Shown here: piece by piece, positions 1 through 64,000 of the stretch
Position numbering within the stretch: position 1 is the first letter of the stretch
Layout: each line of letters opens with the position of its first letter
NCBI GenBank assembly: GCA_950295325.1
Contig: OX485807.1
Coordinates: forward strand, 21,611,666-21,675,665
DNA length: 64,000 nucleotides
Source: Polytrichum commune
Lineage: Eukaryota > Streptophyta > Polytrichopsida > Polytrichales > Polytrichaceae
Direction of reading: 5' to 3'
The notes under the pieces: generated by a model
What the model was told of the DNA's origin: nothing
The model's database searches: none
Seen by the model: only the letters and a program-made list of their open reading frames with translations
Made by a program: the position numbers and the translations under genes

Positions 1-18
1 GAGAAAATAGGAGGAGGA

Positions 19-20
19 GA

Positions 21-51
<31 letters not shown>
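19..51. repeat. GA microsatellite in PER1 leader
   Basis: About sixteen GA dinucleotides lie some 55 bp upstream of the peroxiredoxin start codon, probably within its 5' untranslated leader or core promoter. GA-rich leaders are common in plant genes. No function is demonstrated. Confidence 0.9.
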
Positions 52-54
<3 letters not shown>

Positions 55-105
55 CGCCATAGCTGGGGTTTGGGTTTTGGAGAAGAACAGAGAGGTTTAG
101 TAGCG

Positions 106-774
106 ATGGCGTTGCGGTTGGGGGATACGTTGCCGAACTTTACAGCGGAATCGACGTACGGAAAGATTGAGTTCTACAAGTACATAGAGGGCTCCTGGGC
201 GATTCTGTTCTCGCACCCGAACGACTTCACGCCCGTGTGCACGACGGAGCTTGGAGCGGTTGGTAAGTTTCTGCCGGAGTTCGAGAAGCGGGGAGTGAAG
301 GTGATCGCGCTATCCTGCAACGACGTGGAATCGCACAAGGGATGGATCGCGGACATTGAGAGCTACACGCCCGGTGCGAAGGTAGGCTACCCGATCCTGG
401 CGGACCCGACAAGGGAGCTGGCGGTGAAGTTTGGCATGCTTGACCCCGATGAAATTGACGCCAAGGGCGTGCCATTGACCGCAAGGGCAGTGTACGTGAT
501 TGGCCCCGACAAGAAGCTGAAGCTGTCCATTTTGTATCCCGCCACAACTGGAAGGAACTTCAACGAGGTTCTGCGCGTGATTGACTCGCTCCAGCTCACC
601 GCTAACTACAGCGTCGCTACTCCGGTGAACTGGCAACAGGGAGATAAGTGCATGGTTGTCCCGTCGCTCTCCAACGAGGCCGCCAAAGAGAAGTTTCCCA
701 AGGGCTTTGATACCGTCGAGGTCCCCTCCGGCAAGAGCTACATCAGACTCACTCCTCAGCCAAACTTGGAATGA
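106..774 (+). CDS. PER1: 1-Cys peroxiredoxin (Prx6/PER1 family)
   Basis: This thiol peroxidase reduces hydrogen peroxide and organic hydroperoxides. Plant members are linked to desiccation and dormancy and act in nucleus and cytosol. The 222-residue product has the usual family length of about 220. The AhpC/TSA core covers residues 5-150 and contains FTPVCTTE, with peroxidatic Cys45 and Thr42. The C-terminal 1-CysPrx domain covers about residues 155-215. I chose ATG 106 because MALRLGDTLPNF is the conserved N-terminus; an in-frame ATG at 70 would add 12 unconserved residues. The reading frame has no intron. It converges with the glyoxylate reductase gene, leaving about 1.2 kb between the two stop codons. 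Identification is near certain; subcellular site is inferred from the family. Confidence 0.97.
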   Translation: MALRLGDTLPNFTAESTYGKIEFYKYIEGSWAILFSHPNDFTPVCTTELGAVGKFLPEFEKRGVKVIALSCNDVESHKGWIADIESYTPGAKVGYPILADPTRELAVKFGMLDPDEIDAKGVPLTARAVYVIGPDKKLKLSILYPATTGRNFNEVLRVIDSLQLTANYSVATPVNWQQGDKCMVVPSLSNEAAKEKFPKGFDTVEVPSGKSYIRLTPQPNLE

Positions 775-2007
775 ACAATGAGAGTATCTCTAAGTGTGCC
801 TGTATAGTTGAGACTGCCTTTATCTGCTCTTTTAACATTATACCGACCGCCTAGATGAGATGATACATGATTTGCGTATGCTTGATCTGGTTTTAAATAG
901 AACTACCTTGGTTCCAACGCAACAGCGTCAGTCAGTCAGTGGCGAACAAAGCAGACGATGCGATTTTGTTGATAGTGTAAATGTGCGTGCTATATAAAAC
1001 TGGCCCCCTTGAGTCATCTGATTTCAGGGCAGCTGTTCGTGTTTGACACTTCATATCCAGAACCAGTTTTAAAGCATCAGTTGTTGTGACAAAGGTTTTT
1101 CCACTGTTGACACAAAAACGATCTGCAAAAAGGTTTTTGGGTTCACGTGATGTATCGACCTATTCGGAGCGGTCATTAATTTGCGTGCCTCAGCTCGGTT
1201 TCCATTTCAGGACTACTCGATCCATTCCCTTTTTAGATATTCAAATTGCATCCTCCGCTTCGTCTGGTCAAGAAAGGATATGGTCACGTGCTTTGTCTTT
1301 GCTGTAGTGCACTCTCCGCTCATTACAGTGTGGATCTTTAATTATTGTTTTCATCTTCTTTAGATAATTGCACTTACACGTTTATTAGGTAATTAGTAGC
1401 ATTAATGTAACTTATGAATGTAATGTGATTACGACGATCAGTGCAAACACTTCTATTGCCTGTGCACATATTACCTATTGCACGATACGCTTCCAGTAGA
1501 GTTTCGTTTGGTGTTGCAGATGCATGGCATATCGGCAATGATTTGGAATCGGCAATGATTTCAAGCAGTAATACCTGCATCAGTATTGTCGCCACTCTCG
1601 GTTATATTACATATTAAAGATTTTAGTGTCCGAATAATAGATTGTCATATTTCTCGGTAAGTGAAATGCACTCAGAAATTCACATTCAATGACTAGCACA
1701 TGCATTGCGATTTTCGGCACATATCTGTAACTTTCTATGTTCACTGAAATTGCGCTCATATAGCAAAGATAGTTAGATGCGTTACAATGTCTTGATGTCT
1801 TCTAAGTAGACATTAAGTAAACAGTCCAGTCATCAATGCACAAGACCGAGTTACTCAGTAAGATGGTATGCTACAAAAGTGCAGCAACAAAACGATCAAT
1901 GCCTTCTATAAGACTAGTCTGCACTATGCAAAAAAATGTCTTGTGCATTATGAAAGTGCAACGTCCCAACCAGAAAATGCCCAACGCCAATGAACTGGAC
2001 TTGTTTC
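775..2007. other. Convergent intergenic region
   Basis: AT-rich DNA between the converging stop codons of PER1 and GLYR. It must hold the 3' untranslated regions of both genes. I see no further coding similarity, RNA gene or clear repeat; the short open frames have no recognisable content. Confidence 0.6.
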
Positions 2008-5000
2008 TCAGGCAGCTGCTTTTGAAGATTTGGAAGCATCCAAAGATTCATGGCTAAGTGCTTGGTGTACAGCTGAGAAGTCATTGTCACCCAATCCCAA
2101 GCTTCGAGCCTTCTTGTATGCCTGCATGTGCCATCACAACCAACTCACATGAGATTCTTCAAATGTTTCTTGTGAAGGCTCCCTAATTCTTATGATGCTC
2201 GTTTTGGGATTCTATATATACAGTAGGTAGACCAACTCAAAGATGAAGAACCACCATGATTCACACCAATGGCAACATTGAAGTCATCTCCTCTTCTACT
2301 ACAGAATCATTACATGGATACGAAAACACAGGACATCTAATGTTGATGTTTATACATGGGGTTTCAGGAAGATTTCTCACCTCATTAGCTGCAGCGGCTA
2401 CAGGCATTGACTGGGCTACCTCATCCCCTAAAGCGAGAGCCAGACGCATATCCTTCTGCTGATGCTTCAAAGGAAATGCCGTTGGGTATTTGCCCCCAAT
2501 CATAGATGGCCCTTTCATTTTGAACATTGGGGTTGCAATGGCTCCCAGTTCCTGCATTCAGATCCACCAGACGGCATTTTGATACTAGAAACGAATCCAA
2601 CCATTGCAAACAATTGCAATTGTCAATCCTGAGCACCTCCAAACAGTAGCAATCATGCTGGATGGGGTGAAGTATGGTTACTTACCAGAACTTCAAGTAG
2701 GGTCTGTGTGCTTAGACCTGCTTTGTCTGCCACTGCAAGGCCTTCTGAAAATGCTGCCATCATGCTACCACCCCATGCACAAAAGAACTGTGTATGTCAA
2801 TAAACACTTGATTTGCAAAATCTGACAACAGTTTCGAGAACATGAAACAATGGTACTCATTTATGTTGTAGGCCTATATCTTTTAAACAACTACCAAGGC
2901 AGTTGAGGGGTCATCATGAGTGAATTGGCCATCATAGAAAAGTACTCACAACCCTCCCAGACTACTCTTTTCAAGGGGTCTTGCATTTTAATACTAGGAT
3001 ACTGAAAAGCATGACCATATCTCCACAAAGTGTCCATGAAACATTTTCACTGCAGGGAATGAAGGCGTGTAGTTGAAGTACCTGCCCATGATCATATTGA
3101 CGACTAACTTCATCTTGGCACCGCCACCTACATCATCTAGGTAGAAAGATTTCTTCCCCATCGCATCAAAGGCAGGAGCCACCTTATCGTAAAGAGACTG
3201 CAAAGCCATACAAGCAGCACTCTTTCTCAGCAGGGAGGTTAGAGGAAGTTCTAAGCAAATGTTTTGCTCCAAAAGTGTCCAGAACAATAAATGTGCACAG
3301 AAAGACGTTTCCTTCCGGTGGTGGGTCCAATGAACAAAAGTCTAAATTTTTTCATGCTTCCATATGGTGTAAATTTGAATAAAAAAGGCACTGGTTCAAT
3401 GAAAGAATGAAGCAGCTGAATAGGAAAATGAGGTAGTGCACCTTACTGCCAGCAGCAAGGATGATGAGTGTGGCCATCTCAGCAGGTTGTTTGCTTCCCG
3501 ACACTGGAGCCTCTAAAAACTCTCCACCTTTCGCTATAACTGCCTGCTCATAGAAGATGTCATCATGAACACTCTTCCGAGGAATTGAAAGTTTGAAGAT
3601 TGTACAGTGAAGCCCGTCAGACTTAGATTTCATGTGATGGTCTTAGTGGTATAGTACGAAGAAATCGTTCAATGTAGACAAAAACATTAGAAATGACCCA
3701 ATCAATCAAAAACAAGAACAGAACACCGAAGATAATTGTAGAGAATTGTTCAAACCTCTGAGATCCTCTGTGATGTCCCCGAATCAACTGTAGACATGTC
3801 CACGTAACCCTTGCCGGGAGCGATTGCCTCCACTACTCCTCCAGGGCCCAATGCCACCTGCAATTCAAGGCATAGTCGCAGCTCAATATTTGCACCAATT
3901 ATATCGATGTGTAGAGAGACTAGACTAATGCCCCCATTACACTACAGCTCCAGTTGAGAGCGCGAACTTACAATTTTCAGGAGTTGATGCTTCGATCTCA
4001 CAAGTGTTCTTAAGCATGGGTAAGGACGCTCTTTTTCTACTCAAGCTTCAAGAATACAGGTCCTCGAGTACATGCATGAATGTCATGGAGCATATTGAAG
4101 TGGAAATGAAGCTCTCATTAGTCAACACATCCTTTATTGTTGCCTATCTCTGAACACAAAGCTTTCTTCCATCTACCAGGATTCTATTGAAGAGGTGCGT
4201 GAGTCCCCAATGGAATTATTCTTAGGTGATCTGGGTTACCTAAGAATTATTCCATTTGCATTGGAACCTAAATACACTACTTAAGAATGTTATGAGCTGC
4301 AACACACGATAATAGGGCAAGAGTAGAAACCCTACCGTGAGTGCCACCGCTGGATCAGCTAGCATGGCTATGGTGATCGGACACTTGCTCACGACATCTG
4401 CTGGAGAGCTCCCAACCGACGCTCCTTCCTTCGCAAGCTCCTCACACTGCATGTAAACAGACACACGCACCCACACACACACACACAGTTAAACCTGCAA
4501 CATGAGGTCCGCATCAGCTCCTTTCGCCAGGTAGCTACATCAAACTTTGCGTTGATTGCAAGGAGAGTGGATAGGCATCTAAATTTACATTAGAATTCTC
4601 CAGAAAACTCTCCTCAGCTACATCTCAATTGCAGAAGGACTACAATTCGAAGTTCGAGATCTCACTGCACGGAGAAACTAAGGAGGCTGGCTCCAAATCA
4701 AGTTCTGTGCGAAAAACAGAGGAATTCAGAGGATATGTATCCAGATCATCAAATCGTGGTCCTCCATGATAGTGCGGCTTCAGTTGAGAATCAATAATGC
4801 ACTCTACATTGAGGGGAAGATTTAAATCGTGCGAATATACAGGAGGTTTTTCAAGCTCGGCTAATCCGGCACGCAGTAGACGATGGCTTCTTGAGTAAAG
4901 GCTGTTGCTTCGATAACGAAGCTCAAGGAGACATAGAAAAACACATTTTCTTTCGCACCATTCTTGAGTGCGAGGAGAACGAATGCTTGCCTTTGCAGGG

Positions 5001-5095
5001 CTCCGGTTCCACACCGTCACTTTGAAGCCCTTCTTAAGCAAGTTCCGCGCCATGGCTGTGCCCATAATGCCCAGGCCCAGAAATCCGACCTCCAT
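2008..5095 (-). CDS. GLYR: Glyoxylate/succinic semialdehyde reductase, cytosolic type, 8 exons
   Basis: An NADPH-dependent beta-hydroxyacid dehydrogenase family enzyme that reduces glyoxylate and succinic semialdehyde in aldehyde detoxification. Exons in transcript order: 5095-4991, 4446-4336, 3857-3756, 3543-3442, 3197-3082, 2764-2686, 2551-2381, 2121-2008. The phases join without gaps to give 299 residues. The start MEVGFLGLGIMG carries the Rossmann GxGxxG motif and has no transit peptide, which suggests the cytosolic isoform. The substrate motif APVSGSK is in exon 4, and GGGAKMK in exon 5 places the catalytic Lys at 170. Exon 7 has FPLKHQQKDMRLAL, strongly conserved in the family. Intron 1 begins GCAAGC, a GC-AG intron; the others are GT-AG. 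The last 15 residues are Ser/Ala/Lys-rich and longer than the usual tail. Confidence is high. Confidence 0.97.
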
Positions 5096-6012
5096 TGCTC
5101 CCAAATTCTTACTCACCCCAAACCAGAGAATGCGAAAGCAAAGCAACCAAAATTCCCAAGCTCGCTCTACTCTACTCCTGAGAAATTCTCAACCCTAACA
5201 ACTGCTATCTCGGCCCAACAAAACATGCACAAACCGCCACGACGTAGAAGAAGGGGAAGTGCGCGACGAGGGATTTCCAGCTATGGAATTGGAATTCCTT
5301 GAAAAGCACCAGCAACGATGGCGAGGTTGTGTCAGAGACGAGGCTAGAGCTAGTCTCAGAGCCGCCAGACGGTAACGATTTCTTTCACGTTCGTGGCATT
5401 TCAAGCTGTGTCCTGAGCATTCTTCGTTGCCCTGGACGCAAATTGAGTACGTTCGTTACGGCGATCACGGCGCTGGCGCTGGTCACGCCCTCGGAACGAT
5501 ATCTTCCACATTCGTCGTGATCTTGACGATATCGGAGCTCTTTATGGACGAAGCGGCTTCTTTTACGTTCGTTATGACTGGCATATCTTCTACGTTCGTT
5601 GGGAGTGGGGACGGGGTAGGGCAAGCCTCCAGAAAGAGGGGGTCGGAAAGGGGCCACTGATTTAAAGTTAGTTATTTCTAGGTTGCCTTCAAGGAACTAC
5701 TTAGGCTTTCCTTGCGGAGCTTGTGGTTGTGGCTCGCCCAATTAAAAAGTGAAGGGTTCGAGAATCGGGAAGCTTCGTTGTATGTTGGATGTCGTAAGTG
5801 GGAAGGTCCCGATTTCGAACATGTAAGAATCTATGGACATTGGAAAAAGAATGTGAGCCTTGTGTGGTCACTCTTCTCGATCCTTGTTGGTTGGAGTGCC
5901 ATATGGCAAGGCATACAGTTAAGAAAGCACAACCAAAAGATGCATGTTGTGATGAGATCGGACTATGTGCTCACAGTATAAACAACGCTCTAGGTTCAAT
6001 TATCAACAAATT
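5096..6012. other. GLYR upstream region
   Basis: This stretch holds the 5' leader and promoter of the minus-strand GLYR gene, then low-similarity DNA. No second gene diverges from GLYR here: the plus-strand open frames lack recognisable content. I cannot place a TATA box with confidence. Confidence 0.4.
5386..5610. repeat. Degenerate repeats around ACGTTCGT
   Basis: The core ACGTTCGT or close variants recur at about 5387, 5450, 5509, 5567 and 5592, the first four near 60-bp spacing. It lies a few hundred bases upstream of the GLYR start codon. Flanking bases also show ATC..GACGATATC-like similarity. It may be a decayed minisatellite; no function is known. Confidence 0.5.
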
Positions 6013-6051
6013 TGGGCGGGGGGCAGGAGGGGGCGCGGGGCGGGGGGGGGC
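6013..6051 (+). other. G-rich tract with G-quadruplex potential
   Basis: At least five runs of three or more G, separated by loops of one to a few bases, ending in a run of ten G. This meets the simple G-quadruplex pattern on the plus strand. No gene is adjacent within 900 bp. Confidence 0.75.
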
Positions 6052-6730
6052 TATGTGACCATTTATGAAGGAAAATAATATCTTCCTCAACTTCTTATAG
6101 TGATTTTATAAGTCCTCTTGACAATTTCAATAATTGGCACTTGTTATCCACATTGATTGGATCCAACAAGCAAAAAATAATATGTAGGGTGCAAATTGCC
6201 CACAACATAGTCGCATATCTTATATTAGTGCATGCCCTACATGGCACCACGGGCCTCACTTTACATACAGATGATATTATATATGTGTGGTTCATTCAAT
6301 ATTTATTTTTATTGATCAAATTATAGTTGAGAGATTGAATTGCTTGTATTTATGGATTATGATGAATGCAAAAAATAGTCATTTCTTGGGAAGATCTTTT
6401 TCGGACATTTTCTAGTGAGATTGACAGACTTCAACATAAACATTTGTGTAGAATTTTCATTCCAAAATATATAAATGTTATCTATCATCAATCTGAAATA
6501 ACTATGCTTGCAAAATAAAATCCATTGCATTCTAACTCACCCTCTTAAACTTCCTGGATGAGACCAAAATGTCTATTTGAGCTTTAGGGGAAAACCTTTA
6601 GCCTTGGGTGACCTGATGTGTCTTCCTTTGGAATAAGAATAGTCTAGAACACCACCTCAAGTTATCATCCAGCCATCTAGGCCTTCTTGCCAAACATATT
6701 TTTCATATGTTTTCAAGAATAACTAGGCAT

Positions 6731-6830
6731 AACATTATTCAGACTCATAACAATGTTATGTGGGACTGACAATATTCCACGTAATATTTCCGGATATTCC
6801 TCACATTGAGATTGAATATGAGTGCAAGCC
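6731..6830. mobile_element. MITE-like element, copy 1 (partial)
   Basis: It starts with the shared terminal sequence CATTATTC..CATAACAATGTTATG followed by TGGGACTGACAATATTCCA, as in the copies at 7559 and 18097. The right inverted arm is not recognisable, so the copy is truncated or diverged. It has no coding capacity. Confidence 0.6.
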
Positions 6831-7558
6831 CCATGTATGCATGATAATTATATAGTAAGTTCATCCATCCTGTGCTCCGAAACTAGAAACATGATTTTCA
6901 CTAGTTGCCCCAATTTGAAAATTTCAATTTTGCAACCACCGAAAGATTAGACCCAAGTTTGAAGATTGGTTTATCAAATTATAAGAAGTCTTTTCTTGTA
7001 GCAGACCGCCAAGATGTGGTAAAATAGTGATGCCACGTCATTTTTGCCTTAATTTGAACGCAAACCTCAACTTAAACTCCTTGGGTCTAAAAACTTGCTC
7101 TTGACCACTCATCTTTGCTCAACGTTGGAGTTTCTTTGGTTTTGGACCCTAGTGTAAACTAAACTTAACTCAACCTTATGGTAAAACCTCCTATCACCAC
7201 CATAATCGCTATTGTGGCACATTCTAATATGAAGAAAAAAGGAACTATTTTTAGAACAAAGTAGAGAAGTGGAGGAGCACGGTGAAAGTGAAATCATATT
7301 TTTTCTGATTATATTTGCATGTCTTATGTATTTTGAGAGGCCATGGGATAGACCACCCATGGCTGAAACTTGGTTCCTCTAGGAGCACCATGAAATGTGA
7401 GGCAACGCCTCTTACACAATCTATTCCCACAAAGACTAGAATGTATAACACCTCTATTATTATGAAAGGACACCCTAGCACTGATGTAGAAGCATCAAAT
7501 GCGATGCACATGACCCTCATGGTTGGATAATAACATTATAGCGCCATGGTTGTATAAC
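6831..7558. other. AT-rich intergenic DNA
   Basis: No supported gene. The segment at about 7170-7205, read on the minus strand, resembles plus-strand sequence near 10995 (a shared GGTGATAGGAGGTTTTACC-like stretch), which suggests old copies of an unidentified repeat. The open frames show no recognisable protein. Confidence 0.4.
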
Positions 7559-7693
7559 ATTATTCATATCTATAACAATGTTATGTGGGACTAACAATAT
7601 TAGATAGAATATTCCCACCTTCATACTCAATGTGAAGCATATTCCACATAATATTCTCAATCCCACATAACACTATTATGGATCTAAACAATG
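7559..7693. mobile_element. MITE-like palindromic element, copy 2
   Basis: About 135 bp with imperfect terminal inverted arms of nearly 50 bp. The left arm carries AACAATGTTATGTGGGACTAA; the right arm is its reverse complement with mismatches and ends GGATCTAAACAATG. It is non-coding and can fold as a long hairpin, the usual look of a MITE. The target duplication is uncertain. Confidence 0.7.
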
Positions 7694-7779
7694 TGCAGTG
7701 TGTGACCGCCGCTCTCTGAGCATTCAAAAGTTAATTTTTTTTAAGGGTTCCCTCCTCCCTAACGCCACGACTGTTGCAC

Positions 7780-7875
7780 ACAGGCGGGGGTTGGGAGCAG
7801 TGATCGGGGAGATTTTTGCGCATAGTGTAATCGGTTGAGATCCTAGTGTTTGCAAGTCCAACCGGTTACATGTTG
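7780..7875 (+). repeat. Fragment related to the leader of retroelement B
   Basis: Plus-strand bases 7826-7870 closely match the minus strand of 50137-50180 in the untranslated leader of element B: GGTTGAGATCC, then TTTGCAA and CCAACCGGTTACAT. Similarity extends upstream through GATCGGGGA. This suggests a remnant of a related element in the opposite orientation. No gag or pol remains beside it. Confidence 0.55.
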
Positions 7876-8012
7876 ACAACCTTCGGTTTTCCTTTGTTAA
7901 ATTGGGGTATATTCTATAAATTCCTCTAAAATGATCGGTAATGTTCCTGCAGTCTTGAATTTCAATCGTTTATTTCTCAAACTCAACCGGTTCATCTGTA
8001 ACTAACTGCCGA

Positions 8013-8441
8013 ATGGCGGATCAGCCCCTCCCCATTCGAGCTCCCTCCTTCGTCATATGCGACTATGTCGAATTCACTTTGATTCGAGTGGATCAATCTG
8101 AACTCACGTCATCACTCCTCGATTTGCATCGAACAGTGCCACTACGAAGCAGAAATTTCCGAGCTGTGACATTGGAAACCTTGGATATCGATCTCACACG
8201 GGCGTTTTCTCGTCACCAGGGTTTGGGAGCTCAGATTCGCACCGAACCAACTTGGAGCTTCTACTGTATTGTGTTGCGTGAGGCAGATGACTCCTCCTTA
8301 TCATCATCATCGCAAAGTTATTGCGGAGCATTAAGGTTTTGCAGAGGGAACGAAGTCCGTAAGGATCGGATTCAGGAGCAGGGGTTTGTGAATGGTCAAG
8401 TCTTTTCCGAGATGATTCGAAGCATTGAACTCCAATGTTGA
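8013..8441 (+). other. Unidentified 142-codon open frame
   Basis: An ATG-initiated frame encoding a 142-residue Ser/Arg-rich product with a serine run near residue 97. I do not recognise any domain, and no upstream exon or promoter feature supports expression. It lies just downstream of a retroelement-leader-like fragment, so it may be a chance frame or relic. No function is claimed. Confidence 0.12.
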
Positions 8442-11400
8442 AATCGGGCACATTGGAATTCAATAGTACAAGGGCACAAATCAGGTGTGCTCACATGTGC
8501 GGACTACAATAATCGCTTTCACTGCGAGAAACTGGATAACATCACTTGGCAAATAGTATGTCTGGAGTTTCTTCTTCTTTGTAACTTTCTATCGGTCTTT
8601 ATGATGTTTCTATCGAATCTAGAAACCCTCGTCCAAACCATGCCTTTATCTAGCAATATTGACTTTGCAATTTTTGGTAGGAAGTAGCATATTGTATCAA
8701 GATAGATTCAAGTTTGAATAGGTTGTACGGTGCCGAAATCTTCAATAAATAGAACGATTGAAGCAAGCATGTGAACTTTAGCTACTGGATTGTGGTCCAA
8801 AAGAGGACGATGTGATAACCCTAAGGTAGCGTGTTGGGTAATTGCGAATGATATTTCGCTCTTGAATAAGCCAACCACAATGGTAGCATAGTTTGAAGGA
8901 GTTGATTAGTTTATGAATTTGAAATATGAAGTTAGGAGTACCTCGAATCACTTCTACAACAATCCAAGAAGGAAGAGGCAGCCCATGTGCTTGATGTCGA
9001 GGCCTTGAACTACATCTTGGTTCCGAGGTATGTTCAATTGTGGCTCCGTGGTTGTTTCATAACAAATAGGAGTATAGCACTGCAGTAACCATAATTTCAT
9101 GGGTTGATGGTTTTGTGTGATTGTTATGATAATTTATTGTGAGATTTGGAAAGGTGCTTGTGGCTAGCAAAGTGCACTCATGGCATTGTTATTAGTTGGA
9201 TGCAATGACTTAAAGTTTGACATCTTTGACGTTGTCGACAAACAACAAATGCAAGAGGAGTAGGTACGAGAATTTTGGAAATTTCACGATGACTTTATTT
9301 TTGGGATAGATCTAAGTGTCCAAAGATTGATATGTGTTACTTTGTTTCACTAATCCTTCAATTGTGACACATGTATAATTAAAACAACATGGACAATTCA
9401 AAATTGTTGAAGTTTACCAACTTTACCACTACGACTAATTGAAGAGAGTGAGTTTGGCTCTATTGTTGGTGCATTTCAAACCAAGAATAATCGCCCAAGG
9501 GGTTCAACCCTAGATAAGACACTGGGCAAAGGGGATATTCAAGTTGCAAGTTTTGGGAAAGGCAAACAAGCAAAAGAGGTACTTGTGATGTTTGAAGGTG
9601 GACTACCCGTTAATTTTATCCATTTTGCACACAATGCAGATAGTGTGTTGGAACTATTAATGTAATTCCAAGTGATTTCATTTCTCCATATTCTAAGATG
9701 CTTGTAAACCACATGTTGGGCGACATGTGGGTAGGCTTCTTTAAAACAAATATGAAGGAGGGGACAAAGCAAAGATATGAAGTTCCAAAATGTTTTGTGT
9801 CCTAAACGTGTGAGTTGACAACCTTCAAAAGGTTTTTTGTTGTGCTTGACCTACACTCATAGCTCAAAACAATTATTCATGGCTACAACCTTTCCTTGTT
9901 GAAGTAGTTCTTTATCAAGCTGCATGAATGGTTGTTTTCGGAGGACATAAACTATATAGCATGGTCAGCTCATGTGTTGTGCCTATCTGTTGTCTAATTT
10001 TTTTGATGTAAAGACAGGTTCAATTAAATGTTTCAATTACATTTGGTTTCATTAGATTAATATTTTGCATGTTATCTTAGGGGGTTACCCTAACTTTTGT
10101 CATCCTACACAATCGGTTCTTCAATCTCCAAAAAACTTGATTCAGTGACGCACATAGTTTGATGGGTTTGGTCCAACCTTCTGGGAGTGCAATTTCAGGT
10201 GAATTCAGATCTATATTCTCATTTAAAATGCAAGCAAAATTATTGTTTTATTGTTGTTGCTAATAAATTTATGAGGATTCTCTACAAAAATAACCTTCAT
10301 ATCTTGTATATAGTCCTTGTTTTATTCTTCTGCATAGTCACATTCATGACATTGGGATTGTTCTTGCACCTTGTTGGTATTTTTGTCACTGTAATTGTCA
10401 CTATTGCTCAATCCTTTTAGAGAACACTTCTCCCAAATTTGGAATTCACTTCCATCGTCATCTTCAGTGGAATTGCTCTCTCAGACCGGAAAACACAACA
10501 ATTCATTGTTTTTCTCCATATGCTAGATTGACACACCAAATAAACAAGCAATCTCTCTAGTGATAACAAAAAATCTTCACTACACCACATTCGAAGGGTT
10601 TTTATTGTATTATTTATGTCATTTTTATGAAATATCTACCAACTGCATTTAGTTATTGTAGACATGTTATAAAAAATAACGGCCATTTTAAGCTTCAGTA
10701 GAGAGTTGAGTCAATGATCGTTGCATGCATTATTCAAGTATGAGCACTCATAGATGTATGGCCTCTGGAATAAGGATAAGCCTCGTGGCACTAGTCACCA
10801 CCATGTTCCATTAACCAACCCACATCATGCTTAACCATGCCTCTATTAAGATATTAATCCGCACTTCACATGCAACTAATCGCCCATATTTGCACTTATC
10901 GGCGCCAATTTTGGACTTTAATTGCCACCAATTCTTTATTTCAAATCCTTCAACTTATAGGCTAGGCTACATAGGATGGCAGTCATGAGGTTTTGACGGT
11001 GATAGGAGGTTTTACCTTAGACCGTTCTGTGTTGCAATACTTTAAAAGACACATTCATTACTCACCATCACAAGCCTCTTGTTCCTTAACATGCAAATGG
11101 GGAGTATCGTGGTCAAATTTCATGCTACCTATTCATATAAGGAAGGCGACCTATTCCAAACCACCCAACTATGTATACAAGACACCGAGCATGATGAGCT
11201 CCAAAACATTGGGATTGGGCCACCATATCTAGTCACCTTTTTGACCAATTGTAACATGTCAAAGTAGGATTCCTAAGCACCCGGACTTTAGATGACATTT
11301 CGGGGGTTGTTCACACTAGTAACCTCCCGGCTTTTGAGCACAGGCCTAAGTTGGACCAACTCAAGGAGAGGGACCACAACACGATTGTGTTTGGGACGAG

Positions 11401-14015
11401 CTTGTGTTGTAAGCTACTATTGTGGGCCTTATCATGTGGTAGCTCTTCTTCACTGAACACCTATATTTGAGTGGCGGATGGCAATGCTTGTGGCTAAGAA
11501 TGAAAACCAAAAAGACGCGTGTTGTGATGCGGGGTGTCATTCGGTTGCTATGCTTATTCGAACCCTTATATATGAATGGTGTGTGGTCAAGTGTGGATCC
11601 TAAGACCAAACACCGTGAGAACACATGTTTCACAAAGACAAGATTGTTTTCTTGAACTTCATTAATTGCTCTACATGGGACAATAGTCAACACAACTAGG
11701 GATCATATGTATTCGTTTATGGAACCAACACACTTATACGTTTGGTAACCTTAACTAAATAATAGGAGGTTCGCTTTCCAAATCATAATGCTTGATAATA
11801 TTGCACCATAAATTCACTAATGCAACACAAATTTCAAGATGTAATCAATAGAAGATGCAGAACAAAACGAAAATGAAAAAAAAAAAAAAAAAAAAAAAAA
11901 CCCCGCATACCTTACTATGTGCTGAAATTGTAAACACCGCCATGAATTTAATAATTGAACAACACAATTAGGAAAATTTCTTTCACTACTTTAAACTTAG
12001 CTTTGATTGTGAAACTTGGAATGATAATTTTCGTGATTCACACTTGCTAACCAAATGAGACAATTTTTTTATTTATCCAACAACCAAATTATCCGTGGAG
12101 TTGGGAGTGCCCACAACCAACGGACATAGCTAACTCCAAGCTCAATTGAAGAGTGCCCAACTACACAAACCACTTCAAAATCTTCATTCATATCTCCAAT
12201 TTTTGGGTTTACATAGACTTGGACTAACTTATACAACAGCATGCGTGACCAATGAGAGCATTTGATGTTACCGAAAACATGACTGAAAGGGCTAAAGTGA
12301 TCACTTATAACTTTTTGCATCTTCGCATTGCCGGTTATTGAGATGACTAAAATATCTTCATGGATTAAAACCATTTTTTGGGTTTCCGCAAACATCATGT
12401 CTCACCAATATATTGAGAAGAGTGGAGCATATATACATATGTAAACACACATCGAAAGTGTACCTAGTTTGGCATACATGAGACCACTTTAAAGTCTTCA
12501 TAGATAACAACCAATATTTGGGTGTACGCAAAACTTGGACTAACTTGCTCTACCAATGAGTGGATTTAATCAATCATCACAGTCCCGGTCGTGGACTCTC
12601 GAGCGTACTGTCCTTTATATAGTAGGCAGCTCTATAGTGCTTGACTTGTTGACCCAAATGGGAGGGTCTGATCCTCTTGGAACACATTTTGAAGTATTTA
12701 AAAGTGAGTTAGTTGGGCATGGGATTTGTCAATGGTATCCAAATGACCAGATATGCATCCCCTAGTGCAAGGAATATTTTAGTTGTCGACAGATACAATA
12801 TGACCTGTATATTATTTCAGAAAATTCACTTTTGTTTTTCTGGTATTGAAACATCATACTGCTGGGTTTGTACGCAGATATGTGCTATGACATTGCACCA
12901 GGCTAATTCATTGGCGCACCACCCTATACTAGATATGCATTATCACAGTGCAATAACACAACAATTTGTGTTTTTATTAAAGTTGCTCTGCGGATGAACA
13001 AACAACGCTATAAGCTAATTTACATAGGTAAGCAAGATACATATTTCCTAAAACCACATATTTTCTCACGCAACCTAATTGCACATACCAGTCTATGTGG
13101 AGATGCACATCTGATGCATTCGAATTTCAAAGTTACTTGTTTGCCATAGAATCTCTAATCATGTACACATCTTGCGAAGCATCACATAAAATTGAAAACT
13201 CTAATTATCAATACAAGTAGTCAACAGACTATCAGTCAACGTAAATAGGTTCTCTATTCACTACTATATTGAACACATGTTCTATATGTCTGATCCAGAG
13301 CTTATTTGTGCTTTCAAAATGAAGTTCTTTGAAACCCACCCTAAGAACTTAGCTTACAAATAACATCTTTCCATGCACATTGGTACACATGAGAAAATCA
13401 TTCAAAAAATTCTTCGACACAATCATTTACCCGACATACAACAGATACGGGATATTTACAGCATTAAAATTGCAATACTGTATGGAACAGAAGCATGAAG
13501 CAAATACCATTCACGTAGCAGTCACGCACAGAAATGCCACATAATGGAAATACGCAATCAATCCAGACAATTTGTTCTTGGATGCCAAATGAGACGAGAG
13601 ATGTGACCCAAAAAATCCTTGTAATGAATAATAGATGTAATTACAGGGACAAAGTATGCGAAAGAACTGTGACAATGTTGTAGATTGAATCACAAAAGCG
13701 CACGCTTTTCAACATAAACCTACACACCCAATTCACAAAGTAGTTTGATATCCGACTATCACATCCATAAGAGGGCGTGAATAGGCAGGCCAGGGCTTTG
13801 TCAACAATATGTGGGTATCCTGCCAAAAAAATAGGTCGTCAGGATACTCCTTACCACTGTGGAAGCCTCCGTAAGCAAGAACCAGGATCCTTTCAAGAGA
13901 GGAATGTATGTCTGTAGCAGGTGCTCTCACACAACTAGAAGCTTACCAGAAGGAGGTCTAGTAGGAGCAAGGGCACCAGAGAGCACTTCACAAGGGGAAT
14001 GCACTAAGAGTCTAT
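8442..14015. other. Gene-poor AT-rich region
   Basis: About 5.6 kb without a supported gene. It contains many short open frames that do not resemble known proteins, an A25 tract at 11876-11900, and diverged fragments of unidentified repeats, for example near 10995-11270. No RNA gene is recognised. The end near 13.2-14.0 kb would include the calmodulin 3' untranslated region. Confidence 0.5.
11876..11900 (+). repeat. Poly-A tract (A25)
   Basis: Twenty-five consecutive A followed by CCCC. It could be a simple mononucleotide repeat or the tail of an old retroposed sequence. No coding sequence with similarity to a gene lies immediately upstream. Confidence 0.8.
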
Positions 14016-14688
<673 letters not shown>

Positions 14689-15377
14689 CTACATGACAAA
14701 AAAAAAGTCAGAAACTCACATACATTCGGGAATAAGCCAACAAGGATCTCTGCATTTACAACAAAACACCAACATCTCACAGCTTCATGCCCGCTCCCAA
14801 ATCAAAGATCAAAATTATCCACATACAGTACTCCAATCGACTAGTTGCGAACTATGTCCTCACATACATACAAACTCTCCTACAACATGCACATGTTTAT
14901 AAATAACCAACTTAAGAAGTGCATCGTTTACGTTCCCCCGGAACCGACTATAAATACTCAAGGCTACACATCTACATGTGTCCAGGATGCCACAGATCCT
15001 ATACTGCACCATGCCATACCGTACATATTACCTCCGATCAAGAAAGTCTACATATACTCAAAAGAAAACAAAACGTCCACTCTCCCAACACAGATCCGGC
15101 ACTCGAAGGGATTCCCTCACGCAATAAATTCCAACATATCATACACCGCTCGCAGAACAACAGACTCCAGGTACGACACCTCCAAAAACACAGACATGCC
15201 TCAACGCTCCCTAACTACATTCCTCGGTCAATCAAAACCAAAACCAAAACTACAGAAAAACCGCTGCGTCCTATCTTCATATATGGGAAACCCGCAAACC
15301 CACAGGTACAGATCCAAGATCAAGACGCAAGACAGGGGACATGACTTTCGGACTTTTGATGTGAGAAAATTGCTTAC
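14689..15377 (-). other. Probable 5' UTR intron of calmodulin
   Basis: The minus strand shows a donor TCA|GTAAGC at 15377 and, 15 bp before the calmodulin ATG, an acceptor with a T9 pyrimidine run and TGTAG (intron end 14689). Overlapping long plus-strand open frames here have no recognisable protein content. The leader exon would lie above 15378. This is inference from splice signals alone. Confidence 0.5.
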
Positions 15378-15940
15378 TGACTGAAACAAAGCGAAACTGG
15401 AAGCAAAATGGAGCGGGGAAGAAGATGCGCTTGATGGAGGAGGCTGGGATGGTTGTGATGTACCTGATGAGAGTGGGGGTGCCGGAAACCAGGCGAGCGG
15501 AAGGAAAATGGGGAAGAGAAACGAAGGCCGTTGCAATGTGTTTGTGTTCCGCTGCGAGAGCAAGAGGTGAGCAGGGCAGGTAAAGAAGCGAGGGGGGTGG
15601 CTGGGGCAGCGGGCAGCGGGGGGAACGAGACGGGGGAAGGGGGCGCGGGCAGCGGGCAGGAGGTGGAGTGGGGTCCAGTTGCCGCGTTAGGCAGCTGGCG
15701 AATGGAAGAATGACACGTACGTCGAGCAAAGCGCGTGCGATCGCATGGCGGGGCCCACCTGCACGTGCCGTACGCGCTTTTGTACACGGGGGGGGGGCTC
15801 TCGCCTGCTCTGCCAATGAAAACGCTTCGCGAGCCTTCTAGGGCCTTCCGAGGTGGGAAAGGCTTCCAGACAACACCCCCCACTTTCCTTTACGAAGCTC
15901 TCGTCTGGAGCCTTCCGATTGTTGTGGGGTTTGCCCCTTT
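15378..15940 (-). promoter_or_regulatory. Calmodulin leader exon and promoter region
   Basis: A C/T-rich minus-strand stretch containing pyrimidine repeats, then GC-rich DNA around 15580-15800, lies upstream of the predicted leader intron. GC content is clearly higher than in the surrounding DNA. This is where the calmodulin transcription start is expected. No exact start site or TATA box can be assigned. Confidence 0.4.
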
Positions 15941-15973
15941 GAGTGAGTGAGTGAGTGAGTGAGTGAGTGAGTG
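15941..15973. repeat. GTGA tetranucleotide microsatellite
   Basis: About eight tandem GTGA units directly before the diverged minisatellite array. Confidence 0.9.
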
Positions 15974-15989
15974 GTGCCCACCATGCCGG

Positions 15990-18060
15990 GGCTTGAATGC
16001 AATATCATCATCGTATCTATGTCCATCATCCACGTGTGGTCAATGAGGGAAGTATTAACTTATTCATTGTCTTATTACGCCAATCTCTCTGATTAGATAG
16101 ACTTTGTATGTGCTGGCCATTCTAGCGAAGGAATTTATGTTCACTTGGGGTTCGATGCGACACCATTGTTGTATGCATGTTCAGAAGCCACGTGTGGTCA
16201 ATGGGGGAATATTAACTTTTCAGTCGCTCCAAATTGATCTTGTTACACGAATCTTTTTGATTAGGCATACATCTATGTGTTGGCCATTACGGCAAAGGAA
16301 TTAGGCTCACTCAGGGTCCAAATGTGACGTCTTATTACGCCAATCTCTTTGATTAAGTAGACTTTGTATGTGTTGGCCATTCTAGCGAAGGAATTTACAC
16401 TCACTCAGGTTTCGACGAGACGCTATTGTTGTATGCATGTTCATCAACCATGTGTGGTCAATGGGGGAATATTAACTTTTCAGTCGCTCCAAATTAGTTT
16501 TATTACACAAATCTCTCTGATTAGGCATACTTCTATGTGTTGGCCATAATGGCAAAGGAAATTACGCTCACTCAAGTTTCAACGTGACATCTTCTTATGC
16601 CATTCCCTTTGACTAGGTAGACTTTGTATGTGTTGGCCATTCTAGAGAAGGAATTTATGTTCACTTGGGGTTTGAAGTGACGTCATTGTTGTATGCATGT
16701 TCATCAACAACGTGTGGTCAATGGGGGAATATTAACTTTTCAGTTGCTTCAAATTGATCATATTACATAATTCTCTTTGATTAGGCATACTTCTATGTGT
16801 TGGCCATTACGGCAAAGGAAATTACACTCACTCGAATTCCAATGTGACATCATCGTTGTATGGATGTCCATCATCCACACATAGATATCCACACTTTCAG
16901 CCAATGCTCACCTCAACACACTTCTTAGGGAAATAACGAGATATCCATCGTTCCAAATTGATCTTGTTACACCAACATCTTCGATTGTGTAAACTTCTAT
17001 GTGTTGGCTGTTTGACAATGGAAATTACACTTGCTCGGGTTTCAATGCAACATCGTTGTTATATGCACGTCCATCATGCATGTGTGATCAATGGATACAC
17101 AAATAAGTCACATGTTCTTTTGAATTAACCTCTTTTATTATGGCATGTTTTCCATGTGATGCCCATTCCAACAAAGTAAGTTATGATCGCTCGAGCTTCA
17201 ACATAACATTATCATTTGATGCACCTCCATCACCCAAGCCTAGTTAATGGGGATATAATCACTTATCACGTGTTGTTGAATTGTCTTACCACACCAATCT
17301 CTTTTATTAGGGTAGTTTCAACTGCCGGTTGTTTTGGCAAAAGAAATTATATACACTCGGGCTTTGATGCGACTTCATCATTGTATGCGTGTCCATCATC
17401 CACGTGTGTTCAATAGGGGGAATAAAATATTGTCCATTATTACAAATCATGACATTATTAAGCAATGTGTGTTCGTTCATGTGGACCCCGAGAATATAAC
17501 ATGAGATACCACATTAGTGAATATTCTGTGTAATATGTTATATTACTAGGGCATATTTCCATGTGCTAGCCGTTCCATCAATGGAAATTAGGCTCGCTCG
17601 GGTTGTGATGCAACACGTCATTATACGCATGTCTATCATGCATGTGCGGTCAATGGGGAAATAATAACTTATTTGTCATCTTATTACATCAATCTCTTTG
17701 GATAGGGCATAGTGCACATGCACGGGCCACACCGGCAAAGGAATGAAGGCATGTTAGTGCTTTAATGCAATATCATCAATATAGCCCACTACAAGAAAAT
17801 TACCAATCATTTTAGAGGAATCTATGGAATATATCTCATTGTAATAAGTAACGCCAAAAGACTACAACATGTAACCGGTTGGACATGGAAACACCAAGAC
17901 TTTGACTGATCATGCCCAAAAAAACTCCATGGACACTACCATATGCAACATGCCATGTCAACATAAAAAGATTGGACTCACTTGGGCTACAATGCGACAT
18001 CATCACTATATCCATGTCTATCATACACGTGCCGTCAAATGGAAGGATAATCAATTAACC
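15990..18060. repeat. Diverged tandem array, ~130/260-bp units
   Basis: Alternating half-units recur. One contains GTATGTG(C/T)TGGCCATTCTAG and the other CTATGTGTTGGCCAT with CGGCAAAGGAA. TGTGGTCAATGGGGGAATAT recurs near 16193, 16451 and 16714, giving a period close to 260 bp. Copies before about 16900 are clear, while later ones to 18060 are more diverged. The recurring open frames inside are by-products of the repeat. It is non-coding and may be a minisatellite. Confidence 0.8.
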
Positions 18061-18096
18061 CATTTTTCCATTGTCTATAACTGTGAGGAAACATAG

Positions 18097-18242
18097 CATT
18101 ATGCATATCCATAACAATGTTCTATGGGACTGACAATATTCCATGAAATATCCGCACAATAAGTTTGAACATGGAGAATATTCGACAACATTCTATGGAA
18201 TATTGTTAGTCCCACAAAAGATTGTTTTGGATCTAAATAATG
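18097..18242. mobile_element. MITE-like palindromic element, copy 3
   Basis: This 146-bp element has terminal inverted arms of about 48 bp. The left arm contains CATAACAATGTTCTATGGGAC; the right arm ends GGATCTAAATAATG, the imperfect reverse complement. It is the clearest copy of the family also seen at 6731 and 7559, and it sits at the end of the tandem array. There is no coding capacity. Confidence 0.75.
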
Positions 18243-19047
18243 TTATGAAGAGAATACCACAACAAGAATTCCTTAAAAGGTGTAAGGGACCATGGTGTAC
18301 ATGAGAGGTTTTTTAGTTTAGTGTAATGCTTGAGCGAATTGTGCACTTACCAATATTGGTGCCACCATTTTACTTGTTGGGTGTGAGAACTCCATTTGGC
18401 AGTTGTGTCACTTCCAAAAAAAAAATTCACAACACTCATGCAAAGAAGTGAGTGTGAGTGGGTCGCCTTTTTAATTGAGATGCTAATTGAGAGTGGTCAA
18501 AAATATCTTTGTGGGTGCCCTTGACTTCCAACTAAACTAAATATTCATATTAGTGTGAGTGGAAAATGAGAGTGGAAATAAGCAATGTGGGCCACACTAA
18601 TTTTCTAGTCATGGTCGAATAACACGAATCCAACACCTTGGGTCTTTCTCTAAGTCTTCATGAAGATTTTTGATCAAGACATTGAGTATGAATTATGGGA
18701 TAAACGTAGCACAACATAAAATAATCACCCGACATTCATATTCAAGGAAAGTAATTAATGTTGTCTACATTATTTCTCATTATGAGAATTAGCGTGGACC
18801 CCAAGAAACTATTGTGGCCACAGTAATAGGACTATTTGGTGCACTTACATATCATGTAGTATCCATAAATGGTACACTTACATAAGTAAAAGCATCCAAA
18901 TATGGATACCTAGTGCAAAACAACTTGGGGGATAAAAATAAGAATTGTTATGGAAGGTTTTTTTTTTAGGAACACATGAGGCATGTGGCCACCTGGCTAG
19001 TTTTATCCATCAAGTAGAGAGAAGAAATCATGGAAGTATTATGAAGA
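18243..19047. other. AT-rich spacer
   Basis: I see no gene, RNA or clear repeat between the MITE-like copy and retroelement A. The last four bases, AAGA, form the left target-site duplication of element A. Confidence 0.5.
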
Positions 19048-19154
19048 TGTCGTGTAAACTAAGATCGTTAAACACAACAGATCGAGTGTCGGCGTCAACA
19101 TCAATTAGCAAAATAAAATAGCAAACTAAAATGCTAAACAACCACCTCTTCAAG
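19048..19154 (-). repeat. Element A terminal block B2 (107 bp)
   Basis: It matches 19589-19695 along its whole length as far as I can compare. On the plus strand it begins TGTCGTGTAAACTAAGATCG and ends CCTCTTCAAG. It abuts the left target duplication, so it is the outer 3' end of the element. Confidence 0.9.
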
Positions 19155-19586
19155 ATGAGGGTTTCTCTCTCCAAGCTTAAGAAACTAAAATGTCTCCTTA
19201 CAAAGCTTAAGAAACTCTAAAATTCACACACAAGAGTCAAGCTATCTCTCACTCCACGAAGGGAGAATCCAAGAGTGCAAGTGGTGGAGAAAGAATGCAA
19301 AGGCTTTACTCATAATCTACTACACCATAGCCATGAGAAAGCAACAACAAGCTCTCTCTCTCTCAAAACACACTCACAAGACTTGACTTGACAACAATGG
19401 CAAGTCAAGAGGCCTTCCTCTCCATACAACCCCAATCAACAGTGGAGTTCATCCATGGAGGGGATGAACAACTAACTAGGACTCCCAATGGAGTCCGTTA
19501 CTCATCCTAACACACATGGACTCCTAGTGGAGTCCATTTACTCCTAAATTGACGTGACTTAGCCCCCGATATCACCTCACGTGACA
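19155..19586 (-). repeat. Element A terminal block A2 (432 bp)
   Basis: It has the same length as 28495-28926 and matches it nearly base for base, with a short mismatch cluster around 19437. On the coding strand it starts TGTCACGTGAGG. It is separated from the inner 107-bp block by GC, which resembles the two extra bases left at retroviral end-to-end junctions. Confidence 0.9.
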
Positions 19587-19588
19587 GC

Positions 19589-19695
19589 TGTCGTGTAAAC
19601 TAAGATCGTTAAACACAACAGATCGAGTGTCGGCGTCAACATCAATTAGCAAAATAAAATAGCAAACTAAAATGCTAAACAACCACCTCTTCAAG
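19589..19695 (-). repeat. Element A inner block B1 (107 bp)
   Basis: This inner copy of the 107-bp terminal block directly follows the coding-strand purine tract GTGGGGGCA at 19696-19704. That is the position expected for the start of a 3' LTR, but here only 107 bp precede the GC dinucleotide and the second block pair. Confidence 0.9.
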
Positions 19696-20020
19696 TGCCC
19701 CCACTAGCAGATAAGGAGCCCCTCCAATCGGCTAGGAACAAACACACTCATCGGTAGAGTTGTTGAACATGATGAAGTTGTTGCTACATTTATACATATT
19801 CAATTGGGTAGTGGTAATCTAGGGAATTAAACTCATGATTGAGAAAGTAATCCAAGAACTATAGGCTGGGTGCAATTTGAGCCCCATCCTTAATCGCCTT
19901 CAACAATTTATGTTGAATTCTTGGATAACTCTTTCAATGTGATTTTCAATCTCATAAAATTTCCAACCAACTAAATAACAACTTCACCACTAAAACATGT
20001 GGTAAACATCCACAAAATCC

Positions 20021-23000
20021 TCAATCATGACCATTAACGGCCACGGAATGAGAGGCTTTCCGACAACGAGGACAAACCCAATTGCCAGAAGGAAGAGTAA
20101 AAAGGGGAGGTGTCAAACATGCCATGTGCCATCCACGTTGACATTGGTTGCACAATAACATTGTTGCAGCTCCTGTCTTCTCTCCACAAACATAACAAGG
20201 CAGACCCTGTGGTACAACCGCCAACTCGGGATGCACAGAGCCGTCGATGGAAATGTGACATGGAGCACAATTCTTTGAATGCTCACGACATTCCCGTCCA
20301 TCCTTGCCTTCAAGCAATAATATACCACTTGGCAAGACATCTTTTACCCGCAAAATCGTGCGCCCAACCTTGACATCCAATGTCGTAGGCGCCTCCCGTT
20401 GCAAGTAAACATAATCCCCCTTGGAAAATCTACGAACCTGAGGTCGATAAGCTCCACTGCGGATCCGAGCATACCGTAATGTATCACGATGTTGAGCAAT
20501 ATTTAAGTTCTCCATAGCCATAGGCATGGCCTTTTGGAAGAACGCTGCTCGGTCATGAAGACATTGAGCCCAAACATCTGGATCATCCAAGTTTACCACG
20601 GGAGCCAATTTCTCTTGCACCGAGCTAGGTAAAATTGGTTCCCGTCTATACAAGAGTTGGTAAGGACTATAGGATGCCAAAGATGCTTGCCTGCTGAAAC
20701 GATAACCCATTGCTATCCATGGTAACATCAAGTCCCAATCGCGATGGTTGCCATGAAGCAATCCATACTTCCGCAAACCGCGCTTAACTGTCTGAACAAC
20801 TCGTTCAGCTTAGCCATCTGCCTCAGGGTGATCTCTAGAAGTTGTCCGATGATCAATCAAAGCCTTGGTACACAAAGCCTCGAAAGATCCAAGGAATTCT
20901 CTCCCTTGATCCGTCAACACCTCTGCAGGTGCTCCAAACCGTGCCAAAACTCGATCAAGAAATGCCATAGCCGCCAATTCTGAGGAATTTTGGGGAAGAG
21001 CCACGAGTTCAATCCACTTACTAAAATGCTCCACCATCACAAGCACATACTTGGAACCACGTGGAGTGATAGTAAGCGGTCCGGCAAAATCCAAAGACCA
21101 ACGATATCCCAAGCCCATAATAGGTAAAGGCTGAAGTTGAGGTGACAAAGTATTAAAACTTGACCTGACCCGGTCACATACTTCACACCGAGAAACATAA
21201 GTGGCAACCTGTTGATACATACCAGTCCACCAATATTGGTTGCGCAACATAGAGTGCGTCCTTCGCACTCCAAAATGTCCAAGCTCCTCGTGCACTTGCC
21301 GTACCAAAGAAGCTCTTTGATTTGGCCTTGGAACAATGCGCCTCGTTCCGTTCGGCCACACACGAAATAACAAGTTGTTTGCCCAACGAAACCTTGTTAT
21401 CCGGTGACTAACTCTATCTCGCTCCATAGCAGATAGTCCAAGAGGAAATATCCCTTGTTGAAGTTTGTACAAGACCGCCTGGTCTTCCCACACATCACTA
21501 ATAACGAGAGATTTATCAACCTCCTCATCATGTTCTTCTACAAGGATCTCAGCAGCCAATCCCGACATCATTGTGAGATATGTGGCAGCATGCCAACCCG
21601 GCACTTCCTCACGATCACAATCTCCATGCCACCTGGCTCCAGTTAAATCCTCATCTGAAGGACTTGGATTGCGAGACAATCCGTCTGCATCCAAGTTGGC
21701 AATTCCTGCTCGGTGAACAACTTCAAAATCATATTCCTGAAGTAACAATGCCCACCTAGCAAGTTTCCCGGTGAGCTTATCTGATTCCATAAGCCATTTT
21801 AAAGGCTGATGATCAGTCACCAAAGTAAACTTTTGCCCATACAAATAAGGTCGAAAATGTGCAATGGCCCAAACGGCCGCCAAGGCCTCGCCTTCATAAG
21901 AAGAATAATTAGATTCAGCACTATTATTGCTTGTAGATGCATAAGCCACCACATATTCCTTTCCCTCTTCATCTTTCTATGTCAATACCGCTCCCAATCC
22001 CACTGCACTCCAATCCGTGTGCAATTGAAAAGCTCTAGACACATCCGGGCGTCGAAGCACTGGCGCTGAACCGAGCCTCTGCTTCAATGTATCAAATGTC
22101 TGTTGTTGTTCCCGACTCCAAATCCATGGTTGGTCTTTCCCCGTGAGAATGGTAAGGGGTTTGGCAATCAAACTAAAGTTTTTGACAAACCTCCTATAAT
22201 AATTTGCCAATCCTAGAAATGCACGAAGCCGTGGTACATCACTAGGTGCGGGAATTTTGTGCAAAGCATCCACCTTCGCCTGTTGCACACCAAGACCGCC
22301 AGGAACAATCATGTGGCCTAAATAGGGCAATTGATCATGGAAAAACTTACATTTTCCATGATGTAAACGGAGTCCCCACCGTTGAAGTCGTTCAAATACC
22401 GCTTGCAAATGTCTCACATGATCCTGTGAATTATTACTAAAGATGATAACATCATCAATGTAACATCTAGCAAACGGCAAACCAGCCAATAATTGGTCCA
22501 TCACCCGCTAAAATTCAGCTGGTGCATTTTTGAGACCAAATGGCAGAAATTTCCAATGATAAAGTTGATCCTTGCCATCTTTATGAATTCCCCAAAATGC
22601 GGTCTTCACCCGATCACCCAACAACAAAGGTAATTGGTGATAACCAGACCTTAAATCCAAAGTGCTGAAGATTCTAGAAAATCCTAGTGCATCAAACAAC
22701 TCCTCCGGCATCGGCATTGGATATCGATCCGACTTGGTCTTGCGGTTGACTGGACGATAATCACCACACATCCGTTTTTCCGTCCAGTTGCCAACGATAT
22801 CCTTCTTTGACGGCATAACCGTGGCACAAGCATACTCTCCATTGGAGAGTTCAATCAATTCCGCTGCCAATAACTCTTGACATCGAGTTTGAACACCCAA
22901 CCTTTCAGAGGTACTAAGTCTGTATGGCCGTCTGAAAATAGGGTGGTCGTCCTCGAGTTGAATACGAACAGGTTTACCTTTATATTCTTCAAGATCATGA

Positions 23001-23164
23001 AGACTAAAGGCAAAACAATTACGGTAAGAGCGAATAAATGCCCGTACCTTTCGTGCTTCGGCACCAGTAAGCTTTGGCCCCACTTCAATTGGCCAATCGT
23101 CAAACTCCGTAGTTTCCTTCTTCATAGAAGGATTGCCAATTGGTGCCAGCACAACCTGTGATTG
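20021..23164 (-). pseudogene. Element A ORF2: RT-RNase H-integrase-PHD
   Basis: This polyprotein lies downstream of the conserved UAG and in the same frame as gag. The reverse transcriptase carries the YIDD active site at about 22460. RNase H is recognisable by HTDWS, YEGEALAAV and VTDHQPL. The integrase has an HHCC zinc motif (H-x3-H..C-x2-C around 21190-21290) and DDE residues in DFAG, TDQGREF and HPEADG. A C-terminal PHD finger ends near 20063. Stops interrupt it at 22508 (TAG), 21977 (TAG) and 20810 (TAA). Element B has Gln, Gln and Leu at these places. No frameshift is needed. The RT and integrase are of Ty3/gypsy type. Confidence 0.93.
20063..20197 (-). other. PHD finger at integrase C-terminus (element A)
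   Basis: The Cys4-His-Cys3 pattern reads C-x2-C-x11-C-x2-C-x4-H-x2-C-x14-C-x2-C, with the conserved Trp two residues before the seventh ligand (NWVCPRC). PHD fingers typically read histone H3 tails, methylated or not at Lys4. Here it sits where chromoviruses carry a chromodomain, so a role in targeting integration is an inference. Confidence 0.88.
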
Positions 23165-23167
23165 CTA
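23159..23167 (-). promoter_or_regulatory. Leaky-type stop UAG CAA UCA (element A)
   Basis: The stop between ORF1 and ORF2 is in frame and is followed by CAATCA, which fits UAG-CAR-YYA, the plant-virus readthrough consensus. Element B has TAG CAG TTA at the same distance before a shared FDDW. Readthrough would make a full gag-to-integrase fusion at low level. Confidence 0.7.
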
Positions 23168-26100
23168 GTCCGTGGAGAGGGCAACACCTTTGCCCCCATC
23201 ATCTGCACTTGAATCCAAATGCGTATCCTCTCCACTACAATCAGTTTGTGTAGCTAAATAGCTATCCACATATAAAGTATCACCAAGAAGTAGAAGTGGA
23301 AACATTTTATGGGCCTCCAACTTCCCAAACTCTTGGGCCAAAGCCGAAAAACCACGTTGGACTTGAAGCTCTTCCGCAACATGAAGTTTCAAAGGAAATA
23401 ATCCCTCGGTGTCATTGACCTCAATGTGATCCTTGGATTGCGGCTCCATTGCCCCCTGACCATTGTTCTCTGCTCTCAGAGTAAGCAATCGGTCATCCAT
23501 ACGTTGTTGAGCAGCAAGACAAATTCCAATTATCCACACAATGCTATTAAGATCCATAGCTTGCCCCAATAGGAAACGTCTCTGACCTTCCTGAAGCTTG
23601 TGAGCAGCCGTGGTACCTGTAAGAAAACCCATGGCGCGTTCCCGCTCATCTGCCGTAGGCTCCTCATAAGTTTGGGATTTTAAATCCCAAACCATGCAAG
23701 GTCCACGAGATCGAAATGCAAAAGACTATGGATATGTCACAAAAGTAGGTAGTGCACCTCTCGGAATTCCCACCTTGTTAATTAATGCAAATGGCAAGGT
23801 GTCATCCTTGGTAACTGCCAAGGAAACACGATGATCATTTAAAATGTCATCCACCTTGCGATCCATAAGGCGGGGAATGCGGGCAATTGCCGCTGACAGC
23901 ACCCGAGGTGATACCAAGTTGGTCCAAAACCAACGAGGCCGATGAGCAAAGGATCCCAAAGATGCAGCATCCAGAAATGTTGGAGTACCCAAAATTTGGT
24001 TAATGTACTCACCATCCTTCACCACTTTGTGTCGGGTATCACCCAATAATGGTACATTTTCGAAAATGTACCCTGGCGGAGTTGATTGGTGGGTAAACCA
24101 CCATTGCGTCAATCGCATCAAATCCGCAAATAAACTAGACCTAGGATTATCCAATCCCTGGCCAGTTCCTGCCCGCGAATGGCCTTGACAAGGTCATCCT
24201 GCAATAATCAAATCCACGTGGCCCAACCTTCTCAAATCCTCATCAATAATCATAGTGACATCTTGAGGAAGTTGACCACAACATCCATGAATGGCAGAGG
24301 CTGACAATTGTGCGGGATATCTCAACAACAATTGTTGGATGTGGTGTCGGACGGCTCTGTTGGCTGCATACCCATTGTCTACATGAATATATCGCCAAAC
24401 TGTAATTCCAGCTTCCAACACTGCCGCCAAACCTGTGCCAATGCCTCCAAAGATCTCCACAAGGACAATACCTTCAGGTGATGGTTGCCAACGAATGAGT
24501 TGAGCAAAAGAAAATGAGGATGAAGTTGGGGATGCCTCTCCAAGCTCCAAATCCGCTACAATGTGTCGACAATGGTCGGATAACTCCTTAGGAGTTCGCC
24601 ATGGTGGAGGTGGATCCTTGAAATGTTGAGCATGAATTTGAAAAGATGGTAAAAATTGTTGTTCTGCCGCATTACAAGTGTAGGCCATTGTTTCCTCCAA
24701 TAAAACTGGAGCACAAGGCAAATCTGCAACTAAACCGTTGCAACCAAACATTGCCTCCGCAACCATAGTCATAGCAGTGGCTGCAAATGTGACAAGAATA
24801 AATACCTTCCTGCCATCTCCAGTGGACCATCCCGGTCTAATACATGCCTCTTCCGTCCAATTATCCAAACCAAAGCCAAGTGGGTAAAGAGCTTGCTGAC
24901 CAACAAGTATATCATAGTTGGTAGCATTAGTAACAACACACTTCATTGACAAATGAGTGTAAGTAGGCCCTGCCCCCACATGAAAAATCAAACGTAGAGG
25001 TGCCTTGGTGTAACCTGTTGCACGTTCAGTGCCCCCTACTGAAATCACAATAGTAAATGGACAAGGATCCAAGCTTGCTGGCGTCAATCCAAGACTGTCA
25101 GCAAGTCCTTTGCCAATCATAACCGGTTGAGCACCGGAATCCATCATAACTCTCAGTGGTGTAGCACGGATAGTGGGCATATCCGTGCGTGAAACGACAA
25201 ACAAAGATTTGTCGTTCATCAGCCGTACAACTCCAGGTTGCAAATTATGCCGTTCGCGAGCAGGCCTTGCAGAAATGTCTGCAAGATATGCCGCTCCCGA
25301 CGCATAATTCGAAAATGACGTATCCACTGCTGAAATTGATGCTGGAGGAATATCAGTTTGCTTACCAAAAGCAATGATCGCCGCATCCGCAAGACTCGCT
25401 CGCAAATTGGCTAAGTCCTCCACCTCGTCAGCCACAGGTACGTCAACCACAGCTTGGGATACTTGAAGGGATGGCAAAGCCGCCTTACCTTCTAACATTC
25501 TCCCAGCTAAATGAAAAACTGCAGCAGGCTTGAAATCCGAAGCCATAAATTCCGAACCCGAGAAAATTGGCATATGGAGAATTTTGTATGCCAATGCCTG
25601 CGTAACATCCTTCGAGATGGAATCCCCATCTCTCAAAGGTACAGGGTTTTTAGCCCCAACAACAGTGGTGTCTACCAATCCAAATGAAAGAGGTAAACGT
25701 GCTTGACCAATTTGATCAGCTGGTCCGGCATGGCGAGGATGTAGCACCTCGTGGCTACCCCCACTCGTGGAAGCCACCGCATCTGCCAATGTTTGTGAGC
25801 AAGTAGAAGCCGCCGCCACCACCTCTCCAGCTGCTCCAAACATATACATGTCCGAACCCGAGGTGCCACCACCCACATGCGGCTCAGAAATTTGAGCAAA
25901 AGATGCAGAAGATTTGAGCTTTTGCTCAAGCTCTGCCACCTTAGCCTCAAGACTCTGCTCCCTTGGAGACTTTCTAGTGACATAACTGGCAGGCCGCATC
26001 TCAGGATGAAGTAGGAAACAATGATCCACATCGTGATTAGTGCCACCACAATGGTTACATTTCAATTGTCTCTTCTTAGAATTGTCCCCTGCCCTTACTG

Positions 26101-27262
26101 GTTCCATCTTTTGTTTTAATTTTCCCAAAGGCTGAGTTTTCTTCTTCTTAGGACAATTGGGATCATTCTTCGAATGACCAGCTTCTCCACAACCCCAACA
26201 ATGCAAAATCTTTTGCTCCTTGACGGGTTGAGTCTCAGCTAAACTACTAGTAGCTGTGACAATTCTTCTTGGTTTCGGACTCTCTGTCATCCAAGATACC
26301 ATATCCGTGGCATCATGTTGGCAAAGAGCCCGATCACATCTCTCAACCACGGCAAACGCTTGTGCAAGCGTAGCTCGGCCCTCGTAGTCGAGGATAATCC
26401 GAGGTGATGCCAACTCAAGTAGCCGCTTGTCAATTTTAGACAAAAAGATTTTAACAAGCTGACTCTCAGCAAAAACACCTCCCGACTCCACAGCAAATCG
26501 CGCGAGTCGCGTATACATGGTCCATGGAGTATCATCCTTCTCTCGGCGGAAATCCTGGATGCGCTGCATCTGGTCTCGCCGAAACCCACCATACTCCACT
26601 TCCAAATGTGCGACAAATTCAGTAAGGGGATTAAACGGAGGTGGTGGACCAACAGCCGTCAATGCTGCCTGTGTAGCACGTGCCACCCGTGAAAGGGTTG
26701 CCGTGCTACTGCTAGCCACCATTGGCCCAAGTGCCAGTTCCGTGTCCTTAGACTCCGCCGGCGATTCCTCCTCCTTTAAGGTGGGTGGAGCTAAGGTAGC
26801 AATCGCCCCATCTTTAAGGGCTGAAATAAGCTCAACCCGGGCCTCCCAATACTGCTCCACCTCCCGAAGTTGTCGCTGATGACCCTCTGTCCAGCGTTCG
26901 TAAGTTTGGAGTGCCTCATACTCCAAATGCTGAGGCAGAAGTTCAAAGGCATACCAATCATTGAAATTGGAAGACCTTTGGCGTTTCTCCTTAATCCAGG
27001 TACGAAACCGGAGTTTCCAATCGGGCAAGGAAATGCCCCCAGCTCGACCTGAAAACCGATCACGCACTGAATTGTGGCGATCGTCCTCCATGTCGTCGAA
27101 CGTGCCGACACTCCAAATCCGAAGCCTACTAGTAGTGTCCAACGCCGAAATAGGCTCAAAAGCCTCGTTGGTATCTACCTCTGGCTCAAGATTTGTGGTG
27201 CCCACGTCCTCCAAGTAATCTGGTGATGGAGATCGATAATATCGACTCCTAGTTTGCACCAT
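23165..27262 (-). pseudogene. Element A ORF1: gag-protease-cytosine methyltransferase
   Basis: The start ATG at 27262 gives MVQTRSRYYRSPSP, matching MVTTRSQHYRSPSP in element B. A gag-like region comes first (about residues 1-350). Two CCHC-type knuckles follow: CWGCGEAGH..C, with a non-standard last spacing, and CNHCGGTNHDVDHC. A coiled-coil-like segment comes next, then an aspartic protease with MMDSGAQPVMIG near 25135. From about residue 931 there is a DNMT3/DRM-like domain. TGA at 24194 and TAG at 23726 replace Trp and Gln codons, judged by element B. The frame ends at a conserved UAG followed by CAATCA at 23165. Without the two nonsense codons it would be about 1365 residues. Confidence 0.92.
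23513..24472 (-). other. DNMT3/DRM-like C5-methyltransferase domain (element A)
   Basis: Motifs occur in the standard, unpermuted order. Motif I is VLVEIFGGIGTG and the segment DLIIAG leads to motif IV. Motif IV has PCQGHSRAG with the catalytic Cys, but the Trp before Pro is TGA. Motif VI is YIFENVP. The stretch LDAASLGSFAHRPRWFWTN resembles DNMT3 motif VIII. A C-terminal block ERERAMGF..EGQRRFLLGQAMDL resembles motifs IX-X. The spacing and motif VIII-X wording favour DNMT3/DRM over DNMT1/CMT. It is interrupted twice by nonsense codons, so it is inactive as it stands. Confidence 0.88.
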
Positions 27263-27412
27263 AAAATAATCCCTTGAGTACCTGCAACTATCTACAAGGT
27301 AATGGAAACCTGCACCTGTTGTGGACTATCTAAATGGCAATACCTTGCCAAATGCCAAATGCTTATGCCCCCAGAATTCCAAAATTGTGCAAAGGTTTGA
27401 GATTGGTAATTA

Positions 27413-27845
27413 AAATTAAAAATCAGCGTTGAAAATGTTCATTTCCAAGGTGATTATGAACTCCAATCAACAAACTAAGTGCACCAATGGACTCCTAGGA
27501 AGATTTCACACAAATTAGGCTCAAATTTCACTCCAATCGGAGTTAATTTGCTCCCAAAAACAAAAATCAGCGTTGAAATTAGCAATTTCAGCAATGATTT
27601 TGACTTCCAATCAAAAATCCAATCACACCATTGGATTCCTTGGCAAATTTCACACAAAATAGGCTCAAATTTACTCCGTTCGGAGTTAATTTGCTCCCAA
27701 AAACAAAAATCAGCGTTGAAATTAACAATTTCAGCAATGATTTTGAATCCCAATCAATAATCCAATTACACCATTGGATTCCTTGGCAAATTTCACACAA
27801 GATAGGCTCAAATTTCACTCCAATCGGAGCTAGTATGCCCCCAAA
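27413..27845. repeat. Three tandem ~142-bp repeats in leader A
   Basis: The stretch AATCAGCGTTGAAA recurs near 27420, 27565 and 27709. A segment starting GGCTCAAATTT recurs near 27521, 27662 and 27804. The period is close to 142 bp with about 90 percent identity between the two complete units and a more diverged first unit. Confidence 0.88.
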
Positions 27846-27896
27846 TTTGAACCTCAAAGTGTTGAGAGTCAAATGCCAAGTTTGAAAGGTATAAGT

Positions 27897-28040
27897 AAAA
27901 AAAAGTAAAAAGTAAAAAGTAAAAAGTAAAAATAATTGTTTATATATATTTTTATTTAAATAAAAAACAAAAACAAAAACAGAAACAGAAACAAAACAAA
28001 AACAAAAACCAAAACCAAAAATAAAAAAAATAAAAAAAGG
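27897..28040. repeat. A-rich simple repeats
   Basis: AAAAAGT repeated four or more times, then an AAAAAC/AGAAAC tract. These are low-complexity sequences inside the leader of element A. Confidence 0.85.
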
Positions 28041-28494
28041 GAAGGGGAAGGGGGCTAACCTGGGCTTGGCTGGCGCCGCCCGCCCGCCCGGCTTGCATAA
28101 CCGGAGCTCCAGAAGCTTTAGGAGGGTCCGGTGAGCTCCGGATCCGTCCGGAGCTCAACAAAATTTAAAAACAAATCGGATTTGAACTTAAAAAATTAAA
28201 ACTAAATCGGATTTGATTAAAAAAATTAAACTTTGCTTCCACAATTTGCAAGCAAGAAAGATGTGACTTGAGATTCCATTTGGTCTCAAGATTCAACCAT
28301 CAACAATTCAAGAAAACACAAAGAGACACCAAAAGAGAAATGTGAAGATTTTTCTCAAAATCTTCTTGAGGGTTGCAAGGAATTGCAAACTAAGCTTTCA
28401 TACACTTGTATCACTCATTTGCTCCCACTACTGGGCCCTTCTAGCTCAGAAATACAACCAAAAATGAAAAATTTGAATACAATTGTTGTCAAGT

Positions 28495-28926
28495 ATGAGG
28501 GTTTCTCTCTCCAAGCTTAAGAAACTAAAATGTCTCCTTACAAAGCTTAAGAAACTCTAAAATTCACACACAAGAGTCAAGCTATCTCTCACTCCACGAA
28601 GGGAGAATCCAAGAGTGCAAGTGGTGGAGAAAGAATGCAAAGGCTTTACTCATAATCTACTACACCATAGCCATGAGAAAGCAACAACAAGCTCTCTCTC
28701 TCTCAAAACACACTCACAAGACTTGACTTGACAACAATGGCAAGTCAAGAGGCCTTCCTCTCCATACAACCCCAATCCTATGTGGAGTTCATCCATGGAG
28801 GGGATGAACAACTAACTAGGACTCCCAATGGAGTCCGTTACTCATCCTAACACACATGGACTCCTAGTGGAGTCCATTTACTCCTAAATTGACGTGACTT
28901 AGCCCCCGATATCACCTCACGTGACA
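28495..28926 (-). repeat. Element A terminal block A1 (432 bp)
   Basis: This is the 5' end of the element on its coding strand, starting TGTCACGTGAGG directly after the right target duplication. It matches 19155-19586 but lacks the 107-bp block that follows that copy, so the two ends are not ordinary full-length LTRs. Confidence 0.9.
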
Positions 28927-28930
28927 AAGA

Positions 28931-31900
28931 TGTGGAAGAAGTACATGCATTTTGATAATGGTTGCACTATAGATTAAAGGAAATTGACCTCCCTCCACAA
29001 GACCATAACTTTTCATCTATTTTCAAAGGAAAAACATCGGATATATGAGTATCCCAACATTGTAGGAATTGTCATGAAGTGGAGGAGGGTGATTCACAAC
29101 ACAAGAGTGTGATGGGTTCGGAGGCTCGACCTCCCTTCTTGATTATGCTTGGGTTTATACTCACCCCCATGGAGGTGCCCGACAAGCTCACTAGCCTCAA
29201 TTGAATCATTAAAGGACAATCTAATGTGGATGTGCAGCTCCAATGGGGAATACTATCATATGAGCAATAACACATGAGCAATGACAGACAAAATTCAAAT
29301 GGTATTAGGATCACATTTATCCTATTTCCGTGGATTATTTCCAATGGAAAGATGGACCATGTACACATGTATGGATAGTTTATATGGTTATTCCATTCAC
29401 CAATCAAATTCATATCCACTTTATATTGTATTTTCATGATCAATGCACAATGGGATTTAATAATACTTGCCAAGACATTTAGATGAGACTTGAGTGAAAC
29501 GAACTTGAGTAATATGTCTAATGAAATGATTCTAAGGAAAGATAAAATTGGCACACGAAACCAAATCCATTAATTTTGGTTTTTTCACAGTTTGGCATAA
29601 CATGAAAACCAACCATACAAATTTAATCATAATGTCTAAGACTAACCATGATGCTATTCATTCTCACTATCCTTTTCATTATCCCATTATGCCACGTCAT
29701 CTACATATGCCAAATGAACCAACCATTGCGTCTTCGACAAGTGATTGGTGTCAAGGTAGCCGCCATAACCTATGCCGCATTCACTATATATGAAGAAACA
29801 ACATTAGTTGGGAGGTAATTTGAGTTGGCTCACAATTTTGCTCACATGAAATAGACATTTTTAAGATTCTTGAAATTCTAGCAAAATGCAAAACTAAACA
29901 ATGTATATATCAAATGGCATGCAAAGACTTACTTACTTATGCAAGAATGCTTTGCAACCTTCCAAACATGTTTGTCTTCATCCGCGAGGGATGTAGTATG
30001 AAGTACACTTTCCACTTGTGAGGAGTGGAGCTTCTTTACACAATGGAGAGAAAATGACATTGAATATGGACAAATCAACCTCCAATGTTACAAGTTGGCA
30101 ATTGTTGCTCTTACATGCATGGATAGAAACACATGAACACAATATGAAAATGAATCGCTAAACACAAAAAAAACATTGGCAATGAGCAATCAAATCTAAA
30201 GGATTGTTGTTGAGGTCTATAATCACATGTGGATGCATAGGCATCAAGCACCACATCTCCGGGCTTAATTAAAGCCTTGATAAAAACTTGGAGCAATTTC
30301 AAGTTTTTTTTTTCCAATGACCTCTCCAAGATACCTCTTTGTTCATGAGCTAAGTCCAAGTATTTGTTATATTAAAAAATATGTCAGTGGCTCCGACATC
30401 CACGTCTAGCACACCCACACATTTACAAAACACATAACAAGTCGATAATCTCGCCTTGTGAACATAAACCAAAATGTGAAATTGTCGAGTTTACAAAATC
30501 AAAACTCTAATTAGAATGCATCAACATAAGTTTGAACTGAACATGTATTAAACATATGAAATAAGGAATAATGTACAAGAAAATATATATATCACATACT
30601 GTAAGAATCTTGTCAACTCCAAAGTATAACGACAAGTTGTTGATGCCCCCACCAATCCGTTTTAATAACAAAATCATAAGTTTCCACACAAGTCATCACA
30701 TGCCTAACTTCTTTTACTTTAGAAAGGAATACAAACATGCAAAACATCCTCATAAAGGCTCGGGGGGGGGGGGGGTAGCATTGGTTGGAGTAGCAATATA
30801 CGTGCGAACAAATGATAGGGTATTTTAAAAACATGGGGGCAAAAAATTATAAATGGACTTAAGAATTATAAGTAATGCAAGCCATTTTTCTATTAACCCA
30901 AAGTAGAAAATTACATAATGATAGCATGTGAATTTATTTATTTTTTTGAAAGTAATACCCCCTATAAAATAGTGGTTGTTCGCACCTATATCCTTAACTT
31001 TTTAACACACTGCCACCCCCCCCGCCGAGCATAAAGGTAAGTGCTAGCAAATCCATAAAGGGCCTCAATGCGAGAAGACAAATGTACATTCCACTGTAGA
31101 AGGTTGTTGGAAGGAGACAAAACATTGGGGGCATGTATCCCTTCCAACAAGTTTGCAACCATAAGATAAAACTTATAACTACCCGAAGACACCTACAATT
31201 AGTCATCATCCACAATTTACATCATTTTACATCATTAAGTGTATTATATTAAACAATGGCAATGAAATTCAAAAAAGGCACATACATTTTTATTTCAAGA
31301 ACTCCAACATGTCAAATCATAAGAAGGTGCTAATGGGCACCATTATCCAAAAATGTTGCAGAGATGTTTTTTTTCCTACAACAAAAACTTGTTGTGAACC
31401 TAGTGAAGACGAATAAACAATAATAACATCTCCATTGAGGTTATGTATTTTTCATTGTCAATGTTGCTAAGAGTCAATACGAGTGGTAAAATTGGAAGCA
31501 TGAATTCTAGAAAGGTCAGGGGATGGCCTCTCCAAAGGCAACATAGACTCAAGTCTCTCATGTGTCAAAGTGACAACCACTTTGGCAATGTTTGTGATTC
31601 CCACCTTTTTCCATTGCTATTGGTGGTGCCTCAAATGGAATATGGGTGGCATGTCATGATCGTTGTCTTGACCTAAGACGGTTCGAACTTCCAATCTCTT
31701 ATCCTTCTTCTTCTTTGCATAATGGAATGTTAGTGGGCACTCAAGAAACCAAGGGCAATTATGAAAAGTTGAATTGTTCAAAATCCTGAATTGTGCATGA
31801 GTGAAAATGCAAAATCACCTTATGTGGTTCACGCCGGAAAGTAAAGAGGGAGATCGTTTACTACTATAGCATTGTTAGTGAGGAGCTTCGTCTTGACATA

Positions 31901-33640
31901 CTTTGAAAAGACCACAATGATAAAACTGAAATGATAGTAAGATGATTATAACAATAAATTATTGTATATAACACGTTTTATGACAATAATGCTTGTCAAG
32001 TTTGGACGACTTACGATGACCCAAGTCATCCCATGGTCAACTGTGAGCGTACATGTCTTTTCAATTGGTTTGCCAACTTGGAGAAGGTGGCACGAAAGTA
32101 TATCAAACCATCCCTCCAATTTCAACACAAGAAAACATGCAAAGACTATAAGGACGCCAAAACAATGGATGATATGGATATGAAATATCATGTGATTTGT
32201 TCATAGTGGTTGTCCTTTGGTGTTGCCACAAAAAATGGTTGCTCAACCTTCCGGAGTGCTTGGGATTTTGGCATTTCCGATATAGACAGTAGGGTGGTCA
32301 CATGTTGTTGATGAGTAATTGTTCCATGTGGTTGTTTGATGTTGATAGGTTGTATTGCACATGGTTTTTTTTTGTGTTGGACATCCAATCCTAACAAATT
32401 TTTCGTATGCAAGAATGTCCATAGATGAGTGTGCAGATGCCATGAGGTCTTATCCAAAGGCATAAGAGCTTAACACTTGAGATTGTGTGTTGGAGGGGCC
32501 AAAGTTTGGCTATACCGAATAAAATTGGACTTACTATTGGGTGTCAATTACAACTCCCATTAACATGATGAAGTGAATATTACATTCTACGCCCTAACAC
32601 TCAAGCAACTCATCAACACATAGAGGAGACACTGAATTCTATAGAGTATAGTGTGGCACATACCACATCATTGTTTCAGATGGACTCTCCTCCTTCCAAT
32701 GGCACAATGCAAGGTTGCCACCCAACTTTGCCAAAAGGTGTTGGGCAATGCAGGACAACACATGAACATCAAATGTTGTGTGAGGCAACCCAAAAAACAT
32801 ATCTTATGGATTGATCTATAGTACGCACCACGTGACCCATGAAAATATGCACAAATCTCTATAGGGAGGAGTTTTTGGTGCTTGAACACGTCGGATTCCA
32901 ATTGCAACAAAGAGAGGCATTTTCCACTCGTCGTAGGTTTTTAATAACTGCAATTTTTTTCATCCCTTGGTCGCATTTTCTTGTGCCCCCCAACCCAAAC
33001 TTCCACCTAACTTCATTATTTTCTACGACAATGCGACGGAATCCAACAACACCAATAGCCGTTCACAAAAACAAATGGGAGAGCACCAAACTCATGGATG
33101 GATACTATGTTGTTGAAGTAACTGCCATTCCCTACCCAATTTTTGGAGTTATCATCAATATCGTCTCAAAGGAGGACAACATCTATCATTGTACAAATTG
33201 GTGACATCCCATATTGCACGTGCTCTTACTTCACGAAGATGTCCTTTAGTATTGAGCACTAGTATCGATGCTCGTGTATTGGTCGCCATCTAGTTTATGA
33301 CCGATTATGTTTGGAAATATATTTGGTTGCACACTTACATGTTCTAGATAGCTATAATAAGAATCAACATTTGGCTGAATTGTTTTACAGTTTTACATGG
33401 TAATAGTGTCTTGTTCGTGGTGTCCCTCCTAATCATCACTCTTAATGAGTATGAAGAAGAAGGTTATATTTCATAACAAATGATATAGTTTATCTTGATT
33501 TCTAGCTGAGCTTGATTCCTCCTCGCATCGATTATGTATGATAATCAACACGTATAGTTGAGATCCTCGTGATGCTTATCACACCGTCATCGCCATTCAA
33601 ACATTGGTAATAAAATTTAATGACTTCTATTATTATTTGG
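28931..33640. other. AT-rich region with unidentified decayed fragments
   Basis: About 4.7 kb with no supported gene. A minus-strand frame at 30111-30359 contains KPGDVVLDAYAST, which loosely resembles methyltransferase motif I. A plus-strand frame at 32839-33204 continues a longer stretch with few stops. Neither is recognisable as a known protein. A G14 run lies at 30762-30775, and a C-run in an inverted context near 31014. This looks like old transposon debris. Confidence 0.45.
30762..30775 (+). repeat. Poly-G run (G14)
   Basis: Fourteen consecutive G preceded by GGCTC. A similar sequence in reverse orientation (C-run, then GCCGAGC) lies about 250 bp downstream, so the two could be arms of a decayed inverted repeat. 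Confidence 0.8.
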
Positions 33641-33746
33641 CAAAAAGCCCATGGGAACATATGTGGACGTGGCATTGAGAACTTCGTCTCTCTCCCTTAG
33701 CCAAACCTTTCCGCAAGGTGGGTGCACTTGTTACAACATCGTGACT

Positions 33747-36700
33747 ATGGCGATGGCGATGGCGAGCATGGCTCCCCTCACGGGCCCCCTCCTTCGCCCT
33801 TTCGCAAACACTCTGCGCTTGATTCCACACCTTCTTCTTCCCCCCAGAAATCACATCAAGAGAACAGGTGCGTATTGTGATTATACATCCAATCCATCAT
33901 CTGTGGGGACTTCAATTAGAAGAAGGAAATTTGTACTGTTTTTGGTGCAAATGGGTTTTTGTGCCTATAGAGGCACAGAGCGGTGGTGGATATTTTAGTT
34001 TGAATTCAAATCTCTTCAATGGTATATGCTCTTCATAAAGAAACAGTATCCATAGTTTGTCAATGAGAAAATCACGCTATATACTCGCAACAACTACAAA
34101 AGAAACAATTGAACTATTCGATTTTGCTCCTCCCAAAATCTTAGGGAAATGGGAAGAATCCTGCCCCAAAAACACTTCAATGGGGGGTTTATAAATTTAT
34201 TTTCAGACAGAGCGACATTGAGTGCACATTACCAACCTGCGCAGATTCATATCAGGAATTCACAAATTTTGTAAGAAGAGGTTTAGGGTTTAGGGTTTAG
34301 GGTCCCCACACCATGTTTGCCACCAAGATATTAGGACAGGAAATCAGGGTCGACCAATCTGGGCAGGTAGGTAATGTGCACTCCTCACTTTTCAACGCAA
34401 TGTCACTTTGTCTGGAAATAAAAATTGAAACCTCCAATTGTAGTATTGGGGCAGGTTTCTTCCAATTCCCTAAGATGTTGGGACGGAGCGATATCAAATG
34501 GTTCAATTAAATCTTTTGCGAGTTTTGAAGCTCTTTGCGTGTATGTAGCGCGTCTTTTGTCATTGACAAACGACGGCTATTTTTTCTTTGTGGACAGGAT
34601 ATAGCATTGAAGAGATTTGACTCAAATTGATAGAGTGTTTGTTCTCCGAATATCGAGTACCAATGTCGTCGTTCATTCATGGTTCGCATTCGTAACAGGA
34701 ATAATTCTAAATTTTTTGTAAGAGGATTAGCAATGCCCCACACCATGTTTGCCACCAAGAAATTAAAACAGAGAGTCCGGGTCGACCAATGTAGGTAGGT
34801 AATGTGCACTCCTTGCTGTCCAACTCAATTTCACGCTGTCCGAACATAAAATCAAATTTGAAACCTCCAATTGAAGTAGGTTGGGGCAGGTTTCTTCCGA
34901 TTCCCTGAAACCATGAGAATATCATGTCTAAATTGGAGCATCACAGACATGTTTGAGGCTCTTCACGTTAATTCTAGAAGATTTTGATAGGAGAGACATC
35001 TTCTTTTGTGGGGTTTGGAGGACCTAACCCAAAAGGGTTCTATGTTGGAATTACAGGACTTTGCCATGCTGCGGTGCTTTCACGTGATGACAAAAATGAA
35101 TTGCTCATGGGTGTGGATAAGAGCCATGTAGAAGATGTTGCACGTGTCCTAGAGCTGGTAAACTTCAATTGCGCACTTGCCTCCATTTTTTTCATTCTAT
35201 GATCTGGGAAAAATCAAAATGCACTTGGCATTTTGCTGAATAATAATGTGCCTTATTTAAACACTAGTCTTAAGTGGTTTATAAGGCTTGTATGCATATC
35301 CAAGTCTGAAATGTACATATCTGAAAGAAAATTCATGATGAATATCGACAAGTTCCACAATAAGAAGTCAAAGGATATTCATTTGGCATCAAAGAAAGTG
35401 TAAGCTCAATGTGTATGTTCCTCATTAGAACTTGTTATGGTACTCATGTGAATTTCTACTATGTTCTAAGACCTCTGTATTTGCCGAAATGCTCGAAGTA
35501 TCCATTATCAATTGTCTACCTTAATTGGACTTGGTATTTTGTTGAATAAATAAGTTGGAGATGCCCTAATTCAAACACTAGTCTTAAATGGTTCCTAAGG
35601 CTTGTGTATATATTCAAGTCCGAAATGTATGTATCTGAAAGAAAATTATGAAGATAACATATGAAATAATATAATGAAAGATAATATATGAGAAAGTTAT
35701 ATCATCACGAATATAATATAAAAGAAGTTAAAAGATATTCATCCTGGCTTCAAAAATTGTAAGCTTAATGCGCATGTTCCTCATTTGAATTTTCTAATGT
35801 ACTCAATGTGATATGTTTCTCTGTTCTATGATCCCTAGATTTGCCGAAATGTTGGAAGTAACCATTAAATTGCTTGTCTACCTTAATTGCACAAAAATAG
35901 GCCCGAAGAGCAGCGGACAGATGGGAAGTCGCACATTCAGATTTTTTGACGCCACCAGTATTAGGAGATTCGCTGGCAGCAATTCGCAAGCTGTCTGATG
36001 TGGGTGCGTTGGTTTCTGGTGGCTATGGCCAGGTACTGTCTGTGTCTCTATTCTACATGCATCACTCGTGCAAAAGACGCTCAAATCCTCACGTCGATGG
36101 CAGCCGCACTTTACACTAGAGCTCCAGGGCCCGTGACCATTGAAATCTAAAATCTCTCATTGGCAGAAAATGCTGAGACTGTCCCACCACGCTTTCCACT
36201 CTAGCTTGAGTGCCTAAGGGACCAAAGAAGGTTGAATGGCTGAACAAACATACATGGATTCCTACATGGCTTGCCATGGATAATATTTCATGGTCTATCA
36301 AATTTTCTGTCAAGCCTGCTTCCAAGAGGTGCATCTTAACACAAAACTGGAGACCATGACATTTCAAAACCTCACAACCCTTGATTTAGAAGGGCCCACA
36401 TGAGTAGGATGGCAACGAAATAGTGTTTGGTTGAGAGCCCGGCTGTGTATGTCTTTACAGTTCACTTGAAGGCCTGATACCACACAAATTAATTTCAATT
36501 TCCCATGGTATGGCCTTCAGATGAGTTTTGAGGGCCCTCACAATATCATGTTCATTGCCCTTGGCCATAGTGGAAAATGGTCCTAAGAATACAAGAGTCT
36601 GCACATTGATATGGCAGGAAGCTCTCCTATACCGCACCCAATATTTTATCCACTTCTCAAATATTTTCTATCAAATAAGAGGATATTTTCATTCCCTGTT

Positions 36701-39700
36701 TGACAAGATGGCAGTGGAATGTGGTGGGAAATTGGGGTAGGCAGAGAGGTGTCGGCTTTCGGTTGGCCATGTGGAAGCCATAGAGGCAGGCAGCATTGAA
36801 GGAGGGGAAGCAGGCTTTCCTGGAGCAGTTGCTGCTCTTAGGTGTGTCTTACTGAACACATGCCAATTTCGGGATCATAATTTCACTAAAGTTTCTTTAT
36901 CATATCTTGCAGAGCTCTCAAAGTTGACATCTAAACTGTAAGGGGATTTTCATTCTAAATGTAGCACAATGCAATATCCATTAAATTGTTAAGCTCCTTG
37001 TGGGGCCACCCCTAGATGATGAATCAAAAGCCATTGTGGCAAGAATAATAGGCTGATTTCATACACAAAGGTTGAATCTAGCTTACTAAGGTTTCTCTTT
37101 GTCTTAAATATGCTAGCTTGCCAGGCTGCCTATTTAGGTAAAATGCTTATGACAGCCGGGACTTAACAATGTTATGTCTCCATCATAACCATGAATGCCA
37201 TAATTTGAAGACTCTGTAAGGACTTTAGATTGATGATCATCCTTCCAAGTATGTTTCTGGTTTCAAACTAAATAAGATGCTCTGATCAAATCACTTACTG
37301 GTGATGAAAGACACAGACGTTTCTAGTTTATGTGCTGTTGATTCTAAAATCTAATAAGATATCTGGAACCCAATTTCTATACAGTTTGATTATGAGTAGC
37401 ACCAGACGAAACCATATAACAACAAAGGTTTTTACTTTGAAGTTGTTACTTATATGCTGGGGATAGTGTTTCTGGCAATTTTGCGTTTGATACTGCTGCA
37501 CATGGAGACTTCTTGGGTGCCATTTTGGGCACAGGGATTACTCGTGAAAAAGTGGGTGACATCATTGTTCAGGTAATTAACTCTATCTATAAGAATAATG
37601 GACCGCATGCTTAGGTCCACTGCTTTCAAATAAATAATACACATGCGGTTTTAGATCACCATAATCTGATTGGAGTATGGTGGAATGTGATTTGCACTTT
37701 ATTGTGATGCCTCAAACAGATTTGTCTTGAAGTAAAAGTTCAGAAGATCTGTACCTTGCATTTAAAGGACAAGAACATTGCTTGTGGTTCTCACTCCCTT
37801 GAATACTTGAAGAATTGTGTCAGGGGGAGAAAGGAGCTCAAATCTTGGTAGTTCCTGAGCTTGTTGAGTTTTTCCAATCGTCACTAGTGCAGGTTTGCCT
37901 CTACTGAACCGACTCTATGAAGTTTCTATGAAGGTGTTAGTGGCTTGATTATCTTGGTGACCTCATTTTTTACCATGGAAGAGAAATGGCAGACCAGAAC
38001 GACATACTAGGTTGCTTATATCAACCATGTGGGTGAAAAAACCGAATGTGATGTAGCTGATTGGTGATGGCACTGCAGGTTCGCAATGTACAAGTGCAAA
38101 CCACCGCAATACCACTAACAGATCTTCAACTGAAACCACAAAGGTAGGCTCTCAAATTTTTTTGGTTCATGGTTCTGTAGGTTGTACAGTGAGATCTGCG
38201 GATTGAGAATGATGTTGCATCACAAACTTCTGGAGGCAAATTTATCATGTAAAAGCAATAAAATGTTGAAATAACAGCATAAATTCCTAATTAATGTTGT
38301 GAGAATTACGTTATTTTCTTATTTTCTTTTCTCACTTGCCACACTATGCTACTAGGTACTACAAAGCAAACTGTTACATAAGATTACTACATTTATTATA
38401 AGATACTTATGTTATACACCACTAGGTACTATAAGTTTAGCATTATTATTATTACATTAAACATACATAAATTTTGTGATATGTGGGGGTTTCAGGGTGG
38501 ACACATTCAGATCCATGGAAGCTTCTTTGCGTGTTGATGCGCTGGCTAGTGCTGGCTTTCGTATATCCCGGTCCAAACTTGTTGCTCTTATCAGGTGCGT
38601 TATTGGTTTTTGTTTCCAAAAAGCGGACAGAGTTCCTGCTTCTTCATGACAAGTTTGATATTTTTCGATTTCTTTTCACCTGTCAAATTCAAGAGATGAC
38701 TCCAATGCTACCACTGGCATGTATTATTGCGTGCCTATATGTTGTAGTTAGTCTAAATTTATATGTAATTCCAAAATGGACATCACAAGAATTTAGAGGG
38801 ATGTAGAAGACTACTGCCTCCTCTCAAAGTTGAACACCTTGAATGGGTGTGGACAAGCTAAGCCCGCACCTTAATTCCTCCAAGGGCAAGCCCCTAGGTT
38901 TCACATGGTGGGTTGAAAATGTCCAATTCACTTGGATAATGCCACTATGATTGGGGGGACCATGGTGGCAAAGTGCAATGAAAATCAAGTGCTAGTAAGT
39001 CTCACCTATTTGAGCACTATTCTGGCCTTAGGCGGCTTCACCTTGGAGTTCCCAAGGGATCTGGGTTAAGGCCTTGACAAGTTTGATATTTTTGGATTTC
39101 TTGTCACTTTTTAATTTAAAGAAAAAAGATGACTCCAATGTTACCATCAGTATGAATTGTGGTGTTGCCTCACCTTGTAGTTAGTCTAATTCTATATGGA
39201 ATTTTGAAATGGACATCATGAGAAATTTAGGGACCTAGAAGACTATTAATGAACACCTTGAACAGGTGCTCACAAGCCAGCCCACACCTAATCGTCCTTA
39301 AAGGCAAGCCATCAAGTTCCCACATGGTTGGTTGAAAGTATCCACTTCACTTGGATACTCCCACTATGATTGGGTTGATGATAGTGGTAGGGTGCACCAA
39401 AAATGAAGTGCTAGGCATCCTCACCTATTCGAGCACTATTCTGGCTTTAGGCGGCTTAACCTCGATATTCCCATGGATCTGGGGTTAAGGCCTTGGGTCT
39501 AATCCACCCGTTTTGATTTCAAATCCTTGTTTCGCCTTCAGCATGCTAAGCATAAAATGTAAACTGCCATGAACTTTGTTAGTGAACTTCACTGGTGCAA
39601 GTAACCATGTCACTATTCCATATTTCTTGATAACCCCCACTTCGGCTTTTGACTAATACATTTTAAATTGGTACAACAGCGGCGGAGATGTAAAAGTGAA

Positions 39701-40385
39701 TTGGAAGGAAGTAACAAAAAACGGACTCAGCTTGAAGACAGGTGACGTAGTCTCTGTGCGTGGGAAGGGAAGGCTAGAGGTGATTTCATCTTCACTTTAG
39801 ACTCCAGTTCGACATACCTTGTTTAACATTAAATAGACATTTAGGATTGAATTTTGCCACGTGTTGTTACCTCATTGGTTGGGACCGTTTGGATTCCCCC
39901 ATGGATATTGTGTTCCAGCACTCAAAAGTGTTTTACCAGATAGCCCTCTACGGTATTCTGTCTGGTTCCTTGGGGGCCCTGTTTCATGGTTGTTTCATCC
40001 TCTCAAATTTTGACGTTGTAAAACTAAATAGTGATTTTACAGCCTGACAACATGGTTGAGGTTTCTCTTGTACTTAGGACTAGTTATTAGTAAACCAATT
40101 GGACAAACGTGGCTTTAAAGAGTTATTGAGCAGATTCTTGTGTTGGTATGTAATGCAACAGGTCAACACCCAGTAAGTATCAGGATTTACTTGAGACACA
40201 TGAGCTATCTTCAGAAGTTGATGCATGACATTAAAAATTATTTTCACATTGAAGTGACTTGAAGTTGGCCAATTGCATAAGAGGTACTATTTCTTATCAA
40301 ACTCTCTGTGCATATGTGCCAGGTGGGAGTGATTACTATGACAAAGAAAGGAAGATATGCAGTGGAGCTCACACGGTATCTGTGA
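33747..40385 (+). CDS. Chloroplast S4-domain RNA-binding protein (YlmH/PSII-S4 type), 10 exons
   Basis: The plant homologue of bacterial YlmH and the cyanobacterial photosystem II S4 domain protein; an RNA-binding role in plastids is inferred. Exons: 33747-33867, 35057-35157, 35901-36032, 36741-36841, 37467-37572, 37824-37892, 38079-38143, 38496-38594, 39680-39779, 40323-40385. All junction phases agree and give 318 residues, close to land-plant homologues. Residues 1-41 look like a transit peptide (MAMAMASMAPLTGPLLRPFA). DFLTPPVLGDSL and NFAFDTAAHGDFLGAILGTG mark the conserved N-terminal module. The S4 fold starts around SLRVDALASAGFRISRSKL and ends with VRGKGRLEVG; the C-terminus is YAVELTRYL. 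Reading through intron 9 would instead stop after ISSSL. Introns 1, 2 and 8 contain internal duplications. Confidence 0.93.
34111..34505. repeat. Imperfect inverted repeat in S4 gene intron 1
   Basis: The left arm (34111-34240) read in reverse complement matches the right arm (about 34363-34505): GGTAATGTGCACTC, GACATT/CACTTTGTCTG and GGGGCAGG..TTCTTCC all recur in order, and CCCTAAGAT..TTGGGA extends it. Similarity is perhaps 75 percent. The spacer includes a TTTAGGG repeat. The structure could form a long hairpin in DNA or pre-mRNA. Confidence 0.75.
34264..35010. repeat. Tandem duplication in S4 gene intron 1
   Basis: The segment from AAATTTTGTAAGA at 34264 through about 34500 recurs from 34711 to about 34915, including CACCATGTTTGCCACCAAGA and GGGGCAGGTTTCTTCC. 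The offset is close to 440 bp. The second copy lacks the expanded telomere-type repeat. Confidence 0.75.
34281..34303 (+). repeat. Interstitial telomere-type repeat
   Basis: Three consecutive GGTTTA/TTTAGGG units form a perfect short run of the plant telomere repeat. It lies in the loop of the intron-1 inverted repeat. Such teloboxes are common near plant gene starts, but this one is within an intron. Confidence 0.85.
35222..35889. repeat. Tandem duplication in S4 gene intron 2
   Basis: Two direct copies, about 35222-35527 and 35528-35889. AACACTAGTCTTAA, CTGAAAGAAAATT, TTGCCGAAATG and GTCTACCTTAATTG recur in the same order. The second copy runs up to the exon 3 acceptor, so the duplicated unit includes part of the sequence preceding the 3' splice site. 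Confidence 0.78.
38648..39505. repeat. Tandem ~427-bp duplication in S4 gene intron 8
   Basis: Two direct copies, 38648-39074 and 39075 to about 39505, both opening GACAAGTTTGATATTTTT. Each ends in a segment with GTGGTAGGGTGCA/GTGGCAAAGTGCA, AAATCAAGTGCTAG, TCACCTATT and TTAAGGCCTTG. The second half recurs downstream of the gene. Parts resemble a tRNA-derived promoter, but no perfect A or B box is present. Confidence 0.78.
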
Positions 40386-40819
40386 TACACTTGGAGCATT
40401 CAAATAGTAGGTTGAGTTAAATTGAGACAAAGAAAGAGTTGAATCAAAATACAACCTCTAAGCTCAACCCTTTTTTTTTCAATTTTTTTGTTCCCCAATA
40501 TATGCAGCCTTTAGAGCCCATTTGTGAGGCCCGACACCATTTATTCTGACTTCAATTCATTGTATTCTATTTTGATTTCACTTCAAGTAGCCATTTGGCC
40601 TTATAGAGTCTGCAACAACACTTGCTCATTCAAATGTTCTCTTGTAGCCTGTTTATTAAAGGAGACAACACACATATTATTATGCAACCTTGACTTTCAA
40701 TACTCATGGATTTGTCAAGTTGGGTACGTACTCGTGCAAGTTGTAAGAACATAGATGTTCACTTGAAGCCCTGCCTCTCTTTCTGTACAGGGTGCATCAT
40801 TATCAGTGAACTGATACTA

Positions 40820-41345
40820 AATTTTGAAACAAACATCACAAAAATTAAAGGGACCTTGAAGATTACTGCCTCTTTTCAAAAGTAAACAGCTTGCACAGGC
40901 ACCTCATCTCCCCGAGTGGCAAGCCCCTAGGTTCCCACATGCTCATCTTGTTCATCCAAGCACTCCCACTACGATTGGGTGGACCATAGGGGTAGGATGC
41001 ACTGAAAATCAAGTTCTAGGTGGGTCACCCATCTGAGCACTTGTCGGGGAAGTTTAAGGCCTTAGGTACGAGCCACCATTGTCTGAGAATCTTACTAAAG
41101 GGTGGTTCAGGATTTAGGGATGCTCCAATCAACCTTTGACAGTCCATGACGTTACTCAACATGTGTACGGATGCATTTGGATCTACACAAACTCCTCTTT
41201 GAAATCCTTAGTGGCTCCTTCTACGTTGCAAGATCTCTCGCACGTATACACAACAATTTTGTTCTAGTGGTAGGTTGCCTTGGAAATCAGATGCTAGGAA
41301 GGTCACCCTTTGAGCATTGTTATGTGTTATGGCCCTGTCTTTAAC
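40820..41345. repeat. Further copies of the intron-8 repeat
   Basis: A third copy at about 40820-41070 shares AAGCCCCTAGGTTCCCACATG, TCCCACTACGATTGGG and AAATCAAGTTCTAGGTGGGTCACCCAT with the intron-8 copies. A partial fourth at 41260-41345 has CTAGTGGTAGGTTGC and GGTCACCCTTTGAGCA. Dispersion outside the gene suggests a mobile, perhaps SINE-like, sequence. Confidence 0.6.
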
Positions 41346-41642
41346 CCTTAAACGATGTGGGGGTTTGAATATATGGTCATACACACAATTATATGGGCTT
41401 CACCAAGTTCAAAAATCATATTTAATACATTTATGTGCTAAAACCTCATTTTATGCATTGTCTTATGTCAAGGAGAAAATAAAAATATGTTCATACTAGA
41501 CCTTGATGATCAAAATACAACATATGTATTTGCATCCAAAGGCACCTAGGATGTGTATTTGAACTTAAATCTTTAATAACATCAAAGTGTTTAACTTATC
41601 CAAATAATGCATTTGAAAAATAAGTTAGCTATATATAGGGTA

Positions 41643-41749
41643 TGTCGTGTAAATACCGATCGTGTGTCACTACAGCTCGAGTACCAACCACCACTAACAA
41701 ACAACACTAAAATATAGCAAAGTCACACATGAAAAACACATCTCGACAT
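41643..41749 (-). repeat. Element B 107-bp terminal block
   Basis: It begins TGTCGTGTAAATACCGATCG and ends ATCTCGACA on the plus strand. It is homologous at its outer end to the 107-bp block of A, has TG/CA ends, and follows GGGGGGCA on the coding strand. No matching direct repeat is found on the right side of the element. Confidence 0.8.
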
Positions 41750-42030
41750 GCCCCCCTTAGCTGACTATGGAGTCCCGCCAAGCAGCTAGGACCAACGCCA
41801 ATCCAAGGGTATGGATAATGAAGGATTGCTCCGCAACCAACTAGCGTGGTGAACGTCATCCCAAGGAACTGTAGGCTGGGTGCAATGTGAGCCCCATCCT
41901 TAATCGCCTCTGATGTTTGGCCATCAGATTCCACAGAATTAATTTCACCGCCTCATGTCGATTGCGTCTCTAGGCCATAACTCCTCATTTTTCATTTGGG
42001 CAGGCACAAGATGATGAAAATCACATATCA

Positions 42031-45000
42031 TTAAATACGATTGGTGCGAGCACCAAGTACCGAAGATCCTCGACAGCGAGGACAACTCCACTGTCCAGAT
42101 GGTAGAGAAGTCAAGGGTGGCCTCAAGCATGCCATGTGCCAACCATGTTGACACTGATCACACAAGAGCATAGTAGACGCTCATTTCTTCTCTCCACACA
42201 CAAAACATGAAAGACCCTCTGGCACGACGGCCAGTTCAGGATGAACTGTACCCTCAATGGATAGATGACATGGGGCATAGTTTTTGGAATGCTCGCGACA
42301 TTTCCTGCCATCCTTGCCTTCCAACAACAACAAACCACTCGGCAACACCTCCTTCACCCAAAGGATAGTGCGCCCCGCCCTGACATCCAATGTCGTAGGT
42401 GCCTCACGTTGGAGATAAACATAATCCCCTTGCCGGAATCTCCGCAACTGAGGTCGGTAAGCAACACTGCGAATGCGTGTATAACGCAATGTGTCACGGT
42501 GTTGAACAATGGACAAATTCTCCATGGCCATAGACATGGCCCTCTGGAAGAATTGAGCCCGCTCATGCAAATACTCTGCCCAAATGTTTGGGTCATCCAA
42601 GTCCAGAATATGAGCTAGCTTTTCCTGAATAGAGTTCGGGAGAATAGGCTCACGTCTATACAATAACTGATACGGGCTGTATGATGCCAAAGAGACCTGC
42701 CTACTAAATCGATAGCCCATAGAAATCTAAGGCAACATAAGGTCCCAATCCCGGTGGCTTCCCCGAAGTAATCCATACTTCCTCAAGCCACGCTTGGTTG
42801 TCTAAACAACCCGTTCAGCCAAGCCATCTGCCTCTAGATGATCCTGAGAGGTGGTGCGGTGATCTATGAGCGCCTTAGTGCACAACTCCTCCAAAGCACC
42901 AAGGAACTCCCTCCCTTGGTCCGTCAACACCTCAGCCGGTGCTCCAAAACGTGCTAACACACGATCCAATAAGGTGGCCACGGCCAACTCTGCAGAGTTT
43001 TGGGGTAGAGCAACAAACTCAATACACTTGCTAAAATGCTCCACCATCACCAAAACGTACTTTGCTCCACGTGGTGTTACCACCAACGGCCCTGCAAAGT
43101 CCAGCGACTAACGGTAGCCCAATCCCATGATAGGTAAGGGCTGTAACTGAGGTGATAAGGTGTTAAAGCTAGACCTGACCTGGTCACAAACTTCACACCT
43201 CCCGACATAGACAGCCACCTGCTGATACATGCCAGTCCACCAATATTGGCCACGCAACATCGAATATGTCTTGTATATGCCAAAATGGCCAAGTTCCTCG
43301 TGCACTTGTCGCACCAAGGAGGCCCTCTGATCCGGCCTAGGAACAATACGCCTTGTCCCATCCGGCCACAATCGAAATAACAAACCGTTCTCCCAACGGA
43401 ACCTCGTTATTCGTTGTTCAATCCTATCCGTTTCCATTGCCGAAATAGACAAAGGAAAGGTACCCTGTTGAAGTTTATGCAATACGGGAAGATCCTCCCA
43501 TATATCCGCAATAACTTGAGGCCGATCAATCTCATCATCCGAGCCCTGTATCGGAATCTCAACAGATGCACCCAAAAATAAACTGACGTAAGCAGACGCG
43601 TGCCAACCTGGAACAGCCTTTCGGTCACAATCTCCATGTCACCTGGCCCCGGTCAAGTCCTCATCCGAAGGACTTGGATTGCGTGAGAGTCCATCTGCAT
43701 CCAGGTTGGTAATCCTAGCACGGTGTACCACCTCAAAGTCATACTCCTGGAATAACAAAGCCCACATGACAAGCTTGTCAGTAAGCTTATCCGACTCCAA
43801 GAGCCACCGTAACGGCTGATGGTCAGTCACTAAAGTAAAGTGCTGACCATAAAGATACGGCCGAAAATGGGCAATAGTTCATACCGCCGCCAATGCTTCT
43901 CCCTTATAGGATGAATAATTGGCCTCTGCCGTGTTATTGCTTCGCGAAGCGTAAGCAACAACATACTCCCGGCCAAAATCATCCTTTTGAGTGAGAACTG
44001 CTCCCAAACCCAATGAACTCCAATTCGTATGCAACTGGAAGGATTTGGAGACATCCGGATGTCGAAGCACTGGAACCGCACCCAGTTTCTGCTTCAATGT
44101 CTCAAATGCCTTTTGTTGCTCACGACCCCAAGTCCAAGGTTGGTCCTTGCTCGTGAGAATGATAAGAGGTTTGGCGATCAAGCTAAAGTTCTTGACGAAT
44201 TGACGATAGTAATTCGCCAAGCCCAAGAAAGAACGAAGTCTCGGCACATCGACCGGTGCCGGGATCTTCTGCAAGGCGTCCACCTTAGCTTGTTGCACCC
44301 CAAGACCTCCTGGAATAATCATATGACCTAGATATGCTAGTCAGTCATGGAAAAACTTGCACTTGCCATGGTGCAAGCGCAATCCCCACCGCCGTAATCG
44401 CTCAAAAACGGCTTGAAGATGCTTTACATGCTCATGTGGTGTTTTGCTGGAAATGATTAGGTCATCAATGTAACACCGAGCAAAAGGCAAGCCAGAGAGA
44501 ACTTGGTCCATCACTTTCTGAAACTCAGCAGACGCATTCTTGAGGCCAAATGGAAGAAACTTCCAATGGTATAGTTGATCCTTCCCATCATGATCAACTC
44601 CCCATAATGCAGTCTTCACCCGATCTCCCGTAAGTAATGGCAGTTGGTGATATCCGGATCTCAAGTCCAAGGTGCTAAAGACCCGAGAAAATCCGATGGC
44701 ATCGAACAACTCCTCCGGGATTGGCATGGGATACTGATCCGACTTGGTCTTCCGATTAACTGGACGGTAATCCCCGCACATCCTCTTCTCCGTCCAATTG
44801 CCAAAAATATCCTTCTTCGATGGCATCACCGTAGCATAAGCATACTCCCCGTTGGAAAGTTCGATTAGTTTTGCTGCCAAGAGCTCTCGACAACGGGCCT
44901 GAACGCCAATCCGCTCGGAAACATTGAGTCTATAAGGTCTCCGAAAAATGGGATGGTCGTCCTCCAACTGAATGTGGATGGGTTTTCCTTTATAACCTTC

Positions 45001-45174
45001 AAGATCCCGAAGGCTAAAAGCAAAACATCTACGGTACGAGCGAATGAATGCTCGTACCTTCCGTGCCTCAGCACCAGTGAGATGAGGGCCTAATTCCAAT
45101 GGCCAATCATCAAACTATGTGGTCTCTCTCTCCATTAGAAGAGAGCCACCTGGTGCTGGCACGGACTCTAACTG
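42031..45174 (-). pseudogene. Element B ORF2: RT-RNase H-integrase-PHD
   Basis: One reading frame without frameshift holds a reverse transcriptase with CYIDD near 44480, RNase H, an integrase with HHCC and DDE motifs, and a PHD finger. It ends at TAA 42031. Nonsense codons at about 45115, 44341, 43879, 43639, 43108, 42802, 42727 and 42181 interrupt it. Alignment with A puts most at Trp or Gln. It is clearly homologous to A throughout. Confidence 0.9.
42073..42207 (-). other. PHD finger at integrase C-terminus (element B)
   Basis: All eight ligands of the Cys4-His-Cys3 pattern are kept (CFVC, CDQC, H, C, CPRC) with the conserved Trp before the last pair. A TGA between the first and second ligand pairs replaces Gly. 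The spacing is the same as in A. Confidence 0.85.
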
Positions 45175-45177
45175 CTA
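45169..45177 (-). promoter_or_regulatory. Leaky-type stop UAG CAG UUA (element B)
   Basis: In-frame TAG followed by CAGTTA, fitting UAG-CAR-YYA, exactly twenty codons before the shared FDDW, as in element A. The surrounding protein sequence is not well conserved, so the shared stop and hexamer stand out. Confidence 0.7.
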
Positions 45178-48100
45178 ATGAGAGTAGGAGGCATTAACCA
45201 TGCCCCCAACCTCCGTGCTAGCAATAGAGTCCATCCCCTCTTTATCACCACCAATATGTGATGATGAAGCCACCACCGGAGATGAAGAAGCCAAAGCAGT
45301 ATAAACTCGTTGAGCTCGGAGCTCCTCCATCACCTGCTGCTCGAATCGACAGATTCGTTCGGCTTCTCCAATCATGACATCAATTCCCTCCTCTATGGAT
45401 ATGGACCGTTGTGCCCCCTGACCAGAATCCTCTGCCCCCAGAGACAATAACTGGTCACCACGATGCCGTTGCAATGCAAGGCATAAACTAACAGTCCACA
45501 CCATGGTATGGAGATCCATGGCTTGGCACAATACGAAGCGTCGTTGGCCCTCAGAAAGGCCAGGAACTGCGGTGGTACCAGTGCGGAAGCCATGGCACGC
45601 TCTCGTTCGTCAGCCGAGGGTTCGGTATGAATGTTGGTGGTAGCATCCCACACCATACCCGGCCCCTGATCGCGGAAGGCGAATGACTGTGCAAACGTCA
45701 TAAATGTGGAAAAGGCCTTCCGTGGTGCCCCCACTTTGTTGACTAATGCCAACGGGGGTAAATCATCTCGAACAACCGACAAGGAGGTCCGGTTTGGATC
45801 CAAGATATCATCCACCCTCTGATCAAAAGGTGGAGGTACTGCAAAAATTGCTGCAGCTACAGTAGAAGACAGTGCGGGGTTGGTCCAAATCCACCGAGGC
45901 CGGTGGGCATAAGAACCAATGCTCGCGGCATCTACAAAAATGGGATCTCCAAGGTGTTGCCGAACATAATGATCGCCTTCCAACATTTTATCCCGAGAGT
46001 CTCCCAACAATGGTACATTCTCGAAGATATACCCTGGAGGGGTATGTTGGTGGGAAAACCACCACTGCATGAGGCGGATGAGGTCCCAAAATAGGCTAGA
46101 CCTGGGATCCTCTAGACCTCGACCGGCTCCAGCACGTGAATGGCCCTGGGATGGCCATCCCGCAATTACCATATCCACTGGACCCAAGTGTCGTAAGTCG
46201 GCCTCACTAATGAGTGTGACATCACGAGGAAGACGTGAAAAACACCCATGAATGGCAGTCGGGTGTAACTGCTGAGGATACAACACCATGAACTGGTGAA
46301 GATGGTGACGAGCCACACGGGTGGACACTTGAGAGTTGTCCACATAGACATACCGCTTGACCATAAGGCCAGCCTCCAAAACGGCTGCTAATTCTGTGCC
46401 AATGCCCCAAACAACTCAACCAAAGTAATCCCAGTGTCTAGAGGGCGCCACAAAATGGGGCGTGCCAATGTGGATAGACTATCCAATATGACTAGTGTGG
46501 GAGAACTGAGAGAGAGAATAATGTCCTCACATCGTTGGAACAAGCCGGAGGAATCACGCCACGGAGGTAGAGGGTCCTTAGGATGGCGTACCAAGGTATG
46601 CCTAGGTGCCATCTCTCGTGGGTCTTCAACATCTCCCATGAATGCCAATGACTCCTCCAATACTGCGAATCCATAAGGCAATTTATCCACAATAGCACTG
46701 CATCCAAAAACCATGGATGATGGTTCGATGGTGGCGGCAGCTGCAAAGGCCACATAAATAAGTTCCCTACGGCCGTCTCCAACTGATCAACCTGATCGGA
46801 TCCAAGCCTCCTCAATCCAGTTGTCCAAACCAAAACCGAGGGGGTAAAGTGCTTGCTGACCAACTAAAATTTCATAGTTGGTCGCATCCGTCACCGCACA
46901 TCTGAGAAGAAGAGGTGCGGGTGAATCTCCAGGCTTCACTTGGAAGCTAAGCTGTAATGGCTCCCGAATATAATCAGTGGCCCGCTCCACGTGGCCAATA
47001 GATGTGACAATGGTAAATGGGCATGGAGCCAAGTCGTCGGTTGTCAACTGCAATGCCTGCGCCAACTTTTTGCCGATCATAACAGGTTGTGCTCCTGAAT
47101 CCATCATCACACACTGTGGAGCGACTCGAATAGGGTTTCCACCATCCCGACTGACAATCAAAATGCCAGAATCATTCACCATCCGTACAACGCCAGGTCG
47201 AATGTCTCGACGCTCGCGAGCAAGTCGAGCAGCTACATCTGAAAGATAACCGACGCCTGCAGAGGCTGGTGAATCATAAGATGAGGTTGGCTCTTGGCCA
47301 TCTAAGTTATGTGCGTCAAAAGACGCAATGGCCTCAGCCGCAAGCCTCGCTCGCCGTTTGGCCGCTTCTTCCGAATTTTCCGTGGTAGGAAGGTCCGCGG
47401 TGGCTTGAGCCACAGTCAAAGAAGGCGGGGATGCCTTGCCCTCCAAAATCCTACCTGATAGGTGAAAAACCTTAGCGGGTTTGACATCAGATGATGACCA
47501 CTCCATCGCTGTAAACAAAGGGGTGTGCAACACTTTGGATGCCAAAGTGTGCACCACATCGGTCGCCGGATTCGAAGCCTCCAAGCTCGAATTACGAGCA
47601 CTGATAGATTGGGCAGCATCAACCAATCCAAAAGACAACGGAAGACGTGTCTGGCCAATCTGATCCTCAGGACCATTGTTCCGAGCGTGTAAGTTGTCCA
47701 CAGACTCCCCTATGGTCGGAGGCGTGGCTTGTGACACGGTTTGAGCACGTGTCACCGTTGCGGAACTCTCCACTTGTCCAGAAGCTCCGAACATATGATA
47801 ATCTGGAGTGGAAGAACTAGCCTTAGTACCGAAGGTAGATGGTGAGTCCAAAATTTGGTCGGATGACGCCAAACTCTTAAACCTCTCCTACAAGGCACCA
47901 ACCTTGGCTTCCAACGCCTTTTCCCGTTCGGAAGTAGGACGTTTTTTCTGGATGGAGAGCAAAGCAATTCTCCACCGCGTGATTATTCCGCCCACAATGG
48001 GAACACTTCAACTGTTTGGGTAACTGATTATCCGCCTCCTTCGCCGAGCCCTTAGCAAGAACAAATGGTTTCCGCTTCGGAGTAGTGACGGTCTAGGCTT

Positions 48101-49256
48101 GCCTTTGCTTCGAAGGACAATCCTTCTTAGCATGGCCCGTCTGCCCACAAGACCAACAATGCAAAGTCTTGTCTACCTCTGCCTCCGCCAACCTTGCAGT
48201 CGCGATTGGAGCCTTCCGGGACTTGCTAGAATCCACTAGCAAGGATACCAAATCAGTGGCATCGTGCTGACACAATGCACGATCATACTGCTCCACCATG
48301 GCGAATACATCTACGAGTGTCGCCCGACCACCAAATTCCATGATGATGCTGGGCAACGCCAAGTCAAGGAGGCGTTTGTCAATCTTTGACAAGAACACCT
48401 ACACCAACTGACTTTCCGCGAACACACCTCCAGATTCTCTGGAAAACCTCGCCAACCTCGTATACATGCTACGAGGTGTATCGTCCTTCTCCCGTCTGAA
48501 ATCATGTATCCGCTGCATCTGGTCACTACGGAAGCCTCCGTATTCCTTCGGTAGATGCAGCTCAAATGCCCGCAATGGCTCAAAATCTGGCGGAGCCCCT
48601 AAAGAGGCTAAAGCCGCTTGGGGGGCCTGGGCATAACGCGATAGTGGAAGAACTGGGCTCGACGTACTCTCCGCAGTGGGAGCAAGATCCGTAGCCCTCG
48701 GCTCACCAGGAGGAGCTCCCTCCACATCCACCACATAACCTCCCTCCGGTACGTCTGACTTAACCTCAGGAACGGCCATCAAACTGGAAGTTGTGCCTTT
48801 CTTCAATGCGGACACCAACTCAACCCGAGTCTCCCAGTACCGCTCCACCTGGCGCAGCTCCATCTAATGAGCATCCGTCCATTGCTCATAGGTCTGGAGG
48901 GCTTTATGCTCCAAATGCTGTGGCAGAAGCTCGAACGCATATCAATCGTTGAAGTTGGTATTGCGTTGACACTTCTCCCTCATCCATGTTCTGAACCGAA
49001 TTTTCCAATCTTGCAAGGAAATGGTCCCTGCTCGATCAGAAAATCGGTCCCGGATGCCGCCTCGGGTCTCCTCCTCCATCTCGTCAAAGGATCCCACCCA
49101 AAGGACGTAAGACCAAGTGGCAGTCCCCCACGCCGAAGAAGGTTGAAAAGCCTCGTCGGGTGCTACCACGGGTTCACTGTCCAAAAAGTCCGAAGATCGA
49201 CCTTGCGATGATGCCGGAGATGGAGAACGATAATGTTGGCTCCGAGTTGTAACCAT
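45175..49256 (-). pseudogene. Element B ORF1: gag-protease-methyltransferase (broken)
   Basis: The start MVTTRSQHYRSPSP is at 49256. Gag-like sequence with CCHC knuckles (CWSCGQTGHAKKDC, CSHCGRNNHAVENC) comes first, then a protease with MMDSGAQPVMIG near 47100, then the DNMT-like domain. Nonsense codons lie at 48942, 48864, about 48396, 48093, about 47886 and 46787. One-base frameshifts lie near 47945 (A-run), 46405 (G-run inside methyltransferase motif I) and 45595. Clear homology to A persists across all breaks. Confidence 0.88.
45478..46436 (-). other. DNMT3/DRM-like domain (element B), catalytic Cys lost
   Basis: Motif I (TLVELFG, then GIGTELA after a frameshift), DMVIAGWPSQGHSRAG for motif IV, YIFENVPLLG for motif VI and VDAASIGSYAHRPRWIWTN for motif VIII align with element A. 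The catalytic Cys of motif IV is Ser. The C-terminal block EGQRRFVLCQAMDL corresponds to motifs IX-X. The Trp before the PC site is intact here, showing the ancestral codon lost in A. Confidence 0.85.
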
Positions 49257-50795
49257 AAACATGCAATGGATTTGGTCACTGGAGCCAACAACGTAAACAA
49301 ATGTGGTATTAGGATAAAGGCAACCTGCACCTGCAACCACCACCAAATGTTATGGTCTGCAGGTCATAAATCCAACCTCACCATAAGGGAATACAAGCAC
49401 CGCCCACTTGGTGCACACATAAAGCTCTTGTCGGTCATTACTCCGACCTCACCCCCACAATATCCCATCACAGACTAGGACAACACAAAATGGGGCAATG
49501 TTGGAAGACTCCACCACAAAAGCCCGCCACGGGCGAAGATACCACAACAAAATACAAGAAACAATGCAATAACAGCACTGGATCCTCTTCCCCAACACAA
49601 CACTTAAATAAAAATTGAAAGCGACCGCGACCAACCGGCACCCGCCTGCGGTTGGTGGTTAAAATGAAAAGCCCATGTTGCTGAAGAAAATGAAATGCTA
49701 CCTATACACATCTCTCATCTTCCCACTACAACCTAAGAATCCCTCCTCACAAGAATGCCAGAAATATGCGTTTACAAACACAATTCGGACCTAATAATAA
49801 TTTATTTGAGGCCGAACGGAATTTCACATGTCACCCAATTTCTAATGACACTTCCTCGGAAATTTTGTGCAACACAATTCCTATAAGAAATCCCGAATAC
49901 CTTAATATATAATAAGAAATTTGGGGTTCATCTTGTATTCTTGATTAATGAAAACAAGAAGTTAACCTCTTAAAGAGAAAATAAAAATTAGAAGTTCAAA
50001 GAAACTATAAAACAATATTTAAATTAAAAAAATCCCGTTTTAATTATTTAATTGAATAAAATAAAAAAGTCCGGTTTTTAATTAATTAATGCATTAATTA
50101 GTTTAAAATTTTTTTTTTTAAAGATAGATGTTAATATGTAACCGGTTGGGTTTGCAAATACCCGGATCTCAACCAATTACGACCCAAGAGTATCCCCGAT
50201 CCAATAATTGATTTAATCCACCCCAGCTAAAGGGGGTTACCCTGGCAGGTACAGGTAATAAAGGCAGGTACCCTGATAGGCAGGTAGCCGCCGAAGGCTG
50301 ACACAGAGGCAGACAGCGCAGGAAAGCAGCGCAGGCAGACAACGCAGGCAAACAGCACAGGCAGACAGCGGCAGACAACAGAGGGGGGCAGGCTGCCTCC
50401 CTCTTCTTTTTCTTTTTTCTTTTTTTTTTTGGTCAAAATTTGAGCCCTTCTCAAGGATCAAAAATACCCCCTTCACTTCCTACCTCACAAATTCATGCTT
50501 GTAGGCAACTAATAACAAGAAATTCCGTGTAGTATTGAGAAATTTCTCATCACAATTCAAAATGATGTGTAAACTTCACAAGCAACTTTTTTCTTCTTGT
50601 TGCTCCGCTAGTCCGCGATGTTTGTCGTTCTCCACTCCAAAATCCCGCCACCACTTGTCCTCACACTCTTTCTTGAGTGTTATAGCTCAAGATTTGAAGA
50701 AAACAGAATGAATCATGCGCATTCTTGCCAAGTAAGAAGGAAGAGAGTAGAACATTCATAATAGCTCTAAATTTCTCTTCAAATGCACACAATTA
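49257..50795 (-). other. Element B untranslated leader
   Basis: Non-coding DNA of about 1.5 kb between the diverged 5' block and gag. It contains an AT-rich stretch (49900-50120), the motif shared with 7826-7870 (50137-50180) and a CAGGCAGACA-type repeat (50247-50386). No primer-binding site was identified. Confidence 0.6.
50247..50386. repeat. Degenerate GCAGGCAGACA repeat
   Basis: GCAGGCAGAC(A) and variants recur roughly every 10-25 bases, together with GCAGGTACC and CAGGCAGGTA. It is a low-complexity minisatellite within the leader of element B. Confidence 0.75.
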
Positions 50796-51067
50796 GTCAA
50801 GCTATCTCTCATTCTACCACGGGAGAATCCAAGAGTGCAAGAGAGGGAAGAAGAACTCAAGATTTATTGCAAAAACATGCAATCTACACCTCACACAAGC
50901 TCTATCCACACACTAACTCACAAGACTTGATTTGGCAAGAATGCCAAGCCAAGGAGGAGGCTCCTCACTTAGGAGCCTCACTTTCCAAAACTAAGGTTCA
51001 TCCATCCAACTCTAAATGGATGAAGCCCAACGGATAAGGTGCGGCCGCCGACGCCGCATACCGTGAT

Positions 51068-53188
51068 AGGTCATTTTTCACATGATTAGCTAAAAATGAA
51101 AGTATGCAACTCAAATTTTGTGGCTAAAGAGGACCATTCTAGGCCTCTTAGATGCATAGGGTTTAACCTATAAATGTTTTTAGCATGTTTGTATTATTTA
51201 TGCATTCTCTTTATATACTGAATGTTATGAAATGCTCGTCAAATTCCTTCCAAACTACATTGGGTGGTTGTCGAGAAGTGTACCCTTCCAAGAAAGGGAA
51301 AAAACTTTAAATAAAAAGAGGAACATCAAAATGTTTTTATATTGACATGCGATGTCTCCATTGACTACCTGTGTGAACATGGTGTAACCTTCCAAGACAA
51401 CAGGCTATCGTTATCTACCAAAACCCTTACCAACTCCTCCAACTCCGGCATCGCAAGATCTCTCGCAAGTATAAACCAGCAATTGTTCCCCAATCAAGAT
51501 TGGTCAACAAATCCTTGGTGCATGAGGAATCCAAAAGCTGAGGCATCAATTGAAACTCCAAAACACAACGATAACATGCGGGAGTTTGGGAGTTGTTCGG
51601 TTGCCACGTTGTTGAAACCCATAACGGTTTGTTCATTTTCCGTATCTCTTGCCACCCTCGCTTGAAACTCGGCCCATACCGGATCCTCATGCAATTCTTC
51701 ATGGATGCCTTTCCATATTTTCACTTGTGATTTTTGCCTCTCCTCCAAGCCCTTGTGGTTGTCTCTTGTACTCCAATAGCTACTTTCAAGTAAACTCGTA
51801 TTCCATCTAAATCTTTGTCGCCTCCGTCCTCCACCACATCAACAATTTGGAGTTCATGCCAAAAGTTTATCGCTCACGGGTTTAGGGTTCACCAGGACAT
51901 TCTCGTGCAATTTTTTGTTCGACATGGTTTGAATAATTCATTGTGAGCACTCAGTGCCATGGCCACCATATTGATGTCAGATCTTGTCATCTCGTGAGCA
52001 CTACCTTGTTTTTATACCTCCCAAACGTCCCACACCATGTGCATAAACTATCCTCACAAACAGGCATCGGATTCGACCAAGGTAATTGATTGCGAAATAC
52101 TAATTTGCTCTGATATCAACAAGGTTATCTTATTGCTGCTTCTTCTTCTCCTTGTAGTTGTTCTTTGCACTATTGATGATAATGTTGGCCTTGCCACAAG
52201 CATACCATTTTGGTGCATATGAACATTAAAAAGGTCCAGTCGAATGCATTCAGATCGTTTCTTGGTGCAGATAGCTGCAAACAAGAGCTGCAGTGGAGTG
52301 TCACATATTCCACAAGAATTTTGATCACCCTCCTCCGGAATATTGTTTTGATCCACCAACCTTACTCAAATTGCAATACTGATGACGCCCTGCAATTAGT
52401 TCTTCCTGTGATTGTTTCTTGAATGCTTGCACAAAGCCTGACACCATCATTAAAGAGTATTTTAAGGTTTTGTACTCATCTTCTTGATCGCATCTGTTTC
52501 CACGTCGTTTTGTAAACCAAGGTCTGAAAATTCAGTAGTCAGTGGATTTGTGTCTGCAGTCCCCATCTTTACAAACTATCCCTAATTACATAGTTTGAGG
52601 GTAGACTTTTGACACATAGGAGAGAAATCAAAGGACTTTAAACCACCAGCACCACCACAACAACAGAAGTAGGGGGGAGAGAAAAACAAAAAGATAAGAC
52701 CCACACTTTTTCCACTGCAAACGGCTCCCAAAACCAACCCACTTTCTCCCAAATCCAACCCGCTTTGTGCCAACCACCAACCCCAAATTCTCTAAAAAGC
52801 ATCCCACTTTTCACCCAAATCTGCCCACACTTTGTGCTGAAGACATGCGGACGGATTAATGTGTGGTCCAGTTAGGGGATTAGGAAGCATGCACAGACCC
52901 TAGTGTAAACAAATAGAATTGAAATTTCCTGATGGGCACATACTCTTAGCTCGTCTTTGAGCCCAGAGTAGTGAAGTACAACAGATAATAAGAGAAACTC
53001 CTCATTGAGATTAACAGACTTCAATCCATGAAGTAAAAACACCACAGGGTAAACGCAAATGGTTTACACCAGTCCAAAGAACTTGTTCTGAAGTTAAAAG
53101 TCTACGCTAAAAGTAAAACCCCTTGTAATTTGGGTTCTCCAACCAGAGCCCTGGATAACTTTAAAATAATGTGTATGATACACCACGA
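51068..53188. other. Intergenic region downstream of SUA
   Basis: No supported gene. A charged minus-strand open frame at 51494-51748 and another at 52054-52359 have no recognisable similarity and no splice partners that I can defend. The SUA 3' untranslated region must lie in the last few hundred bases. Confidence 0.4.
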
Positions 53189-56100
53189 TCAGATCATGTC
53201 ATGAAACCGAGCTAGCGCTTTCTTCTGTATAACAATACGATAGCTGTCGCCAGGAAGAGTCTCGAATCGTGCATCCGTCTTCTTTTGTTGGCTCTGACTT
53301 CCAAGGCCAGCCCTTTCCCCGGTTCCCTGGGCCAAGACTGGTTCAACAATCCCACTTCCTTCCTTCCCAAGACCCTGCATGCATATCAACACGATAAGTA
53401 TGTCCCATCTAATAGTTTGTTTGAAAAACTTTCACTACAAAAATCATCAGCTAAACTGATATCTAAAAGACTTCTACTAACATGAACCATGATCCCACCC
53501 ACATATAGCATGAATCCTGTAAATTGTAACTTCTTTAAGTCCAGCTAATCACATAGTTGACCCAGCCAATTTTACTAAAAGAGCACTGCTTGAAATCAAT
53601 GCTGCTCATTCCAGGGGCAATTCATTCTGCAATATGTTCAGAGAATAGTCTGAATCCATCAGAAATTATCAAACCATTGCAGTATGACTTGTCAATTAAT
53701 TACGGCCCAACAAATATATCCCAAACTCAGTACAGAACATTCTCCAGAGAAATGTCCAAAAATAATAATTGCTTGAAACATTCTTCTACTGTACACGAAT
53801 CCACTAACTTAATGAAATTAATTTCTAAGATCCATGAACTGGACCATGAGCATCCAATTTCAAGGGTTAGAACGTGAAGTTATCAAAGAGAACACTTTTT
53901 ATCCTAAACATGGAGGGAGGTAACTTACTGAGCCTTCTTGCCATCCCATGTTGCGAAGCATGCGGTTGCCCACATTGCTTGCATCCAAAGCTTTCTCGGC
54001 CGTGATTACTTCAAATGCCTGACTTTCTGGACCTGCCATGGCTGCACCAGGTCCTATAGATCCTCCCCCCACTCCAGGAGGAAAGGGCATTTCAGATCCT
54101 CGACCTGCCCCACTCCCTCTTGCTCCAACTCCAGGAGGAAAGGGCATATCTTTCCCTGATCATAAAGATGCGCTTGTGAGCACAACAAAATCTCCACATC
54201 CAATGAAATGTACCCGTGCATGGACTTGGTTTACTTGTTCACATTTAGATACAAGACTTCATTTCTCTATGAGTTATAAGTACCTTTCTCTTTCCCATCC
54301 GCTTCAGACATATCTCCAGGTAATGAAGTCGAATACAGATTACGACGCTCTGCCGCTCTATCCCTGTATCCACTTTGAGGGGCTTCAGTGAACCTTCTTC
54401 TTCCTGTTGATGATGGTGTGGAATTGGGGAATGCCCCTAATGCTGATGCATCTGTTTTGAAGGGAGTGACAACAACTGGATTCTCTTGAACTCCACCACC
54501 TAATGATGCACCACTTGTTTCAGCCCCTCTCCCTCTCCCAGCCCCTCTTCCCGCTGTAGAACTTTGCTGCACCAGAGAATTGGTGTTTCCAAACACGGAA
54601 ACTCCTCTGCCAGAACTCTGAGTAAGAGGCCTTGCTCTCCCTGAGCCTTCAGGTGGCTGATAGTTCCCACTGAAAGGATTACCACCTCCACGACCTAGTG
54701 TGGACATTCCTCGACCAGAACCTATTTTGTTTGGAGTTGAAATGGGCTGTGCAGCCCTTGCTGTAGATTGAACTGCAGAACCCCTCCCAGATGCCAGGTT
54801 AGCATTCACATCCATCACAGTATCTGGGCTTGTAACACGGATTTCTTCAGCAGGAGTTGCGGGCACGACACCCTCGTGCTGACGCTGTTTCCAAACAGAC
54901 ATCACAGTGTTCATCTTTTTCTTTCCAGCCCCAACAAGTACTTTCCCTGCAAGACGAATTTCCCTCTCTTTCTCTTTCATCCTCTCCTTCTCTTTCTTGG
55001 CAGAGAGTTTCGCAGCTTCAGCGGCTGCTGCTACTGCTTCAGCTAGACTTTGTTTCTTGGGTTCAGCATTTGGGTCAACTGTCACAACAGGAGGAGCTGA
55101 TATCACTTTAGCTTTGGTAGTTGAAGTCAAATTGCTTGCAGTTGATGCATCTGCAGTTCCTATTGCTCCATTAGCCAGTGAGCTCTCAGGTGCTACATAA
55201 GCTGTGTACTGTTGAGTTTCTTGATCGTAAGTGTACCATACTCCAGAATTCCCATCATAATACAAACCTGTAAGAAAATACACTGTCCTTAGCTTTCTGA
55301 CTTTTCAGATATACATGGTTCCACTGTTTAGAGGTGTTTCTCAACATGGTTCCTCTGCCACAAAATTTATAAATTTAGGCGATCACTTTGGAGAGATATC
55401 TAGACACTAGTAACTTCAAATACATATCTTCTGTTAAAAGCTTTTCATGGGGATAGTAGCAACAACTTTTGGTCATGTAAGACAACTGACAATGACCACT
55501 ACTGGTTGGAAGCCCCACATTCTAATCAGCAACACTTGAAGAACGTCCCTGACCCAGACCTGATGGTCGCTTCAAGACTATGAAGTTTGAATCGAACAAA
55601 CACTTGATTGGACAAAGGCATTCAAATGGACCACCCAATATAATAGAGAATTACCTCGATTCCCATCATAGTAGAAACCAGAAACAGCATCATAATAATA
55701 ACCGGAAGCTTCATCCCATACAAAACTTGACTGAGGGGCTCCACTCTCGCCTTCACCAGTAACACCAGCTTCTGTGTCGTTACCCTTGTGCATGCCAGTA
55801 TCTGCAGTATCCGCAGGATTGTACTCTTTTGGTGCCCATCCTATCATATCATACTGAACAGAAAAGTAAAACACCGAATCAAATTACATGCTTCCCTTCT
55901 ATTTGTGGAGGAATCAGCAAAGGCTTGTAAAATCACACTCAAGGCTTAAGTACAACGCACAAGGTTGAACCAGTGTGAAGTCCTAACAAAGAACTCTTGT
56001 AGCTACTACATGCAAGATTGTCTCAATCCATTCATGCCCCTCTACTCTCCCACTGCAGGAAGCCATACTCTGCAAAGTTCACCCTTAAGGGAGTTTCAAC

Positions 56101-59100
56101 ACCACTATGCATATATTCAAACAAATGCATCACACCAGCAACAAAGCAGTTACAATGGGAGACACACAACACCTGTTGAGCAAAAGTGGCAGCTTCAATA
56201 GCAGCTGCAGCTGCTGCACTCCCTTGAGAAGTGGAGCCAGAGGCAGGCCCAACGCTTTTGGCAAAAGCAACTCGCAACAGCTGTCCATTCTTGTCTAATG
56301 CTACTCCATTTGTAGACTCAAGTGCCTTCGCAGCATCCTCTACCTGCAAAAACAAACTTTTACTTATACAAAATGGAATGAAGTGCAGTCAAATAGGTTT
56401 GAAGTTTCGTGTGAGTTCCTTCATGTCCTCAGTCTACAAAGGAAAAATTGCACCACAATCCACCTACTACGACCTCAAGTAGCAATGACCACATAAATTA
56501 AAGTCAAACCCAAACCTTTGCATATGTTAATTAAGACTTTGTTCCTGTCGCATTGTACATATACCAGGACATTTAAAGACCAGGAAGACCTGCTTAAACT
56601 TTGATACCACCATAACAAAATTGCAGAAACTTGCAATTAATTCCATTAATCACCCGCCAGTGTGCACTCAATAACAAAATACAGAAGATTAATAAAACCA
56701 ATACAGATTAAAAAAACATCTGAACATATTTTGCACTAAATTACTGCAAAAATAAACACAAAATAAGATTGATACCGAAATGATAGTAGGATAATAATAG
56801 ATTTCAACTTTCACGCAACCCTTGTGACAGTCATAGCTGAAAGTCTAATAATATGTCCCTTCCTTTTCTCATAAACGCCAGAACCATAGTATCAACCAAG
56901 AAAATTTCTTGTTGAAGGGTGTGTGAAGCTAGTAGGAGACTTGAAATTGAACACGTTAACCACAAATGATAAGGAGCAACATACCGAATGGAAATGTATG
57001 AAGGCAAAGCCTCGAGATACACTTGTGAACTTGTCTCGTACAAGCCGTAGATCCTACACAACCATAGGCAGGTTGGAAAATGAGAAGCACTATTAGCTGG
57101 AAACATCATACAGCCATATTGTCTGAAGACAGTGTGATGTTAAAATACAAATAACATACACTTATGAAGATGCATGATAAGCAAGGACAATTTCATCATG
57201 TAAGCACACTAAGGAAAAAATCGACACACTACATGCAAGATACAAGCAACCGCTCTACAAATGACGTCCATTATAGGCTCTTATAGCTAAAAAACTTCAG
57301 TGCTAGTGGATAATGCACTGTAGGCAGTCTAATGTGTTGCCATCAACTGAGAGTTAACTTTGTGCGTGATCACAAGAACTTGACGGTTTTGGCATCATAT
57401 AAGAATCAAGAGGAAGCAATGATTGCCTAGAAAAAATACTGCTGGCTGAACTGGACTAAAAATGTAGTGTAGCTTATTCTGTTACAAATCATTTATTTGT
57501 ATAGTTGTAGCAGAATCAAATACCTTAATGGCTGCAAATTTAGAGAACTCGCAGTGCAGACTTTCCTCATTGATGGACTCATCCAAGCCACGAACAACAA
57601 GAACATGTGTTGGTCCTGCACAACCATTATAGCGATATTATGGCACCTCAACCATAGGAAACAGGCACAAAATAAAAACACAGAGCTCTTAACAACTACA
57701 CACCTGCTTCGGAAGCCCGTCTAGCACCAGGACCTGATGCTGCAGTCAAATCTGCAGCAGGTGAGTCATCTGTCCGAGCCTCGTTGCACTGCATCCCCCC
57801 AGACGTACAAGCAAGTTAAAACATGTCCTGTAACTATCCTCTTGCTTCTAAATTGATTACAAACATGAAAAAGATTACAAACCTCCACCATAGATTACAT
57901 AACAAGGCCTAATAATGAAGTATTAAATTGAGTATGTTATAAGGCACCAATCAAAATGTCTGACTTCAAGTTGTATGTAACTTGTGAAGTCTGATAGTGC
58001 TAGGCTAGACTCTACACACAAAACTGGTGCTATAATTGAATGTCATGTCACTAAGAGGGATAAACCACACAAACAACATGTAGGGCACCTAGAGCATATG
58101 TAGATTCAAGAACATAATACACTTTCATAAAAACGGAACACTTTGCTATTATGCAGTTTAGGCCTGAATGACACGTCCTGCAATATGCACTCAAAAATTG
58201 ACATCAAGGAGTGCCTAACCCCATGACACCTGAAAGCAGGTTACAATGTATTATGAAAAACACTTCAAGACAACTGAGTGAACACTTCAGCCATACCTGA
58301 AAACACACAACCCGACGGGCGAAATTGTTGCACCCACACACTGTGCACATCCAATCAGCTGCTGCAAGACCAGCCTTTGCCATAGCTCCTCGACTTGATC
58401 CTCCTGGCAAAGACCCAGGTCCACCTGTAGGTTTGCTGCTGTTTGACAATCCCGTTCCCAAACAGAAGTCAATATGAGCAAGTTTTTCAATCAACTACTT
58501 CAACATTATACTGTGTGGCGTGCAGTATCCTTGCTCCATCAGCAATCCATTCTGCTCCCGCCATATGTATACAGTGTCTGAAATTCTTGCAACATTTCCA
58601 CTACCCCAGTATTTTGGATATGAGCCAATGTAATGGCACCCCTCTGAAACTGCATACAGGATAGAAGTCATAGCGTGCCCTCACCTGTACTCAAAGAAAA
58701 TCCGACGTCCATCAACAACTATGCCATCATAAGCAACTCCCTCCATCATTTTCTGAGCAGATTCCTGAATACAACCATAGACATATTCCAGTCACTGAGA
58801 CGAGCACAGAACCCACTCTGCAACTTTCAAATTCCAGATATTGCATCTACTCTCAACAGTCAGGCAACCTAAATATGCACTTCAAACAATCCCAATCCAC
58901 TGCAGTGAGATATCATTGCAGTGATAGATTAAGCTTCAACAAACACAAAGTCTAGATCAAAATCAATAATCTATGAAACTACACGTTAAGCAGATGTTAC
59001 ATCAAATTCACTAAGCAAGAACTCACCACATCTGGGAAATCCACAAAAGCAAAGCCACGAGATACTCCAGTACTGCGTTCCTTGATGACACGGACATGTT

Positions 59101-62100
59101 TGAGAGGTCCCCAATTGGCCTGGACAGTCATTATTGACAATGTAAAGCATGCCAAACTCAAAGACGTATAAAGTATCAAGATCTTAGCATAACTCTACTG
59201 AAAGAACACTTTATTAACTTGTGTCATTGGCACAGCCAAGGCATGTTGGTGCTTACTGGGAATGGTTTGGGAGCATTTATGAGTAATAACTTACCAGTGC
59301 TTGGTATAGATCATCCTCACAGATCTTCTGAGACAGACCCTTGACCACAAGTGTGGCTGATGGAGGCTGCAGTGACAACCAAACAACCACATCCGCCAGT
59401 TTAGGTAACTCTTGTAACATGTTCAAAAATTTCAGATATTTGCATAACTTAACACTGTATTCCATCTTAATCAATCTTCCCTCAACAGACTTCCAATTTA
59501 GAAGTATTTGGGCATGAGAGAGCATTATCTCTTACAACCAAATGCTTGTGCATTGGTCACAAGGTGGTATAATTTTGACTTTGCATGCTTCTCAATGGCA
59601 TAATCCAAAATCAGTTCAACATTCAGGATGTGATTAATAGGAGATCAGCCATTGGTTCAGAAAGAATGAGGTCTTGTACCTGGCTGGTAGCAGCATGATA
59701 ACGAGTGGTCTCTCTGTCTCTTCTTCTCTCAAGCCGTGAATCCTCATAGCTGGATTCACGTCCACTTCTGCTCCTGCTCCGAGGTGATCTCGACCGCCTA
59801 GAATACTCTCGGTCATCATGCCCATAAGATCGTGGCCTATCATGACCTCGACCTCTATCCGGAGTCCATCTACCACGTTCTCGGCTGCGGCTCCTGCTTC
59901 GGCCATAATCTCGATCTCTGCGACGCCTGGAACTCTCTCGGTCCTCCCCCCGTGAGCGTCGACCAGATCTCTCAGAAGAAGGTATATCATCCTCTCCAAG
60001 CCTTGGAATTTCTTGACCACGTACGTCATCTCTGCGAAGCCTAGAAGGTGTTCCACTACGCAGCCTGGACAGATCAGATATCTCTACATCTTGACCACCC
60101 TCCCTGCTCTCTTGAGAGTGTCGATCACGACGGTACTCCCAATCAAGATCACCATCAATAATCTCGCGATCTCGACTACCAGTGCGGGAGGAAGCTCTCT
60201 CTAAATTAATGTCCCGAGCTGGCTCCCTCTCTGCAGGCAGATCTCTTCCAGCTCTTTCAAGGGAATAATCTCGCCTTGTTCTTTGGTAAGGATAATCTTT
60301 GTAAGCTTCCCTGCCCTGATTTGGTTTTTCAAGCCTATGTGCACCTCGTTGTAGAGCTATTTCTTCTTCAAGAGACCGTCGTCTACTGGCAGGCCAACCA
60401 TGAGGAAAACTAGTCTCTCTTTCATAGCCAGGGTCTCCTGCAAATGGTCCCCCTGAGTAAACAGAGACTCCTTCTCTGGGATGTAAAGAGCCCTCACTGT
60501 ATCCTCTGTCATTATAGGCAGCTCCACCCCTGTTTCACACACCAGGATTCAGAAAGATTCCCATGCGAGTTACTAGATAGTGGATAGCTACAGGATAAAA
60601 GCCACAACAAAACATAAGTTTGACAGCTGGACAAATTAATGAAGGGAATACGGTGTACATAAAATAGAAACTTTTCACAGCAGTCACAGGACAATAAACC
60701 AGACATGCAAGATCCTCCTGCAGAATCCAAGGCCAGCTTCTATGGTAGAGACATAAGAAATGATCCCAAAGTTTTAATTCAACTTGAATATTTAAAGACC
60801 AGAATCCATATACTCAGTATAGATGAGAAAAACATACTGTTGTTATAATCACAAATTACAAATTCCACAATTAGTGTCAGCAAAATATTATTTTTCAGGA
60901 TTAGTGGACAAACAACAAGTGACAGAGCAACTGACCGGTCAGCACAATCCACACAAACCAGCACGTTCATACACACATTATACTCATTCAGAAATCTGGG
61001 GATCAAATACAGTAGCATATTATTCAGATGAAAGACGAGACATTCACAAAGATTAACAGATATACGCATACATGTCTCAACAATCAAAAATTTGTTCAGA
61101 AATTGAGAGCCAAACCACTTAATGACAAAATTAAACTGTGGACAAAACAGCGGAGGGAAGACCTGAGGTCGGAGTCGAGAACTGGATCATAGCTCTCCAA
61201 TGCCTGTGCATCCAAAAGAATAAGGGAGAGTCAGCAGCCAACACAGAAACAGGGGAGAGACCAACCGCCACTGCTTTTTTCTTTCTGCGAAAGCCATAGC
61301 CATGAGCATTTCCATATCTGGGCGACTTCGCGCGTGCGTGCTTGATATGCGGTTCAAGGATGGATTGAGGGACAAGAGAACTCATTATTTGCTTGTCAGA
61401 AACCATGTCATCATCATGTGTGTGGGGTAACTTCCCCCACAGGAAAGATCTAGGAGACAAAAACCACATCAACCGTTTTCTTTTGGTGGTAATATTTTAA
61501 TGTAAGGCGTACGCTGCTGTTTTCCCAGCTTGCTTGATGCTGCAGCCCATACCGTGCGCCGTCCATAGCACCGCCAACCTTCTCTTTGCATTAGCCCCCC
61601 TCAAAAGCTTCAGCTTCTTTGCAACTCCCCTTCTTTGGATGGATGAGTGATCCACTGCTTGGTGTCTTTCAATTTCCTGTCCTGTATATAGATGACCACA
61701 AACACATCCCCTGTTATATCACAGCCATCATTGATGCCCATCTAGCCTCCATTCTCTGATCATCGCCTCCCTGAACCCTCCCCCTCAGCCTTTTGCTTGT
61801 TTGTATGCACAGTATGAACTCCAGCAAGGCAATTTTGCAGCCAGTACGTCATTTGGAAGTCATCACTGCTTCCAATACTGAAGAGGGTGCCTCTTGTAGG
61901 TTGAAACCCTCACCAAACAATCAAATGCTTATGGAAGTAATACATCCAACTTTTGTCTCCTTTGATCGTGAACGCACATCATCATCAACAACAAAGCAAA
62001 ACCCTCATATAACATTCAAATGCCTGTGGAATATATCTAACTTTCTGTCGTTTAAGCATCGTGAATACACATCATCAGCAACATAAACAAAAGAAAAGAG

Positions 62101-62277
62101 CTGTACCTACAACAGGAGATCGCAATCCTCTCGCATTCCCCCGTCGCCACGCAAACACGTCCACCCTAAGCAAACCCTAAAAGACACTCCTCAATCACTC
62201 TGCTTTGATGAAAAAGCTACCGAAATTCACTACAATTACTACAAAATCCTTCAGAAACGTCTCACGCCTCCTTCCAT
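53189..62277 (-). CDS. SUA: SUA/RBM5-type splicing factor, ~15 exons
   Basis: A nuclear RNA-binding protein related to Arabidopsis SUPPRESSOR OF ABI3-5 and animal RBM5/RBM10, which control alternative splicing. Exons: 62277-62266 (tentative), 61203-61163, 60529-59680, 59366-59295, 59119-59027, 58764-58685, 58438-58297, 57788-57704, 57615-57524, 57053-56985, 56343-56173, 55853-55655, 55267-54284, 54149-53929, 53374-53189. All phases agree; about 1098 residues. Order: Arg/Ser/Asp-rich region without a single Met in exon 3, RRM1 (TLVVKGLSQK), RanBP2 zinc finger (WMCTVCGCNNF..CFQCNEAR), RRM2 (HVLVVRGLDE), OCRE tyrosine repeats (SGYYYDAVSGFYYDGN), then G-patch (NRMLRNMGWQEGSGLGKEG). The 12-base first exon (MEGG, donor GC|GTGAGA) is a guess. 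Everything from ALESYDPVL onward is well supported. Confidence 0.95.
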
Positions 62278-64000
62278 CTTCCACCTCCAGGCCCTAAAAG
62301 TCCAGGATTGGAGCTCCTGACGACGTTCGACAGAAAACAAGTCGAAACTGAGGCTACAGGGCACCAAATTGCATGTGGTTTATGCAGGAGCAACTCAAGA
62401 GATGACAGAAATCGCTTCTTGGAGGAGGAGGGGAGGAATTGGGTTAGCAACCGATGCAGTCGTCTTAGAGATTGCGGTGAGGAGGAAGACGGAGTGAGGA
62501 GTCTAGGGTTTGGTGGGATGGGGGAAGCAGGGACATCATAACTGCTGGAACCAAGGGCTTGGTGTCTGATTACTTATTACTTACTCGCCCCTTTTAGTTT
62601 ACCCTCCACTAAACTTATTAGTGTCCACCAAAGGGTCCAGCCGCACATCCCGGTTAAGGCTGGTTAGAGTAAGCAACCACTCAAATTAGTTATATTGTGT
62701 GCGCATTGCCCATTTAAGAGAATTAGCTAACATATGAGTTAGTTACTTTATGTGAGAATTCATTTATTTCAAAGCCATAACATTTAGTTGAAGTTAATGT
62801 TTACTAAAAAGTTATCAAACTTTTGGGACCTTGCTTTTCTGAAGAAATCTTAGGCCCCACTTCACATTATGGCCGTCCAAGTCAAGAGGCCATGGGATTG
62901 AATGACCAAATTTTGTTGAGAGTCCAAAGAAACAGGCTGAAAATAGCCAATAAAATATAAGAATTGGAACCTTCGGCCAGGCATAGTGTGAAGCCTCCAA
63001 AGGCCAAGCCCAAAGTCCAAAAGAAAGAAGGAGCATCCCACTTTACACCCTGCCCAAAACAGCCCCTCCAATCTAATGCCCAAGATCTTGTCGGTTTTTT
63101 TTTTTTTTTGTATGGAAAAAAAATTGACGGCCTCTCGACCTTAGTTTGGATTTCCATTCCTATCCAACCCGAACTTCGTTTGAGAGTCCGTCGCCTTGGT
63201 CAAAAAGTATTGCCATATAGGCATTTTGGAGAGGGACAACTTTTGGACTTTGGCCTCTAGTGTGAAGGGTCAAGAGACCAAAGTCTTGGTTTCTTGCAAT
63301 CTGATTGGTGGGAATTGACGGCCTCTCGACCTTCAGCAATAGTGTGAAGTAGCCCTTGACTCATCCATACTCCTACTGCTAACGAACTTTTACAAATGAG
63401 TAGTCCAAATTTTTGTCTTAAATGCCAGCCTTTCATTTTCTCTGTGTCTTCTCCATTCCACTAAATGTGAACCACACTATTTCTTACATCATCCTAAATT
63501 AACATATATATACAATTAATTATTTAACAAAAAAATTGGTATATCAGTCATTACAATTAATTACTACGGTAGCCCCCTTTTAGTGTACCTTCCACTAAAT
63601 GTCCACCTAACTTAGTTATTAAATGTGGATGGTAAAACTAAAAGTATGTTCATTTTTAAACCATGTGTATGGGAGGTATAAATTATTTTGTTAACAAGCA
63701 TGGTGTTCGAGACAAAGGAAGTCTTCACTGGCATTTCAAAATATAAGCACTTCTCATGAAAGATAAAGATAACAAAATTCCATAGCATGTTGTATTTAAG
63801 TAAATATGGTATATTATTATTATTTCATCATTCTCAATATTCTTCTATTAATTTACTCTAATCATAATGAAACAAAAATGATGTGGACCACAAAATTATA
63901 CGGTCTCGTAATTAGTGCCATGTTTAAAATTTGGGCAAGTTGAGCAAAACTTTGGTCAACCTTAACTCCTCTCTTAAATTGGTCAAACTTGGGTTAGTGG
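62278..64000. other. SUA leader/promoter and AT-rich flank
   Basis: The SUA leader and promoter are expected at about 62280-62560, where CT-rich minus-strand sequence occurs. Beyond that the DNA is AT-rich without a gene. ATTGACGGCCTCTCGACCTT occurs twice, near 63124 and 63314. A CTTTTAGT..TCCACTAAA..TGTCCACC segment occurs near 62590 and 63574. Confidence 0.5.

Follow-up and report, generated by a model that had tools for sequence, protein, structure and literature searches.

The closest described element, KnitGypsy-Dnmt3, comes from Klebsormidium nitens, a charophyte (de Mendoza et al. 2018, PMC5890265). According to the parts of that paper drawn on here, it has an unrearranged DNMT3-type DNA methyltransferase (MTase) in a Gypsy polyprotein, DIRS-like repeats and purifying selection, and it shares all of these with the family described below. 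KnitGypsy-Dnmt3 has a charophyte host and an MTase placed in Pol, whereas the present family lives in a land plant and has its MTase before a putative leaky stop. The same parts of the paper leave target duplications, a palindrome and self-priming unmentioned for KnitGypsy-Dnmt3, and the words PHD and chromodomain are absent from PMC5890265. SymbioDIRS-Dnmt3 of dinoflagellates also carries a DNMT3-type MTase in a split-repeat retroelement, but is of the DIRS class and is described there as an independent acquisition. The authors proposed cDNA methylation and reported that DNMTs of retroelements methylate CG sites de novo. A sequence-only reading of the DNA studied here had pointed to MTase retrotransposons in dinoflagellates and a charophyte, and this precedent is real. 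PMC12344493, citing the 2018 paper, places retroelement DNMT3 in streptophytes and dinoflagellates, and bryophytes are unmentioned in the part of it that was used.

Other known systems resemble single parts of the family. Tf1/Sushi, Tcn1 and TAR elements self-prime, as this family appears to, and Tcn1 occurs in moss and club-moss (PMC6317226, in part). In vitro, the integrase of the spumavirus PFV cuts the palindrome of the 2-LTR circle after CA on both strands, giving two-base 5' overhangs (PMC1180852, in part); that palindrome is formed by LTR end joining, whereas here it is a fixed sequence within the repeat. Ginger1 DNA transposons have a Gypsy-like integrase with C-terminal extra domains including PHD, but, as DNA transposons, they have inverted terminal repeats and encode proteases of the Ulp1 or OTU kind (PMC2836005, in part).

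The combination of MTase and Gypsy element is not new, having been published for Klebsormidium (PMC5890265). In the literature searched, which consisted of open-licence papers and had most subscription papers outside it, neither an MTase retroelement from a land plant nor a Gypsy integrase with a PHD finger was found among the papers listed. As far as the open-licence literature shows, what is new is that the host is a land plant, that the MTase precedes a predicted leaky stop, that a PHD finger is present, that target duplications and split repeats occur in one element, and that the element has an internal palindrome and presumably primes itself. MTase-bearing Gypsy elements, so far described from a charophyte, are thereby extended to land plants, with high copy number and some recent insertions. 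The family also offers testable parts: a candidate 10-bp target of the integrase, a stop codon whose leakiness would put MTase output on a par with Gag, and a PHD finger in the position of the chromovirus chromodomain.

The methyltransferase domain and its relatives

The window, i.e. the whole 64,000-nucleotide stretch of Polytrichum commune DNA that was analyzed, holds two copies of the family, elements A and B. Minus-strand positions 24472-23513 are the C5-cytosine MTase domain of element A, located between the protease and the reverse transcriptase (RT) of a Ty3/Gypsy element. Its motifs, which we take to be numbers I, IV, VI and VIII, and the corresponding frame of element B are as follows:

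23513..24472, minus strand: DNMT3-type C5-MTase domain, element A (Pfam profile, structural-relative search and motif positions)
24466-24431, minus strand: MTase motif I, VLVEIFGGIGTG, element A (motif read)
24193-24176, minus strand: MTase motif IV, PCQGHS, element A (motif read)
24064-24050, minus strand: MTase motif VI, FENVP, element A (motif read)
23944-23924, minus strand: MTase motif VIII, HRPRWFW, element A (motif read)
23650-23624, minus strand: DERERAMGF, element A MTase (motif read)
23581-23549, minus strand: RRFLLGQAMDL, element A MTase (motif read)
45396..46379, minus strand: element B MTase frame, with PSQ replacing PCQ (open reading frame list, Pfam and motif read)

The catalytic motifs are thereby confirmed at the minus-strand sites where the sequence-only reading had put them. 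Its larger claim, that a Gypsy-type element carries a C5-MTase flanked by protease and RT, was borne out and holds across copies, and the common frame that it proposed was also found, with the protease motif upstream in frame and the RT in frame past the TAG at 23167. The putative leaky stop, the PHD finger, the split repeats, the target duplications and the broken state of both window copies go beyond what that reading had reported. A profile check for a C5-methyltransferase placed PF00145 above its cut-off (22) in both window copies, at E 1.2e-6 and 28.7 bits for the piece of copy A downstream of its stop and at E 1.2e-9 and 38.5 bits for copy B.

Judged by their frames, both window copies are broken and neither is able to make the MTase enzyme, because copy A has a TGA at 24196, directly before PCQ, together with further stops, while in copy B the frame shifts between motifs I and IV and PSQ stands for PCQ. 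The other in-frame stops of copy A are at 23728, 22510, 21979 and 20812, plus the TAG at 23167, which alone is common to all copies read. An altered genetic code for copy A was ruled out, since of its six internal stops the open copies share TAG 23167 only. Copy A has 48 private changes across the 4319 alignment columns on which eight sister copies are unanimous. Of these, 35 are C>T or G>A, the pattern that a methylated insert would show as it decays; their contexts were CHH 20, CHG 7 and CG 5, with 3 unclear, against 1406, 267 and 314 available sites, and none was strongly favoured.

A PF00145 profile search of the host genome (407.8 Mb, of which 406 Mb lies in seven contigs of 42-78 Mb) gave 123 places beyond the window copies (352 candidates, 123 scored). 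Part of these places were inspected, and one is the host's own DRM gene. Database searches returned 22 and 81 proteins with the MTase domain, the two lists sharing at least one member (P0017). The best protein-database match, P0001, a cluster of 48 sequences, stands at 96% identity. Klebsormidium nitens was the sole eukaryote named in the list of 81, through the KnitGypsy-Dnmt3 protein (P0100), which matches the family MTase at 37% over 57%. Because the domain recurs in both window copies, at other places in the host genome and in the 22 and 81 database proteins, it is no chance insertion, the alternative that had been raised against it.

An independent contig, L047 (CADCWO010000201.1), carries an MTase that is 73% identical, together with TAG CAA TCA, an RT and a PHD finger. 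It is filed in a cyanobacterial genome bin yet carries a plant-type retroelement, and the bin is probably contaminated. Its 'circular' label (127-bp end overlap) probably reflects the assembly of a repeated element, a true circle being the less likely cause. A protein named as coming from an Obscuribacterales MAG (P0028) resembles this case. In addition, a sequence from viral contigs (L046) gave a 36% match over 73 residues.

The type of the enzyme was explored with a profile prepared from 17 family proteins. Among structural relatives, DNMT3A came top (77 bits), followed by DNMT3B, DRM2 (44-53 bits), HaeIII, HhaI and DNMT2, and no DNMT1-type chain was present among the 55 chains listed. The element MTase has its motifs in the canonical order, I to X. 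The host DRM, used as the rearranged control, has motif X preceding motif I and gave a DRM2 match of 168 bits. Because the order is canonical and DNMT3A stands above DRM2, whereas the host DRM is rearranged, the element MTase is, by profile and motif order, DNMT3-type and a DRM-type enzyme is ruled out. Of the earlier label 'DNMT3/DRM-like', the DNMT3 part stands and the DRM part falls, the DRM2 match being lower and the rearrangement lacking.

For comparison, 20 copies were fetched, selected for long open MTase frames and not as a random sample, so that motif counts and dN/dS are biased to intact copies. They form two subfamilies, to which elements A and B belong. In these chosen copies PCQ, ENVP and HRPRW were intact in all 18 frames left after filtering by length (L009 and L011 were filtered out). 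Between subfamilies, over 28 pairs (24 for the protease and the stretch before the MTase) and with dS saturated, dN was 0.278 for the MTase, about half that of the flanking stretches (0.583 before, 0.466 after) and far above that of RT (0.052) and integrase (0.074); the values for protease and PHD finger were 0.266 and 0.170. Within subfamilies, dN/dS of the MTase was 0.275 in B and, on few changes, 0.575 in A, that of RT was 0.12-0.13 (0.127 in A), and that of the PHD finger was 0.63 and 1.22, on very few changes. On these rates the MTase is constrained, with purifying selection between subfamilies that is weaker within them. In subfamily B the mean dS of the MTase region, 0.134 in six copies, was higher than that of RT, 0.053 in five copies, with partly differing copy sets drawn from L010, L023, L024, L025, L027 and L028; this difference hints at exchange between lineages.

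Coding architecture and the putative leaky stop

The following coding features were located in element A:

19048..28926, minus strand: element A, whole, 9879 bp, TGTC...GACA, arranged A1-internal-B1-GC-A2-B2, with the target duplication TCTT outside both ends (repeat comparison and end reading)
23165..27262, minus strand: ORF1, encoding gag with two CCHC-like knuckles, protease and MTase; broken in copy A at 24196 and 23728
25121..25147, minus strand: protease active-site motif MMDSGAQPV (Pfam protease matches below cut-offs)
23159..23167, minus strand: leaky-stop signal TAG CAA TCA (compared with the consensus of PMC2754532)
20021..23164, minus strand: ORF2, encoding RT, RNase H, integrase and PHD finger; broken in copy A at 22510, 21979 and 20812
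22465-22448, minus strand: RT motif CYIDDV (same frame as the MTase, past TAG 23167)
20057..20197, minus strand: PHD finger (PF00628, 41.2 bits; Pfam)

Protease, RT, RNase H and integrase stand in the order of Ty3/Gypsy elements, the protease under its Pfam cut-off and the others over theirs. The family almost certainly has the architecture gag-protease-DNMT3-type MTase followed, beyond a UAG with the surroundings of a leaky stop, by RT-RNase H-integrase-PHD. ORF1 ends in TAG CAR YYA in 23/23 copies (20/20 fetched loci, both window copies and L047), and the stricter CAA UYA follows the UAG in 21 of the 23, the exceptions being L022 and element B. Straight after the TAG, ORF2 is open in frame for 1045-1048 amino acids in 11 of the 20 loci; it is shifted or broken in the other nine. 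CAA UYA after a leaky UAG is the Type I consensus, tested in plants, and the readthrough candidates given in the part of PMC2754532 that was used include rice gypsy elements, so the leaky stop as a device is already known. The sequence context makes it highly probable that the UAG of this family is a leaky stop of the TMV type. Since the MTase is upstream of that stop, it should, from its position, be made at Gag level, with every Gag molecule.

The nearest structures to the PHD finger of copy A in the PDB are the fingers of CHD4, PHF12 and ubi-d4, and PHD-like spacing is present in 17/20 loci (absent from L009, L013 and L028) as well as in L047. No chromodomain was present in Pfam matches up to E 1, and the PHD finger occupies the C-terminal place. 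Chromoviruses such as Tcn1 and Tf1/Sushi differ from this family in having ordinary LTRs and a chromodomain. The words 'PHD' and 'methyltransferase' are absent from the survey PMC6317226. That the PHD finger serves as a chromatin tether of the integrase is slightly more likely than not.

Split repeats, element ends and priming

The terminal organization of the two copies is as follows:

28495..28926, minus strand: repeat A1, 432 bp, starting TGTCACG, 4 mismatches with A2
28726..28740, minus strand: presumed self-primer stretch in A1, matching the primer site over 13 exact bases, or 15 with one mismatch
28480..28494, minus strand: presumed primer binding site directly 3' of A1, ACTTGACAACAATTG, element A
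19696..19704, minus strand: presumed polypurine tract, GTGGGGGCA, ahead of B1, element A
19589..19695, minus strand: repeat B1, element A
19583..19592, no strand: palindrome GACA-GC-TGTC at the meeting of B1 and A2, presumed integrase site
19155..19586, minus strand: repeat A2, element A
19048..19154, minus strand: repeat B2, element A, ending ACACGACA
41643..51069, minus strand: element B, degraded, of the second subfamily, A1-internal-B without A2-B2, flanks GACC/TACC (3/4)

Plain LTRs at both ends, a criterion of Ty3/Gypsy elements, were not found, and A1-internal-B1-GC-A2-B2 is present instead; the family, by its domains and repeats, is a Gypsy relative with other ends. The split arrangement A1-internal-B1-A2-B2 was found in 17/20 loci and element A, while L012, L015 and element B have the short form A1-internal-B, L012 and L015 both with target duplications; at L023 no repeats were seen. 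Where both are present, B1 and B2 are direct repeats of 105-110 bp that are 98-100% identical. A1 and A2 are exactly equal in six loci (L014, L018, L019, L021, L024 and L026), showing some insertions to be recent. At L017 an internal duplication of ~130 bp was observed in A2, and A1 of that locus matches A2 over 561 bp, as expected if one template serves both repeats.

The elements end in TGTC...GACA, and a perfect 4-bp target duplication lies outside TGTCACG and ACGACA in all 15 copies read at both ends. These are 14 loci and element A; the 5' end was outside the fetched sequence for L025 and L028 and unfetched for L010, L011, L022 and L023. A scripted re-check returned 14/15, having taken a second, outer TGTCACG at L015, where placing the end by BLAST yields AACG/AACG. 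All 15 copies have flanking DNA directly next to A1, with no B in front.

The B1/A2 junction reads GACA-GC-TGTC in 16/17 loci, L009 having GATA for GACA. A genome-wide search for the GACA/TGTC junction, with a pattern that allowed spacers of other lengths, found 172 places, and the reversed control found 0. Among the 100 junctions listed of these 172, the spacer was two bases in every case (GC 85, AC or GT 13, TC 1, GA 1). A local oddity or an assembly fault is ruled out by the 17/20 loci with split repeats and the 172 junctions. With little doubt, the conserved ends and junctions mark TGTC/GACA as the sequence on which the integrase would act. The A2|B2 seam was found at 107 places, and the 100 listed comprise 94 CAT|CTT, 3 CATA|CTT and 3 others. 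The extra A in those 3 of 100 corresponds to the base with which the primer site opens.

The sequence directly after A1 is ACTTGACAACAAT(GGC) in subfamily A, ACTTGGCAAGAATGC in subfamily B and ACTTGACAAAGAT in L047. In 7/7 copies examined this site is complementary to the copy's own A repeat, over 13-16 exact bases in four A-type copies and 13-15 in three B-type copies. The L047 site has 13 complementary bases, the sole exact inverted 13-mer match in the non-coding part. The pairing is maintained in three lineages despite different letters, and reverse transcription is very likely self-primed on this evidence. A G-rich purine tract precedes B1 in 15 copies and in L047. Between the primer site and ORF1, the leader of element A was observed to hold a 143-bp unit repeated 2.5 times (window 27482-27845).

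A proposed cycle and its alternatives

The RNA would start in A1 and prime on itself at the site after A1, and the second strand would be initiated at the purine tract ahead of B1. Because the primer site follows A and the purine tract precedes B, the linear cDNA is predicted to be [B-GC-A]-internal-[B-GC-A], with two repeats. Its ends would then be joined into a circle, the joining making the A2|B2 seam. The integrase would cleave each strand of GACA-GC-TGTC behind CA, so producing both processed ends at once; the CA ends would be recessed and would carry two-base overhangs, as integrases require them. The inserted A-internal-B-A-B would be a circular permutation of the linear cDNA, and the short form A-internal-B could arise if both palindromes were cut or from a one-repeat circle. 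Before integration the MTase may methylate the cDNA and so give it a host-like appearance, and the PHD finger may tether the integrase to histone H3. This whole scheme, a self-primed Ty3/Gypsy family with a circle opened at the palindrome and an MTase acting on cDNA, is the best explanation and reasonably likely to be right. Opening of the circle at the palindrome, as suggested by the ends and junctions, is about equally probable in its own right, while action of the MTase on cDNA is proposed more tentatively.

The scheme can be weighed against other ways of obtaining split repeats. The repeat order is that of DIRS-like elements, as was noted for the Klebsormidium element, and in a restoration of the DIRS/PAT kind an internal B1-A2 template would bridge the ends of linear cDNA, which the integrase would insert without any joined circle. 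The A2|B2 seam is near-invariant (94 of 100 listed), tighter than careless end joining would leave, and could be templated in this manner. However, the primer site at the A end and the purine tract at the B start call for an ordinary two-repeat cDNA, and the A that is sometimes added at the seam agrees with a base left over from the primer, leaving such restoration rather unlikely. A tyrosine-recombinase mechanism as in DIRS, with a borrowed Gypsy RT, would account for the split repeats only. DIRS elements are not known to make target duplications, and such a mechanism is contradicted by the perfect 4-bp duplications in 15/15 copies and by the integrase domains H2C2 and rve; no match of this kind was present in the Pfam results for the ORF2 pieces either, and it is extremely improbable. 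For the short form the case is evenly balanced: the 105-110 bp direct repeats, 98-100% identical, would permit B1 x B2 recombination after insertion, in place of another cDNA form.

The target of the MTase may also be read differently. Action on particle cDNA is the simplest reading, because the enzyme would be carried in Gag. The sequence-only reading had proposed that the enzyme could restore symmetry marks, silence competitors or counter host defence. Its target could indeed be the DNA of the host or of competing elements, with rivals silenced, the methylome of the host altered or defence countered, and enzymes of the type found in Symbiodinium elements do methylate CG de novo in yeast (PMC5890265, in part). 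As a part of Gag the MTase would nevertheless be confined to particles, and the same source describes the Klebsormidium methylome as land-plant-like despite such elements, which makes this target improbable. It is somewhat more doubtful that the domain is not used as an enzyme at all, being a passenger or a portion of Gag that binds DNA or has a structural role. Its dN, far above that of RT and integrase, would suit this reading, but dN is only about half that of the flanking stretches and the three catalytic motifs are kept in all of the filtered frames, albeit of chosen copies.

On the most far-reaching reading, which has somewhat less than an even chance, the family would be an LTR-type element with an obligatory DNA circle, whose attachment site is a fixed palindrome within the repeat that is opened by the integrase, and in which methylation accompanies the circular stage and not a class of retroelement. 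The latter is suggested because such elements repeatedly carry DNA MTases, namely DNMT3 in the present family, in the Klebsormidium element and in the DIRS elements of Symbiodinium, and adenine MTases in other DIRS. If confirmed, the circle would explain how a DDE integrase works with split repeats and would tie DNA methylation to a circular retroelement stage.

Several other features were observed in the window. A 1-Cys peroxiredoxin is encoded in a single uninterrupted frame at 1-774; its best named relatives are from liverworts (Riccia, 84-85%; scoring covered the 8000 candidates with most words in common), and metagenome proteins reach 90%. In the host genome MIR160 gave four matches above its cut-off, against none in 14 control genomes; together with the liverwort relatives this marks the host as a land plant, most probably a bryophyte. 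The start of a 6-phosphogluconate-dehydrogenase-like NAD-binding protein (PF03446 above cut-off) lies at 4643-5146 on the minus strand, and an OCRE-like piece, slightly below its cut-off, at 54270-55283 on the minus strand. At 16070-16851 a 260-bp unit occurs three times head-to-tail, the units being ~85% alike, with shorter diverged relatives extending to ~18060.
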